A DNA stretch of 64,000 nt, taken from Closterium sp. NIES-65. Taxonomy: Eukaryota; Streptophyta; Zygnematophyceae; Desmidiales; Closteriaceae. The notes under the pieces were generated by a model. It worked only from the letters and a program-made list of their open reading frames with translations. It did not search any database and was not told the origin of the DNA. Position 1 is the stretch's first letter, and every line of letters starts with the position of its first letter. The stretch spans positions 2,480,001-2,544,000 of the forward strand of contig CANXME010002096.1 in NCBI GenBank assembly GCA_948144175.1, in the 5' to 3' direction. Positions 1 to 64,000 of the stretch are shown piece by piece. The translations under genes and the position numbers were made by a program.

Positions 1-488
1 CCCAGGGTGCCGCGACGAGGCAATGGGAGGGGGGCGACGCGCGAGCCCCCAAGGCACCGCGACGAGGCGACGGGAGGGGGGGCAGCGCGCGGGCCCCTGA
101 GGCGCCGCGACGAGGCGACGGGAGGGGACAGCGCGCAGGCCCCCAGGGCGCCCCGACGAGGCGACGGAAGGGGGGGGGGAGCGGTGCGCGGGTCGACGGG
201 GTAGGAAACCACCGCGCGCCTTGGGACGCACGGCGGGCAGAAAACCGCCACATGCCACGGGGCGTGCGATGGGCAGGGCAGGGCGTCGCGCGGCCAGCAG
301 GGCGGCGCGACGGGCAGGGCAGAGCCACGACGGCGCGCGGCGGGAAGAAAAGACGCTGCACGCCACGAGCGCGCGACAAGGAGAAGACGTCGCGCGCCCG
401 GGGCGCGCGACAGGCAGTATAGCAGCGGAAGCATTGGGTGGGCCCATCCATAGGATCAACCAGGGAGGGTCGACCTGCTCTGACACCA
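1..488 (-). repeat. GC-rich leader of LTR element L (truncated by window edge)
   Basis: Positions 1-200 hold a tandem array of about 46-49-bp units containing GCGACGAGGCGACGGGAGG-like cores. Positions 230-410 hold units related to the array in K. On the minus strand this lies directly downstream of the primer site at 474-488 (TGGTGTCAGAGCAGG), so it is the untranslated leader of an element that runs off the left edge. All frames are open only because the DNA is GC-rich. I find no protein in it. Confidence 0.7.
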
Positions 489-630
489 TGTCAAGATACA
501 GCTAGAAAAGTTACAATGAGAAAGGAGGGTTTGCACTAGCAGCAGTTGAGATACATATAGGAAACCCTAATTGGGTTGTACTTGCTATAGAGTACCCCAC
601 TGCACGCTAGACAAGCATGATATTCTGACA
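489..630 (-). mobile_element. 5' LTR of element L
   Basis: On the minus strand the sequence begins TGTCAGAATATC and ends TTGACA, followed at once by the primer site TGGTGTCAGAGCAGG, which marks it as a 5' LTR. It carries the GTAGTGGGGT core shared by the group 1 and group 2 LTRs here, and is closest by eye to the LTR of C. It interrupts the left repeat of S1, so L is younger than S1. The second LTR and the second TSD copy (expected CCCAT) lie outside the window. Confidence 0.75.
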
Positions 631-913
631 CCCATAACCCCCCAGGCCAACATGTCTGAAACCCTTCCCTATGATCAATCGGGGATCACCAATAGACCTC
701 TGACACCCTCCTGCACTGGGATGCCCGAAGTGCACACAGTGGGATTCGAACCCGATAACCTTTGCTCTGATAACATGTCAAAATCCCAACCACTAGACCA
801 TTGGGATAAAAGGGCTTGTTACGTAGCGGGTCAATGCGCCCATAACCCCCCAGGCCAACATGCATGTAACCCTTCCCTATGATCAATCGGGGATCACCAA
901 TAGACCTCTAACA
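631..913 (-). mobile_element. S1: very small LTR element with tRNA-like promoter boxes
   Basis: A 138-bp repeat at 776-913 and a shortened copy at 631-705 flank only 70 bp. On the minus strand the right copy ends TTTGACA and is followed by TGTTATCAGAGC, a primer-site variant. The 70-bp interior ends in AGGAGGG, a short polypurine tract, just before the second copy. The same sequence also has a perfect tRNA A-box match at 790-800 (TGGTCTAGTGG) and a B-box match at 742-752 (GGTTCGAATCC). The architecture resembles plant SMART elements (very small LTR retrotransposons), and the boxes resemble a tRNA-derived SINE. L truncates the left LTR at 630. Confidence 0.7.
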
Positions 914-1549
914 CAGGCGCATCAGCTCTGATGCGCCGGAGGCTCGGACTGATGCCCACATTGAAAAACCAAGGTTCCGAAATGGCGAAATGGAAATTGC
1001 TAAATTGAGGTTTGGACATTTCAAATTGTGGCTTGGAATATTTGGCAAAATTGAATGGAGGTCAGGAAATTGGACATTAAATTTCTTGACGAATTTCAAA
1101 ATTCTGAATTTTAGGAAATTAGATGTCGCTGAATTTCAGAGGTGCCAAACTGATTGGCCAATGAGGTTGCAACGATTTTTTTGAATTTGATGGATGCGCG
1201 CATGAATCGGCTTTTCGAAGTTGCATGGGCCCAGTTCGGCAGCCGGAGAGAAGCAAAATTTCAGGAAGGTAATGGGTACATGAGGCGCGCGTCAAACCAA
1301 GGTCAACGAATTTTGACCCTGGATTGACTACTCCGTGGAAAACCTGCGCCATGGGGGAGCTGGCGCAGATTGGAGGGGGGGGATGGGAAAAAACGCCACA
1401 AGAGAGAGGCACATTTGGCCTCAAATTCGCATGTCCCAGGGCACTGTACAGGGAACAGAAAGGCTCGCCCAAAAAAAAAAGAGGTTGGTGGGCCCTTACT
1501 ATGTTGGAGAAGGGTTTTTTTTGTGTAGTAATCCTTTTATTCGTAGGGT
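914..1549. other. Unassigned flank, no gene seen
   Basis: This is lower-GC sequence without a convincing reading frame or LTR. A perfect inverted repeat at 916-937 (GGCGCATCAG, two-base centre) lies right beside the end of S1. With the stretch 9606-10219 it forms the site into which A inserted. It may be host DNA or an older unrecognised repeat. Confidence 0.5.
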
Positions 1550-1554
1550 GCAAT

Positions 1555-1687
1555 TGTGAGAGTTACTGAACAAGGAATGTCTGAACTAGCAAGGAGATGG
1601 GTACAAGTAGGAAAACCTAGCAGTATTGTAACCCATATAGTCTACCCCACTACAGCCTACATAGACTATGTCATATATGTTTGACAC
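1555..1687 (-). repeat. 3' LTR of A
   Basis: 133 bp, starting TGTCAAAC and ending CTCACA on the minus strand. It pairs with 9469-9600, with one T indel and about eight substitutions. Confidence 0.92.
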
Positions 1688-1710
1688 ACCCCCATAGGCA
1701 AAGTGGGGGA
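1688..1710 (-). promoter_or_regulatory. Polypurine tract with hairpin, element A
   Basis: On the minus strand this reads CCCCCACTTTGCCTATGGGG and a few more bases. CCCCCA pairs with TGGGGG across a 9-base loop, and the G run is the probable plus-strand primer next to the LTR. The same hairpin occurs at the same place in F, I, K, M and N, with a shorter stem in C. K inserted at its far end. Confidence 0.65.
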
Positions 1711-1711
1711 T

Positions 1712-3157
1712 GTGAAAGATTGAAGAGAGAAAGAGGGCTGCACTAGCAAGAATGAGGATACAAATAGGAAACCCTAGAAGGGTTATACTCGCTATAGAGC
1801 ACCCCACTACAGGCTAGAGCATAAGATAACATTCTGACACACCCCCATAGCCAAAGTGGGGTGTAATCAGCAGAGCAAGCAAAGCAGTACAAGCTCAGGG
1901 TGGATCACAATGTCACCACACATTCTGAGCACAAGTTCAAGAAGCAATAGTTTAAAGTTCACAATTATGAGCAAAGCTAGTGGTAGTCACAACGGGCAAG
2001 TGAGGAGGAGGAGAGAGAGTGAGAGGAGAGGAGATAGGAGGCGACGGATGAAGCTGCAGACACACAGGCAACAGGAGGCACACTGGCACAGCGGCTACCG
2101 GAACAACGCTCCGGAATACTGGAGTAACTGGCCCCGCGGCTAAAGTAGCGGCGGACCCACGGGCGGCTGGCACAGCTGGCTACGACTGGGCTACCGGACG
2201 AAGTCCCCGGAATACAGGTGCTGCTAGCGACACGACGGCAACCTCCATTCAGCTTCCCCAAACTATCCCACTCCCCCCTGGCACACACCCGCTGCTACAC
2301 CGCTAGCTCCACTCCCCCTTCACCCCCCTTAAACCCTGAACCCCAGTCTCCCACTCATCCACCCCTCTCAGCGACAACTGCAGCAGTGGGAGACGAAGGA
2401 GGAGGAGGAGCAAAGGGAGGAATGCACAACTGCCACCCCCATACTCGCCACCCCTCAGGCGGCCCCCGAAGGAGCCGCGACGGGCGACGAGAAAAGGGGG
2501 GGGGGGGGGGGGGTGCACGTGCCATAGGTAGGGTGACGGGGCCGTTACGCAGGTAGGGGCGACGGGGCCGGGGCGCAGGTAGGGCGACGGGGCCGGGGCC
2601 GTAGGTAGGGCGACGGGGTGCGACGCGCGGGTCCCCGTCGCCCGTCGCAGCGCCTCCCGGAGGCGACGCGCCGAGTGACGGGGCAGAAACCCGTCGCGCG
2701 CCTCGGGGCGCACGGCGGGCAGAAAACCGCCGCGTGCCTCGGGGCGCACGGCGGGCAGAAAACCGCCGCGCGCCTCGGGGCGCACGGCGGGCAGAAAATC
2801 GCCGCGCGCCTTGGGGCGCACGGCGGGCAGAAAACCGCCGCGCGCCTCGGGGCGCACGGCGGGCAGAGAACCGCCGCGCGCCTCGGGGCGCACGGCGGGA
2901 AGAAAAAAACTGCCGCACGCCACGGGGCGTGCGGCACAGAGAGTAGCAGTGGTAGCTGCAGCGGAAGCAACGAGGTGGTGAGCCCACCCACAGGATCGAT
3001 CCAAAAGGATCGACCTGCTCTGATAGCATGTGAAAGTTAAGAAGAAAGAAGAGGGCTACACTAGCAAGAATGTGGATACAAATAGCAAACCCTAGATGGG
3101 TTGTACTCGCTATAGAGCACCCCACTACACGCTAGAGCATAAGATAACATTCTGACA
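1712..3157 (-). mobile_element. K: complete non-autonomous LTR element, about 1.45 kb
   Basis: The LTRs at 1712-1839 and 3029-3157 are flanked by GGGGA (1707-1711 and 3158-3162). The primer site (TGCTATCAGAGCAGG) abuts the right LTR at 3014-3028 and a polypurine hairpin abuts the left one. The 1.19-kb interior encodes no element protein. It holds a GC-rich minisatellite next to the primer site, then a C-rich and a purine-rich stretch that match the interiors of C and N. The length nearly equals that of C with its own insertion removed (about 1439 bp), so K, C and N form one family. Confidence 0.9.
2698..2940. repeat. 36-bp minisatellite in the leader of K
   Basis: About six to seven tandem units of 36 bp, each containing GGCGGGCAGAAAACCGCC and GCGCGCCTCGGGGCGCAC. 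Unit length and sequence differ from the leader arrays of the other elements, although the position just downstream of the primer site is the same. An 18-G run lies nearby at 2496-2513. Confidence 0.85.
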
Positions 3158-3362
3158 GGGGAGAACAAGAGGTCATAAGACCACTCAAGCAAAGCAAGGC
3201 AAGCTCAGGGTGGATCACAACGTCACCACACAATCTGAGCACAAGCACAAGGCCAGTTCACATGCAGAGTTATATATCAAGGTGAACAAGCAAGACATTG
3301 ACCAAACCTAGCAAGGGTAAGCATGCAAGTGCAGGTATATATAGATAACAGTACAAGCAAAG

Positions 3363-4709
3363 TCAAGAAGTGAGCAAGTGAGGCCAAGTAGGCACAAGAC
3401 CTAGCATCGTACAAAAACGCTGATGATCACACGGCTCAAGTGCCTTAGTAAAGATATCAGCAGCGTTGGCCCGAGAGGCCACGTAAGCAAGGCGCAGCTG
3501 ACCACGCTGCTGCAGCTCACGAGCAAGGAAGTAGCGAAGAGCAATGTGCTTCGTTCTGTGCTCCAGTCTGTGCTCCCGACACAAGGCCAGCATGGCCTTG
3601 TTGTCTACGTACAAAACTGAAGGAGAACGAGGTGGCTCTCCCAAGTCAGTCAGCAGGTAGGTGAGCTAGCGTAACTCCTGTGCAGCCATGGCCATTGCGT
3701 AGATCTCAGCCTCATAGCTGGAGCTGAGAACGGAAGACGAGCAGATAGACCGCCACGAAAAAGAGCCACAACCAAGGCTGAAGATGTAACCCTGTGACGA
3801 CCGCTGCGTAGCCAAATCGTCAACCCAAGACGCGTCTGTGTGACCAGTGAGGACCACTGAACTCCACCCTCCAAGCATGAGCCCCATGCCCGACGTATTG
3901 CACAGGTAGCGCAACACCCTCTTCGCTGCAACCATGTGCTCTGGTCGGTGTCTCCCAGGAGCAACATAGCGTGCCAACATGCTAAAAGGGTATGCTAGGT
4001 CAGGTCGAGTGCAGGTCATCAGGTACATGAGGCATCCAACAAGCTCTAGGTACGGGCCACTCGGCTCTACGGACTCATCCGAAGGCATAGCTGAGAGCAA
4101 GTGGCGAGGAGACAGAGGAGTGGCCTGAGGCGAGGAGTACGTGAAGTCGAAGCGCTGAAGGACCTGCTGCACCATGTGTGATTGAGTCAGGGTAATGGTG
4201 CGCCGTGCTCTGTCCCGGTTGATCTGCAAGCCATAGCTGCGCAGTTCACCCAGATCTGTGCACGTGAGTCTCTTCTGCAGCTCGGACTTCATGTGGGCGA
4301 GTCTAGCAGTGTCAGCAGTAGCAAAGACCAAGTCGTCGACGTACACGAGGGTGTACAACGGCGGCAGCGAGGTGTCGGTGCGTAGAAACAGCGACGGGTC
4401 AGCAGTAGAAGGAGCAAACCGAAGAGCCGCAAGCGTAGTCCTCAGTGTGTCGCGCCACTCCTGGGGTGCCTGGCGGAGACCGTAGACTTGCCGCCGAAGG
4501 CTCCACTAGGTACCAGGAGGAAACGACCCAGTGAAGCCAGGTGGGCGGCGCAACCAGAACTCCTCGTGCAAGCTGCCCTGTAGGAAAGCAGTGCTGAAGT
4601 CAGGAGAGTGAAGCTCGTAGTCACGCTGAGCGGCTATGTGCAGCAGAACCCGGAGAGAAGGTCTGAAATTAGTCAACTCCGTGCCGGTGACTGAAGCCTC
4701 AAGCCACAT
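3363..4709 (-). pseudogene. Element A reverse transcriptase and RNase H, broken
   Basis: On the minus strand this carries the second half of the copia polymerase: DFSTAFLQGSLHEE (finger and palm) at 4709-4506, the catalytic YVDD in LVYVDDLVF near 4345, ELVGCLMYLMTCTRPDLAYP, and RNase H ending in YVDNKAMLALC, TKHIALRYF and ADIFTKAL. There are at least three lesions. A deletion before RVLLHIAAQ removes the FSPTPKMTT segment and shifts the frame near 4670. Another break lies between 4506 and 4360. A TAG at 3666-3668 replaces the Trp codon of QELRWLTYL, which reads TGG in I. No active enzyme can be made. Confidence 0.9.
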
Positions 4710-7700
4710 AACGCGCCTTGAAATCAGGCGGAGAACCCGGTGGCCGCTTCACCCTGAAAATCCACATGCCACTGACGATGTTCGCCCCTGGTGGGGGAAC
4801 CTCGTCGACGTAGGTGCCTGTGGACTTCCACGAAGCCATCTCTGTGTCCATGGCTGTCTGACAGTGAGAGGAGTAGGGACCCTCTATCGCCTCTGCGTAA
4901 GAGTGCGGGGTCGGGATGTCTGGTGCATCCGGGTCTCCCTCAGGGGCAAGCAGCATGGACACGAGATGAGGTAAAGCAGCCGCAAAACACTGGAACTCCT
5001 CCTGCCTGTACTCAACGACGTCCGTGCTAAGAGCACTCTCACCCTCGACGGATGGAGGACAGACAGACTCAGACTTAGCAACAAGACTAGCGGCGTAGTC
5101 TAGACGACAGTGAGCAGCGAAGTCGACAAGCTCAACAACTAAGGCAGACGCAGCAGTGGACTCAAAGGAAGGGTCAGTGACAATAGTAGCGAGGAGACGC
5201 ATGACAGTAGGACTAGCAGCACGAAGGGAGTCAGACTCCGGGTCAGCAAGAGCAGGAAGAGAGGACTCTCGTGGAGACGGCAAAGGGAAACGCAGTGGAG
5301 CAGTGGAAGGACGCAGTGCCATCTGGTGCGTGCCTGGGACCGCAGGAGGACGCTGACGCGGAACACGACGACCAATGCGAGCAGCACGAACAGGCGACGC
5401 AGGACGAGACTGAGGCTCATGACGCTCAGCAAGACCTCTAGTAGGACTAGTGTAGGGGGAAGGAGCAGGCAGTGGGGAGGCCAGCTGTAACCGTGACTCG
5501 GACTGGACAGGTGGTGGACACTCTAAGGAAGGAGCAGGACCAGTAGAAGGTGGGAGACCAAGAACCTGCTGATGGAGCGGAACGAAGTACGGCTGCGGCT
5601 GCGCAGCACCTCTAGATTTTGCAGGGACAGCACCAGCACCCCGAGCGTCAGCTCCAACAGCACCAGCAGCACCACCAGCTGCTCCAGTAGCGCCAACTCC
5701 AGCACCAACAGGAGTACCGGCTCCAGTAGCACCTCCAGCTCCAGCACCTACAGTAGCTGCAGCTCCAGTAGGATCACCGAAAGATGAAGCAGCTCCAGCT
5801 CTAGTACCTCCAGTAGCACCTACTCCAGCAGCACCGCCAGCAGCTCCAGTACCAGTAGCACCACCAGGCCCAGCATCTCCAGTACCTCCAGTACGAGCAC
5901 CTCCGGAACCCGTGGCTCTAGAACCTGTAGCAGCCTCAGCAGCAGAACCTCCAGCAGCCCCAGGAGCAGAACCTCCAGCGCCGAAAGCACCACCAGCTCT
6001 AGCAGCACGGCTCCAGCGCCAAGCAAACCACTCGCGCAGCTCTTGCGGAGAGAGTAGCTCCCGCCGGGACGAAGCACCCAAAGGACCTCCAGGTCCAACA
6101 CCACCAGACTCCACATGAGGAGGCCCAGCACCCTCAGGCTCCGCACCACCAGACTCAGCACCACCAGACTCAGCACCCCCAGGCTCAGTACCGCCAGACC
6201 CAGCACCCCCAGGCTCCGCACGCTCAAGCTCAGCACCCCCAGACCCAGTACCCGCAGGCTCAGCACCCCTAGCAGCACCAGGGTCAAAAGCTACCTCGAC
6301 AAGCTCGACTGCGTCTACCTGGAACACACCTGAGGGGGGAGGAATTCTGGCGCGAGGAAGAGCGGCGGGGGGGGGGGGGGGAAGGGGAGCAGTGCGGTAG
6401 GGGAAGAGATGGTAGTAGGGAACGGACTCGTCAAACGTAACGTCCTGAGAGGACAGAACACGGCGCGAGGTGGGGTGGTAAAACTGCCAACCAGGCGCGT
6501 CAGGGGGGAAGCCAAGGAAGACGCAGGGAACAGCACGGGGGGACAGCTTGTCCGCAGACAAGTCGCGGATGAAAGCTTGAGATCCCCAGACACGGAACGC
6601 AGACGCATCGCCAACCTTTCCCGTCCACCGCAGAGCAGGGGAGGTCTCCTGCGTGGAGACCCGGGGCTGAAGGTTGATCTGATGTGCCGCGTACTGAACC
6701 GCAAACGGCCACAGAAAATGGGGAGCAGCCGCATGGATCATGGACGTACGAGCGACGTCCATGACCATGCCAATGCGGCGCTCAGCAATCCCATTTTGCT
6801 GTGGAGAGGCCGGAAGCGTGAACGTCTGGCGGATGCCTCGTGCACGACAGAAGGCTCGCAGAGGGTCAGAGGAAAACTCTCCACCTCTGTTGGAGTGCAG
6901 ACGCAGAACAGGAAAGTCCGAGCCGAAACTCTCTCTGAGCTGGAGACGGGCAGCGCGGATCCAGTCGATCAACACCTCAGTGACCTCACCTTTGCTGTGC
7001 AAGGGGAAGACTGTGGTGTAACGCGAGTAGTCGTCAACCACCAGCAGGAAGTAATGCTCGTGACCCTGTCCACAGACTCGGGATGGACCCCACACGTCCA
7101 TGTGGAGAGTCTGCAGCGGAGCCTCTGTCGGAGGAAACTCGGAGGAGTGAGGGGCGGCGCTGCCGCCCCTCGACGCAGTGAACGCAGGTAGGGGCAGGCT
7201 CCGGAGGAAGGGGAGGGAGGGACCGGGGGAGACCAGAGACAAGGACACAGGAGGCCATGCCTCAAAGACGAGGCAGGGAGGGGTGACCAAGGGGGTTGTG
7301 CCAGAGGAGAGTATGGTGAGACGACACGAGCAGGGGGCAGACTCAGGACCAGACGTGGACGCTGCAGCAAACACCTGACCCGACGCAGCTACCTGACCAG
7401 ACAAAGTAACCGGAGGAGACTCAGTAGCCAGTGTGTAGAGGCTCGACCCCGGCTTACGGGTAAACGTGGCCAAGTGTCGGCCCATCTGAGCACACGTGTA
7501 GTGGGTCACTCGCTGACTCGTGGGAGTGAACTGGTCAACCCCCCCATCCTGCAGGTTAGCACCACTCACCAAGTTCGTGGAGAATGAGGGGAGGTAAAGA
7601 CCTGACAGGAAGCCAGACGGGGCCGCCGGACACGGTAGGACAGTAGAGTAGTGGGCAAGGACAGGACCCCCAGAGGAGTCTGCCAGGGAGACTGCAACCG

Positions 7701-8229
7701 GCCGACTAAGCGGCGTGAGTGTGGTGCGGTCTTGAAAGAAGGAGCGGGAAGCACTTGAGTCAAGGTTGAAGGTGTGCAAGACCGCAGCAGGCACCGCACC
7801 AGATAGAGCAGACTCACCACTACCTGGAGCAATAGACTCACCAGCGCCTAGAGCAGTAGCCTCACCAACACCTGGAGTAGAAGACGCACAAGCACCTAGA
7901 GCAGCAGCCTCACCGGCACCTGGAGCAGGAGACGCACCAACATCTAGAGCAGCAGACTCACCAGCACCTAGAGCAGCAGACTGGATACCGGGGTCAGGCG
8001 GCACACACAGGTGACAGACACCCTCATCACTAGTAGACAATGTATACATGGCAGTGAGGATAGCATCATAGTCAAGAGCAAAGATATCTACCCTCTGCCT
8101 AAGCAGCTCCACCCAGTCGGGAAGCTCAGCGTTGTCGCCAAACTCTGTACGCAAATCGTCGCTCAGACGGGCGAAGCAGCGGGGACTCTGTGTGACTAAC
8201 CGTCCCGCAAGGCTGACCAGTCCGGACAC
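4699..8229 (-). CDS. Element A polyprotein part: protease, integrase and repeat linker
   Basis: Open over 1176 codons. Order is the end of Gag (CFARLSDDLRTEFGD), protease with LDSS where the family has LDSG, gag-pre-integrase region, integrase core, a linker of about 370 residues rich in Ala, Gly, Pro and Glu (GAEPGGAESGGAE-type repeats), then the start of reverse transcriptase ending KARYVA. In the integrase the second catalytic Asp of the D-D-E triad is Asn (LHSNRGGEF), while the first Asp (HMDVWGP) and the Glu (GIAERRI) are present. Around residues 305-350 the protein runs in the wrong frame because of two compensating shifts, losing the His-His-Cys-Cys zinc motif. The frame stays open but the product is unlikely to work. 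Confidence 0.88.
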   Translation of the reverse strand: MSGLVSLAGRLVTQSPRCFARLSDDLRTEFGDNAELPDWVELLRQRVDIFALDYDAILTAMYTLSTSDEGVCHLCVPPDPGIQSAALGAGESAALDVGASPAPGAGEAAALGACASSTPGVGEATALGAGESIAPGSGESALSGAVPAAVLHTFNLDSSASRSFFQDRTTLTPLSRPVAVSLADSSGGPVLAHYSTVLPCPAAPSGFLSGLYLPSFSTNLVSGANLQDGGVDQFTPTSQRVTHYTCAQMGRHLATFTRKPGSSLYTLATESPPVTLSGQVAASGQVFAAASTSGPESAPCSCRLTILSSGTTPLVTPPCLVFEAWPPVSLSLVSPGPSLPFLRSLPLPAFTASRGGSAAPHSSEFPPTEAPLQTLHMDVWGPSRVCGQGHEHYFLLVVDDYSRYTTVFPLHSKGEVTEVLIDWIRAARLQLRESFGSDFPVLRLHSNRGGEFSSDPLRAFCRARGIRQTFTLPASPQQNGIAERRIGMVMDVARTSMIHAAAPHFLWPFAVQYAAHQINLQPRVSTQETSPALRWTGKVGDASAFRVWGSQAFIRDLSADKLSPRAVPCVFLGFPPDAPGWQFYHPTSRRVLSSQDVTFDESVPYYHLFPYRTAPLPPPPPAALPRARIPPPSGVFQVDAVELVEVAFDPGAARGAEPAGTGSGGAELERAEPGGAGSGGTEPGGAESGGAESGGAEPEGAGPPHVESGGVGPGGPLGASSRRELLSPQELREWFAWRWSRAARAGGAFGAGGSAPGAAGGSAAEAATGSRATGSGGARTGGTGDAGPGGATGTGAAGGAAGVGATGGTRAGAASSFGDPTGAAATVGAGAGGATGAGTPVGAGVGATGAAGGAAGAVGADARGAGAVPAKSRGAAQPQPYFVPLHQQVLGLPPSTGPAPSLECPPPVQSESRLQLASPLPAPSPYTSPTRGLAERHEPQSRPASPVRAARIGRRVPRQRPPAVPGTHQMALRPSTAPLRFPLPSPRESSLPALADPESDSLRAASPTVMRLLATIVTDPSFESTAASALVVELVDFAAHCRLDYAASLVAKSESVCPPSVEGESALSTDVVEYRQEEFQCFAAALPHLVSMLLAPEGDPDAPDIPTPHSYAEAIEGPYSSHCQTAMDTEMASWKSTGTYVDEVPPPGANIVSGMWIFRVKRPPGSPPDFKARYVA

Positions 8230-9468
8230 CCGTGCGAATGACTTACAGGCAGCGAGTAGTACTCAGCGACCCTCTACTCTGAGCGTACCACTCACGAAGC
8301 TGCTGGGGTGAAAGAGCCTCACTTGGACGACGCTGAAGTTGCACCTGGCCACTACCAAAAGCTCCCGAACTACCCACTCCAGGGCGACTCCCACTATGGC
8401 CACCCCAACAACCCCAACTAGCGTACTACTCACGAAGCTGCTGGGGCGTGAGGGACTCACGCGGACGGCCCTAGAGCTGCATCTGGCCACGCTAGGAGCA
8501 GCAGTAGCAGCAGTAGCAGCAGTAACAGTAATAACTGCAGTAGCGGCAGTAGTAGCGGTAGCAGCGCGGGCAGGGCAGTGCTCACCAGTGGAGGGAAGGG
8601 CAGGCGCACGACGGCGGCGACGGCGGGGCCGCGACCGCGCCAGGGAGCTCCGCAGCAGCTGGTGCAGGGCGGGGCCGGGCCGCGAAGGGAGCTGCTGTAG
8701 GGCTTTGCAGTCCGCGACGGCCGCTGCTGTAGGGCGGGGCAGGGCCGCGACGGCAGCTGCTGCAGGGCGGTGCAGGGGCGGCCGTCCAAAGGGCGGGCGC
8801 GCGGTAGGGCAGGGCGCCGCGGCGGGCAGGGGCGACACCGCGCGGGTCCCGCAGGGGTGTCGCGACGAGTGGGGGCGACGCCCTGGGCCCGTTGGGGCGG
8901 CGCGACGCGCAGGATCCGCGCCTCGCGGGTCTCGCAAGGGCGTCGCGACGAGGCGGGGGCGACGCGCGGGTCCCGCAGGGGCGTTGCGACGAGGCAAGGG
9001 GTGACGCGCGGGTCCCGCAGGGGCGTCGCGACAAGGCAGAGGTAGGGCGACGCGTCGCGGGGTCCAAGGGCCGCGACGCGGGGTCCAGGGGCGGCTGCGC
9101 GGGTGTAGGGCAGGGACAGCTGCTCTAGGGGCCAGGGGCGGCTGCTGCAGGAGCAGCTGCTCCAGGGGCCACGGGTGGCTGCTGTAGTGGCTGCTGCTCC
9201 AGAGGCCAGGGGCGGCTGCTCCAGAGGTCTGGGGCGCGGGTAGGCAGGCGCTCAAGGGCGCGGGTAGGCAGGTGCTCGAGGGCGCGGGTAGGCAGGCGCT
9301 CGAGGGCGCGGGTAGGCAGGCGCTCGAGGGCGCGGGTAGTCAGACGCATGGCCCGTGACAGGGCAGGCAGGCACGACAATGCAATTAGGGCAGGGCCGAA
9401 ATCAAAAAAAAAGTTTGTGGTGGGCCCTAAAAAAAACCGGTCCCACTAGGGAACCTGCTCTGAAACCA
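8230..9468 (-). other. Element A leader and gag remnant
   Basis: From the primer site (9454-9468) the minus strand passes through GC-rich leader arrays, including about five 24-bp units of CGCGGGTAGGCAGGCGCTCG type at 9233-9350. It then enters a degenerate Gag tail with two direct copies of a segment encoding QQLREWY (near 8280-8400 and 8420-8540). The N-terminal Gag domain found in F and O is absent. I find no intact gene here, and the long open frames are GC artefacts. Confidence 0.7.
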
Positions 9469-9600
9469 TGCGAGAATTACTGAACAAGGAATGACTGAAC
9501 TAGCAAGGAGATGGGTACAAGTAGGAAAACCTAGCAGTGTTGTACCTCATATAGTCTAACCCACTACAGCCTACACAGACTATGTCATATATGTTTGACA
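9469..9600 (-). repeat. 5' LTR of A
   Basis: 132 bp. On the minus strand it starts TGTCAAACATAT and ends TTCTCGCA, directly followed by TGGTTTCAGAGCAGG. It pairs with 1555-1687. Confidence 0.92.
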
Positions 9601-9605
9601 GCAAT

Positions 9606-10219
9606 GTTGTCCCGTGAACAGTGATTCTTGTGGAATAAAAAAGTTGATTCTTGTTTTTTGAGAGAATCATTTTTTTCTTCCGTCTCACTAGGGCGGAAGC
9701 TTTCCGCTAGGGGCGGGGGGGGGGGGGGGGGGGAGAATAAGGACAGAAGACGGCACGGAATCAATTTTAGGTGGTGTTCGCGTCGCTGCTGTTAAACACC
9801 TGCGCCTCGGTTTCCGAAAATTTTACCCTACAACCCGCACTGTATAGCCCTCGATAATGCGAATAGAAGCTTGTAAGAAGGTGCGTCAAAAATTTCTTCC
9901 GTCCTTCCGTGGTTGCCGAACCGGGCCACGATGCGCGCATTTCAAATGCGTCCGATTGCTAGGACGAGAAACATCCGAGAACGTGGCTACATTGGAATTT
10001 TTTGTCACCAAAAAGGCCGTTCTGTAGGCATTCTGGGTTGGTCTGCCTCGGCTCCGATGCGCTTATCGCGAGCCTTGATAACCTATCGGCAAGTTATCAA
10101 GGAAGAATCCTGGAACCTGGGGAAATTGCATCAATATACATTGATGCGGCCTGATGTGGCTAGATGCGCCTGTAGAACAAGGCCAGGGGTTATTATACTA
10201 ATGGTCCTAAACATTGTTC
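9606..10219. other. Unassigned stretch between A and B
   Basis: No supported gene. It contains a 19-G run at 9715-9733 and two perfect inverted repeats: CCTTGATAAC with its complement across a 10-base loop (10073-10102), and GCATCAAT with its complement across four bases (10128-10147). It continues the pre-insertion sequence of 914-1554 on the other side of A. Confidence 0.5.
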
Positions 10220-10224
10220 GTTAT

Positions 10225-10632
10225 TGTTGCGATCAAATGTTGATCTTGCCTAGGATCACCTCGGGAAGGTTCGCACACTACTGATTTGTGGTGGTGGGCC
10301 CTTGACCTCAATAGCAGAGTGAATGTAAATGATTGAGATAATAAAAACATGCAAATACAACACTATAAGTAAGAGTATAGGAGAATGCGAAACGACCTAG
10401 CTAGCCATGTACTCTAAGGGGTACATTCCCTTATTACAGCGAATTCCAACCGTGCGACTCCGGACAGTTACAAAACTGTATGGGCAGAATCCTCGCCACT
10501 GCTGCTGCCCGATGCTGTCTGCCCGACGGTCCCGATGCTTTCGTAACCGTGTGACCCTTCGTGTCATTTCCGCCCTTTTGACTTCAGCCTCGATACTGCA
10601 TGCTACGATTGCTACGGCCACTATTTGTAACA
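10225..10632 (-). repeat. 3' LTR of B
   Basis: 408 bp, TGTTACAAATAG to CGCAACA on the minus strand. It pairs with 25112-25537 and shares the block around GTACATGGCTAGCTAGG with the LTR of D. Confidence 0.9.
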
Positions 10633-10642
10633 CCCCTCTTCA

Positions 10643-11839
10643 CTAGTGGCCATAGCAACTCTTGACTCGTTTGACTATTCTGCTGAGTTCGGAGTAGTGT
10701 TGATACTGCTGACGCAGCAGTTTCTTCGTCAGAAAGTCAGCTGCCATGTCACTCGTCGGGCAGTAGGTCAGGTCAACCTTGCCTTTGTCAACTTGGTCTT
10801 TGACAAAGAAGTACCGCACCGCGATGTGCTTGGTGCGGTTGACGAATCCCGGCTTGTTCGTGATTCTGATCGCGCTCTGGTTGTCGCAGTGAAGGCGAAA
10901 GTTTGCCGAGGCTGGAATTTTTGCCTCCAGTAGCAGGTCCTGAAGATAGAGACCTTCGCGAACAGCTGTTGTTGCTTCGATGAACTCAGCTTCCGCTGAT
11001 GACAGGGCAACCAGCTCCTGCTTCTGTGAATTCCAGAAGATGGGGCCGCTGGGTTCGAGGCGGAAAAGGAAGCCTGTCCTGGACCGTCGATTGTCGGGGT
11101 CAGTAGCATGTTTGGTGTCCACGTAGCCGATGAGGTTGAACGATGAGGTTGGGATGGTGGAGTAGCAGAGCCCGACATTAGGCGTGGAAATGAAGAATTG
11201 AAGCGCCCGCTGAAGATCAGAGAGGTTTTTGGCCGTTGGTTTGCGTGAGTATTGGGCCAGCTGACGCGCGATGTACGAGAGGTTTGGCCTGCAGGTGACA
11301 GAGGCGAAGAGAAGACATCCCAATTGCTGCTGATAAGTCTGGAGCCCAGCAGGGGACAGGGTTTTGTTGTCAGGTTTGTGGTTGGGTCCTGGAGTGCGGT
11401 AAGGGGTGGAGAGCGATGCAGGTGGTATGTTGAACCGCTTGCCAAGTTCCTCAGAGTACTTTGCTGCTGAGAGAGGAATGGCTTCCGGCGAGTAGGAGAT
11501 GTTAAGCCCGAGGAGCTGCTTCACGTCGTGGTTGCATGTAATGTCGACGCAGCCCGCGAGGTTCTTCTCGAACTACTCGAGTAGCTGGTTGCATGACCCT
11601 GTGTAGAGAAGGTCATCGACGTAGACCGTGAGTAAGATGTATTCGCCATGGAAATCGCGGCGATACATCCAAGGGTCGTGAGGCAACTGCTTGAACCCAA
11701 TTTCAAGCAGGATGTTGTGCAGGTACGGCTGCCAGAGCCTCGGCACCTGTTTAATCCCGTACAGGGATTTCCGCAGCTGACAAACCCGTAAGTCCCCTTG
11801 GGCCCGAACCCCCCCGGTTGATTGGAGTGTGCATCTCAT
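10643..11839 (-). pseudogene. Element B reverse transcriptase palm to RNase H, broken
   Basis: The minus strand reads RKSLYGIK and TVYVDDLLYTG (catalytic Asp pair) in 11839-11573. After a stop at 11573-11575 it continues with GLNISY, QLGCLLFASVTCRP, SRTGFLFRLEP, LSSAEAEFIEA, CDNQSAIRI, TKHIAVRYFF and ADFLTKKL to 10643. This is the usual copia palm, connection and RNase H order. The last 293 codons (11524-10643) are uninterrupted. The finger part is elsewhere, beyond the insertion at 11840-12445. Closest relative in the window is D at 58820-59971. Confidence 0.88.
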
Positions 11840-12445
11840 TCCAGCCGGTCAAAAGGACACTTGGGGTGGATAGGAACCCGTAGAGAGCCTGCCCCCGCCC
11901 TGGTCTACGTTTCCCCCCTGGTCACCCTAAAGCCCACGAACCACAACCAACCGAGAAGGAAGGTGCGACCCATAGAGTAAAGGGCTCTAGGGAGGGTGTG
12001 GGCCCGTGCAAGGACCCACACCCACCCTAGAGCCCACGAAGAACCACGGTCGAGAATGGAAGTGTGACCCAAATAATAGAGATTGGTCCGGTTCGAAACA
12101 TCGCGGGTGGGATGGGTCCGGTCCGAACCGCCCTGGATGGGATGGATCCGGACCGGACCACCATGGATGAGAGGGGTCCGATTCATTGTGGGCTCTAGGG
12201 TGGGGGTGGTTCATTGGACGGGGCCACACCCTCCCTTGAGCCCTTCCGGTAGATCCGGTTCCCCATCCGGTCCGGTCCATCCGGTTCCAAGTCCGGTTGA
12301 CCCGGATCCCCACCCGGTCGATCCGGCCGGTTCGGTAGATTTGGTTCCCCATCCGGTTCCCTACCCGGTTCCGACCCGGTTGATCCGGCTCCCTACCGGG
12401 TCGAACCGGTCCCTCACCCGGCTGGGGCGGTTGATCCGGGTCGAT
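11840..12445. repeat. CCGGTT-rich foldback insertion inside B reverse transcriptase
   Basis: Replaces about 45 codons that the relative D has between ILAI and LQKSLYG. The left part has a hairpin with two 24-bp arms (11982-12005 and 12012-12035) that differ at two positions, and a further perfect 17-bp arm at 12188-12204 complementary to 12021-12037. The right part (about 12240-12430) is a run of short GGTTCC, CCGGTT and CCCGGT repeats. No coding capacity and no clear TSD. I do not recognise the family. Confidence 0.65.
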
Positions 12446-12655
12446 GGCGAGGAGAATTCTGACGGAGGTGTGACGGCTCACCGGCGCAAACGTTTGATCG
12501 AAGTCGATCCAGTGCCTCTAGTCGTAGCCACGTATGACCCAGTGCGTCTTGAACCGTTCGATCGTGCCGTTAGATGCGGTCTTCACACGAAAGACCCATT
12601 TTCCGGAGAGAATCCTTGTTTCCTTGACTGTTGCACGGTCGACAAGCACTCAGGT
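12446..12655 (-). pseudogene. Element B reverse transcriptase finger fragment
   Basis: The minus strand encodes VLVDRATVKETRILSGKW, then FRVKTASNGTIERFK and TFAPVSRHTSVRILLAI with lesions in between. It matches D at 58520-58690. It is cut off by C on one side (12656) and by the CCGGTT insertion on the other. Joined across C to 20760 it reads ALESRDT, a TGA, then VLVDRA, where D has ALEARDTRILVD. Confidence 0.85.
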
Positions 12656-12660
12656 GTCGC

Positions 12661-12837
12661 TGTCAGATTATAATGCTTGTCTAGCCTGCACTGGGGTACT
12701 CTGTAGTGAGTACGACCTCTTAGGGTTTCCTATATGTATCCTCCTGCTTGCTAGTGAACCTCCTCCTTTCCTTATTTTCTCTTGCCTATCTAGCTAAACC
12801 CTAGCCATGGCTCCTCGTTCTAGCTACTCTTCTGACA
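12661..12837 (+). repeat. 5' LTR of C
   Basis: 177 bp, TGTCAGATTATAATG to TTCTGACA, followed by primer-site variant TGGAATCAGAG. Confidence 0.92.
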
Positions 12838-12889
12838 TGGAATCAGAGTTGTTACACTCTTGGCCTGTGGACCCACCTTATGCTTCTGC

Positions 12890-13330
12890 TGCTACTGTTC
12901 TGCTGGCCGTGCGCCCCGGGCGCACGCGGCGGTTTCGTCGCCCGTCGTGGCGCCCTCTCCCGTCGCCCGTCGTGGCGTCACGGGGGCCGCGTGTCCCCCC
13001 CCATCCCGTCGCCCGTCGAGGCGCTCCGAGGGCCGCGCGTCCCCCCTTCTTCGCGTTGTCCCGTCGCGGCGCCACGGGGGCCGCGCGTCCCCCACTCTCC
13101 CGTCTCCTGTCGTGGCGTCACGAGGGCTGCGCGTCCCCCCATATCCCGTCGCCCGTCGAGGCGCCCCAAGGGCCGCGCGTCCCCCCCATCTCGTCGCCCG
13201 TCATGGCGCCACGGGGGCCGCGCGTCCCCCCCATCTCGTCGCCCGTCATGGCGCCACGGGGGCCGCGCGTCCCCCCCATCCCGTCGCCCGTCGTGGCGCC
13301 CTGGGGGCCGCGCGCCGCCCCGCTTCATCT
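12890..13330. repeat. Minisatellite in the leader of C
   Basis: About eight imperfect units of roughly 46 bp containing CCCGTCGTGGCGCCACGGGG and CCGCGCGTCCCCCC. The complement resembles the array of L at 1-200, linking L to the same family. Confidence 0.85.
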
Positions 13331-13510
13331 CCCTCCCCGTGCCTCCTGCGTTAGGGTTTGGGGGTTGCGGGTATGGGGGTGGCGGTTGTGAGTTCCTCCC
13401 CTTGCTCTTCCTCCTCCCTCGTCTCCCACTGCTGCAGCTGCCGCTGAGGGGGGTGGGTGTGTGGGAGCCGAAGGAGTGGTGCTAGGGGGGTGACGTAAGA
13501 GTGGAGCTAG

Positions 13511-14529
13511 TGTTGTGCCAACACATTACAGTGGCACGGTCATCACACTCCCATTCCGCCTACAAGCCTGCTCAGCTTCTGGAATTTTGTGGGGAGATTT
13601 TTCAACATGTGTTCTTCAAACCCTCAAAGGTTCAGAGTTTTTGAAGCAGTTACCAAGGCATGACAACATTTTATGTTTCAAGACTTATGGCATCCCGGAA
13701 GTGTGTGTTACTCCTTTTTGGTAACACCCGAGTTCACCATTTCCGCTGCTGACTCGTCTACCGAGCTTTGATTGGTCTGAAATTCGGTCTGGCAGTCCTT
13801 TGCCTTACTGTGCAGGTGTTCATCAAGTTTCAGAACGATCTAACATCTGAGCATTGCATGACAGCTGCCGAAATTCACTATTCCGTAGTCATGGTGCACT
13901 GTTGGCAGCATTTCCCTTGCCACCCTTTCATTGTTGTCATGCCAGTGGTGCAGGGACAGAGAATGAGACAAGAAGTACAGGTGGTCAAGTGGGACTCTAC
14001 AACCCTCCTTTTGAGAAGTTTGGTCTTCCTGGAACCAGCTTGCAAGAGGGTGCAAGTGGGAAGACAAGCTAACTCATTGTTGGCTTGACTCACAATTGGT
14101 TGCCTTGAGTACAGCTCTGAACATCCATGTGTGGTTGGCTTTGATGACCTAGCTAGGACGTTTCCCATCCTTCTCTAGCCTTTCTCCCCTAGGAATCAAC
14201 CTTCTCTGAGTTCCTAGGATGATCCCAACCCTTTAAGAGTCCCCTAGGCAATGTTGTACTCACCTCTTCCTTGCATCAATGAGAATACACGTTTTTCAGC
14301 TGAGCTTAAGTTTTTGTTCACTTCGTAGCGCATACACCTTTGATGAAAGCAAGCAATACACCGTTGGAAAGCAGAAATCTAAGGCTAACTGCTGTCCGAG
14401 TTTCAGTCTCGTATGTTATTGGAGCTGATCGTGACGGCGTTTTGAACAGAGGCGGTGCGAAGTCGTCAGTTTCTACTAAGGCGGTTTCATGGGCATCCAC
14501 GACCCCTAAGTGGACAGAAGACTATAACA
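13511..14529 (+). repeat. 5' LTR of J
   Basis: 1019 bp, TGTTGTGCCAACACATTACA at the start and ACTATAACA at the end. The primer site begins three bases further on. Confidence 0.94.
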
Positions 14530-14568
14530 AGTGGTATCAGAGCTGTTCTACTCTGTTCGTGGGTGAAT

Positions 14569-15458
14569 ATGGAGGCTGAAGGTTCTGCTCCAGCTGGTCC
14601 TAGTGGTAGTGGTGGCGTGAGAGGCGCTGGGGAAGCGGGAAGAGGCGTTGCAGGCGGATCTGCACCAATGGCTTCCGTTTCAACATCCGCTAAGGATGAT
14701 GTGAAGGCATTCAACCTGGAGAAGTTCTCTGGGGAGGATTGGGCATCATGGAGCTTTAGGATGGAGCTCCTCTTCAACCATTATGGGCTGCTTGAAGTGA
14801 TGGATGGAGAATTGAAGAGGCCTGCGAGCGAAGGAGCGACCAAAGAATGGGATCGCCGGTCCAAGGATGGATTCTTCCTTCTTTCCCAATGCCTTTCATC
14901 CAACCAGCTGCACCACATCAAGCATCTCATCAAGGAAGTTGAGTGTGGTCCTAAGGCATGGAAGATATTGAAGGATGTCCATGCCCCTAGCAGCGAAGCT
15001 TTGGTGGTGGTGCTCGAGCGACAACTCCATGTGGTGAAGATCAACTCAGGGACCTCAATGTGAAGCTCTCTGCTGCTGGTGTGGACTACCCTAAGAAAAT
15101 CAAGTGCTACAGGGCTCTCTCCCTGCTGCCGGAGTCATGGGGGCCCTTGGTGGTCAACCTTAATGGCATGAAGGACTCGTGGTCCCTTGAGTGGATTCGG
15201 GCGCAAGTTCTTCAAGAGGAGTTTCAGAGGAAGGAGCTGACCGCCGCTGCCGGTGAAGGTGGAGGTTCAGCCTACGGCATGAAGGGCTTCAAGGGGCGTG
15301 GCAGCAAGAAAGGCAAGGCCAAGGAAGGCTCTGGAGGGGAGCAGCATTCGGGAGGGAAGCGTGGCAACAAGGGAGGCAAGCGGTGTGGCGGCAAGTGTTG
15401 GTATTGCCATGTGGAAGGGCACCCATGGCTCAAGTGCCGCAAGATACCTGACGGTTAG
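14569..15458 (+). pseudogene. Element J gag, one frameshift
   Basis: Starts at the ATG at 14569, about 25 bases after the primer site. The first part reads FNLEKFSGEDWASWSFRME and HIKHLIKEVECGPKAWKIL, typical of the copia Gag (UBN2/DUF4219-type) capsid region. Near 15030 the frame shifts from KINSGTSM-stop to EDQLRDLNVKLSAAGVDY, and continues through GPLVVNLNGMKDSWSLEW. A Gly/Lys-rich stretch leads to the zinc knuckle CWYCHVEGHPWLKC (C-X2-C-X4-H-X4-C). A TAG at 15456-15458 separates gag from pol. It may be a decayed codon, since the same frame continues directly. Confidence 0.88.
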
Positions 15459-15506
15459 AGGCCTGGTCAGTCATCAATTGAGGGCTCCAAGGGTGTTCAT
15501 GGAGCT

Positions 15507-17858
15507 ATGGGAGAAGGCATGGGCAGTGAGGAGGGCGATGGAGGTGCTGGCGGATACGGTGGCATGTTCTACCATGTAGGGGAGGCGTGCCCCGAGGACA
15601 TGGTTGTGCCGGCCAGCAAGATTGCTCTTCACCGCTCCTCCCATTGGGTCATCGACACGGGAGCCTTCATGACCATGACCAACCGAGAGGATCTACTGGA
15701 TGAAGTTAGGCCATCAAAGGCAGCCACCGTCGTTTCAGCCACCGGCCAAGTTGTACCCGTGCGTGGCGAGGGGAGAGCCATGTTCATGGGTGCGGATGGG
15801 AGGCTTGTGGGGCTGAAGCGTGCTCTCCTTGTTCCTGGATTGTGTGCCAGCCTCCTCTCTACCAAGGCCCTAAGTGAGGCAGGGATGAAGATGGAGATGT
15901 TGGGCACAAAGGTTTTCAAGGCAACTCTGGATGGGCGCGTGTTGTGGGACCTCCGAGGTGGCAAGGACATGCACTGGTCCATGTGGGAGATACCGGTGCT
16001 GCCATGGAAGGAGGCGGCTGCGCGCTTGGCTGCTGGAGGTGTGAGAGGAGGGCGTGTTAACCACGTGGACAATGGAGGAGGTGGTGATGATAGTGATGGT
16101 GGGCTCCTTGGGCATGGAGGGGCTGAGTTACCAAGTGTAACTCCTAGCACGGGTGAGACGGATTGGCTCACCGCACACCGTCACTTTGGCCACGTGGCGC
16201 TACCTCAGTTGCAGCAGCTGTTCAAGGAGGAAAGAGTCAAGAGGCTGAGGATAAAGGGGGAGCCCAAGGAGGTGGGATCTCGTGAGACTTGCTTGACCAG
16301 CAAGTTTTCACAGTTTCCCTTCCATTCGGTGGAGGGGAAGTCGAGTGACCCGGTGGAGCTCGTGCATGTGGATCTCATGGGACCCATGAAGGTGAAGGGA
16401 GATGGTGGGGCCCTGTATTCCATGACCATGATGGATGACAACACAAGGCTCACCTGGTCCTTTCCACTTGCAAAGAAAAGTGATGCTGCAAGGATCATCA
16501 TTGAAGAGTGGCTGCCCTTGGTGGAGCGAGAGAGCGGCAAGCGGGTGAAGGCGATTCGTAGCGACCGTGGTGGGGAGTTTTTGGGAGCGGAGTTCCGGAG
16601 CTGGCTGAAGCGGCACGGCATCAAGCAGCAGCTCACCACGGCCTACACTCCTCAATCCAATGGCGTGGCAGAGAGAGCAAACCGGACCATCATGAAGGGT
16701 GGGAGAACGATGTTGGTAGACTCGGGTCTACCCTTACGATTCTGGCCCCTCGCTATTCGCCATGCCACCGTCATCAAGAACCGAGTATTGACTCATGTGG
16801 GAGGGCAGCATTGGGTCCCTATGGAGAAGTGGAGAGGCAAGAAGCCCCTGGTGGATATGCTTCGAGTCTTCGGGTGCATGGGACTCGTGCACGTCCCTAA
16901 GGAGAAGCGTGACAAGCTTCAAGCGGCGGCGGTGTGGGCTGTTCATTTGGGACTTGCACAAGGGAGCAAGGGGTGGCTCATGTGGGACCCAAAAGCCAAC
17001 CCCATTTTCACCACCAGAGATGCCAAGTTCATGGAAAGGTTCATGTTCAAGGAGTGGTTGGAGCGAGGGAGGAGCAAGGTCACCATTCCGCTCGGAATAG
17101 AGGTGGGAACGAATGACCCACTCCTCATTCCCATCGAGTTGTCTTCATCTTCAGAGGTAACGGAGGTGTCACATGACTTGGGAGGTGCTGAAGGGGAGGC
17201 AGCAGAGGTGGAGGGAGTGTTGCAGCAAGAGGCGGCCCCTGTAGCTGAGAGAGGTGCTGCCGGGGAGGAGGTGCAGCAGCCTACACCATCCCCTTCACTT
17301 CCACCAAGGCGGACAACCCAGGGGAAGCATGGTGCTGTCCGCGGTGGAGCTAAGGAGGGTGCAGCCAAGGAGAGACCCAAGAGAGATGCTCACCCAAGGG
17401 ATTTCCTCAAGTATGAAAGGCTTGGGGGTCCCAAGGCATTGCTGGTCCAGGAGGAGGAAGATGATGAGGAGAAGGGAGCCGAGGGAGAGATGGAGCAGAT
17501 TTGTTGCTTCGGTGTCAACTTACCTCATGAACCGGCTTCAATGGAGGAAGCACTTGCTGGAGATGATCGAGAGGCTTGGTTGGCTTCAAGGGAGGATGAG
17601 TTTCAGAGCCTCATGGAGAATGGAACATGGACCCTCACTGATCTGCCCCCGGGAAGAAAGGCATTGGATTGCACGTGGATATTACGTGTGAAGACCGATG
17701 CGGAGGGGAAGTTGGAGAGGCGCAAAACAAGTCTTGTGATCAAGGGTTTCCAGCAGAGGGAGGGGGTTGAATTTAAGGAGGTGTTTGCTCCTGCTGTCAA
17801 GGCTCCTACGCTCCGGGTGTTGCTGGCAGCAGCTGCCGTTTGTGGTAGATCTACATGA
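15507..17858 (+). CDS. Element J pol, first part: protease and integrase to reverse transcriptase start
   Basis: Open over 783 codons, in the same frame as the end of gag. Protease has WVIDTGAFMTM (intact Asp-Thr-Gly). The pre-integrase zinc region has HRHFGH but ETCLTSK, with one Cys apparently lost. The integrase triad is complete: HVDLMGP, IRSDRGGEF and GVAERANR. The C-terminal integrase region has FGCMGLVHVPKEKR. After an acidic spacer, reverse transcriptase starts at NGTWTLTDLPPGRKALDCTW and runs to LVIKGFQQREGVEF and PTLRVLLAAAAV. The frame then ends because about 24 codons, including the first catalytic Asp of the palm, are deleted at 17847-17853. Confidence 0.92.
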   Translation: MGEGMGSEEGDGGAGGYGGMFYHVGEACPEDMVVPASKIALHRSSHWVIDTGAFMTMTNREDLLDEVRPSKAATVVSATGQVVPVRGEGRAMFMGADGRLVGLKRALLVPGLCASLLSTKALSEAGMKMEMLGTKVFKATLDGRVLWDLRGGKDMHWSMWEIPVLPWKEAAARLAAGGVRGGRVNHVDNGGGGDDSDGGLLGHGGAELPSVTPSTGETDWLTAHRHFGHVALPQLQQLFKEERVKRLRIKGEPKEVGSRETCLTSKFSQFPFHSVEGKSSDPVELVHVDLMGPMKVKGDGGALYSMTMMDDNTRLTWSFPLAKKSDAARIIIEEWLPLVERESGKRVKAIRSDRGGEFLGAEFRSWLKRHGIKQQLTTAYTPQSNGVAERANRTIMKGGRTMLVDSGLPLRFWPLAIRHATVIKNRVLTHVGGQHWVPMEKWRGKKPLVDMLRVFGCMGLVHVPKEKRDKLQAAAVWAVHLGLAQGSKGWLMWDPKANPIFTTRDAKFMERFMFKEWLERGRSKVTIPLGIEVGTNDPLLIPIELSSSSEVTEVSHDLGGAEGEAAEVEGVLQQEAAPVAERGAAGEEVQQPTPSPSLPPRRTTQGKHGAVRGGAKEGAAKERPKRDAHPRDFLKYERLGGPKALLVQEEEDDEEKGAEGEMEQICCFGVNLPHEPASMEEALAGDDREAWLASREDEFQSLMENGTWTLTDLPPGRKALDCTWILRVKTDAEGKLERRKTSLVIKGFQQREGVEFKEVFAPAVKAPTLRVLLAAAAVCGRST

Positions 17859-19084
17859 AGCAGCCAGAGGGGTACAACGATGGGAGTGGACGTGTTTGCA
17901 GGCTCAACAAGGCCATCTATGGCCTCAAACAAGCTCCAAGGTGCTGGTATGCAAGGCTGATGGAGGCGTTGGAGGCTCTTGGCTTCAAAGTCAGCGGGTG
18001 CGACGAGAGTCTCTTCATGATCGAGGGGGAGGAGGAGAAGGTGTTTCTCCTTGTCTACGTCGATGACATTCTCCTCTTCTCTCCATCCCTAGAGAGGATC
18101 AAGGAGGTGCAAGGAAAGCTGAAGGAGACCTTTCAATGCAAGGCCCTTGGACCGGTGGGGTATTACCTTGGTCTTCACGTGGAGAGGGACGAGGTGAAGG
18201 GATGGTTGAGGCTTCACCAACACAAGTACCTTGCAGCCATGGGGGAGAGGTATGGGTTGGAGGAAGGGAGGAGTGTAAAGACTCCACAACCCTCAGGATT
18301 TCAGCAACACCTTGATGAAGAGGAGGGTGAGGTGTTGGAGCCCGAGTTGCAGCGTCGGTTCCAGTCAATGGTGGGGAGCTTGATGTATGCTTCGGTCAAC
18401 ACTCGCCCCGATATTTCATTCGCGGTTTCACAGCTGGCTCGTGTGGTGTCTAGGCCCCTTCAAGAGCACCTTGATGCAGCAGAGAGGCTGGTGAGGTACT
18501 GCATGGCAACCTCAAGGGTGGGGCTGCAATATTCAGTGCATGGGCAGCTGAAGCAAAAGGGAGTGGAGGAATTGAGCACGAAGACCGGTGCACCTGCAAG
18601 GCGTGGACACTTGTACCTCTCGTGCTTCACCGATGCTACCTGGGCAAGTGACATCAGTGATGCAACATCCCATGGTGGCTATGTATGCTGTGTTGGAGGG
18701 AGTCCAGTGAGCTGGAAGTCTAAGAAGCAAGGGGAGATAGCTCACTCATCAACGGAGAGCGAGTACATGGCGTTGTTTCATGGGTTGAAGGAGGTGGTTT
18801 GGATGAGGAGGTTGCTTGAGGAGTTGGGGCAGGAGCAAGAGGGTCCTACACCTGAGTTCTGTGACAGCCAAGGAGCAATTGCAATGGCTCGCAATGCTGT
18901 GCTCCATGGGCTGAACAAGCACATGCATATCAAATGGCATTGGGTGAGGAAGGAGGTGAAGAAGGGCACGGTCTCCTTGCACTACATCAACACTACCAAG
19001 CAACCTGCAGATTTTTTTACAAAGCGGCTTGCAGAGCATCAGCATTGGACCTGCGCCACCTTGTGTGGCATGTCCTTCAACTAA
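17855..19084 (+). CDS. Element J pol, second part: reverse transcriptase palm and RNase H
   Basis: 409 codons, shifted relative to the preceding frame by the deletion. It starts in MKQPEGYNDGSGRVC and AIYGLKQAPRCW, has the catalytic LVYVDDILLF, FQSMVGSLMYASVNTRPDI, SWKSKKQGEIAHSSTESEY (RNase H), CDSQGAIAMARN and KHMHIKWHWVR, and ends PADFFTKRLAEHQHW. The terminal stop is 57 bases before the 3' LTR. The only visible defect in this half is the missing upstream palm segment. The ATG is in the middle of the original protein, not a true start. Confidence 0.92.
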   Translation: MKQPEGYNDGSGRVCRLNKAIYGLKQAPRCWYARLMEALEALGFKVSGCDESLFMIEGEEEKVFLLVYVDDILLFSPSLERIKEVQGKLKETFQCKALGPVGYYLGLHVERDEVKGWLRLHQHKYLAAMGERYGLEEGRSVKTPQPSGFQQHLDEEEGEVLEPELQRRFQSMVGSLMYASVNTRPDISFAVSQLARVVSRPLQEHLDAAERLVRYCMATSRVGLQYSVHGQLKQKGVEELSTKTGAPARRGHLYLSCFTDATWASDISDATSHGGYVCCVGGSPVSWKSKKQGEIAHSSTESEYMALFHGLKEVVWMRRLLEELGQEQEGPTPEFCDSQGAIAMARNAVLHGLNKHMHIKWHWVRKEVKKGTVSLHYINTTKQPADFFTKRLAEHQHWTCATLCGMSFN

Positions 19085-19141
19085 GGGAGGCAACTTCAGG
19101 GAGCAGCTAAGGGATGAATGAGAGCACGATGAGGGGGAGTT

Positions 19142-20160
19142 TGTTGTGCCAACACATTACAGTGGCACGGTCATCGCACTCCCATTCAACCTACAAGCCT
19201 GCTCAGCTTCTGGAATTTTGTGGGGAGATTTTTCAACATGTGTTCTTCAAACCCTCAAAGGTTCAGAGTTTTTGAAGCAGTTACCAAGGCATGACAACAT
19301 TTTATGTTTCAAGACTTATGGCATCCCGGAAGTGTGTGTTACTCCTTTTTGGTAACACCCGAGTTCACCATTTCAGCTGCTGACTCATGTACCAAGCTCT
19401 GATTGGTCTGAAATTCGGTCTGGCAGTCATTTGCCTTACTGTGCAAGTGTTCATCAATTTTCAGAACGATCAAACATCTAAGCATTGCGTGACAGCTGCC
19501 GAAATTCACTATTCCGTAGTCATGGTGCACTGTTGGCAGCATTTCCCTTGCCACCCTTTCATTGTTGTCATGCCAGTGGTGCAGGGACAGAGAATGAGAC
19601 AAGAAGTACAGGTGGTCAAGTGGGACTCTACAACCCTCCTTTTGAGAAGTGTGGTCTTCCTGGAACCAGCTTGCAAGAGGGTGCAAGTGGGAAGACAAGC
19701 TAACTCATGGTTGGCTTGACTCACAATTGGTTGCCTTGAGTACAGCTCTGAACATCCATGTGTGGTTGGCTTTGATGACCTAGCTAGGACGTTTCCCATC
19801 CTTCTCTAGCCTTTCTCTCCTAGGACTCAACCTTCTCTGAGTTCCCAGGATGATCCCAACCCTTTAAGAGTCCCCCAGGCAATGTTGTACTCACCTCTTC
19901 CTTGCATCAATGAGAATACACGTTTTTCAGCCGAGCTTAAGTTTTTGTTCACTTCGTAGCGCATACACCTTTGATGAAAGCAAGCAATACACCGTTGGAA
20001 AGCAGAAATCTAAGGCTAACTGCTGTCCGAGTTTCAGTCTCGTATGTTATTGGAGCTGATCGTGACGGCGTTTTGAACAGAGGCGGTGCGAAGTCGTCAG
20101 TTTCTACTTAGGCGGTTTCATGGGCATCCGCGACCCCTAGGTGGACTGAAGACTATAACA
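19142..20160 (+). repeat. 3' LTR of J
   Basis: 1019 bp, same length as the 5' copy, preceded by the polypurine tract GATGAGGGGGAGTT. Confidence 0.94.
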
Positions 20161-20165
20161 GCTAG

Positions 20166-20577
20166 GGGTGCGGCAAGGGGTGTGTGAGAGGGGTGTGGGA
20201 CAGTTGGGGGAGGTTGAACGGAGGCTGTCGTCGTGTCGTCAGCAGCACCAGTAGTCCGGGGCGCTGCTCCGGTAGCCCAGTAGTAGCCTGCTGCGCCTGT
20301 CGCCCGTGGGTCCGTTGCTCCAGCTGCTTAGAGTTAGCCGCAGAGCCAGTTACTCCAGTAGTCCGGGGCGCTGTCCCGGTAGCCACTGTGCCAGTTTCGC
20401 TCCTGTTGCCCGTGTGTCAGCAGCTTCAGCCGTCGCCTCCTATCTCCTCTCCCCTTACAGTCCCGCCTCCTCCTCCTCACTTGCCCTTTGTGAATGCCTC
20501 TAGCTTTGCTTGTACTTGTGAACCTGCTCTATGCCTGCTTGCTGTGCCGATTATACCCCACTTTGACTATGGGGGTG
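20166..20577 (+). other. Non-coding 3' interior of C
   Basis: Pyrimidine-rich. It matches the complement of the interiors of K (from 1840) and N (from 61520). It ends with the polypurine hairpin CCCCA-CTTTGACTA-TGGGG next to the 3' LTR. No gene. Confidence 0.8.
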
Positions 20578-20754
20578 TGTCCGATTATAATGCTTGTCTA
20601 GCCTGCAGTGGGGTACTCTGTAGTGAGTACGACCCCTTAGGGTTTCCTATATGTATCCTCCTGCTTGCTAGTGAACCTCCTCCTTTCCTTATTTTCTCTT
20701 GCCTAGCTAGCTAAACCCTAGCCATGGCTCCTCGTTCTAGCTACTCTTTTGACA
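20578..20754 (+). repeat. 3' LTR of C
   Basis: 177 bp, five differences from 12661-12837, followed by the TSD copy GTCGC. Confidence 0.92.
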
Positions 20755-20759
20755 GTCGC

Positions 20760-21288
20760 GTGACTCGAGTGCCCTGATCTCCGCGTCCATTGCCTCTCGC
20801 CACTCCTTGCTGTGGGGTCTGTTGAGGGCTTGGCGTGGGTTCTTCGGCTCAATGATGCATGGCGCCGTTGAGATGGTGGTGTGGAGTCCAAGGAGTTGCA
20901 TTTCGATGACGGTGCTGTCGTGGCGATGCTGCGAGACGACCTCCTGCACATCATCGTCGTCACTCTCTGGCTCAGGTGGCGCTGGTGTTGCTGCACTGCT
21001 TCTGCTTCTTCCTGTTGTACCTCCTGCTACGCGCGCTCCTCCTTCGAAAGAGTCGTCGTCATCGTCATCGTCGTCGTCGCGACGATCACCTCGAGTGAAT
21101 TCACCTCTGGGGTCTTGCTCCAGAATGGCCGCAACAGCTTCGTCTTCCGGCGTGGCGTAGCTGTGCCCGTCATTGGCATAGACGCGGTTCGCGTTTGTCT
21201 GCTCGTCTTTGCGGAACTGTTGAAGGAAGAGGCGCTCGTAGAAGATAACGTCGCGCGCGTTTTTTATCTTCTGGCTGAGAAGGTCCAA
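20760..21288 (-). pseudogene. Element B integrase tail and reverse transcriptase start
   Basis: The minus strand reads NARDVIFYERLFLQQF (copia integrase C-terminus), an acidic spacer with a run of nine Asp, then PRQALNRPHSKEWREAMDAE and IRALESRD, the conserved entry to reverse transcriptase. The frame is intact here and is cut by C at 20760. It resumes at 12655 on the other side of C. Confidence 0.87.
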
Positions 21289-22251
21289 GATAAGCCACGC
21301 CTTGTACTCGTGGCTGATGCCGAGGTGAATTCCCCACCGCGAGCGGCTCTTAAACTTCCCAATAGTTGATGGCGAGCGGTACTAGACCATGCATCCCCAC
21401 ACGCAGAGCATGGAGGTGTCACGCTTGGTCCCGGTCCACTTCACATGTGGAGAGAGGTTGCCGGAGATTGCAGTGGTTGACAGCAGATTGTGCACCCGCA
21501 CATCATGGTGCATTGCGTACGTCCAGTAGATCGGCAGAAGCTTCGACTGCTTCATCAGCGCACACACCTTTTTCATGAGCGTGCAATTGGTGCGCTCAGC
21601 TACGCCCTCCTGCTGCTGATGCGCGTAGGGGAGAGAAATGTGATGCTCAATCCCTTTCTGCGCGAGATAGTCCTGCAGCTCCTTGCTCCTAAACTCCGCT
21701 GCGCCGTCAGACTACCAGATTTTTAGCTTCCCCCCAGATTGTCGCTGCGCGTGCGCCAGCCACCGGCAGAAAACTTTGTATGCTCTGCTGCGCGCTTCCA
21801 CGTGTACGAACCACACAGAGCGCGTCCCAGCTTCGACGAAGGTGAGAGTGTAGAGCTTGTCGTTGATGCCGCAGTGTCCCACGTTGAGGAAGTCGCTGTA
21901 GACTTTCTCCAATTTGGCGTAGCGGTTGGTTCCGGGCTCAAGTAGGGGGAAAGGTCGGTGGCTCAGTGCAGCATCTAGGCAGACGGTGCAGGTGCACGGA
22001 TGCGTTGCATCGTTCACTTCAATGCCGTCAGGTCGCAGGAGCGCGCCAGGTGGGAACACACCAGCTTCGATGCGGTTCTTCAATGTGACGCGCGAGGGGT
22101 GACCGAGGCGCTGATGCCAGAGTGTATCGTCGGCACGCAATCCAGAGGTGCGCATGTAGCGCACGCGTGCTTCGTCGAGATCCTCATCAGGTACTGGGGC
22201 AGGTGCTGGTATCTCTTCTTCTTCTTCACCAGTGCCTGTGGTCATCATCAA
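21289..22251 (-). pseudogene. Element B gag-pre-integrase and integrase core
   Basis: The minus strand has DTLWHQRLGHPSRVTLK and CTVCLDAALSHR (His-His-Cys-Cys zinc motif), then YSDFLNVG (first catalytic Asp), SDGAAEFRSKELQDYL (second), and GVAERTNCTLMKKV (Glu). A TAG stands just before the second Asp (about 21712), and another stop lies between 21382 and 21288, so the domain is interrupted although all three triad residues survive. It shares its frame with the protease at 23149-23682. Confidence 0.85.
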
Positions 22252-22274
22252 TGCCAGAAATTCCCTGTTAAGGA

Positions 22275-23120
22275 TTACAGAAAGAGGAATATTGGTTCAC
22301 TCGGCTGAGGGGTTGGCCCGTAGATGGTGCGTCGCGGGGTTGAGGGCTCGTTCCCCCAGTCGATGGTGTCCCAAGGGCAGTCAGGTGGTGGGAGTGCAGG
22401 TGCGAGGCGTTGTGGAGGGCGACCAAGAGGAACAATTGTTGGTTCCGCTGCTTCTTCTTCCCCCCTTTGGTCCTCGCGGGAAGCCCCCCAGCCTTCGCCA
22501 GAAGTGCCCCAGCCGCTTGTTTCGGCGCCAGATGCGGCGCCCCATCCGCTAGTGGTTCCGCCAGTTGCTGCTCCACATCCACCTATGTCGCTTGTTCCCC
22601 ATCCGCCGGTGCTCCCCCACCCCCCTTGATTGGAGGCGCTCTCTTCTTCGCCCCATCCGCTCCAGGCAAATGTTTTGCGCGCTTCAGCGAGACTCTTTTG
22701 TCGAAGTTCCTCCGCTTCGCGTTGCGCCAGTTCTTCTTCCTGCGCCACAGTGAGCTTCTTCCCAGAGTTGCGCTTGTGATGATAAATCTCGAGAAATTTC
22801 TCCTCTGTGTAGGGCCGTGGGTTGCTGTGCTTGTCGAAGGTGCCGACTCCAGTGCCGCACAGCATTCCCGGAAGATGCTGTGAGGGTGGCCCGCGAAGGG
22901 GATGATCCCTTGTGCCAAAGACACCGCGTGTTGCGATTTCCAGCTCGAGGTTGGACATACCTTCCTCAGGTGGTGCTTCTCGCTTTGCTTCGAGGATGGC
23001 GGCAAGGCCACGGCCAGCAATTGCGCTTGTTGAGGATGTGGGCGTGTGGCAGTCTCTGCAGACACCATCTAGGTCAGGGTCGTGTAGCGCCAACTCGCGC
23101 GGATGTGGGTGATGCGGCAC
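22275..23120 (-). CDS. Extra open frame with Gly-Trp-Gly repeats inside element B
   Basis: An open frame of 281 codons lies between protease and pre-integrase of B, in a different frame from both. It is not a recognised copia domain. The N-terminal third has CRDCH and several short hydrophilic stretches. The middle is charged and probably helical (IYHHKRNSGKKLTVAQEEEL, then QREAEELRQKSLAEARKTF). From there to the end it has six GWG repeats (SGWGEEE, GGWGSTG, GGWGTSD, SGWGAAS, SGWGTSG, EGWGASR) and one decayed copy, GGCG. The listed start is GTG. The frame is open upstream to 23198 apart from a TAG at 23121-23123, reading LIPLRFKHIHRRDWKHPDGR. GW/WG repeats are known Argonaute-binding hooks, but that role here is inference. 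A captured host gene fragment is an alternative. Relative D has this region deleted, so it offers no comparison. Confidence 0.6.
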   Translation of the reverse strand: MPHHPHPRELALHDPDLDGVCRDCHTPTSSTSAIAGRGLAAILEAKREAPPEEGMSNLELEIATRGVFGTRDHPLRGPPSQHLPGMLCGTGVGTFDKHSNPRPYTEEKFLEIYHHKRNSGKKLTVAQEEELAQREAEELRQKSLAEARKTFAWSGWGEEESASNQGGWGSTGGWGTSDIGGCGAATGGTTSGWGAASGAETSGWGTSGEGWGASREDQRGEEEAAEPTIVPLGRPPQRLAPALPPPDCPWDTIDWGNEPSTPRRTIYGPTPQPSEPIFLFL

Positions 23121-23148
23121 CTACGGGCGTCCATCAGGGTGCTTCCAG

Positions 23149-23682
23149 TCACGGCGATGGATGTGTTTGAAGCGCAGGGGGATGAGGTCTATTAGTTCCT
23201 GCGAGAACATAGACTCCGTTTTCGGCGTGAGCCCATCCGATCTGCTTTCGCGTCTTGTCCGGCATCGTGAAGTGGAGCAAGATGTCGCGCGTCTCGGGGC
23301 CGGTGCTGAGATAAACTCCGCAATCCATGAGTTGTGCCGCCGAGAGGAGATTAAAGCGCAGGTTTTGTACGATCAACACATCATTTAGTGTGATGTGCGT
23401 TCTGCTCCCTCGGGCCTTGAGCACGACGATGCCTTGCGCACTTGCGCGCAGTCGCGTGTTGTTCGCCACAGTAACGTATGTGACGGAGGGGGTGGCGATC
23501 GCGTTGGAAATGTAACGCTCGCAACCCACCATGTGCTGTCGACAGCAGCTATCCACGTACCATGTGTTGTAGTGTCTGTTGTCGTTATGCGCGAGCAGCG
23601 CTAGTCGCGGGGTAACGATATGCGGTGTATCCACCTTTAGGAACTGTTCGCACGCGATCCAATTGATTGGTGCCGGCCGCAT
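23149..23682 (-). pseudogene. Element B protease region
   Basis: 177 open codons. WYVDSCCRQHMVGCERY is the copia aspartic protease site with Asp-Ser-Cys in place of Asp-Ser-Gly. It is followed by VLIVQNLRFNLLSAAQLMDCG and NGVYVLAG, the usual end of the protease-to-integrase region. The frame then runs into the boundary of the extra GW frame. The active-site change suggests it is inactive. Confidence 0.85.
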
Positions 23683-23689
23683 GTCAGGT

Positions 23690-25010
23690 ACGTGCGGGGG
23701 GCTTTCAAGCAGCGGGACTGGGAGGTTCCAGTCCTATTCGTCGTCGTCGCTGAAGACGTGACGCGTGCTGAACGGATTGTTGTTCGAGAATGCTCCGATT
23801 GGGTGAGGCGCAGACTCAGGTGATGGTGAGCGTGCGTGCGAACGACGCGATCCGCTTATCATGACCATGTTCCCCGTGACATTGCGGACGGGTGTAGTCT
23901 GTGATGGTTGGTGCTGCTGGTGCTGAACTGTTGGGTTCAGGTTGCGTGATGGGGGTTGATACCCCTGGGCGGGACGCGGATTGTTCCGTGCGTCTTGTCA
24001 GCAGGACCAGGTGCTCGGATTGGCCTGGCAAGGGCGAGATCGGAATTTGCATTGATCCGCCAGGTGCCCGAAGTTTCTGCAAAGCTTGCAGTAGAGGCGC
24101 CGCGGCCATCGCTCTTCTGTGTTGTAGGTGTAGAAGGCGAGGCGTTCTCTCTCTCGTCGCGACACTGGTCGCTGCTGGTCCATGTCCCGTTGTTAGACGA
24201 GGAGGGCGGCGCATAGGGCGGCCTCCAAGATGACCCCCTGCTGTCGGAGAAGCACCTTGCAGGGCCGCCACTCTGGGCCAAGCCCTTGAAGCACAACGTT
24301 CACAAAAATCTCTTCGGAAATATTGCTTCCCGGCTTCGCGATTTGATCGCGGAGGCTCCGACAGCGATTAATGTAGCTGTTGACTTTCTCCCTGGTGGCC
24401 ATTTTTGTCCCCAGTAGCTGCTGGAGCAGGCGGCTCGAAGAAACCGAGTCCTTTGGTTGGTAGACTCCGTTTAGGTGGCCCTAAGCGTTAAGGGTAGGAG
24501 CAGCTGTGGTCTTGTATGATCGAATGTTCAGCTGTTCCGCCGGCGACATGTTGCGCAGCAAGACGCCGTACGCCATCAGGGACTCGTTGTAGTATTTTGC
24601 CTTGGCGTCGTTGGTGTCTTCAGTAGGTCTCGAGTAGCTCCCGTCAAAATAATGGAAAATCTGCGCGTTTTGCAGCAACAGCTCCAGCTCGAAGCTCCAA
24701 GTATAGAAGTCTCTGCCGTCAAAGCACACACTTGTCTTTATTTTTTATATGCTCAAAAACCTTGATTGCGCAGAGAGAATTGCTTCTTCACTAGGACGGG
24801 GAGTCTTGGGAGAAAGTATGCGGGGGCGGAATTCTGGCCATTCGAGGCTGGTTGACAGGGTTGGGAGGATGTTCCCGAATCGCCATTTTGCAATGTTTGA
24901 AGTCCTTGCTCCAGGCTTGTGAGTCGCTGAAGCAGTTGTGCGAGGATGGCGGAAGGAATCGTCGCCGTTTCCTCGCTTATCGCAGCCGGGTTGGGCTGCG
25001 CTTCAGCCAT
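23690..25010 (-). pseudogene. Element B gag, broken
   Basis: On the minus strand, MAEAQPNPAAISEET starts at 25010, about 90 bases after the primer site. FDGRDFYTWSFELELLLQNA starts near 24729, YNESLMAYGVLLRNM follows, and a stop lies at 24481-24483. SSRLLQQLLGTKMA and INRCRSLRDQIAK continue in 24480-24193. The zinc knuckle CKLCRNFGHLADQC (C-X2-C-X4-H-X4-C) is near 24050-24100. At least four stops or frame changes separate these parts. D at 44112-45676 shows the same order in better condition. Confidence 0.85.
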
Positions 25011-25111
25011 CAGATTCGTCTCACACGCGAGCGTGTGCCAGACGCCACTTTTTGTTCACCGAAAGTTTCGGAGGTGGCAGTGCGAAGGATTCCCGAGTCG
25101 CTCTCATACAA

Positions 25112-25537
25112 TCTTGCGATCAAAAGTTGATCTTGCCTAGGATCACCTCAGAAAGGTTCGCACACTACTGATTTGTGGTAGTGGGCCCTTGACCTCAATA
25201 GCAGAGTGAATGTATATGCTGAAATAATAAAAACATGCAAATACGGCGCTATAAGTAAGAGTACAGGAGAATGTGAAACGACCTAGCTAGCCATGTACTC
25301 TAAGGGGTACATTCCCTTATTACAGCGAATTCCAACCGTGCAACTCCGGACAGTTACGAAACTGTACGGGCAGAATCCTCGCCACTGCTGCTGTCTGCCC
25401 GACGGTCCAGATGCTTTCTTAACCGTGTGACCCTTCGTGTCATTTCCGCCCTTTTGACTTCAGCCTCGGTACTGCATGCTACGATTACTACGGTGAGGAG
25501 TGCACCGTAGTTCATTTATTTTCCACTATTCGTAAAA
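25112..25537 (-). repeat. 5' LTR of B
   Basis: 426 bp. On the minus strand it begins TTTTACGAATAG (the other copy has TGTTACAAATAG) and ends CGCAAGA before TTGTATGAGAGCG. The TSD copy GTTAT follows at 25538-25542. Confidence 0.9.
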
Positions 25538-25542
25538 GTTAT

Positions 25543-26304
25543 CACGAATGGTCATTCTTCTATCGCATCGCAAACAATCACACAATTTAGCGAATATATC
25601 ACATGTGATCATAGTGTCAGAGGTCCACTGGTGATCCCCGATTGATCCTAGAGAAGGGTTACAGGCAGGCCTCTCGATATCAGGGTAAAACACCCTTATG
25701 GCCCTTACTATAAGGGTGGGTTTAGGTGATCACCCTTGTTTTTAAAACTTGTTTTCTGAGGCACCCTTAGCTGAAAAAGTGTTCATTTTGTTAACACTGA
25801 TTTTTAAGACAGGCCTGGTGTACTCGCCCTGATGACAAAGACTAGTGTCGCGTACCACCCTGATGCGATTTCACGCGGCGGGGGGGGGGGGGGGGGGGGG
25901 GGGGGTTACTGACGAGATTTGGGCCGTGATTAGCGGCGTTTTGCTTGAGTCAGCAGATGTGCGCGTCGTCTTGACGGCTCGCGTCGCCACTGCCACAGGC
26001 TCGTCAATTGTACCTGGCTCACCTGCAATCTTCCTAGCTGGCAATGCTGCGCAGCGCCACACACACCTGCTTTGTGCAGGAGGTGTGTCCAGCATGGAAG
26101 CTTCTTCTTCCCTCCCCAGCAGGCCCCCACCCACCAACCAGTCTCTCCCACGCACCCAACCCAGTCCTCCTTGTCTCATTTCTCAATTCTGCCTCCTCGC
26201 TATCTCGTCTGGTCTAGGGTTTGCTTTGCACACCACCCCACCACCACGCTCTCCCAACAGCTAGCGTAGGCCCAGCTCTTGCAACCACCCCTTTGGCCCT
26301 CGCC
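25543..26304. other. Unassigned stretch with S fragment, hairpin and G run
   Basis: Contains a fragment of the S element (25615-25670), a hairpin CACCCTTAT with its complement across ten bases (25691-25718), and a 26-G run at 25880-25905. It may include the left end of the hAT element, but I could not find a terminal inverted repeat pair. Confidence 0.5.
25615..25670 (+). repeat. Fragment of an S-type LTR
   Basis: TGTCAGAGGTCCACTGGTGA and the following 36 bases match the first part of the 138-bp repeat of S1 and S2 on the plus strand. Confidence 0.8.
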
Positions 26305-28799
26305 ATGGCTGCTGGCGAAACCACCGATGGTGACGACGAGGCATGCCGTGAACTCCAAAAATCACCCCCGCGAACGGGCCTTAGCTTTCTACGAACCCCC
26401 GCTAAGAAGCTGTCAGATCCGGAGCCCGTAGTTGCTTCAACCGAGGACGGAACCCGCGCAGATGATTCAGGGCCTGACCTGCGCTCACCTGAAGTTTGCA
26501 CTACCACGGCGAAACCCTCACCTCCAGAAGCGACCGCTCCTGAAACGGAGATAGGCGATGCGGCTGGCGACTCTGCGAACAAGAAGCGCAAAGAGTCAAG
26601 CGGTGGCAGTGCTACGCAGTGGTGGCGATAACCAAAGCCCTCTGTGAAGCGGGCGGCACGTCCAATCCGATGAGTGGAGGACGAGGGAAGTGATGACGAG
26701 GAGGAAGAAGACGGCCTGCCAACTGTCGAAGAGATGGCCCGTTACCCCGAGGTCGCTTTCGCTAAAGCGCATAAGCGGTTTAAGACTTCATGGGAGTCTT
26801 TGTTTCCGTGGCCAATTCTAACTCGTGATGACGTTGGCTTCCCCATTTTGAGATGCAGCATGTGCTTGGAACATGGAGCTGAAGGCGCGAAAACGGCGTA
26901 TGGCAAGGGAGGCAGTGGAGGGCGTGACATGCAGAAGGGGAGCATCCGGACGCACCAACGCTCCACCGCACACCAGGACGCACACGCCGAGATGAAGTCG
27001 AAGGAGAGCCGGAAGCTTCGTCAAACGCTGCTGAGCGAGTTCGAGGGGTTGGATCGCAGCACTCTTCACATCATCACTGCTCTCAAGACTACCGTGTACA
27101 TCTGCAAGTCGGAGGCGCCAATCACCTCCTACGTGGGCACCATCAAGTTCATGGCCGAGCTCGAAGTCCCAAACCTTCCCTTGGATTCCAAAGGAAACTA
27201 CTTTTCGGAGTAAGTTTCGGGGTACTTGGTGTCGTTGTACTAGTTCCGTTACAACTGTCTTGATTGATCACGTGCTAACCTCTGTGCTTGTATCATACAG
27301 GTACGGTTTTGGGGAGCTGCTAGAAGTTGCAGCGAAGTACATGCGGCAAGAGCAACTGAAGCAGATCGAGGCGAGCCCGTACATCTCCATTCAGCTCGAT
27401 GAGAGTACTAACAAGGCGCGCGGCAAGAACATGATTGTCTACGTCCACTTCATGAAGGAGGGAGCGAGCGTCTGCGAGTTCCTCACGCTGCTGATAGTTG
27501 ACAAGTGTGACGCGGCAAGTCTAGTCGACGTGCTACTGACCCACCTTGACGCCATGGGCATTGACTTGTCCAAGATTGTTGGAATCAGCACCGACGGCGC
27601 CAGAGTAATGACGGGCACCAACAATGGTGTTGTGGCACGACTCCGGCAGCGGAATCTCTATCTCCTGTCGTGCCACTACATCGCACATCGGTAAGTCCGT
27701 CATTGTTACTGGCTTTATGGCAGGTGTGTGTTGATCATGTACTGCCCACTCACTTCAATCGCTCGTTTTCTCCGTTCTACCTTGAGCAGGGAGGCGTTGG
27801 CCGTGAAGGATGCCGCTGAGAAGGTGACGGAGTTCAACAATATAGACCAGGCGGTGCGCAACATGGCGGAGCAGCTTTCTAGGTCGAGCAACTGGCACCT
27901 GCGATTCGAGCACCTTCAGGAGTACATCTGCGAAACCAACCAGTACACCTGCTCTGCGCGTTCCTGAAGAAACACGGCAACCCCCAGCACCGCAAAGTCA
28001 CCATCCAAGGCGTGGACCAGAACGGCGAAGCTGCAGAGCACGAGTTCGTGCTTCACGAGCGCAAGATCCCAGGCCATAAGACTGGCGGGGACTACTATTC
28101 CTGCAAGGTGGTGTGCTAGGAGTTTGCGAGGGTCTGCGTTGCGCGACTGGAGTTCCGCCTAGAAGACCTCAAGAACCTGGCCGGCTCCAAGCTTTTCCGG
28201 CCATCGTGCTATCCCGACGACAACGCGCAGTGGATGAAGAAGTGCCGCGAGTGGTTGGGCATGCTAGACCACATGTTTCACCACCGCCTCTTTGGTACGC
28301 CACCTGGTTGTGCCTGCAATGTGCTGTCTGCTGTGTGTGTGTGTGTGTGTACCTTGGTGTGCTGTTAAACACCTCCTATACGCCCTGATCGCCCCTCTCA
28401 CTGCTCTTCTCTCCCATCCTGGCAGGTGTATGCTTCAAGGCGTGCGAGAGGGAGCTACCGTTGTTTCTCCACACCATGGATACCAACCACGGGAACATGA
28501 GCTTCCACAAGTCGCTCTCGCTCATGCTCCAGTCAACTGACTACGTGGGAGCGTACCCGAACCTTGTGCAGCTGTGGCAGGCCGTAGTTGTGCTCCCCCT
28601 CAGCACGGTGGAGTGCGAGCGGGGCTTAAGTCGCCAGAACCGTATCAAGACGTGGAAGCGGACCTGCCTGGGCGACGCCAAACTGGGCGATCTGATGACT
28701 GCAGCGCTCCTGCCCAGTGATGGTCTGAACTGGGTGAATGTGGTAGCCGTGTTCAATGCTAGCAAGAAGCGCCGTCCTGCCCGGGAGTTTTTGTATTGA
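26305..28799 (+). pseudogene. hAT-family transposase gene with three introns, broken
   Basis: I infer four exons: 26305-27209, 27301-27692, 27790-28294 and 28426-28799. Introns of 91, 97 and 131 bp all have GT-AG ends, and the frame is kept across each (SEYGFGELL, HREALAV, FGVCFK). Exon 1 has an acidic start, then a TTF-type zinc-finger region (FPILRCSMC to IRTHQRSTAHQ). Exon 2 has IQLDESTNKARG and ISTDGARVMTG, the hAT catalytic-core style. Exon 4 has the hAT dimerisation signature LPLSTVECERGLSRQNRIKT and ends REFLY. Lesions are TAA at 26629, TGA at 26671, a one-base loss near 27950, and TAG at 28117-28119. It cannot be translated whole. It could be a decayed transposon or a dead domesticated gene. 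Confidence 0.85.
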
Positions 28800-29459
28800 T
28801 TTTGCTGCTCTGCTCCCTGCTAGGAATATTCTGCTGGAACCGGACCAGGCGAGACCATCCCATATGTAGGTCCTGTTGTTGTTCTAGTTCTAGTCATATA
28901 TTTTGTTGTTCTTTGCACGTCATGTCAAACATTAAGCGTTGGTAAAAAAATAATGGTACAACTAACCGAGGTCCACAGTACACTGACGAGCACGAGTAAC
29001 AATGCAGCCAACACTGATACACAAGACTGACATGGCTGCCCCACCCTTACTGAAAGACCAGCTTTGGCAGCCTGCCCTTTCGACTAAGAGTGCTTCCAAA
29101 CCTATCCAGAGGCCTGCTAGGGTGTCATGTCCGGGAGAATACGGTGGTTTTGTTGGAGGCAAGGAATTCACCACTTGGGAAGAAAAGGGGAAATATAATG
29201 GGCGTCTATGCGTGGCATATATTGATAATTGCAATGGATATATTTTTTCTAGAAGGGGGGTCACACCAAATTGAAAGTAGCTCTGTTACCATACTAGGCA
29301 AGAAAATCTATTGCAACCCCCTTCAATTTTATTTGATAACCCCCCGAGCAACGGACAAGTTATTTATTCGGTTAACCGATTGGCCTCTAGCTGTGTTCCA
29401 ACAATTTCGGAAGGTTTGTGTGGCACCTAGCGTCAGCAGACCTACGTCGTCACCTGCAC
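28800..29459. other. Unassigned stretch after the hAT gene
   Basis: AT-richer sequence. I see no gene family, LTR or clear terminal inverted repeat. A 90-codon frame at 29002-29274 has no recognisable content. Confidence 0.5.
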
Positions 29460-29464
29460 GTAAA

Positions 29465-29599
29465 TGTCAAACTATAATGCTACTTATGTTGTGTAAGCTG
29501 TAGTGGGGTAGCCTATATGGGGTACAACCCAATGTAGGGTTAGTACTTGTATTCAGTTTGATGTCAATGCAATTATTTCCTGCTCGTTAGTTTCTGACA
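29465..29599 (+). repeat. 5' LTR of I
   Basis: 135 bp, TGTCAAACTATAATG to TTTCTGACA, followed directly by the primer site. Confidence 0.93.
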
Positions 29600-29639
29600 T
29601 GGTATCAGAGCAGTAGGTCCGTAGGACCATTTTTTTTTC

Positions 29640-30576
29640 AGGCCCACCATTACCTAGTGACCGACTACGGTTACCGCGTTACCCTACGCCCTGCCCTGCA
29701 CTGCGCCGTCAGCGCGCGCCCTGCCTTGCCGTGCCTTGCGTCACACTGCACGTGTACGCCCTGCCCTGCCCCGCGTCGTGGTGCCTCGCGCAAGCCCTAC
29801 CCTGCTCCGCGTCGCGCTGCCCTGCGCATGCCCTGCTCTGCCCCGCGTCGCGCTGCCCCGCGCACGCCCTGCCCTGCCCCGCGTCGCGCTGCCCCGTGCA
29901 CGCCTTGCCCTGCCCCGCGTCTTGTTGCCCCGCGCACGCCCTGCCCTGCCCTGCGTCGCGCTACCCCGCGCACGCCCTGACCTACGCATCGCGCCCTGCT
30001 ACAGCTTGCGCGTCGCCCTCTAATGCTCCGCGCGTCGCGCTTTGCTGCAGCTCGCACGTCGCGCCCTACTGCCCTGCGCGTCGCGCCCTACGGCAGCCCG
30101 CGCGTCGCGCTCTGCTGCAGCCCGCGCGTTGCTGCCCCGCGCGTCGCGCCCTACGGCAGCCCGCGCATCGCGCTCTACTGCAGCCCGCGCCCTGCTGCAG
30201 CCCGCGCGTCGCGCTCTGCTGCCCTGCGCGTCGCCCCCTGCTGCAACCCGTGTATCGCACCTTGCTGCCCTGCGCGGCGCACGCCCTGCTGCCCGCGCCA
30301 CCCAGGCCGAGCCGTGCTACTCAGCCCGAGCCACCCTGCCCACCCCGATCCGCCCTGCTGCTCGTGCTACTGCTGCTGCTGGTGGAGGTGCTGCAGCCTA
30401 GCCTCACCGAACCGCTCTGCTGCTCTTACTTCTGCTACTGCTGCTCGTGCTACTGCCTTCCCTCCGTACTGCCCTACTGGTCGCGTGCCTCCTTGCTTGC
30501 CCACTATGACTTCACTTCGTAGTAGCGGTGGGAGTGGTGATGGCGGTGGTGGCAGCAGTGGGAGTGGTGGCGGCTA
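29640..30576. repeat. Minisatellite leader of I
   Basis: Positions 29757-29990 hold about six 36-bp units (CGCACGCCCTGCCCTGCCCC and CGCGTCGCGCTGCC). Positions 30040-30290 hold a second array with CTGCAGCCCGCGCGTCGCGC. Open frames here are artefacts of composition. Confidence 0.85.
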
Positions 30577-30840
30577 GTAGTAGCAGTCACTGTGGAGCTG
30601 TTCGGTGGGGAGTTTCTGGCGGTGGCCAGATGCAGCTTCAGCGGCGTCCGCGCGAGACCCTTACACCCTAGCAGCTTTGTGAGTGGTACGCCAGTAGGTA
30701 TGGTGGCGGCGGCCGTAGTAGCAGTCACGGTGGAGCTGTTCAGTGCGGAGTTTTTGGCGGTGGCCAGATGCAGCTGCAGCGGCGTCCGCGCAAGACCCTT
30801 ACACCCCAGCGGCGTCTGCAGCTTTGTAAGTGGTACACTC
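30577..30840 (+). repeat. Duplicated gag-tail segment in I
   Basis: Two direct copies of about 125-140 bp (30577-30715 and 30717-30840) each contain GGCGGTGGCCAGATGCAGCT and end in a QQL(R)EWY-type coding remnant. A has the same arrangement, so the duplication predates the split between A and I, or the two are recurrent. Confidence 0.75.
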
Positions 30841-30841
30841 A

Positions 30842-32698
30842 GAGTGGGGGGACTTGGAGTACTGTCCGCTGCCTGTACGTCATTCGCACAGGTGATCGGG
30901 CTGGTCAGACTTGCGGGACGTTGGTCACACACAGGCTTGCTGCTTCGCTTGTCTGAGCGACGCCTGGCATGCAGTGTTTGGCGACGAGGCTGAGCTCCCC
31001 CGCTGGCTAGAGCTGCTTTGGAACAAGGTGGATATCTTTGCTCTAGACAAAGACACTATCCTCACTGCCATGTATACTTTGACTATTAGTAATCAGGGTG
31101 ACTATTACCTGTGTGTGCCGCCTGACCCTGGTATAGCGGCTGCTGCTTTAGGTGCTGATGAGTCTGCTCTAGGTGCTGGTGAGTCTGCTCTCTTTGGTAC
31201 TGTGCCTACTCAGGCCTTGCACACCTTCACGCTTGACTCAGGAGCTTCCCGTTGCTTCTTTCGCGACAGCACCACAGTCACACCACTCGCAGCACCGATT
31301 GCAGTCTCTCTGGTTGACCTCTCTAGGGGACCGGTTCTTGCACGTTCCTCCACTGCTCTCCTGTGTCTGGTAGTTCCGTCTGGCTCACTGTTAGGTCTTT
31401 ACCTCCCCTCGTTCTCTATGAACTTGGTGAGCAACACCGTCCTTCAGGTTGAATGGGTTAATACCTTTACAACTGGAGGACAGCGTGTGGCGATCGGCAC
31501 GTGTGCACGGACGGGCCGTCACCTGGCCACGTTCACCCGTCGGCCTGGGTCGAGCCTGTACACACTGACTATTGAGCCTCCTCAGGTAGCTGCGTCTACG
31601 TCCGCGTCAGGTCAGCTAGCAGCCCCCTGTTCGTGTCGCCTCCTATCGCACCAGACTCTCCTTTGGCACCATCGCCTAGGTCACCCCTCCCTGCCACGCA
31701 TCCCTGGCATGCACTCCCGCCTCCTTGTCTCTGGTCTTCCCAGGTCTCTACCTCCCCTCCCACCATCGCTTGCCCCTCCCTGCCTTCCCTGTGTCGAGGG
31801 GCGGCAGTGCGCCGCTCCTCACTCCTCATTTCCCTTGACGACTGTTCCCCTGCAGACTCTCCACATGGACGTGTGGGGCCAAGCCCGCATCGGTGGACAA
31901 GGCCGCGAGCGATACTTTCTGCTGGTTGTTGACGACTACTTGTGCTAGACCACGGTCTTCCCCTTGCGCAGCAAGGGGGAGGTCCCTGATGTTTTGATCC
32001 CTTGGATCCGCGCTGTCCGTCTCCAGCTCCGCGAGCGGTTTGACACGGACCTTCCTGTCCCGCGTTTGCACTCTGACAGAGGTGGTAAGTTCTCCTCCGA
32101 CCTCTTGCATGTCTTTTGTCGTGGGGAGGGCATCCTCCAGTTATTCACGCTTCTGGCCTCTCTGCAGCAGAATGGGGTTGCCAAGCGCCACATTGGCTTA
32201 GTCATCGAGGTCGCTTGTACCTCCATGATCCATGCGGCTGCTCCCCATTTTCTGTGGTCATTTGCGGTCCAGTACGTTGCGCATCAGCTCAACCTCTTGC
32301 CCCTTGTCTCCTTGTCGGATACCTTGCCTACACTGCGTTGGACGGGAGAGGTTGGCGATGCGTCAATGTTCCGGGTCAGGGGCTGTCGTGCCTTTGTCCG
32401 CGATACCTCCGCGAACAAGCTCTCCTCGCGTGCCGTTCCTTGCGTCTTCCTTGGCTTTCCCCCTGACACGCTTGGCTGGCAGTTTTACCACCCCACCTCG
32501 CGCCGTGTCCTACCCTCTCAGGACGTCACGTTTGATGAGCTGGTTCCCTTTTACCGTCTCTTCCCCTATCGCACTCCCCCTCTCCCCCCCCCCCCCGCCG
32601 CTCTTCCTCACTCCAGGTCCCCCTCCGATAGACCCCCTCCCCCCTCAAGGACTTGCTCCTTCAGGTGTGTCTCAGGTAGACCCACTCCCCTTGCTTGA
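30842..32698 (+). pseudogene. Element I Gag end, protease and integrase, broken
   Basis: YVIRTGDRAGQTCG (end of Gag) is followed by a shift to HTQACCFACLSDAW. Protease has FTLDSGASRCFFRD with the Asp-Ser-Gly intact. The pre-integrase zinc motif is complete (LLWHHRLGHPSLPR, CLPCVEGRQ). Integrase has HMDVWGQ (first Asp). Its frame ends in VVDDYLC-TAG at 31946-31948 and resumes with RSKGEVPDVLIPWI. The second Asp is present (HSDRGGKF), but the third catalytic residue is Lys (GVAKRHIG). A frameshift in a C run near 32585-32597 ends this frame at 32698. Confidence 0.88.
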
Positions 32699-35303
32699 GC
32701 CTGTCGAGGTCACTGGTGACTCTGGTGCTGCTCGGGGTGCTGTGTCTGGGGGTGCTGAGCCTGCGGTTGCGGAGCCTGAGCGTGCGGAGCCTGGAGGTGC
32801 TGAGCCTGAGCGTGCGGAGCCTGGGGGTGCTGAGCCTGAGCGTGCGGAGCCTAGAGGTGCTGAGCCTGCGAGTGCGGAGCCCGGGGGTGCTGCGTCTGAG
32901 CGTGCGGAGCCTGGGGGTGCTGAGCCTGGGCGTGCAAAGCCTAAGGGTGCTGAATCTGGGGGTGTTAAGCCTAGGGGTCGTGTGTCTACACTACGGGAGC
33001 CTCTCTCACCACAGCAGTTGGGCGAGTGGTACGCTTGGCGCTATAGCCTTCGGAGTAGCGCTGCTTGAGCTAGAGACCCTGGAGCTGCTAGTCCTGGATG
33101 TGCTGGAGGTACTGCTGCTACTGGAGGTACTAGAGGTGGTGGAGTTACTAGTCCTGGAGGTCCCACTGGTTCCTCGCCCCAGCGGTCTAGCCGGTGGGAG
33201 CCTCTCTCACCACAGCAGTTGCGCGAGTGGTACGCTCGGCGCTGTAGCCTTCGGAGTGGCGCTGCTGGAGCTGGAGGCCCTGGAGCTGCTAGTGGTGGAG
33301 GTGCTGGTGGTGCTGGCACTGCTGGTCCCGGGGGTGCTCGTGCTGGTGGCGCTGGAGCTGGCGGAGCTGGTGGTGCTGCTAGTGCTGGAGGTGCTGGAGG
33401 TTGTGGAGTTTCTGGAGCTGCTGGAGCTGGAGGTGCTGCTGCTGCTCGAGGTGCTAGAGCTGGTGGTGGTGCTGCTGCTCGAAGTGCTAGAGCTGCTAGT
33501 CCCGGAGGTGTTTGTATTGGTGGCACTGGAGCTGCTGGAGTTGGTGGTGGTGGTGCTGCTGCTGCTGTTGGAGGTGCTCGAGCTACTGGTCCCAAGGGTG
33601 CTCGTACTGGAGGCACTGGAGCTGCCGGAGCTGGTGGTACTACTGCTACTGGAGGTGCTGGAGCTGCTGGTCCTGGAGGTGCTCATACTAGAGGCACTGG
33701 AGCGGCCGGAGCTAGTGCTGCTGCTGCTACTGGAAGTACTGGAGGTGCTGGAGCTGCTGGTCCCGGAGGTGCTCATGCAGGAGGTACTGCAGGTGCTGGA
33801 GCTGCTGGTCCTGGAGGTGCTTGTGCTGGAGGCACTGGAGCTGCCAGAGCTGGTGGTACTGCTGGTGCTGGAGGTACTGGAGCTGCTGGAGCTGGTGGTT
33901 CTGCTGGTGCTAGAGGTGCTAGAGATGTTGGCGTTGGTCGTCCTGGAGGTTCTAGAGGTGCTCTCTCGCCGCAACAGCTACGCGAGTGGTACACTCAGCA
34001 CTGCCGCCTTCGGCGTGGCGCTGCTGGGGCTGGAGGCACTGCGACTGGAGACGCAGGAGCTGGAGGTACGGGAGCGGCCGGAGCTGGAGGTACGGGAGCG
34101 GCCGGAGCTGGTGGTGCTGCGGACACTAGAGCTGTAGGCGCTGGAGCTGGTCACCCCGGAGCTGGAGGTGCTGGAGCTGGAGGTGCTGGAGCTGGAGGCG
34201 TTAAAGCTGGAGGCGCTGGAGCTGGAGTTTCTGGAGCTGCTGGAGGCCCTGGAGCTGCTGGTACTAGTACTGGAGGTGCTGGTACTGGAGGAGCTGGTGT
34301 TGGTGGTGCTGCGCAGCTGCGACTGTTCTTCGCTCCGCTGTCACTGTCGACTCTGCCGCCGCCTGGCTCGTTGCTTTGCCAGGTTCTTAGCCTCCCATCT
34401 TCTACTGGTCTCCCATTACAGCCAGGCTCCCCACTGCCTGCTCCCTCTCCTTACACTCAGCAGACCGACTTGCTTACAGAGCGTCGTGAGCCTGCGTCTC
34501 GTCCTACCTCGCTTGTTTGCGCTGTTCGCACTGGTCGTCGTGTTTCGCGTCAATGTCCTCCTCCTGTCCCCGGCACGCACCATATGGCACTGCGTCCTTC
34601 CTCTGTTCCACAGCGTGTCCCTCTGCCATCTCCTCCTGCGTCCTCTCTTGCTCACGAACCCAAACCTGAGTCTAACCTGGTTCGTACTGCCAGTCCTACT
34701 ATTACACGTCTCTTAGCCACTGTAGTCACTGACCCTTCGTTTGAGTCTGTTGCTGCGTCTGCCTTAGTCGCTGCGCTTGTTGACTTTGCTCCTGCTTGTC
34801 GTCTCGACTACACCGCTAGTCTTGTTACAAAGTCTGAGTCTGTCTATCCTCCGTCCATCGCGGGTGAGAATGCTCTTGGCACGAACGTCCTTGAGGACAG
34901 GCACGAGGACTTCGAGTGTCTTGCAGCCGCTGTACCTCATGTTGTGGCCATGCTGCTTGCCCTTGAGGGAGACCGAGATGCACCAAACATCCCGACCCCG
35001 CGCTCTTATGCTGAGGCGATCACGAGTGAGTACTCCTCTCAGTGGCAGTTAGCCATGGACGCAGAGATGGCATCCTCGAAGTCCACTGGCACTTACGTCG
35101 ACGTAGTTTCCCCTCCTTGGGCGAACACAGTCAATGGCATGTGGATTTTCACGGTGAATCGGCCGCCGAGTTCTCCGCCTGTCTTCAAGGCTTGTTACGT
35201 TGCACAAAGCTTCAGTCAGCGACAGGGAGTAGACTTCTTCCAGACCTTCTCCCCTACCCCAAAGATGACCACTCTTCGGGTGTTGCTGCACGTTGCCACT
35301 TAG
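32598..35303 (+). pseudogene. Element I repeat linker and reverse transcriptase finger
   Basis: Frame with PSGVSQVDPLP, a ten-residue repeat (EPERAEPGGA type, 30-bp units, 32750-32960), SPQQLGEWYAWR and a TGA at 33066-33068. It is then open to 35303. The part after 33219 is about 380 residues of Gly/Ala repeats with three QQLREWY-like islands. Reverse transcriptase follows (VTDPSFESVAASALV, SYAEAI, KSTGTYVD, WIFTVNRPPSSPP, QGVDFFQTFSPTPKMTTLR). The frame ends with TAG in place of the codon after VAT. The opposite frames are open too, giving spurious Leu/Val-rich proteins. Confidence 0.85.
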
Positions 35304-36578
35304 CAAGACTACGAGCTTAACTCTCTTGACTTCAGCACAGCGTTCTTACAGGGCAGTCTGCACAAGGAGATCTGGCTGCGCCGCCTCATGGCTTCACTGG
35401 GTCGTTCCCTCTTGATACCCAGTGGAGCCTCCGCCAGCCAGTCCACGGTCTCCGTCAAGCGCCTCGTGAATGGAACGACACACTGAGGACGACACTTACG
35501 GCTCATGGGATTGCACCTTCCACTGCTGACCCGTCGCTGTTTCTTCGCACCGACACTTCGCTGCCGCCGTTCTAGATCCTCATGTACGTGGACAACTTTG
35601 TTTTTGCCAATGCTGACACTGAGGCACTCGCCCTTGTGAAGTCAGAGCTGCAGAAGAGACGCACATGCACAGACCTGTGTGAACTGCGCAGCTATCTTGG
35701 CTTGCAGATCACCCGGGACAGAGCACATCGTACCATCACCCTGACCCAGTCACATGGTGCAGCAGGTCATTCAACGCATCGGCTTCACTTGGTCCTCGCC
35801 ACAGTCCACTCCTCTGGCTACCGGTCACTCGCTCTCAGCTCCACCTTCGGACGAGTCTGTAGAGCCAAGTGACCCGTATCCAGAGCTAGTGGGCTGCCTC
35901 ATGTACCTGATGACCTGCACTCGACCTGACCTTGCGTACCCTCTTGGCCTTCTGGCATGGTACGTGGCTTCTGGTTGGCACCAAAAGGTGCACTGGGATG
36001 TTGCGAAGAGGGTACTGCGTTACTTGCGCAGTACGTCGGGCATGGGGCTCGTGCTTGGAGGTCGGGGTCTAGTTGTCCTCACTGGACAATCAGGCGCTTC
36101 TTGGGTTGACGACCTGGCTACGCAGCGGTCGTCTCAGGGTTACACGTTCAGCCTTGGCCCTAGCTCTGTTTCTTGGCGATCTACCCGCTCGTCTTCTATT
36201 CTCAGCTCCAGTTGTGAGGCTGAGATCTACGCGGGAGCCATGGCTGCGCAGGAGTTACGCTGGCTCACCTACCTGCTGACCGACTTGGGAGAGCGGCCTT
36301 GTTCTCCTCCAGTTCTGTACGTAGACAACAAGGCTGCAATTGCCTTGTGTCAGGAGCACAGACTGGAGCACAAATTGAAGCATAGAACGAAGCACATCGC
36401 CCTGCATTACTTCCTTGCTCAAGAGTTGCAGCACCGTGGTCAGCTTCGTCTTACTTACGTGGCCACTTGGGCCAACACTGCTGATATATTCACCAAGGCA
36501 CTTCCGCCTGGTGATCATCAGCGCTTCTGTACTGTGTTGGGCCGTGTGCTTGCTTTGCCTCACTTGCTCACTACGTGA
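35304..36578 (+). pseudogene. Element I reverse transcriptase palm and RNase H, broken
   Basis: DFSTAFLQGSLHKEIWLRR holds the first palm Asp. A frame change follows near 35390. The catalytic pair reads YVDN (MYVDNFVFANADT), with the second Asp changed to Asn. Another shift lies near 35750, after which 274 codons are open: MVQQVIQRIGFTWSSP, ELVGCLMYLMTCTRPDL, EAEIYAGAMAAQELRWLTYL (RNase H), YVDNKAAIALCQEH, TKHIALHYF, ADIFTKALPPGDHQRF. The stop is at 36576-36578. The 3' untranslated part runs to E at 36775. Confidence 0.88.
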
Positions 36579-36774
36579 CTTTGCTTGTACTGTGATCTAT
36601 ATACTTGTACCTGCATGCTTACACCTGCTAGGTTGTGATCACTGTATTGCTTGTTCCCATATCTATAACTCTGCATGTGAACTGGCCTTGTTGCCAGCTG
36701 CTTGTGCTCAGAGTGTGTGGTGACTTCTTGATCCACCCTAAGCTTGCCTTGCTTTTCCTGACTGGTCTTGTGAC

Positions 36775-37640
36775 TGTTGAGTGATGCTACCATTCGCATT
36801 CACGTCTGTCTGCCTCCCATCATATGTTCGTGCGTTGCATGCGTGTTGTGAGTGTGTGCAAGAATTTGTGTCTTGTGCGGTTTGGTTTTTCTGAGTGTGT
36901 GTGTGTGTGTGTGAATGTTATTTGGCTTGAGCAGATATCTGAAGTGACTCCTCTGCTTAAGAGCTTTCCGACGAACCAAGTATCGCTTCAATCGGAGCAC
37001 GAACAAGAAAGTTACGAACGTTGGAGTTCGTATGCTTTTGCTATTTGGTTGTGGTGACTATGGGAAGTTGTGGGGCTGACTCAATATGGGGTACAGACTT
37101 TTGGGGGTTGGGAAATTCGTCTTTTCTACTGTAGTTGCTGCCAAATGGTTGGGAGAAACCAAACCAGGTTGGCAAGTGTGGCCAAGTTGGGTTGAGGTGG
37201 ATTGTGAAGGTTGGGATAGTGACAAAGGTCAAAGTTGGGTTGCCTATGGGGAAGGGAATTGTATGGCATGAGGTTTCCTTGGTTGGGGACTCTCTTGGGA
37301 CCTTCCCTCTCGTCCTCCTCATTCCTTCCACCTGGTTTAGTGCTTCTCCAATTCTCTTGTGTGAACTTTGTGATTGAGTTAAGTTCTTATGGCAGCATAC
37401 CCCCCTGTGCGCCGAAATTGATAAGTCGAGATTTACTTCACCTCTTGATATGTTACAACTTGGGAATTATAGCCACGGAATAGGGCTACACCATATATGA
37501 GTTTAGTGAAGTTTTGAGTGTGCACGTTGTGTCGACGGCGTTTCTTGTGAGCGCAACTATTCTGTCCAGAAATAGGGACCAACGATTTTGAGAAATTTAG
37601 GCACCTAATCTTCATAGACTCCGTCCTTAGTCTCTTATAA
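36775..37640 (+). repeat. 5' LTR of E
   Basis: About 866 bp, starting TGTTGAGTGATGC, with a GT dinucleotide run near 36896. It ends about two bases before the primer site. Confidence 0.92.
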
Positions 37641-37875
37641 GTGGTATCAGAGCTGATTAAGGACTTTGTGGGGAGTCTTATGAAGTGTGAAGTCCCTCCT
37701 AGACCCACCATGGCCTGTGGGCGTGCCTAAGTGGAGTTCTGGAGGTTGGATGTGACTTCCGCTAAGGGGAAACTCTGCCGAAATTTCGTTGGCGCCGACA
37801 CTTGTGAAGATTGTGTGGATCTACATTGTGACCAGCACAAGGGGGAGCTGAAACCTCTGATTGGGAGCAAAGGAG

Positions 37876-38754
37876 ATGAATCAAGGGAGTGGAGATGCAG
37901 CTTAAAAGAGGAGTGAACCGCCACCATCCAAGATCGAAGCTTTGGATGGCTCCAACTATGAGGAATGGAGCGGGCGGATGCGGAGCGCCTTCAAGCGCTA
38001 CAAGCTACTGAAAATTGCAATGGGAGAGGAGAAGATGCCGGGGGAAGGAGATGCCCGGGATCGGTGGATTGAGAAGAGCGCGGTGCTGTACGACCTCATC
38101 CTCCAATTGGTCAACCACGACAAGTTCCAGCACATCAAGGATTTGGTGGAGTTGGATGATTCCGGACTGAAGGCATGGAAGCTGCTACGCGACGTGATTC
38201 AGCCCAACACGCTGCCGATGGTGATTGTGTTGGAGAAGGAGTTGGCTGCCCTCTCCATGAAACCGGGAGATGATGTGAAACCGGTCCTTGACAAGATCAA
38301 GGACACCTATGCGAGGATGGCAGCGGCGGGCAGCGAAGTGTCGCAGATGCAACAGTGCACCAAGATCATCTCGGTGCTCGACAACTCGTGGGACAACCTC
38401 ATCCCCACCCTCAACGTTCAGTAGGACAAATGGACGCCTGAGCGGCTACGGCAGCAGATTCTGCAAGAGGACTTCCACAGGCGCCACACGAGAGGTGGTG
38501 CTGCCAACAAAACTGCTGAGGGGTATGGAGCTGCAGGAGGCAGCAGAGGAAGAGGGGGAGGGAGAGGCCCAGGCCGTGGGAGAGGCTTTGGCAGAGGGAG
38601 AGGCCGAGGTGACTATAATGAGGGGCATGGGAGCTCTGGAGGCAGGGGGAGCACCCGAATGGAGGGTGCATGCTGGTACTGCAAGAAGGCTGGACACCCA
38701 TGATTCAAGTGTTTCAGCCGGTCTGAAGGATGGGCGCCTCCAGGCATGAAGCCG
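37876..38754 (+). pseudogene. Element E gag, broken by stops
   Basis: The likely start is the ATG at 37876 (MNQGSGDAA). It is followed by a TAA at 37903-37905, then the same frame continues SEPPPSKIEALDGSNYEEWS, QLVNHDKFQHIKDLVEL and SGLKAWKLLRDVI to NVQ and a TAG at 38422-38424. It goes on with DKWTPERLRQQILQEDFHRR, a Gly/Arg-rich stretch and the zinc knuckle CWYCKKAGHP-stop-FKC, where TGA (38701-38703) replaces the Trp found in J. The frame then enters the protease without a break. Confidence 0.88.
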
Positions 38755-39404
38755 CCAAGTGGGGAACGGGCACGAGGTGGCGCTGTGCAAGGTTCAGGTG
38801 CACAAGGTGATGGTGCACAAGGTAAAGCCGACCCTGGTATGTTCCTCATGGTTGAGGATGTGCAAGGGAGTAGGGGTGATGTGGGTTCAGTTGGGAAGGT
38901 TGTTATGCACCCCCTCACCCACTGGGTGATAGATTCAGGTTGCACAAGTCACATGGCCCCACGGGCAGATTTGCTTGACGAGGTAAAGCCCCCTGGGAAG
39001 ATAAAGTTTGTGGCTGCCGCTTCAGGTGCTTTGCTCCCTGTGATTGGTGTGGGGAATGCCAAGGTAATAGGAGCTAATGGGGGGCTTGTGGGGCTGGAGA
39101 ATGTGCTGTTGGTTGAAGGTTTGTCCGCTAATCTCCTCTCTGTGCGCCGGCTGCAGAAAAGCAAGCCAAAGTGACTTTCGGCCCAACCAGCTGCCGTGCA
39201 AAGCTTGGGAAGTTGCTGCTGTGGGACTTGGAGGAGAAGAGCAATTGCATCAAGGACCTGTGGCAGCTGCCCATCATCCCTTGGAAGGGGAAACCACCAG
39301 CAACGGCAAAGGCAGCGGCAGCGGCTAAAGCAACTGCGGGAGGAGAGGAGACTGCACCAACTGCTGGGGCCCTGGATGTAGTCAAGAAGGTGCAGCAGCC
39401 ATAG
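38746..39404 (+). pseudogene. Element E protease region
   Basis: In frame with gag. HWVIDSGCTSHMAPRADLL holds the intact Asp-Ser-Gly active site. The region continues with VLLVEGLSANLLSVRRL. A frameshift near 39165 joins it to VTFGPTSCRAKLGKLLLWDL, and TAG at 39402-39404 ends the second piece. Confidence 0.87.
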
Positions 39405-40550
39405 CAGCCACATGGTGAGGTGCTTGCTGGTGTGGATGCGACAGCTGCATGAGCAAAAGCTTTATCTGGGAGTGGTGAGGCCGATTGGGAGACGTGGCAT
39501 GAGAGGCTGTGCCATGTGAACATTCCTATGCTGCAGAAGTTGGTAAAGGATGGGTGCTTGAAGGGGCTGGACGTGAAGGGGGGAGCAAAGGAGATTGGGA
39601 GCTGCCCTACCTGCCTTGAGACCAAATTCACGAAGTTTCTCTTCAGCAGCAGCACAGGCACAGCCAAGGCACCACTTGCACTAGTGCACATGGATGTGGT
39701 GGGTCCCACGAGGGCCCTTTCTCTCTCGAGCAGCCGCTACTTCTTAACCATTGTGGACGACCACACGCGTGCGGTGTGGGTGTACCCTCTCAAGACTAAG
39801 GGGGAGGTGGCAGCGGCTGTTCTTAAGGAGTGGATGCCGAGAGCATAGAGCGAAAGCGGACACAAGGTGATAGTGATCCGCACTGACAACGGAGGAGAGT
39901 TCATCGGCGCTGATTTTGAGAAGGAGCTGAAGCGGAAGGGGATCCAGCATCAGCTCACAGTGTCTTACAACCCTCAGCAGAATGGCGTGGCTGAGCGGTT
40001 CAACCGGACCCTGCAGGAAGGTGCTCGCACTCTCCTTGGGCGTGCAGGGCTGCCGGATCCGTTTTGGGTGACAGCACTGCGGCAGGTCGTTGTTGTGAAG
40101 AACCGGGTGCTGGCGACTGTGGGGGACAAGCAATGGGTCCCCTACACCAAGTGGTATGGGAGTGCGCCTGTAGTCAACATGCTGAGAACTTATAGCTGCA
40201 TGGTGGTGTTTCATGTACCGAAGGAGAAGAGGGGAAAGTTGGAAGCTTCTGGGAGATGGGGTGTGCACTTGGGGCTTGCCAAGGACCACAAGGGCTGGTT
40301 GATATGGGACTTGACGAGCCAGCAACTGACTGTGTCAAGGGATGTTAAGTTCCTTGAGTCCTTGTTCTACAAGGAGTGGAAGCAGCAGCAACAGAAGCTT
40401 CCTACAACACCACTGATCATTGAGGCCGATGAGGTGCAGCGGCCTTCGAGGCAGGTGGAGGTTTTTGTCTCCAAGGAGGAGATCTCTGGGGTGTCTGATG
40501 ATGGGGGAGAACCTGAGGTGGAGCAGCAGCAGCAGCAGCAGCAGCAGTAG
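39405..40550 (+). pseudogene. Element E integrase
   Basis: A single frame interrupted by TGA (39450-39452), TAG (39846-39848) and TAG (40548-40550). It has WHERLCHVNIPMLQKL and CPTCLETKFTKF (zinc motif), HMDVVGPTRA (first Asp), IRTDNGGEFIGADFEKEL (second Asp) and GVAERFNRTLQEGART (Glu), so the triad is complete. The C-terminus has YSCMVVFHVPKEKRGKL, an acidic tail and a poly-Gln stretch (CAG repeat at 40521-40547) that ends in one of the stops. Confidence 0.88.
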
Positions 40551-42315
40551 GAGGAGCAAGGTGCTCCACAAGGTGCCGGACGTACAGCTGACCGTCCTAG
40601 GAGGGATGTGCGCCCTCCTAACAGGCTGACCTATGCAAGCCGTGGCAAGCCAAAGGTGGTAAGGGCTGGAAGTGTGGCTGAGCAGTGTGATGAGGATGAG
40701 ATAGCACACTGCTACTGCGCAGCCGTCCCAGAGCCCAAGACGCTAGCTGAGGCATTGAGCGGGCCCGATGCTGAAAAGTGGAAGCAGAGTGTGAAGGAGG
40801 AGTATGATTCTCTGCTAGAGAATGAGACGTGGGAGCTGTGTGAGCTGCCACCCGGGAAGAAGGCCATTTCTTCCAAGCTGATTTTCAGGCACAAGTACGG
40901 ACCTGATGGGGCGCTGACCCGCTACAAGTCAAGGCTTGTGGCTAAGGGGTTTCAGCAGACAAAGGGAAAGGACTTCAACGAGCTCTATGCTCCTGTGGGG
41001 AAAGGCACAACACTTCGGGTGTCATTGGCAATGGCAGCAAACCGTGGATGGCGGGTGAAGCAGATGGACATCACCACCGCCTTCCTCAATGGGATCATTC
41101 TGGATGAGCTATACATATTACAGCCAGAGGGTTTGGATGATGGGAGCGGCAGGGTGTGCAGGCTGAAGAAGGCCATCTATGGCCTGAAGCAGGCTCCTCG
41201 TGCATGGTACCACAAGTTAGAGGAGACTCTGCTGGCTGGGGATTTCAAGAAGAGTGAGTGTGATCACAGCTTGTTCCTGCTGCAGGAGAAGGAGCAGTTT
41301 CTCATGCTCCTGGTGTATGTGGATGACATCCTGCTCTTCTCTGGGTTGTCTGCAATGATTGAGCATGTGGAGGAGATGCTAGAGATGCAGTTAAAGTGCT
41401 CCAAGATGGGAGATGTGAAGTACTTTTTAGGGATGCATGTGGAGAGGGACCTTGACAAGGGAGTGTTGAGGTTGCACCACAGAAAGTATTGTGAGGGGCT
41501 GGCTGAGAAGTATGGGCTGCAAGATGGAGGAAAGCCAGCCACCCCACTGCCTTCAGGGTTCACTGTGGAGCCTTGTGCTGATGAGGAGGTGGTGGGTGAG
41601 AGTGACAGGAAACTTTTTCATTCCATGGTTGGTGCACTCAACTATGCAGCTAACCACACACGGCATGACATTGCCTTTACAACATCCAGGCTTGCGAGTA
41701 TGGTTTCACGCCCCAGTCATGAGCAGCTGGAAGCGGCCAAGAGGTTGGTCCGCTATGTGAGTGCAACGGCATCAGTGGGCTTTGAGTACAGTGCTGTGAG
41801 GCAGAGGCTGCAGAGGGGTGCTGCTGATTTGAGCAAGGGGGAGATGCTCCTGACCTGCTACACTGACGCTAGCTTCAACTCGGGGAAAGCAGATGGCACC
41901 AGCATCGGAGGCTATGTGTGCCTGTTCGGAGGTGGTGCAGTAAGCTGGCGCAGTAAGAAGCAGAATGAAGTGGGGCAGTCCTCGTGTGAGACAGAGTACA
42001 TGGCCCTACATCATGGGGCAAAGGAGGTGGTGTGGCTGAGGCGTTTGTTGGAGGAGATTGGAGTTGGTCAGAGGGAGCCGACTGTGATTTTCTGTGACAA
42101 TGAGTCGGCGGTGAAGGTAGCGAAGAATGCTTGTCTTCATGGGCTGACCAAACACATCAGGCCTAAGTGGCACTAGGTGAGAAGGCTCCTGGACAAGGAG
42201 GTGCGGCTGGAGATTGTGAAGACCCATCAGCAGGCGGCTGACATTCTCACCAAGCGCCTCGCTGAATCTGAGCATTGGAAGCGCATGAAGCTTGCTGGGA
42301 TGAGTGTGCATTGAG
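40551..42315 (+). pseudogene. Element E reverse transcriptase and RNase H, nearly open
   Basis: Open from 40551 to a TAG at 42174-42176, where KWH-stop-VRR corresponds to KWHWVR in J. It then continues to LAGMSVH and the true stop at 42313-42315. Landmarks: WELCELPPGKKAI, LVAKGFQQTKGKDFNELYAP, DITTAFLNGIILDELY (first palm Asp), AIYGLKQAPRAWY, LVYVDDILLFSG (catalytic pair), SMVGALNYAANHTRHDI, SSCETEYMALHHGAKEVVW (RNase H), CDNESAVKVAKNACLHGL and ADILTKRLAESEHW. Apart from the TAG every catalytic residue I can check is present. Confidence 0.9.
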
Positions 42316-42371
42316 GATGCATGCTTGAGCTATGGCATGTGGGATGATGGTTGGCAGCCAGAGGGGGAGTT

Positions 42372-43247
42372 TGTTGAGATATGCTATCATTCGCATTCAC
42401 GTCTGTCTGCCTCCCATCATATGTTCGTGCGTTACATGCGTGTTGTAAGTGTGTGCAAGAATTTGTGTTTTGTGCGGTTTGGTTTTTCTGAGTGTGTGTG
42501 TGTGTGTGTGAATGTTATTTGGCTTGAGCAGATATCTGAAGTGACTCCTCTGCTCAAGAGCTTTCCGACGAACCAAGTATCGCTTCAATCAGAGCACGAA
42601 CAAGAAAGTTACGAACGTTGGAGTTCGTATGCTTTTGCTATTTGGTTGTGGTGACTATGGGAAGTTGTGGGGTTGACTCAATATGGGGTACAGACTTTTG
42701 GGGGTTGGGAAATTCGTCTTTTCTACTGTAGTTGCTGCCAAATGGTTGGGAGAAACCAAACCAGGTTGGCAAGTGTGGCCAAGTTGGGTTGAGGTGGATT
42801 GTGGAGGTTGGGATAGTGACTAAGGTCAAAGTTGGGTTGCCTATGGGGAAGGGAATTGTATGGCATGGGGTTTCCTTGGTTGGGGACTCTCTTGGGACCT
42901 TCCCTCTCGTCCTCCTCATCCCTTCCACCTGGTTTAGTGCTACTCCAATTCTCTTGTGTGAACTTGTGTGAACTTTGTGATTGAGTTAAGTTCTTATGGC
43001 AGCATACCCCCCTGTGCGCCGAAATTGATAAGTCGAGATTTACTTCACCTCTTGATATGTTTCAACTTGGGAATTGTAGCCACGGAGTAGGGCGACAACA
43101 TATATGAGTTTAGTGAAGTTTTGCCTGTGCACGTTATGTCGACGGCGTTTCTTGTGAGCGCAACTATTCTGTGCAGAAATAGGGACCAACGATTTTGAGA
43201 AATTTAGGCACCTAATCTTCATAGACCTCCGTCCTTAGTCTCTAACA
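42372..43247 (+). repeat. 3' LTR of E
   Basis: 876 bp, TGTTGAGATATGC to TCTCTAACA. It carries a 10-bp tandem duplication of GTGTGAACTT type that the 5' copy lacks. Confidence 0.92.
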
Positions 43248-43285
43248 GTGACCCCTTGTTCTCCCCCACTTTGCCTATGGGGGTG

Positions 43286-43419
43286 TGTCAAACTACAATG
43301 CTGCTTATGTTGTGTAGGCTGTAGTGGGGTAGCCTATATGGGGTACAACCCAATTAGGGTTAGTACTTGTATTCAGTTTGATGTCAATGCAATCATTTCC
43401 TGCTCTTTAGTTTCTGACT
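43286..43419 (+). repeat. 3' LTR of I, with polypurine hairpin just upstream
   Basis: 134 bp, pairing with 29465-29599 across nested E. The hairpin CCCCCA (43263-43268) and TGGGGG (43278-43283) lies directly before it. Confidence 0.92.
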
Positions 43420-43576
43420 GTAAACTTCGCCATCGTCATCATGTGTGTGCACGAAAACGTCGTTGCAATAACACCCCCCTTTCTTACAGAAATTCTTATA
43501 GCTATTAACGAGTAGGTACAATCAACAGAGAATATCACGGAAACCACTTCCTCTATGAAAGTACTTGGTAATTTCT

Positions 43577-44020
43577 TGTACGATATGGAATATTTGAATG
43601 AACATTCCTGAGTAACAAACTCTTAACGCGAAGATGACTCTAGCGACGACGAAAGACCAAACGACTAGACAGTCATCGAAGACAGTTACAAGCAAGAAAA
43701 ATTCGTAGTGCAAAGCGCGAGAAAACTTCAAACGGTTACCGGACCGCGTACGGTTACTGAACTGCATGGTTGCAATCCCGCATCTAGATTAGCCCTAAGG
43801 GGAATGTACCCCCTCAGAGTACATGGCTAGCTAGGAATTTTCATATTCCACTGTATTCCTATATAAACCCTTGTGCCGCATCGTATTAGTCACTTTTGTC
43901 TAGATTCAAATCTCCTTCTTCTGACAGAGTCCGTATCCGACATTACCTAGCAATTCTTCCGCTGCTACACTCCGTCTGATCAACATGAGACAATCCTATA
44001 AGACGGTTCAGATTGTACCG
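43577..44020 (+). repeat. 5' LTR of D
   Basis: About 444 bp, starting TGTACGATATGG. It contains GTACATGGCTAGCTAGG, shared with the LTR of B. Confidence 0.85.
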
Positions 44021-44111
44021 TGGTATGAGAGCCACTCAGGATTCTTCGCACCACCACCTCTGATTCAAATTAAAATTCAAGGTGGCGTTCAGTACGCGCT
44101 CCCGCCGAAAT

Positions 44112-45676
44112 ATGGCTGGAGGATCTGGCGGACAAGCGGCTACCATTGCCGAAGTCCCCGCCAATCCTACCGTGAACTCCGCATAAACTACCACCGTCAG
44201 CAATGCGCTTCTGGAGCAACTCATCCAGCGAATTACTACGCTGGATTCAAGAATTCAGCAGTTGAAGAGCAGCAACCCAGAGACCACGCAACAGCCCGAC
44301 CAACCGGCCGATCCAACCAAGGAACCAAGCCCAACCACCTTCGATCTCGGGTCAAACTCTTCTGCTCCAACCGTCCCTCGTCCAAGTGACGAAGCCGTGC
44401 TCGCAGCTCCAAAACCGGCACCAGCACCGTGTTTAGCGGGCGAGATTTCTACACCTGGAGTTTCAAGCTCGAGCTACTTCTCCAAAACGCGCAAATCTTC
44501 TGCTACTTCGACGGAAGCTACGCTGGCCCCACCAGCGACACTGACGACGCTAAGGCTCAGTACTATAACGAGTCTCGCATGGTGTATAGCGTCCTTCTCC
44601 GCAACATGGTGCCAACCGAACAACTCGGCATTCGCCCCTACAAAACTCACCAAGCTCCCGCCTTGGCCGCATGGAGCTATCTCACCAAAACGTACCAGCC
44701 TAAAGGCTCCGTATCATCCAGTCGCTTGCTCCAGCAACTCATGGAAGTCAAGATGGCACCTGGCGAGAAGGCAAACTCCAACATCAATCGCTGCCGTAGC
44801 ATCCGCGACCATCTTCTGAAACTCGGAAACACAATCTCCAAAGACATGTTCCTCACCATCGTACTTCGAGGGCTAGGATCGCAGTGGAATCCCTGCAAAG
44901 CTCTGCTTCGCCGACAGGGCATAATCTCCGAAGCGCACCTCTGCGCTACTCTGCTCCACGAGCAGCGAGACATGGATTTCAACCAAGAAAAGGGGACGCG
45001 CCGCGAGCAAATGGCCTTCTACTCTAATCGCGATCAACCGAGGATCCGCAACACACGCCCACGCCAGTACTACAACAAAAAATATGAAGCCTTCGGTCAA
45101 TCCACCGAACGCTGTCGATCCAGACCGCGACACGATTCCGCGCCGCGCAACAACTCTACATTTGGTCCCGATCACACGCGCCAGGCAAACCGACCGTCTT
45201 CGGACCATCGGTCTGCCCAGCGCAAGCCGTCTCAGCCCGACACACAGCGTGCAGCACAACACAACAACGTCTGTCATGTCATGGGCAACATGGCGATGCG
45301 CATTCACCACCGCACTCGGCGCACCAATCGGAGACACCTTCGACACGTCTCACTGCCTCCGCTAGGAGAGGAAGTTCAATTCACCGGCTACAACAACCCA
45401 TTCACACAGGATGGAGAGTTTGTCTCCGATGAAAACGAGCAAGATTGGGATCTGCCGATACCTCTGCTCGATCTGCCATTCAATTACCGCGCTGCTGACG
45501 ATAAGCGCATTCCGTTTCGCAACACACCAAACTTGGCACTCTCGGCTCAACACCGCGCCAACTCCTACAACACATGGTACCTTGACAGCCGTTGTGGGAA
45601 GCATATGGTGGGCTCCAAGCGCTTCATCTCCAACGCAAGCCCCATCCCTCATGCGACAAGATGCAGGCACTCATGA
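44112..45676 (+). pseudogene. Element D gag and protease start, broken
   Basis: ATG at 44112 (MAGGSGGQAATIAEV), a TAA after about 25 codons, and a frame change near 44428. Then 415 codons are open: FSGRDFYTWSFKLELLLQNA, YYNESRMVYSVLLRNM, SSRLLQQLMEVKMAPGEKAN and INRCRSIRDHLLKLG, the copia Gag core. The zinc knuckle seen in B is not evident. Near the end WYLDSRCGKHMVGSKRF is the protease site with Asp-Ser-Arg. After ISNASPIPHA the sequence jumps into integrase by deletion. Confidence 0.87.
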
Positions 45677-45809
45677 AAGAGAACGACATCATTCACAAGC
45701 TCGCTCTCCCCTACGCACATCCTCAACAAGGTGTCGCGGAACGCACCAACCGCACACTCATGACCAAGGTTTGCGCGCTTTTGCAGCAAAGCGAGGTTTA
45801 CGCGAAGTA
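45677..45809 (+). pseudogene. Element D late integrase fragment
   Basis: MKENDIIHKLALPYAHPQQG, then VAERTNRTLMTKVCALLQQS, which contains the third catalytic residue (Glu of VAER). F cuts it at the next codons (AKYW). The continuation SMHHAVLLHNLLSTTAN starts at about 57740. Confidence 0.85.
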
Positions 45810-45844
45810 CTGGCTGTCAAAACATTATAGCTTATGCTTTTGTG

Positions 45845-46719
45845 TGTTGTGTGATGCAACCATATGCATTCACGTCTGTCTGCCTCCCATCATGTGTTTG
45901 TGCGTTGCATGCGTGGTGTGAGCGTGTGCAAGAAATTTGTGTCTTGTGTGGTTTGGATTTTCTGAGTGTGTGTGAATGTTATTTGGCTTGAGCAGATATC
46001 TGAAGTGACTCCTCTGCTCAAGAGCTTTCCGACGAACCAAGTATCGCTTCAATCGGAGCACGAACAAGAAAGTTACGAACGTTGGAGTTCGTATGCTTTT
46101 GATATTTGGTTGTGGTGACTATGGGGAGTTGTGGGGTTGACTCAATATGGGGTACAGACTTTTGGGGGTTGGGAAATTCGTCTTTTCTACTGTAGTTGCT
46201 GCCAAGTGGTTGGGTGAAACCAAACCAGGTTGGCAAGTGTGGCCAAGTTGGGTTAAGGTGGATGGCATGGGTTGGGAAAGTGACAAAAGTGAAAGTGGGG
46301 TTGCCTATGGAGAGGGGAATTGTGTGGCATGGGGTTTCCTTGGTTGGGGACTCTCTTGGGACCTTCCTTCTTGTCCTCCTCATCCCATCCCACCTGGTTT
46401 AGTGCTACTCCAACTCTCTTGTGTAGTTAATTGTGAGCTTGTGAGACAATTGTGATTGAGTTAATATTCTATGGCAGCATACCCCCTAGTGCGCCGAAAT
46501 TCATAACTCAAGAAATACTTCACCTTATTGTACGATTCAAATTGGGAATTGTAGCCACGGACTGAAGCTACAACATATCTGAGTTTGGTGAAGTTTTAAC
46601 GGTGCACCTTTCGTCGACGGCGTTTCTTGTGAAGTCGACGTTTTCTGTCCAGAATTCTAAGCCAACGATTTTGAGACTTTTGGCACCTAATCTTCGTAGA
46701 CTCCGTCCTTAGTCTCTAA
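45845..46719 (+). repeat. E-type LTR at the left end of G
   Basis: Aligned by eye with 36775-37640 over its full length, including the TTCCGACGAACCAAGTATCG block. It is more diverged from the two E LTRs than they are from each other. Confidence 0.85.
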
Positions 46720-49129
46720 CCATCGCACGAAGAACTGTGGCTTCCAGCAATTAGCTGGAAGCCTTCCCGGTGACTCCCGATTTCGGGAGTCTTGTCAGTC
46801 GCGAATCAATGCGGGGGGGTAATTGCGGGGCAACAGAACCACCCTGCAGTCAACCTGGAAATTGTCGAAACCAACCTGCGGGCCGACTGCACTGTACTAC
46901 CAACGCATCGCATGTCACTTGGCACAAGTGGTTCGATTTTGTTACCATCGGAGCCGAAAAGAGGATATCGCACATGCGAGGCTCGATCAGTTGCTTTGTT
47001 ACCAGGTGTAACCATTTGTGTTACCCAATAAATTTGGAATGCGTTATAAATCAAAAAGTTATTGCTAGTTTATTTATTCCTTTAACGAAATTGATAATTC
47101 ATTATCGCCTTTAATTGAGATAAATACACCACCGGATACAGCATTAAATAATCAAAACCGTGATTACAAAACACAGATACGTAGAACACAGTAATAATCA
47201 CCCGCTCCAACAAAATTTTGAAGCGGATGTTACAGGGAAATTTTACAAATTTTCATTAATAAACATATTCATACAGCAATGTACAAACAAGAGCGCAAAA
47301 GGTTAACACGATGTCGACTTTGGCCTAACTGAAATTACAGACGACAAAGACCATCAACTGTTAAACAAAAGATAAGACCAAAAACGCAGAACATCTTCTT
47401 ACCGAAATTAGTACGATGAAACACTTGTCGTAATCAATATACCATGGTCCATATATCCGCTGCATAAAACAACCACATTGTTAAATAGGTCTGGGAACAA
47501 GAACAATAAAACACGTCGAAACTCACCTCAAACGATGGACCACGCATAGGCGCTGCAGGCGACTTTACCGTCTTCAAGCAAGCCTCAGTTGATTCTTATC
47601 GAAGCAAGCCACACTACTCTTCTCCCCAGCACCTCGCAGTGACAGATAGCAGCTTTCGCTTCATTATGAAATACTTGACGGCGAGGATCTGAAAAAATGA
47701 CATACGGCAAGAATTAGACAGCGTCAGTGAGATAATAAGAAGCATAGCCATTAATGAAGGACACGTTAAAACTTCTAGAAAGTTTAACAAAGCGAAAAAG
47801 ATACAAACACAGAGAAAGAGCACATGTACGGACTAGCACATAAAAACCTCACCAGCAGTCAAGGCGGCATCATGCTCAACACGAGGTTGCGATTGTCCGT
47901 CGCGAAGGGGGTGTGGGAAACATGGCGAATGAGTTGAAAAACTACCAAGGAAACTAAAACTCCTCTGTTGAAATGAGGCACTAACACAAGTAGAACACGA
48001 GTTCAAATGAGTCGTATTGTATTGTTGGCCCTGCTCGTTCTCTGCTCAGTTCGACCTTGCCAAGATGTGTGGTGAGGAGGAGCTTGACAGTTGGGAAACT
48101 GGTTTCCCGTAAAAAAACACTGGTTAAACAAGGTGCTGCCCGGACAGAACTGGCGTGCAATTACGGACAAATTAATGTTGTATGAAAACCAAAAATTTAC
48201 ATACGAATGTTGCCTTGGTTGACCGTGGGCAGAAACAACAGCTCGCGACAAGGCAGCATTTGCAGTTTGAGAAGGGAATGTACAGTCCGGGGAAAAACGG
48301 CAGCAAATCAAATTTTCCGGGCCATGCCAGGCTGGATGCTGTAAATTGCGGGGGGGATGTGGCGAAGCCAGGCTGGATGCTAGTACAGCGCACACCCTCA
48401 TCCATTGGCTCGATGCTCAATTTAAGCGATTGGGTGCCGCTCCGAAGCACACACATCAGCACTCATCGAGCTGAGTCCACTCGAGCAAGAGTGGTGATTG
48501 GTAAAATGTATGCTGTTCTACCATCTTGTAAATCTTTGCTGACACAGCAAAGCAATTCAGGAAATCGTGAGTTAGCTTGTTGGGAAATCGTGATACTGCA
48601 CGGTGAAGAGAGATGCCTACAGTAAAATATAGTAACATGTTCAAAATAGTAAAACAGCTGTTTATTAAAACAACCATTCATAAGCCAATAATTTGTTACC
48701 AATATAAAAAATACTCAAAAAATAGTATAATATCTTTAATATTGATTTTGCCAACAATGTAACGGTATGCAACAACGTGCAGGCTTGATAAATTAAATGT
48801 TTCATACAACTCATTATGTAGTGTACATTATGTTAAGACCCACTTGGTCCTGGACAAAACGTTAAAAGTTTCTGCCGGGTATGAAAATATGTCGGAAACC
48901 CGTCGAACCACGCTTCACGGAGCACTTGAATGCCTGTGTTTCTGGCTGTTTTCCCGAAAACATTTTGGTGACAACTCCAACCACGATTTCGGTAACTGCG
49001 CGCGATCAGAATCAACTCGAAGTCGGTGGGCAGTTAGAAAAAAACACTGTTGGCAAATTGCGGGAACCCGATGTCGCCGAATTGTCTGCCAGCAATCTTC
49101 CCTCCAACACCCGCAAAGTTGCGATGACA
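46720..49129. other. Unassigned part of G
   Basis: Mostly AT-rich, with no frame over about 150 codons and no family I recognise. It does not resemble the interior of E. It may be captured or host DNA, or the body of an unknown non-autonomous element. Confidence 0.5.
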
Positions 49130-49299
49130 TTGTGTAGGCTATAGTGGGGTAGCCCATATAGGGTACAACCCAATTAGGGTTAGTACTTGTACCCAACTCT
49201 TTCATAGTGCATTCATTCTCGTTTCAGCTTTCTCATGGTATCGAGCAGGTTCCCTCGTGGGAACCGTTCCTAGGGCCCACCGATTCGATTTTTTTTCCT

Positions 49300-50200
49300 G
49301 CCCGGAGCGCGCTCAGCCCTTGCCCGAGTCGCGCTCCCTCTTTCTCACTGTGTCGCGCCGCCCTAGCGGCTGTGTCGCGCCGCCCTTGACGGCCCCGATC
49401 CGCCGCCCTAGCGGCCCCGTCACCTACCCCGCGGCCCTCGAGCCGCCCTTCCCGGCCCCAATTCGCCGCCCTTTCGGCCCCGTCGCCTACCCCGCGGCCC
49501 TCGCGCCGCCCTTCCCGAATTGGCCCCGGCCCTGCGGCCCCGTCGCCTACCTGCGGCCCCGCCGCCTACCTGCGGCCCCTTCGCATACCTGCGGCCCCAT
49601 CGCCTACCTGCGGCCCCGTCGCCTACCTGCGGCCCCGTCGCCTACCTGCGGCCCCGTCGCCTACCTGCGGCCCCGTCGCCTACCTGCGGCCCCGTCGCCT
49701 ACCTGCGGCCCCGTCGCCTACCTGCGGCCTTGCCGCCTACCTGCGGCCTTGCCGCCTACCTGCGGCCCCGTCGCTGCCCTTCTCGGCTCAGGCGCCACCC
49801 TTTCTCGGCCCCGACGCCGCCCTTCCCGACCCGGCCAAGTCTCTGCTGGCCCCGTCGCCTACCCTAGGGCCCCGGCGCCGCCCCTTCCCGGCCCCGGCCC
49901 AGCCCCTACTGGCCCCATCGCACGCCCTTCCCAACCCCGACCCCGCCTTCACGCGGCTCCGCCGAGCTACTGCCAAGCTGCCAGCGCCACCCGAGCCGCC
50001 GCGCCACCTGAGCCGCCCGAGCCGCCGTCCCGCCGAGCCGCCCGAGCCGCCCGAGCCGCCCGAGCCGCCCGAGCCGCAGAGTAGCCGAGCTGCCGAGCTG
50101 CAGTTCCTGCCGAGCCACCGAGCTGCATATCCTGCCGAGCTGCCGAGCCGCCGAGCCGCCCGAGCCGCTCTGTCCGGTAAGAGCAGCGCCTCTGTCACTG
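49300..50200. repeat. Minisatellite leader of F
   Basis: A 19-bp unit (CCTGCGGCCCCGTCGCCTA) is repeated about twelve times at 49546-49770. Because 19 is not a multiple of three the translated repeat is 19 residues long. A run of GAGCCGCC units follows at 49995-50165. Confidence 0.88.
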
Positions 50201-50244
50201 CACTGCCCTTACCCCACTGTTCGCGCTACTAGTCTACTGTTGTC

Positions 50245-51730
50245 ATGGCTACCCGTAGTGTCCTCGCTTTTGACGCTGAGGGTCGAGCCATTGACTTTGA
50301 TGTCTGGGTAGATGACCTGCAGCTTTACCTACAGTGCGATAGGGCAGACGGTCTCTCTCTCTTTGACCTCACCTCTGGTGCCTCTCCTGCCCCTGCTGCT
50401 GATGCTGACGCCACTGTTCGCTCACAGTGGGCCACACGCGATGCTGCTGCACGTCTTGCTGTGCGTCGCCACCTGCCTACCTCTGAGCGTGCGCACTTAA
50501 GCCAGTACAAGAGTGCTCAGACCTTGTACGACGCTGTAGTTGCACGCTACTCCTCCCTTGCCACTGCTGCACTGAGCCGCCTCATTCTACCGTACCTCTT
50601 CCCTGACCTTGCTGCCTTTCCCACAGTCGCTGACCTCATTACGCACCTCCGCACTAGTGACACTCGCTACCGCGCTGCGCTTCCTGCTGAGTTCTGCGCC
50701 AAGAACCCCCCCCCCCCCCATGTACATCACTCTCTACTTCATAGTAACCCGCCTCCCTGACTCCCTTTGCGTAGTCAGGGACCACTTCCTCTCAGTTTGC
50801 CCCACCACCCTCACCATTGACCTCCTCGAGAAGGCCCTCCTAGCAGCGGAGAAGAGCATAGTCGCTGTAGGAGCCTCTCGTGGTGACCCTCGCACCCCCA
50901 TCTTTGAGGGGTGTTCCCCCTCCCCCCTTTTGCCCTCTGTTGCCTCTGCTGCTGCGGGCGACCTCGTTGGGCTTGAGTCGGCCGGTGCGGCGTCTACCCC
51001 TAGCGGGAGACGCCGCCCTGGCAAGGGAAAGGGGGGCAGGGGTGCTAGAGGAGCTAGCGGAGGTGGTGGAGGCGGCGGTGGATGCAGCGGAGGGAGTGGG
51101 GGTGGCGGTGGGGGTGGTGGTGGGGGTGGAGGTGTTGGTGGCTGCAGTGGAGGCGGAGGAGGCGGCGGTGGCGGTGGGAGCGGAGGTGGTGGCGGAGGTG
51201 GCGGCGGTGGAGGAGGTGGTGGCGGAGGAGGTGGAGCTGTTTGGGGTGGCGCTGCGCAGAGGGTCGGCTCCGGTGGAGGTCAGCGCCAGCAGCAGCAGCA
51301 ACACCAGCGCACTCGTGACATCCCCTCCCCTCAGCAGCTCCGTGAGTGGTACACTGCACGCCAGCGGGGTGGGGGTACTCGTCCGTGCACCTACGTCCTA
51401 CGCAGCGGCGACCGCACGAATGAGCAGTGCGGGGGTGCGCACTCCACCCGTGTCGTTGTCTCTGGTCTTCCCCGGTCCCTCCCTCCCCTTCCTCCTGGGC
51501 CTGGCCCTACCTGCGTCCCCTGTGTCGAGGGGCGGCTCCGGGCTGCCCCTCACTCCTCCCTGTTTCCTCCGACAGAGGCCCCGCTGCAGACGCTTCACAT
51601 GGACGTGTGGGGCCCGGCCCGCGTTCGTGGACAGGGTCACGAGCGCTACTTCCTGCTGGTGGTTGACGACTACTCGCGTTACACCACACTCTTCCCCTTG
51701 CGCAGCAAGGGTGATGTCACTGCGGTGTAG
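50245..51730 (+). pseudogene. Element F gag fused to integrase, protease deleted
   Basis: ATG at 50245 (MATRSVLAFDAEG) starts an N-terminal Gag domain: AIDFDVWVDDLQLYLQCD, SQWATRDAAARLAVRRHLP, YKSAQTLYDAVVARYSS. A run of 14 C (50706-50719, interrupted in O) shifts the frame. The second frame continues YITLYFIVTRLPDSL, LLEKALLAAEKSIVAVG, a long Gly-rich run, SPQQLREWYTARQ and CTYVLRSGDRTNEQCGGAH. There a deletion of about 270 codons removes the protease and zinc motif, joining HSTR to VVVSGLPRSLPPLPP. Integrase begins with HMDVWGPARVRGQGHERYF. TAG at 51728-51730 ends the frame. Confidence 0.88.
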
Positions 51731-52337
51731 ATCGACTGGATCCACGCAGCTCGTCTCCAGCTCAGGCAGAGCTTCGGCTTGGACTTTCTTATTCTGCGTC
51801 TGCACTCTAACAGAGGCGGAGAGTTCTCCTATGGCCTTTTGCGAGCCTACTCTCGTGCACAAGGCATCCGCCAGACCTTCACGCCTCTAGATTCCCCACA
51901 GAAAAATGGGATTGCTGAGCGCCGCATTGGCATGGTCATGGATGTCGCTCGTACGTCCATGATGCATGCGGCTGCCCCCCATTTTCTGTGGCCGTTTGCG
52001 GTTCGGTACGCGGCGCATCAGATCAACCTTCACCCTAGGGTCTCCATGCCGGAGACCTCCCCAGCTTTGCTGTGGACGGGGAAGGATGGCAATGCGTCTG
52101 CGTTCCGTGTCTGGGGATCTCGGGCGTTTGTTCGCGACTTGTCTGCGGACAAGCTGTCCCCTTGTGCTGCTCCTTGTGTCTTCCTTGGCTTCCCCCTAAC
52201 GCGCCAGGGTGGCAGCTCTACCACCCCACCTCTTGCCGTGTTCTGTCCTCCCAGAACGTCACGTTTGACGAGTCGGTCCCCTACTACCGTCTCTTCCCCT
52301 ACCGCACTCCGTCCCTCCCCCCGCCGCCGCACTGCCG
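51731..52337 (+). pseudogene. Element F integrase core
   Basis: Continues in frame after the TAG. LRLHSNRGGEFSYG has Asn where the second catalytic Asp is expected. GIAERRIGMVMDVARTSM carries the Glu. ALLWTGKDGNASAFRVWGSR follows, and a frame change after VFLGFP affects the rest. It stops at PPPPH, where the inverted segment H begins. Confidence 0.86.
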
Positions 52338-52649
52338 TGGTCTGTGTCTCCCAGGAGCAACATAGCGTGCCAGAATGCTAAGAGGGTATGCAAGGTCAGG
52401 TCGTGTGCAGGTCATCAGGTACATGAGGCAGCCAACAAGCTCTGGGTACGGGCCACTCGACTCTACGGACTCATCCGAAGGCAGAGCTAAGAGCGAGTGG
52501 CGAGTAGACAGAGGAGTGGCCTGAGGCGAGGAGTACGTGAAGCCGAAGCGCTGAAGGTCTTGCTGCACCATGTGTGACTGAGTCAGGTGTAATGGTGCGG
52601 CGTGCTTTGTCCCGAGTGATCTGCAAGCCAAGGTAGCTGCGCAGTTCAC
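52338..52649 (-). pseudogene. Element H reverse transcriptase palm end
   Basis: After a shift near 52590 the minus strand reads TQSHMVQQDLQRFGFTYSSP, ELVGCLMYLMTCTRPDLAYP and LARYVAPGRH, then leaves the family at about 52338. Confidence 0.85.
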
Positions 52650-54639
52650 CCAGGTCTGTGCACGTGTGTCTCTTCTGCAGCTCGGACTTCACGTGGGCGA
52701 GTCCAGCAGTGTCAGCTGTGGCAAAGACCAAGTCGTCGACGTACACGAGGATGTAGAACGGCGGCAGAGAGGTGTCGGTGCGTAGAAACAGTGACGGGTC
52801 AGCAGTAGAGAGAGCAAGCCCACGAGCCGCAAGTGTAGTCCTCTGTGTGTCGTGCCACTCGCGCGGTGCCTGGCGGAGACCGTAGACTGGCCGTCGGAGG
52901 CTCCACTTGGTGCCAGGAGGGAAAGTCCCAGTGAAGCCAGGTGGACGGCGCAACCAGATCTCCTCGTGCAGGCTACCCTGCAGGAAAGCAGTGCTGAAGT
53001 CAAGGGAGTGAAGCTCGAAGTTACGCTGCGCGCCTACGTGTAGCAGCACCTGAAGAGTGGTCATCTTCGGGGTGGGAGAGAAGGTCTGAAAGTAGTCAAC
53101 TCCCTGTCGCTGACTGAAGCCACGAGCCACGTATCGCCTCTTGAAGACAAGTGGAGAGCCCGGCGGCCGCTTCACCCTGAAGATCCACATGCCACTGACG
53201 ATGTTCGCCCCAGGAGGGGGAACCGCGTCAACGTAGGTGCCTGTGGACTTCCAGGAAGCCATCTCTTCATCCATAGCTGCCTGCCACTGAGAGGAGTAGG
53301 GACCCTCTACGGCCTCTGCGTAAGAGCGCGGAGTCGGGAGGTCCAGTGTATCCGGGTCTCCCTCAGGGGTAAGCAGTACGGACACGAGATGAGGTGAAGC
53401 AGTAGCCAGACACTGGAACTCCTCCTGCTTGTCCTCAAAGACGTCCGTGCCAAGAGCACACTCACCCCCGACGGACGGAGGACAGACAGATGCAGACTCA
53501 GCAACGAGACGAGCAGCGTAGTCTAGACGACAGCAGGCAGCAAAGTCGACAAGCTCAGCAACAAGAGCAGACGCAGCAATGGACTCAAAAGAGGGGTCAG
53601 TGACGATAGTAGCAAGGAGACGCGTGACAGTAGGACTGGCAGAACGAAGAGAGTCCGACTCCGGGTCGGCAAGGGCAGGAAGAGAGGACTCAGGAGGAGA
53701 AGGCAAAGGGGCACGCAGAGGAGCAGTGGACGGACGCAGAGACATCCGGTGCGTGCCAGGGACAAGAGGAGGACGCTGACGCGAACCGCGACCACTAGCG
53801 CGAGCAGCACGAACAGGCGACGTAGGACGAGACGCAGGCTCACGACGCTCAGCAAGACCTCCAGTAGGACCAGTGTAGGGAGAAGGAGCAGGTAGTGGGG
53901 AGGCCGGCGGTAACTGTAACTGTGACTGGACAAGCGGTGGACACTCTAAGGGAGGAGGAAGACCAAGAACCTGCTGAAGGAGCGGAACAAAGTACGGGCG
54001 AGGCCGCGCGGTGACTCTAGACACAGCAGGATCAGTACCAGCACCCCCAGCGGCAGCACCAGCGCCAACAGCACCTTTAGCTCCAGTACCTCTAGCAGCA
54101 CCAGCAGCACTCGCAGCAGGACTGCCGCCACAACGGACAGGTGTAGTCTCAGCGCCAACACGTACAGCAGCTCCGTCTCCTATCGCACTCGCAGGCCCAG
54201 TAGCTCTAGCACTCCCAGGACTAGCACCTCCGAGGCCGGCGGCACCAGCACCCTCAGCAGCCGAAGGAGCACCAGCTCGAGAAGTACGCCTCCAGCGCCG
54301 GGCAAACCACTCGCGCAGCTCCTGTGGAGAGAGTGGCTCCCGCCGAGACGAAGCACTCGGAGAACCCCCAGCTCGAGCACCGCCAGACGCCACACGAGCA
54401 GGTCCAGCGGCCGCGGGCTCCGCACCCCCAGGCTCAGCAGCTCCAGACTCAGCACCCCCAGGCTCAAGAGCTCCAGACTCAGCACCCCCAGGCTGAGCAG
54501 CTTCAAACTCAGCACCCCCAGGCTCAGCAGCTCCAGACGCAGCACCCTCAGGCTCAGCAGCTCCAGACGTAGCACTCCCAGGCTCAGCACCCCAAGGCGC
54601 AGCACCCCCAGGCTCGGCACCCCCAGGCTCAGCACCCAC
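52471..54639 (-). CDS. Element H repeat linker and reverse transcriptase
   Basis: 722 open codons. It begins in the repeat linker (GAEPGGAEPGGAAPWG and AEPGGAEFEAAQPGG), then SPQQELREWFARRW-like islands and a Gly/Ala stretch. Reverse transcriptase follows: VTDPSFESIAASALVAELVD, RSYAEAVEGPYSSQWQAAMD, GMWIFRVKRPPGSPLVF, RQGVDYFQTFSPTPKMTTLQ, DFSTAFLQGSLHEEIWLRR (first palm Asp), YGLRQAPREWHDT, LVYVDDLVFATADT (catalytic pair), LGLQITRDKARRTIT. The last 40 codons are out of frame after an insertion. No original start is present, because a stop separates it from the integrase frame. Confidence 0.88.
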   Translation of the reverse strand: MGAEPGGAEPGGAAPWGAEPGSATSGAAEPEGAASGAAEPGGAEFEAAQPGGAESGALEPGGAESGAAEPGGAEPAAAGPARVASGGARAGGSPSASSRREPLSPQELREWFARRWRRTSRAGAPSAAEGAGAAGLGGASPGSARATGPASAIGDGAAVRVGAETTPVRCGGSPAASAAGAARGTGAKGAVGAGAAAGGAGTDPAVSRVTARPRPYFVPLLQQVLGLPPPLECPPLVQSQLQLPPASPLPAPSPYTGPTGGLAERREPASRPTSPVRAARASGRGSRQRPPLVPGTHRMSLRPSTAPLRAPLPSPPESSLPALADPESDSLRSASPTVTRLLATIVTDPSFESIAASALVAELVDFAACCRLDYAARLVAESASVCPPSVGGECALGTDVFEDKQEEFQCLATASPHLVSVLLTPEGDPDTLDLPTPRSYAEAVEGPYSSQWQAAMDEEMASWKSTGTYVDAVPPPGANIVSGMWIFRVKRPPGSPLVFKRRYVARGFSQRQGVDYFQTFSPTPKMTTLQVLLHVGAQRNFELHSLDFSTAFLQGSLHEEIWLRRPPGFTGTFPPGTKWSLRRPVYGLRQAPREWHDTQRTTLAARGLALSTADPSLFLRTDTSLPPFYILVYVDDLVFATADTAGLAHVKSELQKRHTCTDLGELRSYLGLQITRDKARRTITPDSVTHGAARPSALRLHVLLASGHSSVYSPLALSSAFG

Positions 54640-55601
54640 TCAAGCAATACCCCCAGAGTCACCAGCAACCTCGACCGGCTCGACCGCGTCTACCTGGGAC
54701 ACACCTGAAGGGGCAGGACCCTGAGGGGGGAGGGGGTCTACCTGGGGGGGACCTGGCACAAGGAAGTGCGGCGGCGGGGGGAGGGAAGGAGTGCGGTAGG
54801 GGAAGAGACGGTAGTAGGGGACCGACTCGTCAAACGTGACGTCCTGGGAGGACAGAACACGACGAGAGGAGGGGTGGTAGAACTGCCACCCTGGTGCGTC
54901 AAGGGGGAGGCCAAGGAAGACATAGGGAGCAGCACGAGGGGACAGCTTTTCCGCAGACAAGTCGCGGACAAACGCCCGAGATCCTCAGACACGGAACGCA
55001 GACGCATCGCCGACCTTCCCCGTCCACAGCAAGGCTGGGGAGGTCTCCGGCCTGGAGACCCTGGGGTGAAGGTTGATCTGATGCGCCGCGTACTGAACCG
55101 CAAACGGCCACAAAAATGGGGGGCAGCTGCATGCATCATGGACGTACGAGCGACGTCCATGACCATGCCGATGCGGCGCTCAGCAATACCATTTTGCTGT
55201 GGAGAGTCCGGAAGCGTAAAGGTCTGGCGGATGCCTCGCGCATGACAGTAGGCTCGCAGAAGGCCATAGGAGAACTCTCCGCCTCGGTCAGAGTGCAGAC
55301 GCAGAACAGGAAAGTCTGAGACGAAGCTCCTCCTGAGCTGGAGACGAGCTGCGCGGATCCAGCCGATCAACACCGCAGTGACATCACCCTTGCTGCGCAA
55401 GGGGAAGACTGTGGTGTAACGCGAGTAGTCGTCAACCACCAGCAGGAAGTAGCGCTCATGACCCTGTCCACGGACGCGGGCCGGGCTCGACACGTCCATG
55501 TGAAGCGTCTGCAGCGGGGCCTCTGTCGGGGGAAACTGAGAGGAGTGAGGGGCAGCTCGGAGCCGCCCCTCGACACAGGGGACACAGGAAGGACCAGGCC
55601 C
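54640..55601 (-). pseudogene. Element H integrase
   Basis: The minus strand reads HMDVSSPARVRGQGHERYF, VVDDYSRYTTVFPLRSKGDV, LRLHSDRGGEFSYGLLRAY and GIAERRIGMVMDVARTSM, so the triad is complete. The frame shifts after AAPHF (near 55125). The end reappears at 54960-54640 as LSPRAAPYVFLGLPLDAPGW and SQDVTFDESVPYYRLFPYRT. A stop at 54640 leads into the linker frame. Confidence 0.86.
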
Positions 55602-56640
55602 CTAAGGAAGGGGAGGGAGGGACCGGGGAAGACCAGAGACAAGGACACGGGAAGCCATGCCTTGGAGACGAGGCAAGTAGGGATGACCAAGACGGTGGTG
55701 CCAGAGGAGAGTCTCGTGAGACAGGAGGCGACACGAGCAGGGGGCAGACTCAGGACCAGACCTGGACGCTGCAGCAAACACCTGACCTGACGCAGCTACC
55801 TGACCAGAAGCAGGGACAGGAGGGGACCCAGTGGTCAGGGTGTAGAGGCTCGACCCCGGCCGACGCAAAAACGTGGCCAGGTGTCGGCCCGTGCGTGCGT
55901 CCGAGCAGTGGGTCCCCCGCTGACTCGCAGGAGTAAACTGGTGAACCCCCGCATCCTGCAGGTCAGCACCACTCACCAAGTTCGTCGAGAACGAGGGGAG
56001 GTAAAGACCAGACAAGGTGCCAGAGGGGGCAGCCGGACACGGGAGGACAGTAGAGAAGTCAGAGAGGACAGGACCCCCAGAGGGGTCTGCCAGGGAGACT
56101 GCAACCGGCCGACCAAGCGGCGTGAGTGTGGTGCGGTCTCGAAAGAAGGAGCGAGAAGCCCTCGAGTCAAGTGTGAAGGTGAGGGAGGCCGAAGCCGACG
56201 CGGTACCTGAGAGCGCAGCCTCACCAGTACCTGAGGGCGCAGACGCGCTGGCACCTAGAGCAGCAGCCTCACTAGTACCTAGCGCAGTAGTACCAATGCC
56301 CGGGTTGGGCGGGAAACACCGGTAACAGTCACCCTCATCACTAATAGTCACAGCATACATGGCAGCAAGGATAGCATCAAAGTCAAGATCATAGATAGCG
56401 ACACCTACCCTAGACAGCTCTCCCCTGCGGGGGATCTCACTAGCCTCCGGGAACTGTTGACGCCAAGAGTCCGTCAGGCGGCCAAAGCAGCGCTGAGTGG
56501 GGTGGGCACCCCCACACTGCTCACCCGCCCGCGCCGCCCGAGCTGCCACAACAGCCCAAGCCGCCCGAGCCGCCCGAGCCGCCCGAGCCACCCGAGCCGC
56601 CCAAGCCGCTCGAGCCATTCGAGCCGCCCAAGCCCTAGGC
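55602..56640 (-). pseudogene. Element H Gag end, protease and zinc region
   Basis: The Arg/Ala-rich leader runs in frame directly into EQCGGAHPTQRCFGRL, the Gag C-terminus, so the N-terminal Gag domain is missing. Protease reads FTLDSRASRSFFRD (Asp-Ser-Arg instead of Asp-Ser-Gly). LLSHETLLWHHRLGHPYLPR gives the His pair of the zinc motif. The frame ends shortly before the Cys pair, which lies at about 55570. Confidence 0.86.
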
Positions 56641-56673
56641 ACAGTTCCCACGGGGGAACCTACTCTGATACCA

Positions 56674-56795
56674 TGAGAAGATGTGAACGAGAATGAGATG
56701 ACTATGGAATGAAAGTGATACAAATATGCAACCCTAGAAATGTGAACCTCATATGGGCTACCCCACTAAAGCCTAGACAACATTATAATGTGACA
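56674..56795 (-). repeat. 5' LTR of H
   Basis: 122 bp, TGTCACATTATAATG to TCTTCTCA on the minus strand, then TGGTATCAGAGTAGG. Clearly different from the 131-bp LTR of F. It abuts CACATGG of F. Confidence 0.85.
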
Positions 56796-57371
56796 CACAT
56801 GGCTGCAGCGAAGAGGGTGTTGCGCTACTTGTGCAGTACGTCGGGCATGGGGCTTGTGCTTGGAGGGCAGAGTCTAGTGGTCCTCACTGGGCACGCAGAC
56901 GCTTCTTGGGCCGACGACCTTGCTACGCACCGGTCGTCACAGGGTTACACCTTCAACCTTGTGTCTGGCTCTGTTTCGTGGCGGGCTACCCGCTCGTCTT
57001 CTGTTCTCGGCTCCAGTTGTGAGGCTGAGATCTACGCCGGGGCCATGGCTGCTCAGGAGCTTTGCTGGCTCACCTTCGTGCTGACTGACCTCGGAGAGCC
57101 GCCTCGTTCTCCTCCAGTGCTGTATGTAGACAACAAGGCCATGCTGGCCTTGTGTCGAGAGCAAAGACTTGAGCATAGAACGAAGCACATTGCTCTTCGC
57201 TACTTCCTTGCTCGTGAGCTGCAGCAGTGTGGTCAGCTGCGTCTTGCGTACGTGGCCTCTGAGGCCAACACTGCTGATATCTTCACCAAGGCACTTGCGC
57301 CTTGTGATCATCAGCGCTTCTGTACTCAGCTTGGTCTTGTGCCTGCCTTGCCTCACTTGCTCACCTCTTGA
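56796..57371 (+). CDS. Element F RNase H part, 5' truncated
   Basis: Open to the stop at 57369-57371. HMAAAKRVLRYLCSTSGMGL is followed by LTGHADASWADDLATHRSSQ (RNase H first acidic residue), WRATRSSSVLGSSCEAEIYA (Glu), YVDNKAMLALCREQRLEH (Asp), TKHIALRYFLARELQQ and ADIFTKALAPCDHQRF. No lesion in this part, but without the polymerase before it there is no functional product. The reading frame was opened by the H joint, and no natural start exists. Confidence 0.86.
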   Translation, partial: HMAAAKRVLRYLCSTSGMGLVLGGQSLVVLTGHADASWADDLATHRSSQGYTFNLVSGSVSWRATRSSSVLGSSCEAEIYAGAMAAQELCWLTFVLTDLGEPPRSPPVLYVDNKAMLALCREQRLEHRTKHIALRYFLARELQQCGQLRLAYVASEANTADIFTKALAPCDHQRFCTQLGLVPALPHLLTS

Positions 57372-57597
57372 CCTTACTTGTACTGTTACATATATATATA
57401 CACCTGCTCTTGCTTGTCTAGCCTTATATATATATATATATATATATATGTACTCCTGCATGTGAACTGGCCTTGTGGCCTTGACCTTGTGCTCGGAATG
57501 TGTGGTGACTTTGTGATCCACCCTGAGCTTGCTTTGCTTTTCTTTGCTTAACTGGTGTTATGACCCCTTGCACTCCCCCACTTTGCCTGTGGGGGTG
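57372..57597 (+). other. 3' untranslated part of F with TA microsatellite and polypurine hairpin
   Basis: A TA dinucleotide run at about 57425-57449. The hairpin arms CCCCCA (57575-57580) and TGGGGG (57590-57595) lie next to the 3' LTR. Confidence 0.75.
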
Positions 57598-57728
57598 TGT
57601 CAAAAAATTATAGCTTATGCTTTTGTGTAGGCTGTAGTGGGGTAGCCCATATAGGGTACAACCCAATTAGGGTTAGTACTTGTACCCAACTCTTTCATAG
57701 TGCATTCATTCTCGTTTCAACTTTCTCA
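57598..57728 (+). repeat. 3' LTR of F
   Basis: 131 bp, TGTCAAAAAATTATAG to CTTTCTCA, followed by TSD copy CTGGC. Confidence 0.92.
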
Positions 57729-57733
57729 CTGGC

Positions 57734-58546
57734 CCTAGTCCATGCATCACGCCGTCCTTCTCCATAACCTGCTCAGCACCACCGCCAACACCGACAACAT
57801 CTCCCCACACCTCAAATTCACCGGCAAATGAGGTGACATCTCCATGCTCCGCGTCTGGGGATGCATGGTGCAATATCGGCCCGCAGCGGCGACCACGGGG
57901 AAGTTCGAACGTCGTGAGCGCTGGGGCGTGCATCTTAGCATCAGCTTTGAGAATCCCGTCTGGACAATTCTCGACCACGTTACATCACAGATCGTCACGG
58001 CGCGCGATGTCATCTTCTCCGAAGATCTCTCCATTTGCACGTTCCAGTGCGACCGTTACGCTGACCGCACCCGGGGCAAGAACAACATCGCGAAATACGA
58101 GCGCCCGCCATGCAGCTTCGCCACGCAGCTTCGCCACACTTGAAGATGAAGTCGCAACAGCCCTTGCAAAACAGGATCCCACGGATCCCCATCCTGGTCT
58201 TCGCCCATGGAGCGATGAAGACGAGGACGAGGACAGCGCTCCCCTCGAGTCCTCGCGCGACTTACTCCTCAGCCCCACCCCTTCCAGCAAACACAACTCT
58301 GACGACGACGTGGTGGAGGTCACCAGCGATCAGCGACACATCCCCGGTCTCTCAGGCCTCCACATCCTTGGCCTCCACACAGCTATGTCTCGTCCACAAA
58401 AAGTGGTCGAACCGAAAACCCCGCGCCAAGCTCTTACTGGCCCCCACGCCAAGGAATGGCGTGGTGCAATGGATGTCGAAGTCGCCGCGCTCGAAGCTCG
58501 CGACACACGGATTCTCGTCGACTACGCAAATGGGTTTTCCGCGTGA
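57734..58546 (+). pseudogene. Element D integrase end and reverse transcriptase start
   Basis: SMHHAVLLHNLLSTTANTDN continues the integrase cut by F. A stop comes before GDISMLRVWGCMVQYRPAAA. After TARDVIFSEDLSI the frame changes near 58130 to SFATLEDEVATALAKQDP. PRQALTGPHAKEWRGAMDVE and VAALEARDTRILVDYANGF enter reverse transcriptase. B has the same order at 21576-20760. Confidence 0.85.
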
Positions 58547-59327
58547 AAACCGCTGTCGACGGCACCATTGAGCGCTTCAAAGCCCACTGGGTTGTACTCG
58601 ACTTCGATCAGTGTCACGGCATTGACTTCAATCAAACCTTCGCTCCCGTCAGCCGTCACATATCCATCCGCATCATCCTCGCCATCGCAGCCGCAAAACA
58701 TCTTCCCCTCCGCCAGATCGACGTCAAGAATGCCTTTCTTTACGCACCTATGGATGCGTTCATCTTCGTCAAACAGCCTCACACCTATGGCGACGGTGGT
58801 GACCGCGTGTGTTAGCTCCAAAAATCACTCTACGGCATCAAGCAAGCACCACGTCTGTGGCAGTAGCACCTCCATCCTCATCGCCATTGGCTTCGTTCAG
58901 CTGCCACACGATCCTGGCATGTATCGCCTCCACTGCCGCGGAGACTACATCCTCCTCACCGCATTACGTGGATGACCTCCTCTACACAGGAACCCGCAAC
59001 AACCTCCTCGCCCAGTTCGAGAAAAAACTCAGCAACCGCGTCGACATCACCAGCACCGACAAGGTGACCCAGTTCCTGAGTCTCAACATCTCCTATGCAG
59101 CTGACGCTATTCACCTCTCCGCCTCCAAGTACGCTGAAACTTTCTCCGCCAAATTCAACATCAAGCCTGCCAACCTCTCCACACCTTACCTCACCTCGGC
59201 CACCCCGCCCATCATCAACACAACCCCACTCAACCCCTCCGGTCATCAGCTGTATCAGCAGCAACTCGGCTGCCTCCTCTTTGCTGCCGTGACATGCAGG
59301 CCTGACTTGTCCTACATCTCGAGCTAG
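58547..59327 (+). pseudogene. Element D reverse transcriptase palm, broken
   Basis: WVFRVKTAVDGTIERFKAHW, IDFNQTFAPVSRHISIRIIL, QIDVKNAFLYAPMDAFIFVK (first palm Asp), then a TAG at 58813-58815 in place of the codon before LQKSLYGIKQAPRLW. After a second frame change the catalytic YVDDLLYTGTRNN appears (about 58967), then LSLNISYAADAIHLSASKYA and QQQLGCLLFAAVTCRPDLSY, and a stop at 59325-59327. Confidence 0.86.
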
Positions 59328-59971
59328 CTCGCTCATATGCCAAGCGGCCTGAAGGGGAGCACATGCTGGATCTGCAGCGCGCCTTGCAGTACTTCATCTT
59401 CACACCGCTCATGGGCCTCACTTACTCTACACTCACGACTCACTCCTTTAGCCTCGCTGGCTACGTGGACGCAGATCATGCCGCCGACCCTGCAAATCGA
59501 CGGTCCCGAACCGGCTTTCTCTTCCGCCTCGAGCCCACTAGCCCAATTTCATGGAATTCCCAGCAGCAAGAAATTGTGGCGCTCTCCTCTGCTGAAGCCG
59601 AATTCATCGCTGCCACATCAGCAGTTTGCGAAGGCCTTTACCTTCATAAGCTACTCCAGGAGGCAAAAAATGCGACGTACGCAAGCTTCAAACTTCAATG
59701 CGACAACCAAAGCGCGATCAAAATCGCGAACAAGCCTGGCTTCATCAACCCCACTAAGCTAATCGCACTCCGCTACTTCTTTGTCAAAGACGAAGTTGAC
59801 AAAGGCAAATTCATCCTGACTTACTGCCCCAATGGTGACATGGCAGCTGACTCCCTCGGCAAGAAACTGCCACGTCAGCAGTATCATCACTGTGGAAACA
59901 TCTGCGGCATAACCAAGTGCGTCAAGACTTCGCTCCTCAGGAACGAAGGGGAGTGTTACGATAAGGAATAG
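59328..59971 (+). pseudogene. Element D RNase H part
   Basis: LDLQRALQYFIFTPLMGLTY, YVDADHAADPANRRSRTGFL, QEIVALSSAEAEFIAATSAV, CDNQSAIKIANKPGF, LIALRYFFVKDEVDKGK and MAADSLGKKLPRQQYHH. The frame is open to 59971 and runs just into the 3' LTR. It is shifted relative to the palm frame. The family signature ADFLTKKL reads ADSLGKKL. Confidence 0.86.
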
Positions 59972-60130
59972 CTGAATAAACATTCCTGAGCAACGAACCC
60001 TTAACGCGAATATGACTGCAGCGAGGACGAAAGACCAAGCGACAAGACTGTTATTGAAGACAGTTACAAGCAGGAAGAATTCAAACTGCAAAGCGCGGGA
60101 AATCTTCAAACGGTTACCAGACCGCGTACG
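59954..60130 (+). repeat. 3' LTR of D, truncated
   Basis: The first 177 bp of the LTR (TGTTACGATAAGG onward) end at GACCGCGTACG, where S2 starts. The remaining 260 bp are not found on the other side. Confidence 0.85.
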
Positions 60131-60434
60131 TGCCAGAATCCCAACCACTAGACCATTGGGATAAAATGCTCTCTTAAGTAGCGGGTCAATGCGCCCATAA
60201 ACCCCCATGACAACGAGCAAGTAACCTTTCCCTAGGATCAATCGGGGATCACCAGTGGACCTCTGACACCACCCCGCACTGGGATGCCCGAAGTGCACAC
60301 ACATTGGGATTCGAACCGGAAACCTTCACTCTGATACCATGTCAGAATCCCAGCCACTATACCATTAGGATAAAATGGCTTGTTACGTAGCAAGTCAGTG
60401 CGCCTATAACCCCCCAGGACAACGAGCCTGTACC
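60131..60434 (-). mobile_element. S2: second very small LTR element
   Basis: On the minus strand a shortened 5' LTR (60434-60340) ends TTCTGACA and is followed by TGGTATCAGAGTG (primer site), a 71-bp interior ending in the purine run GCGGGGTGG, and a complete 138-bp 3' LTR (60268-60131). The B-box GGTTCGAATCC is at 60307-60317. The complete LTR has exactly the length of that in S1. Confidence 0.72.
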
Positions 60435-60670
60435 GTATCACCCCGGATAGTAGCGCATTTGCGCTTATAATAAAATAAAATAAACAAATTAGGGAGGGGG
60501 TGCTTGTAATTGAGTCTAGGGCATGAGCGTATGCTCTTATATAATGACAATCAGCAAAAAACATATTTTTAGAGCACCAAATTGTACATTTACTTCTTGC
60601 CATTTCAACCGAGCCGAAAAAAAATTCGAGTCACCAAGCAGAATCACGCGGAACAAAGACATGTTCTGCC

Positions 60671-61343
60671 TGTCAGAAAGTAGGAAACGAGAATGACTAG
60701 AATGACAGCAGTACATGGTTTGTATGGCAAAACCTAATTAGGTTGTACCCCATAAGGAGTGCCCCACTACAGCCTAGAGAATATAAATGCACAGTTCTGA
60801 CACACCCCCATAGGCAAAGTGGGGGACAAGCACGAGAATGAAACAAGGTCAAGCTCAGGGTGGATCCCAACGTCACCACGCAATCTGAGCACAAGAAAAT
60901 GGCCACAAGGCCAGTACACATGCAGAGGTATATATAAAGGAGAACAAGTAGAACAGTGATCACAACCTAGAAAGTGTAAACAAGAAGGAATACGTATATA
61001 GATCACAGTACAAGCAAAGTCAAGAGGTGAGCAAGTGAGGCCAAGTAGGCCCAAGGCCTAGAACAGTACAGAAGCGCGGATGATCACAAGGTGAAGTGTC
61101 TTGGTGAAGATATCAGCAGTGTTGGCCTGAGAGGCCACGTAAACAAGGCGAAGCTGACCACGCTGCTGCAACTCTCGAGCAAGGAAGTAGCGCGGAGCGA
61201 TGTGCTTTGTGTGCTCCAGTCTGTGCTCCTGACTCAAGGCAATCATGGCCTTGTTGTCGATGTACAGAACTGGAGGAGAACGAGGCGCCTCTCCTAAGTC
61301 GGTCAGCAGGTAAGTGAGCCAGCGTAACTCCTGTGCACCCATG
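60671..61343 (-). mobile_element. M: group 1 LTR element, 3' end only
   Basis: 3' LTR at 60671-60802, polypurine hairpin at 60803-60826, untranslated region and the end of RNase H. N interrupts it after 61343, and the rest lies outside the window. The left TSD would be CTGCC (60666-60670). Confidence 0.83.
61058..61342 (-). pseudogene. Element M RNase H fragment
   Basis: The minus strand reads GAQELRWLTYLLTDLGEAPR, YIDNKAMIALSQEHRLEH, TKHIAPRYFLARELQQRGQL and ANTADIFTKTL, then a frame change replaces the usual GDHQRF ending. N cuts the upstream part. Confidence 0.86.
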
Positions 61344-62073
61344 TGTGAGGATAGTAAGCATAGTTAGGAGCCATTGCTAGGTAAGCACTAGCTAGGCAAG
61401 AGACGTTTAAGGAAAAGAGGTGATTTCACAAGCAGCAATGAGGATACATATAGCAAACCCTAGATGGGTTGTACTCGCTATAGAGCACCCCACACAGGCT
61501 AGAGAATAACATTCTGACACACCCCCATAGCCAAAGTGGGGTGTAATCAGTACAATGAGCAAGCAAGTATAGAGCAGGAGTTCACAAAGGTAAGCAAAGC
61601 TAGATTTAATCACGGAGGGCAAGTGAGGAGGAGGAGAGACTGTGGAGGGAGAGAAGATGGGACGCAACGACTGAAGCTGCAGAGGCACGGGCACAGGAGC
61701 GGCTGACTCTGTGGCTACCAAAGCAAGGGCGACGGACTACAAGAGTGACTGGCTCCGCAGCTATAGACGAGCGGCAGGAGCAACGGACCCACTGGCGACT
61801 GGTGCAACAGGCTCACTGGCTACCGAAGCAAGGGCGACGGACTACGGGCGGTGCAGGCTACAAGACAGCTACCTTCACACAACCTCCCCCAGCTGCCCCA
61901 CGCCCCTCTCACACACTCCCTGCTCAAACCCTAGCTCCACTCCCACAGCACACCCCTTAAACCCTAAACCCCAGGCACCCACACATCCACCCCCCTCAGC
62001 GAAAGCTGCAGCAGTGGGAGACAAAGGAGGAGGAGGAGGAGGAGGGGACGGCGCCCACAACCGACACCCCCAC
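61344..62073 (-). mobile_element. N: non-autonomous LTR element, group 2, 3' half
   Basis: 3' LTR at 61344-61519 (about 176 bp, close in length to the 177 bp of C). Then the hairpin (61520-61543) and an interior matching K from its 3' side (TAATCAG, purine-rich stretch, CTGCAGCAGTGGGAGACAAA). O is inserted at 62074. The other half of N lies outside. No gene is present. Confidence 0.82.
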
Positions 62074-62259
62074 TGTCAAACATTATATATGTTATGCTTG
62101 TGTAGGCTACAGTGGGTTAGCCTATAGGGGGTACACAATTCTAGGGTTTCCTACTTGTACTCATTTCACTGCTAGTTCATTCATTCCTGTTCGCTTATTC
62201 TCACATGGTATAAAGCGGGTCCTTCTAAGGACCGTTTTTTTTTTTTTTTTGGGCCCACC

Positions 62260-62930
62260 GAAGCGCGCCCCGAGGCGCGATTTTTTTTAGCGACCCCTCG
62301 GGTCGCCTTTTCCCCTGCGGCTCAGCCGCCTCTACTGACGCGGCCCCGCCGCCCTCCCTTACGCGGCCCCGTCGCCGGCTCTCACGCGGCCCCGCCGCCG
62401 ACTCTGTCGCGGCCCCGCCCCGGCCTTTACGCGGCCCCGCTGCCTGCTCTCACGCGGCCCCGCCCCGGCCTTCACGCGGCCCCGCCGACGGCTCTGTCGC
62501 GGCCCCGCCCAGGCTCTTACGCGGCCCCGCCGCCTACTCTCGCGCGGCCCCGCCCCAGCTTTCACGCGGCCCCGCCGACGGCTCTCTTGCGGCCCCGCCC
62601 CGGCTCTCACGTGGCCCAGCCGTCGGCCCTCTCCAGGCCCCGCCGCCGGCTCTCTTACAGCCCCATCGCCGGCCCTGACGCGGCCCCTTCCCCGGCTCTC
62701 AAGCGGCCCCGCAGCCGGCTCTTTTGCGGCCCCGCCGCCGGCTCTGAAGCGGCCCCGCCCCGGCTCTCACGCGGCCCCGCCGGCGGCCCTCACGCGGCCC
62801 CTACCCGGCTCTCTTACGGCCCCGCCGCCGGCTCTGAAGCGGCCCCGCCCCGGCTCTCACGCGGCCCCGCCGCCGGCCCTCACGCGTCCCCGCCCCGGCT
62901 CTCTCACGCGGCCCTGCCGCCACACCTGCA
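62260..62930. repeat. Minisatellite leader of O
   Basis: About 25 imperfect units of 23-25 bp (ACGCGGCCCCGCCGCCGGCT type). A GAGCCGCC run follows at 62950-63120, as in F. Confidence 0.87.
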
Positions 62931-63219
62931 GCAGTCGGGCAGCAGTGCAGCCGAACCGCTCGGGAGCCGAGCCGCCCAACGCCCGAGCCGCCCAGTCGCC
63001 GAGCCGCCCGGGACCCGAGCCGCCCTGCAGCCGAGCCGCCCTGCGCCCGAGCCGCCCAGCCGCCGAGCCGCCCGGGAGCCGAGCCGCTGTGCACCCGAGC
63101 CGCCCGGGCGCCGAGCCGCCTTTCTGCAGAGCTGCACGACCTGCCCTGCCTGGTGAGCACAGTCCCACTGTCACTGCGAGCTCTTTCCTTACTGCTTGTA
63201 CTGCGTCGCTGTCGTCGCC

Positions 63220-64000
63220 ATGGCTACCCCTAGTGTCCTATCTTTTGACGCTGAGGGTCGCGCCATTGATTTTGAGGTCTGGTTAGACGACCTGCAGCTG
63301 TTCTTACAGTGCGACAGGGCTGACGGCCTTTCTCTCTTTGACCTCACCTCTGGCGCCTCTCCTGCTCGTGCTGCTGATACTGATCCCACTGTCCGCTCTC
63401 AGTGGGCCACCCGCGATGCTGCTGCACGTCTTGTTGTGCGTCGCCACCTCCCTACCTCTGAGCGTGCGCACTTTAGTCAGTACAAGAGTGCTCAGACCTT
63501 GTACGACGCTGTAGTTGCGCGCTACTCCTCCCCTGCCACTGCTGCACTGAGCCGTCTCATGCTTCCCTACCTCTTTCCTGACCTCTCTGCCTTTCCCACT
63601 GTCGCTGACCTCATTACGCACCTCCGCACTAGTGACACTCGCTACCGCGCCGCCCTTCCTGCTGAGTTCTGCGCTAAGAACCCACCCCCCATGTACATCG
63701 CTCTCTACTACGTAGTCGCGCGCCTCCCTGACTCCCTTCGCGTCGTCAGGGACCACTTTCTCGCAGTCTGTCCCACCACCCTCACCGTCGACCTCCTCGA
63801 GAAGGCCCTCCTCGCAGCGGAAAAGAGCATAGTCGCTGTAGGTGCTTCTCGTGGTGACCCTCGCACCCCCATCTTTGAGGGGTGCTCTCCTTCCCCCTTG
63901 CTGCCCTCTGTTGCCTCTGCTGCTGCTGCCGACCTGCTTGGTCTTGAGTCGGTCGGCGCGGCGTCTGCCCCTAGTGGGAGACGTCGCTCCAGCAAGGGCA
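63220..64000 (+). CDS. Element O Gag, intact as far as visible
   Basis: ATG at 63220 in GTCGCCATGG. The frame is open through all 260 complete codons to the window end, so it has no stop here. It starts MATPSVLSFDAEGRAIDFEV and includes WLDDLQLFLQCDRADGLSLF, WATRDAAARLVVRRHLPTSE, YKSAQTLYDAVVARYSSPAT, LRTSDTRYRAALPAEFCAKN, then PPPMYIALYYVVARLPDSLR and VDLLEKALLAAEKSIVAVGA, ending in a basic Ser/Arg stretch. The C run that breaks F is interrupted by an A here. This is the only Gag in the window without a lesion, so O is the best candidate for a recently active copy. Confidence 0.9.
   Translation, partial: MATPSVLSFDAEGRAIDFEVWLDDLQLFLQCDRADGLSLFDLTSGASPARAADTDPTVRSQWATRDAAARLVVRRHLPTSERAHFSQYKSAQTLYDAVVARYSSPATAALSRLMLPYLFPDLSAFPTVADLITHLRTSDTRYRAALPAEFCAKNPPPMYIALYYVVARLPDSLRVVRDHFLAVCPTTLTVDLLEKALLAAEKSIVAVGASRGDPRTPIFEGCSPSPLLPSVASAAAADLLGLESVGAASAPSGRRRSSKG

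Follow-up and report, generated by a model that had tools for sequence, protein, structure and literature searches.

The GW-repeat frame inside element B, a Ty1/copia-type retrotransposon in the 64-kb window (the whole stretch of Closterium DNA that was analysed), is a selected, lineage-wide domain of copia Pol that is broken in the window copy, and from its repeats we infer a role in binding host Argonaute (AGO). The insert is a Pol domain of 310–330 amino acids between protease and integrase and not an extra gene. GW hooks were previously known in host silencing proteins and some plant viruses, and a conserved, selected GW platform in the Pol of three algal copia families would constitute a direct contact point between retroelements and RNAi. 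The host, Closterium, is an algal relative of land plants, and the finding would open to testing the question of how siRNA silencing is dealt with by LTR elements.

The GW-repeat insert in element B

Element B was assigned to ~10.2–25.5 kb of the window because the LTRs at both ends match (92.3% over 391 nt between 25114–25493 and 10227–10617, blastn), and it thus has the flanking LTRs of a Ty1/copia element (Table 1). Nested material splits it at ~12.6–20.7 kb; part of this material is an element whose repeats, at 13511 and 19142, are 97% alike. Pfam domains recognized in the window copy were Pol_BBD, pre-integrase (below cut-off), and SH3, and the region at the 3' end had no Pfam match on its own. 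Sister copies displayed the Ty1/copia order Gag–PR–IN–RT, with Gag, Pol_BBD, pre-integrase, SH3, and RVT_2. The protease ORF 23149–23733 (-) and the related proteins P0033, P0050, and P0072 contain the motif DSCC(G/R)QHMVG; the copia protease motif is usually D-S/T-G, compared with D-S-C in these sequences.

Table 1 Features of element B and its insert in the window.
Feature	Position	Strand	Remarks
Element B, Ty1/copia-type LTR retrotransposon	10227..25493	-	LTR pair, domains in pol order
5' LTR, matched part	25114..25493	-	blastn; ends approximate
Protease region, Pol_BBD (PF22936)	23317..23562	-	residues 58–139 of ORF 23149–23733; hmmscan E 2.4e-15
Pol insert domain, 309 codons and closing stop	22275..23204	-	one in-frame TAG in window copy
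N-terminal conserved part of insert, His/Cys-rich	22965..23204	-	HPDGRP..HPHPRE..LH..PDG.C..CHTPT
TAG stop inside insert frame, window copy	23121..23123	-	
GW block	22473..22673	-	six GWG, one GGCG, one further Trp (FAWSG)
C-terminal Pro-rich part of insert	22275..22472	-	two further Trp
GAG-pre-integrase (PF13976), positions 25–47	22057..22125	-	hmmscan E 2.1e-4, 21.5 bits, below curated cut-off of 28.4
Retroviral SH3-like domain of integrase region (PF25597)	21226..21360	-	hmmscan E 5e-9
3' part of RT / RNase H	10643..11572	-	83–86% to 3' end of L031, L032, L036
3' LTR, matched part	10227..10617	-	blastn; ends approximate

An earlier note on this DNA had described 281 open codons in a frame different from that of the flanking pol domains, with six GWG repeats and one GGCG copy, extending upstream through a single TAG. 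The open frame was indeed present at 22275–23120 (-), with the GWG Trp codons at 22653–22655, 22617–22619, 22599–22601, 22542–22544, 22509–22511, and 22488–22490 and GGCG at 22572–22583, and beyond the TAG it reached 23204. The flanking pol ORFs (protease/Pol_BBD, 23149–23733; pre-integrase, 21712–22296) are in frames other than that of the insert, and the pre-integrase match adjoins the insert C-terminally in a shifted frame. The CAG near 23198, which the note took for a possible splice acceptor relic, turned out to encode the Gln of S-Q-E-L-I-D-L, a motif that relatives have as well. The best 70 residues of the window insert contain 12 GW/WG, whereas the next best contains four, as judged from all 157 open stretches in the window that are ≥120 amino acids long. 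The 308-residue window segment has 13 GW/WG compared with a shuffled mean of 2.5, and none of 5000 shuffles reached 13.

The N-terminal part looks zinc-binding-like by eye, with His/Cys columns that are invariant or nearly so in the alignments, and AlphaFold gave no confident fold for this part or for the insert as a whole. The charged stretch was modelled as a helix in low-confidence structure models; the GW block was predicted without secondary structure at a pLDDT of ~32–39, within a whole model that was poor (mean 40.6). No Pfam match was obtained with the window frame, only weak single-member matches were obtained with the insert alignment, and sequence matches to the PDB were limited to E values of 1.7 and 3.9.

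The insert is read in the Pol frame

Searching the 874-Mb assembly of the same genome (2400 contigs) with the insert returned at least 139 matches, with 138 of 62,902 candidates scored, and the best 30 matches minus three duplicates gave 27 distinct copies for frame comparison. A protease match was present in 24 distinct copies, and in 21 of them the insert continued the protease frame; it did not do so in the window copy, its 97% identical sister L002, and L003. Likewise, insert and pre-integrase shared one frame in 21 of the 25 distinct copies with a pre-integrase match, except in the window copy, L002, L005, and L007; L011 and L006 were scored by the junction-adjacent piece, which was ambiguous in L006. 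Of the 27 distinct copies, just the window copy and L002 had the insert out of frame with both neighbours, and the spacing between the protease, insert, and pre-integrase pieces varied little. All three pieces were in one frame in each of six further copies examined by tblastn, of which five were picked for long open frames and L035 for its divergence; in L035 there is a stop inside this frame. The open frame of L034 also contains Gag (Retrotran_gag_2), and in L031 the insert is followed downstream by SH3 and RVT_2. From the end of Pol_BBD to the pre-integrase match there are ~420–430 residues in L031 and L033, compared with ~97 from the end of Pol_BBD to HRHFGH in element C of the window, and therefore the insert represents an insertion of ~330 residues in Pol. 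Element C has no GW/WG between the end of Pol_BBD and rve.

Most other copies share one frame, and the shifted frame of the window copy is decay. This copy has lost a short piece where protease and insert meet, contains the TAG, and changes frame between insert and pre-integrase, so that the domain looks like a separate frame. L002 has the frame differences of the window copy at both junctions and is either allelic or a duplicate of the defective copy. Identical or near-identical locus pairs (L009/L010, L017/L018, L023/L024, and L041/L042) lay either on separate contigs or both on the same contig, which suggests that the assembly contains duplicate haplotigs or large duplications.

The insert is under purifying selection

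Comparison of synonymous and nonsynonymous changes across copies, as the earlier note had proposed, showed that the insert is under purifying selection like the neighbouring Pol domains, with no neutral decay. Among the 27 distinct copies, the whole insert had a median pairwise dN/dS of 0.179. Its N-terminal part gave 0.123, its C-terminal part 0.227, and the GW block, where conservation is lowest, 0.356; the neighbours gave 0.188 (protease, 24 copies) and 0.168 (pre-integrase/integrase, 25 copies). These ratios are rough because the copies are a non-random sample of those nearest to the window copy and synonymous divergence is high (median dS ~0.7–1.2). In the two other frames, pN/pS was 0.98–1.83 with 3–138 stops per region.

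Two of the six further copies (L031:3630-4625 and L034:3630-4625, both +) also have 332 open codons in the +1 frame across the whole insert, which might speak for a chance open frame over GC-rich repeats. This reading is refuted by purifying selection, which was detected in the GW frame only, and no tandem array was found; absence of such an array at 22000–23600 also led us to reject a minisatellite origin. An overlapping gene in the +1 frame was rejected as well, although it is the frame adopted in some public gene models of relatives: its pN/pS was 1.22–1.30, and each sub-region contained stops.

Tryptophans of the GW block in the family of element B

The block was present in all 33 copies examined (27 distinct and six further copies), each with 5–8 Trp and 7–14 GW/WG, so that neither a copy lacking the insert nor loss of the Trp repeats, outcomes that would have spoken against the earlier note, was encountered. 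Seven Trp per block were counted in 20 of the 33 copies. Block length and spacers varied among these copies, with Trp spacings of 3–19 (median 8). Mean pairwise identity, computed without stops and gaps, was 0.845 for the seven Trp columns compared with 0.650 for the other 52 columns; this excess is modest because 300 of 10,000 label permutations matched it. Four Trp columns are near-invariant, with 30–32 Trp each, and the column occupied by GGCG in the window copy is Trp in 27 of 32 copies.

The domain is shared by three Closterium copia families

Profile searches of a protein database returned 71 and 27 matches at E values up to 10 (~8000 candidates scored in each), all of them from Closterium, a zygnematophyte. 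The closest proteins among the matches listed came from Closterium NIES-53, NIES-54, Yama58-4, and Naga37s-1, and the best Closterium database protein reached 93% against the 36 loci of family 1, the family of element B; the host is thus probably related to these strains without being one of them. These searches added two more divergent copia groups. Family 2 comprises P0066, P0074, and others, P0066 being 34% identical to P0004 over 98%, and gave at least 213 matches in the same genome, many copies being counted twice (106 of 19,151 candidates scored). Its insert contained 5–8 GW/WG in all 12 loci examined and was in frame with pre-integrase in 11 of them. Family 3 (P0083, 48% identical to P0066 over 25%) gave at least 103 matches, with 97 of 20,946 candidates scored; the matches were split, and some extended into other families. 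Its insert and pre-integrase frames agreed at the junction in eight of the ten distinct loci with a pre-integrase match. The family 3 GW block has a pN/pS of 0.80 and scrambled spacers: 9 of 11 distinct loci retain two or three Trp of the GW/WG type, L040 and L051 having one each, and the three Trp columns of the query were kept in 8 of 9, 5 of 9, and 7 of 10 loci. Among nine inserts tested, the observed GW/WG number was reached by 0 of 5000 shuffles in seven, by 1 in P0083, and by 29 in P0074. GW motifs thus tend to be kept while the surrounding sequence changes across the families. A likeness of the RPYTKEKFLEIY stretch to an eIF4E-binding motif was considered and dropped, its form not being kept in family 2 and searches giving no support.

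The N-terminal residues H74, H86, H93, and C104 are conserved at ≥90% over 50 proteins from all three groups, and therefore the domain probably predates the divergence of the three copia families. The earlier note suggested that the element may have acquired a protein that binds Argonaute and blunts silencing, or else a host exon. The open frame of the window copy, which differs from the flanking frames, had pointed that way. However, most other copies read the insert in the Pol frame, and for this reason a separate ORF or captured exon is rejected; the insert is moreover shared by two further divergent families. No host source gene was found among the matches listed in the database searches, which were limited by candidate length, shared words, and number, and no relatives outside Closterium appeared among the matches listed in the two profile searches. 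Capture of a host gene or exon by element B is accordingly very unlikely and is refuted for the window copy itself, although an ancient capture before the families split is possible.

The GW block as a putative Argonaute-hook-like platform

AGO hooks are described as disordered, variable repeats with conserved Trp, and the scoring used there requires a Wsearch motif score of ≥6 for ≥3 motifs (available text of PMC10991848). The window copy, with six GWG, exceeds three Trp in GW/WG context, and variable repeats with conserved Trp were observed in families 1 and 2 and partly in family 3. We propose, with a probability of about 0.5, that the GW block is a Pol-embedded Argonaute-hook-like platform that would bind host AGO, perhaps as a silencing decoy. 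AGO binding itself, the part of the earlier note's reading that fits best, judged from sequence, is likely at roughly even odds; it is the best guess because Trp in GW context are kept, spacers are free, no structure is modelled, and the host has AGO. The domain would be made with Pol and would lie at the integrase N-terminus if it is not cut off. The GW block would then bind host AGO in competition with host hook proteins such as SPT6L, and AGO–siRNA complexes would be drawn away from the element's own RNA.

The host has Piwi-domain genes, to which 22 exons spread over six contigs were matched; some of these exons are likely duplicates. One AGO exon matched argonaute 10 (7sva) best (E 4.4e-17), and in an alignment to human AGO2 it has identical residues at L650, F653, Y654, and K660, which we take to line the Trp pockets. 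The exon also has Trp at the position of AGO10 W732, a residue that in plant AGO10 fills one of three Trp pockets (PMC12477606, as far as its text was available). A host SPT6-type gene (L068:2-790, +) was found with an SH2 exon and an in-frame Gly-rich C-terminus containing 11 GW/WG. This tail, possibly a host AGO hook, is weak evidence: its Gly content is extreme, and 11 GW/WG are likewise encoded in an overlapping frame of this G-rich DNA. It is in line with the placement of SPT6L hooks at the base of streptophytes (PMC10991848).

Several observations count against an AGO hook: within the insert, conservation is lowest in the GW block, the Trp excess in family 1 is modest, family 3 keeps its Trp only in part, the excess over shuffles is weaker in P0074, the host AGO exon has the pocket-filling Trp, and the structure models are of low confidence. 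The main alternative is a selected but generic disordered linker, whose Trp and Gly would act as stickers in particle assembly, in condensation, or towards a partner other than Argonaute. Low complexity, the highest dN/dS of the insert, a varying repeat number, and the partial retention of Trp in family 3 are consistent with such a linker, and hook regions may also attract other proteins or form condensates (PMC10991848, in part). On the other hand, three divergent families all have GW-type Trp despite their changing spacers, and GW/WG exceed shuffles in all nine inserts tested, most weakly in P0074. We consider the linker possible but doubtful.

Decoy and integrase tethering are two outcomes of AGO binding, and the present data favour neither. 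If the GW block stays on the integrase N-terminus, the pre-integration complex may be tethered through it to AGO itself or to silent chromatin that AGO occupies. The domain immediately precedes pre-integrase in the same frame and element B itself contains nested material, but nesting is common in TE-rich genomes and protease cleavage could free the domain, and we regard tethering as unlikely, even though tethering of Ty1 integrase to Pol III is established (PMC10050235, in the text available). Less likely again is a combination in which the hook-bearing integrase would be carried by AGO to TE-rich chromatin that produces siRNA, its hooks at the same time titrating AGO away from element RNA, by which a silencing AGO would be turned into the element's guide or chaperone.

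Comparison with known GW proteins and element-encoded factors

The VANC proteins of VANDAL transposons are not known as GW proteins or as products of a retroelement. Like the role proposed for the insert, VANC is a TE-encoded anti-silencing protein, but unlike the insert it binds non-coding regions of its own TE copies (PMC10398659, text available in part). The plant AGO-hook platforms NRPE1, SPT5L, SPT6L, NERD, and SDE3 resemble the insert in having variable GW/WG repeats, conserved Trp, and regions held to be disordered (PMC10991848), and Trp spacings are mostly 6–14 in the insert and 5–14 in the host SPT6-type tail. These platforms are host silencing or transcription proteins, whereas the GW block, with its putative AGO binding, lies inside a retrotransposon polyprotein. 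The viral suppressors P1 of SPMMV (PMC2904775) and P1 of WSMV (PMC6563293) provide parasite-encoded GW/WG, as does the insert. According to the available part of the SPMMV study, changing two or three of the three Trp of P1 abolishes AGO1 binding and suppression, and the insert could draw AGO from element RNA in the way that P1 protects SPMMV (PMC2904775). The viral P1 are RNA-virus proteins with few motifs, three in SPMMV P1, to which the insert has no shown sequence relation.

Additional ORFs of plant LTR retrotransposons provide extra coding capacity in LTR elements, as here; the reviewed ORFs sit between pol and the 3' LTR, whereas the insert is in frame between protease and integrase, and the word Argonaute is absent from the available sections of that review (PMC7264820). 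No earlier report of a GW platform inside retrotransposon Pol appeared among the best matches listed from open-licence full texts. One paper containing both "AGO hook" and "retrotransposon" (PMC3520747) concerns, in its available part, host NERD and not a TE protein.

Other repeats in the window

A run of ~26 G at 25880–25905 lies directly outside element B. Three LTR-like copies were found in the window, at 36775–37619, 42372–43226, and 45836–46701, the last of which adjoins a truncated copia copy (44390–45830) that by eye is P0069/P0072-like. Open frames at 26674–28799 (+) resemble, again by eye, the C-terminus of a hAT-type transposase.
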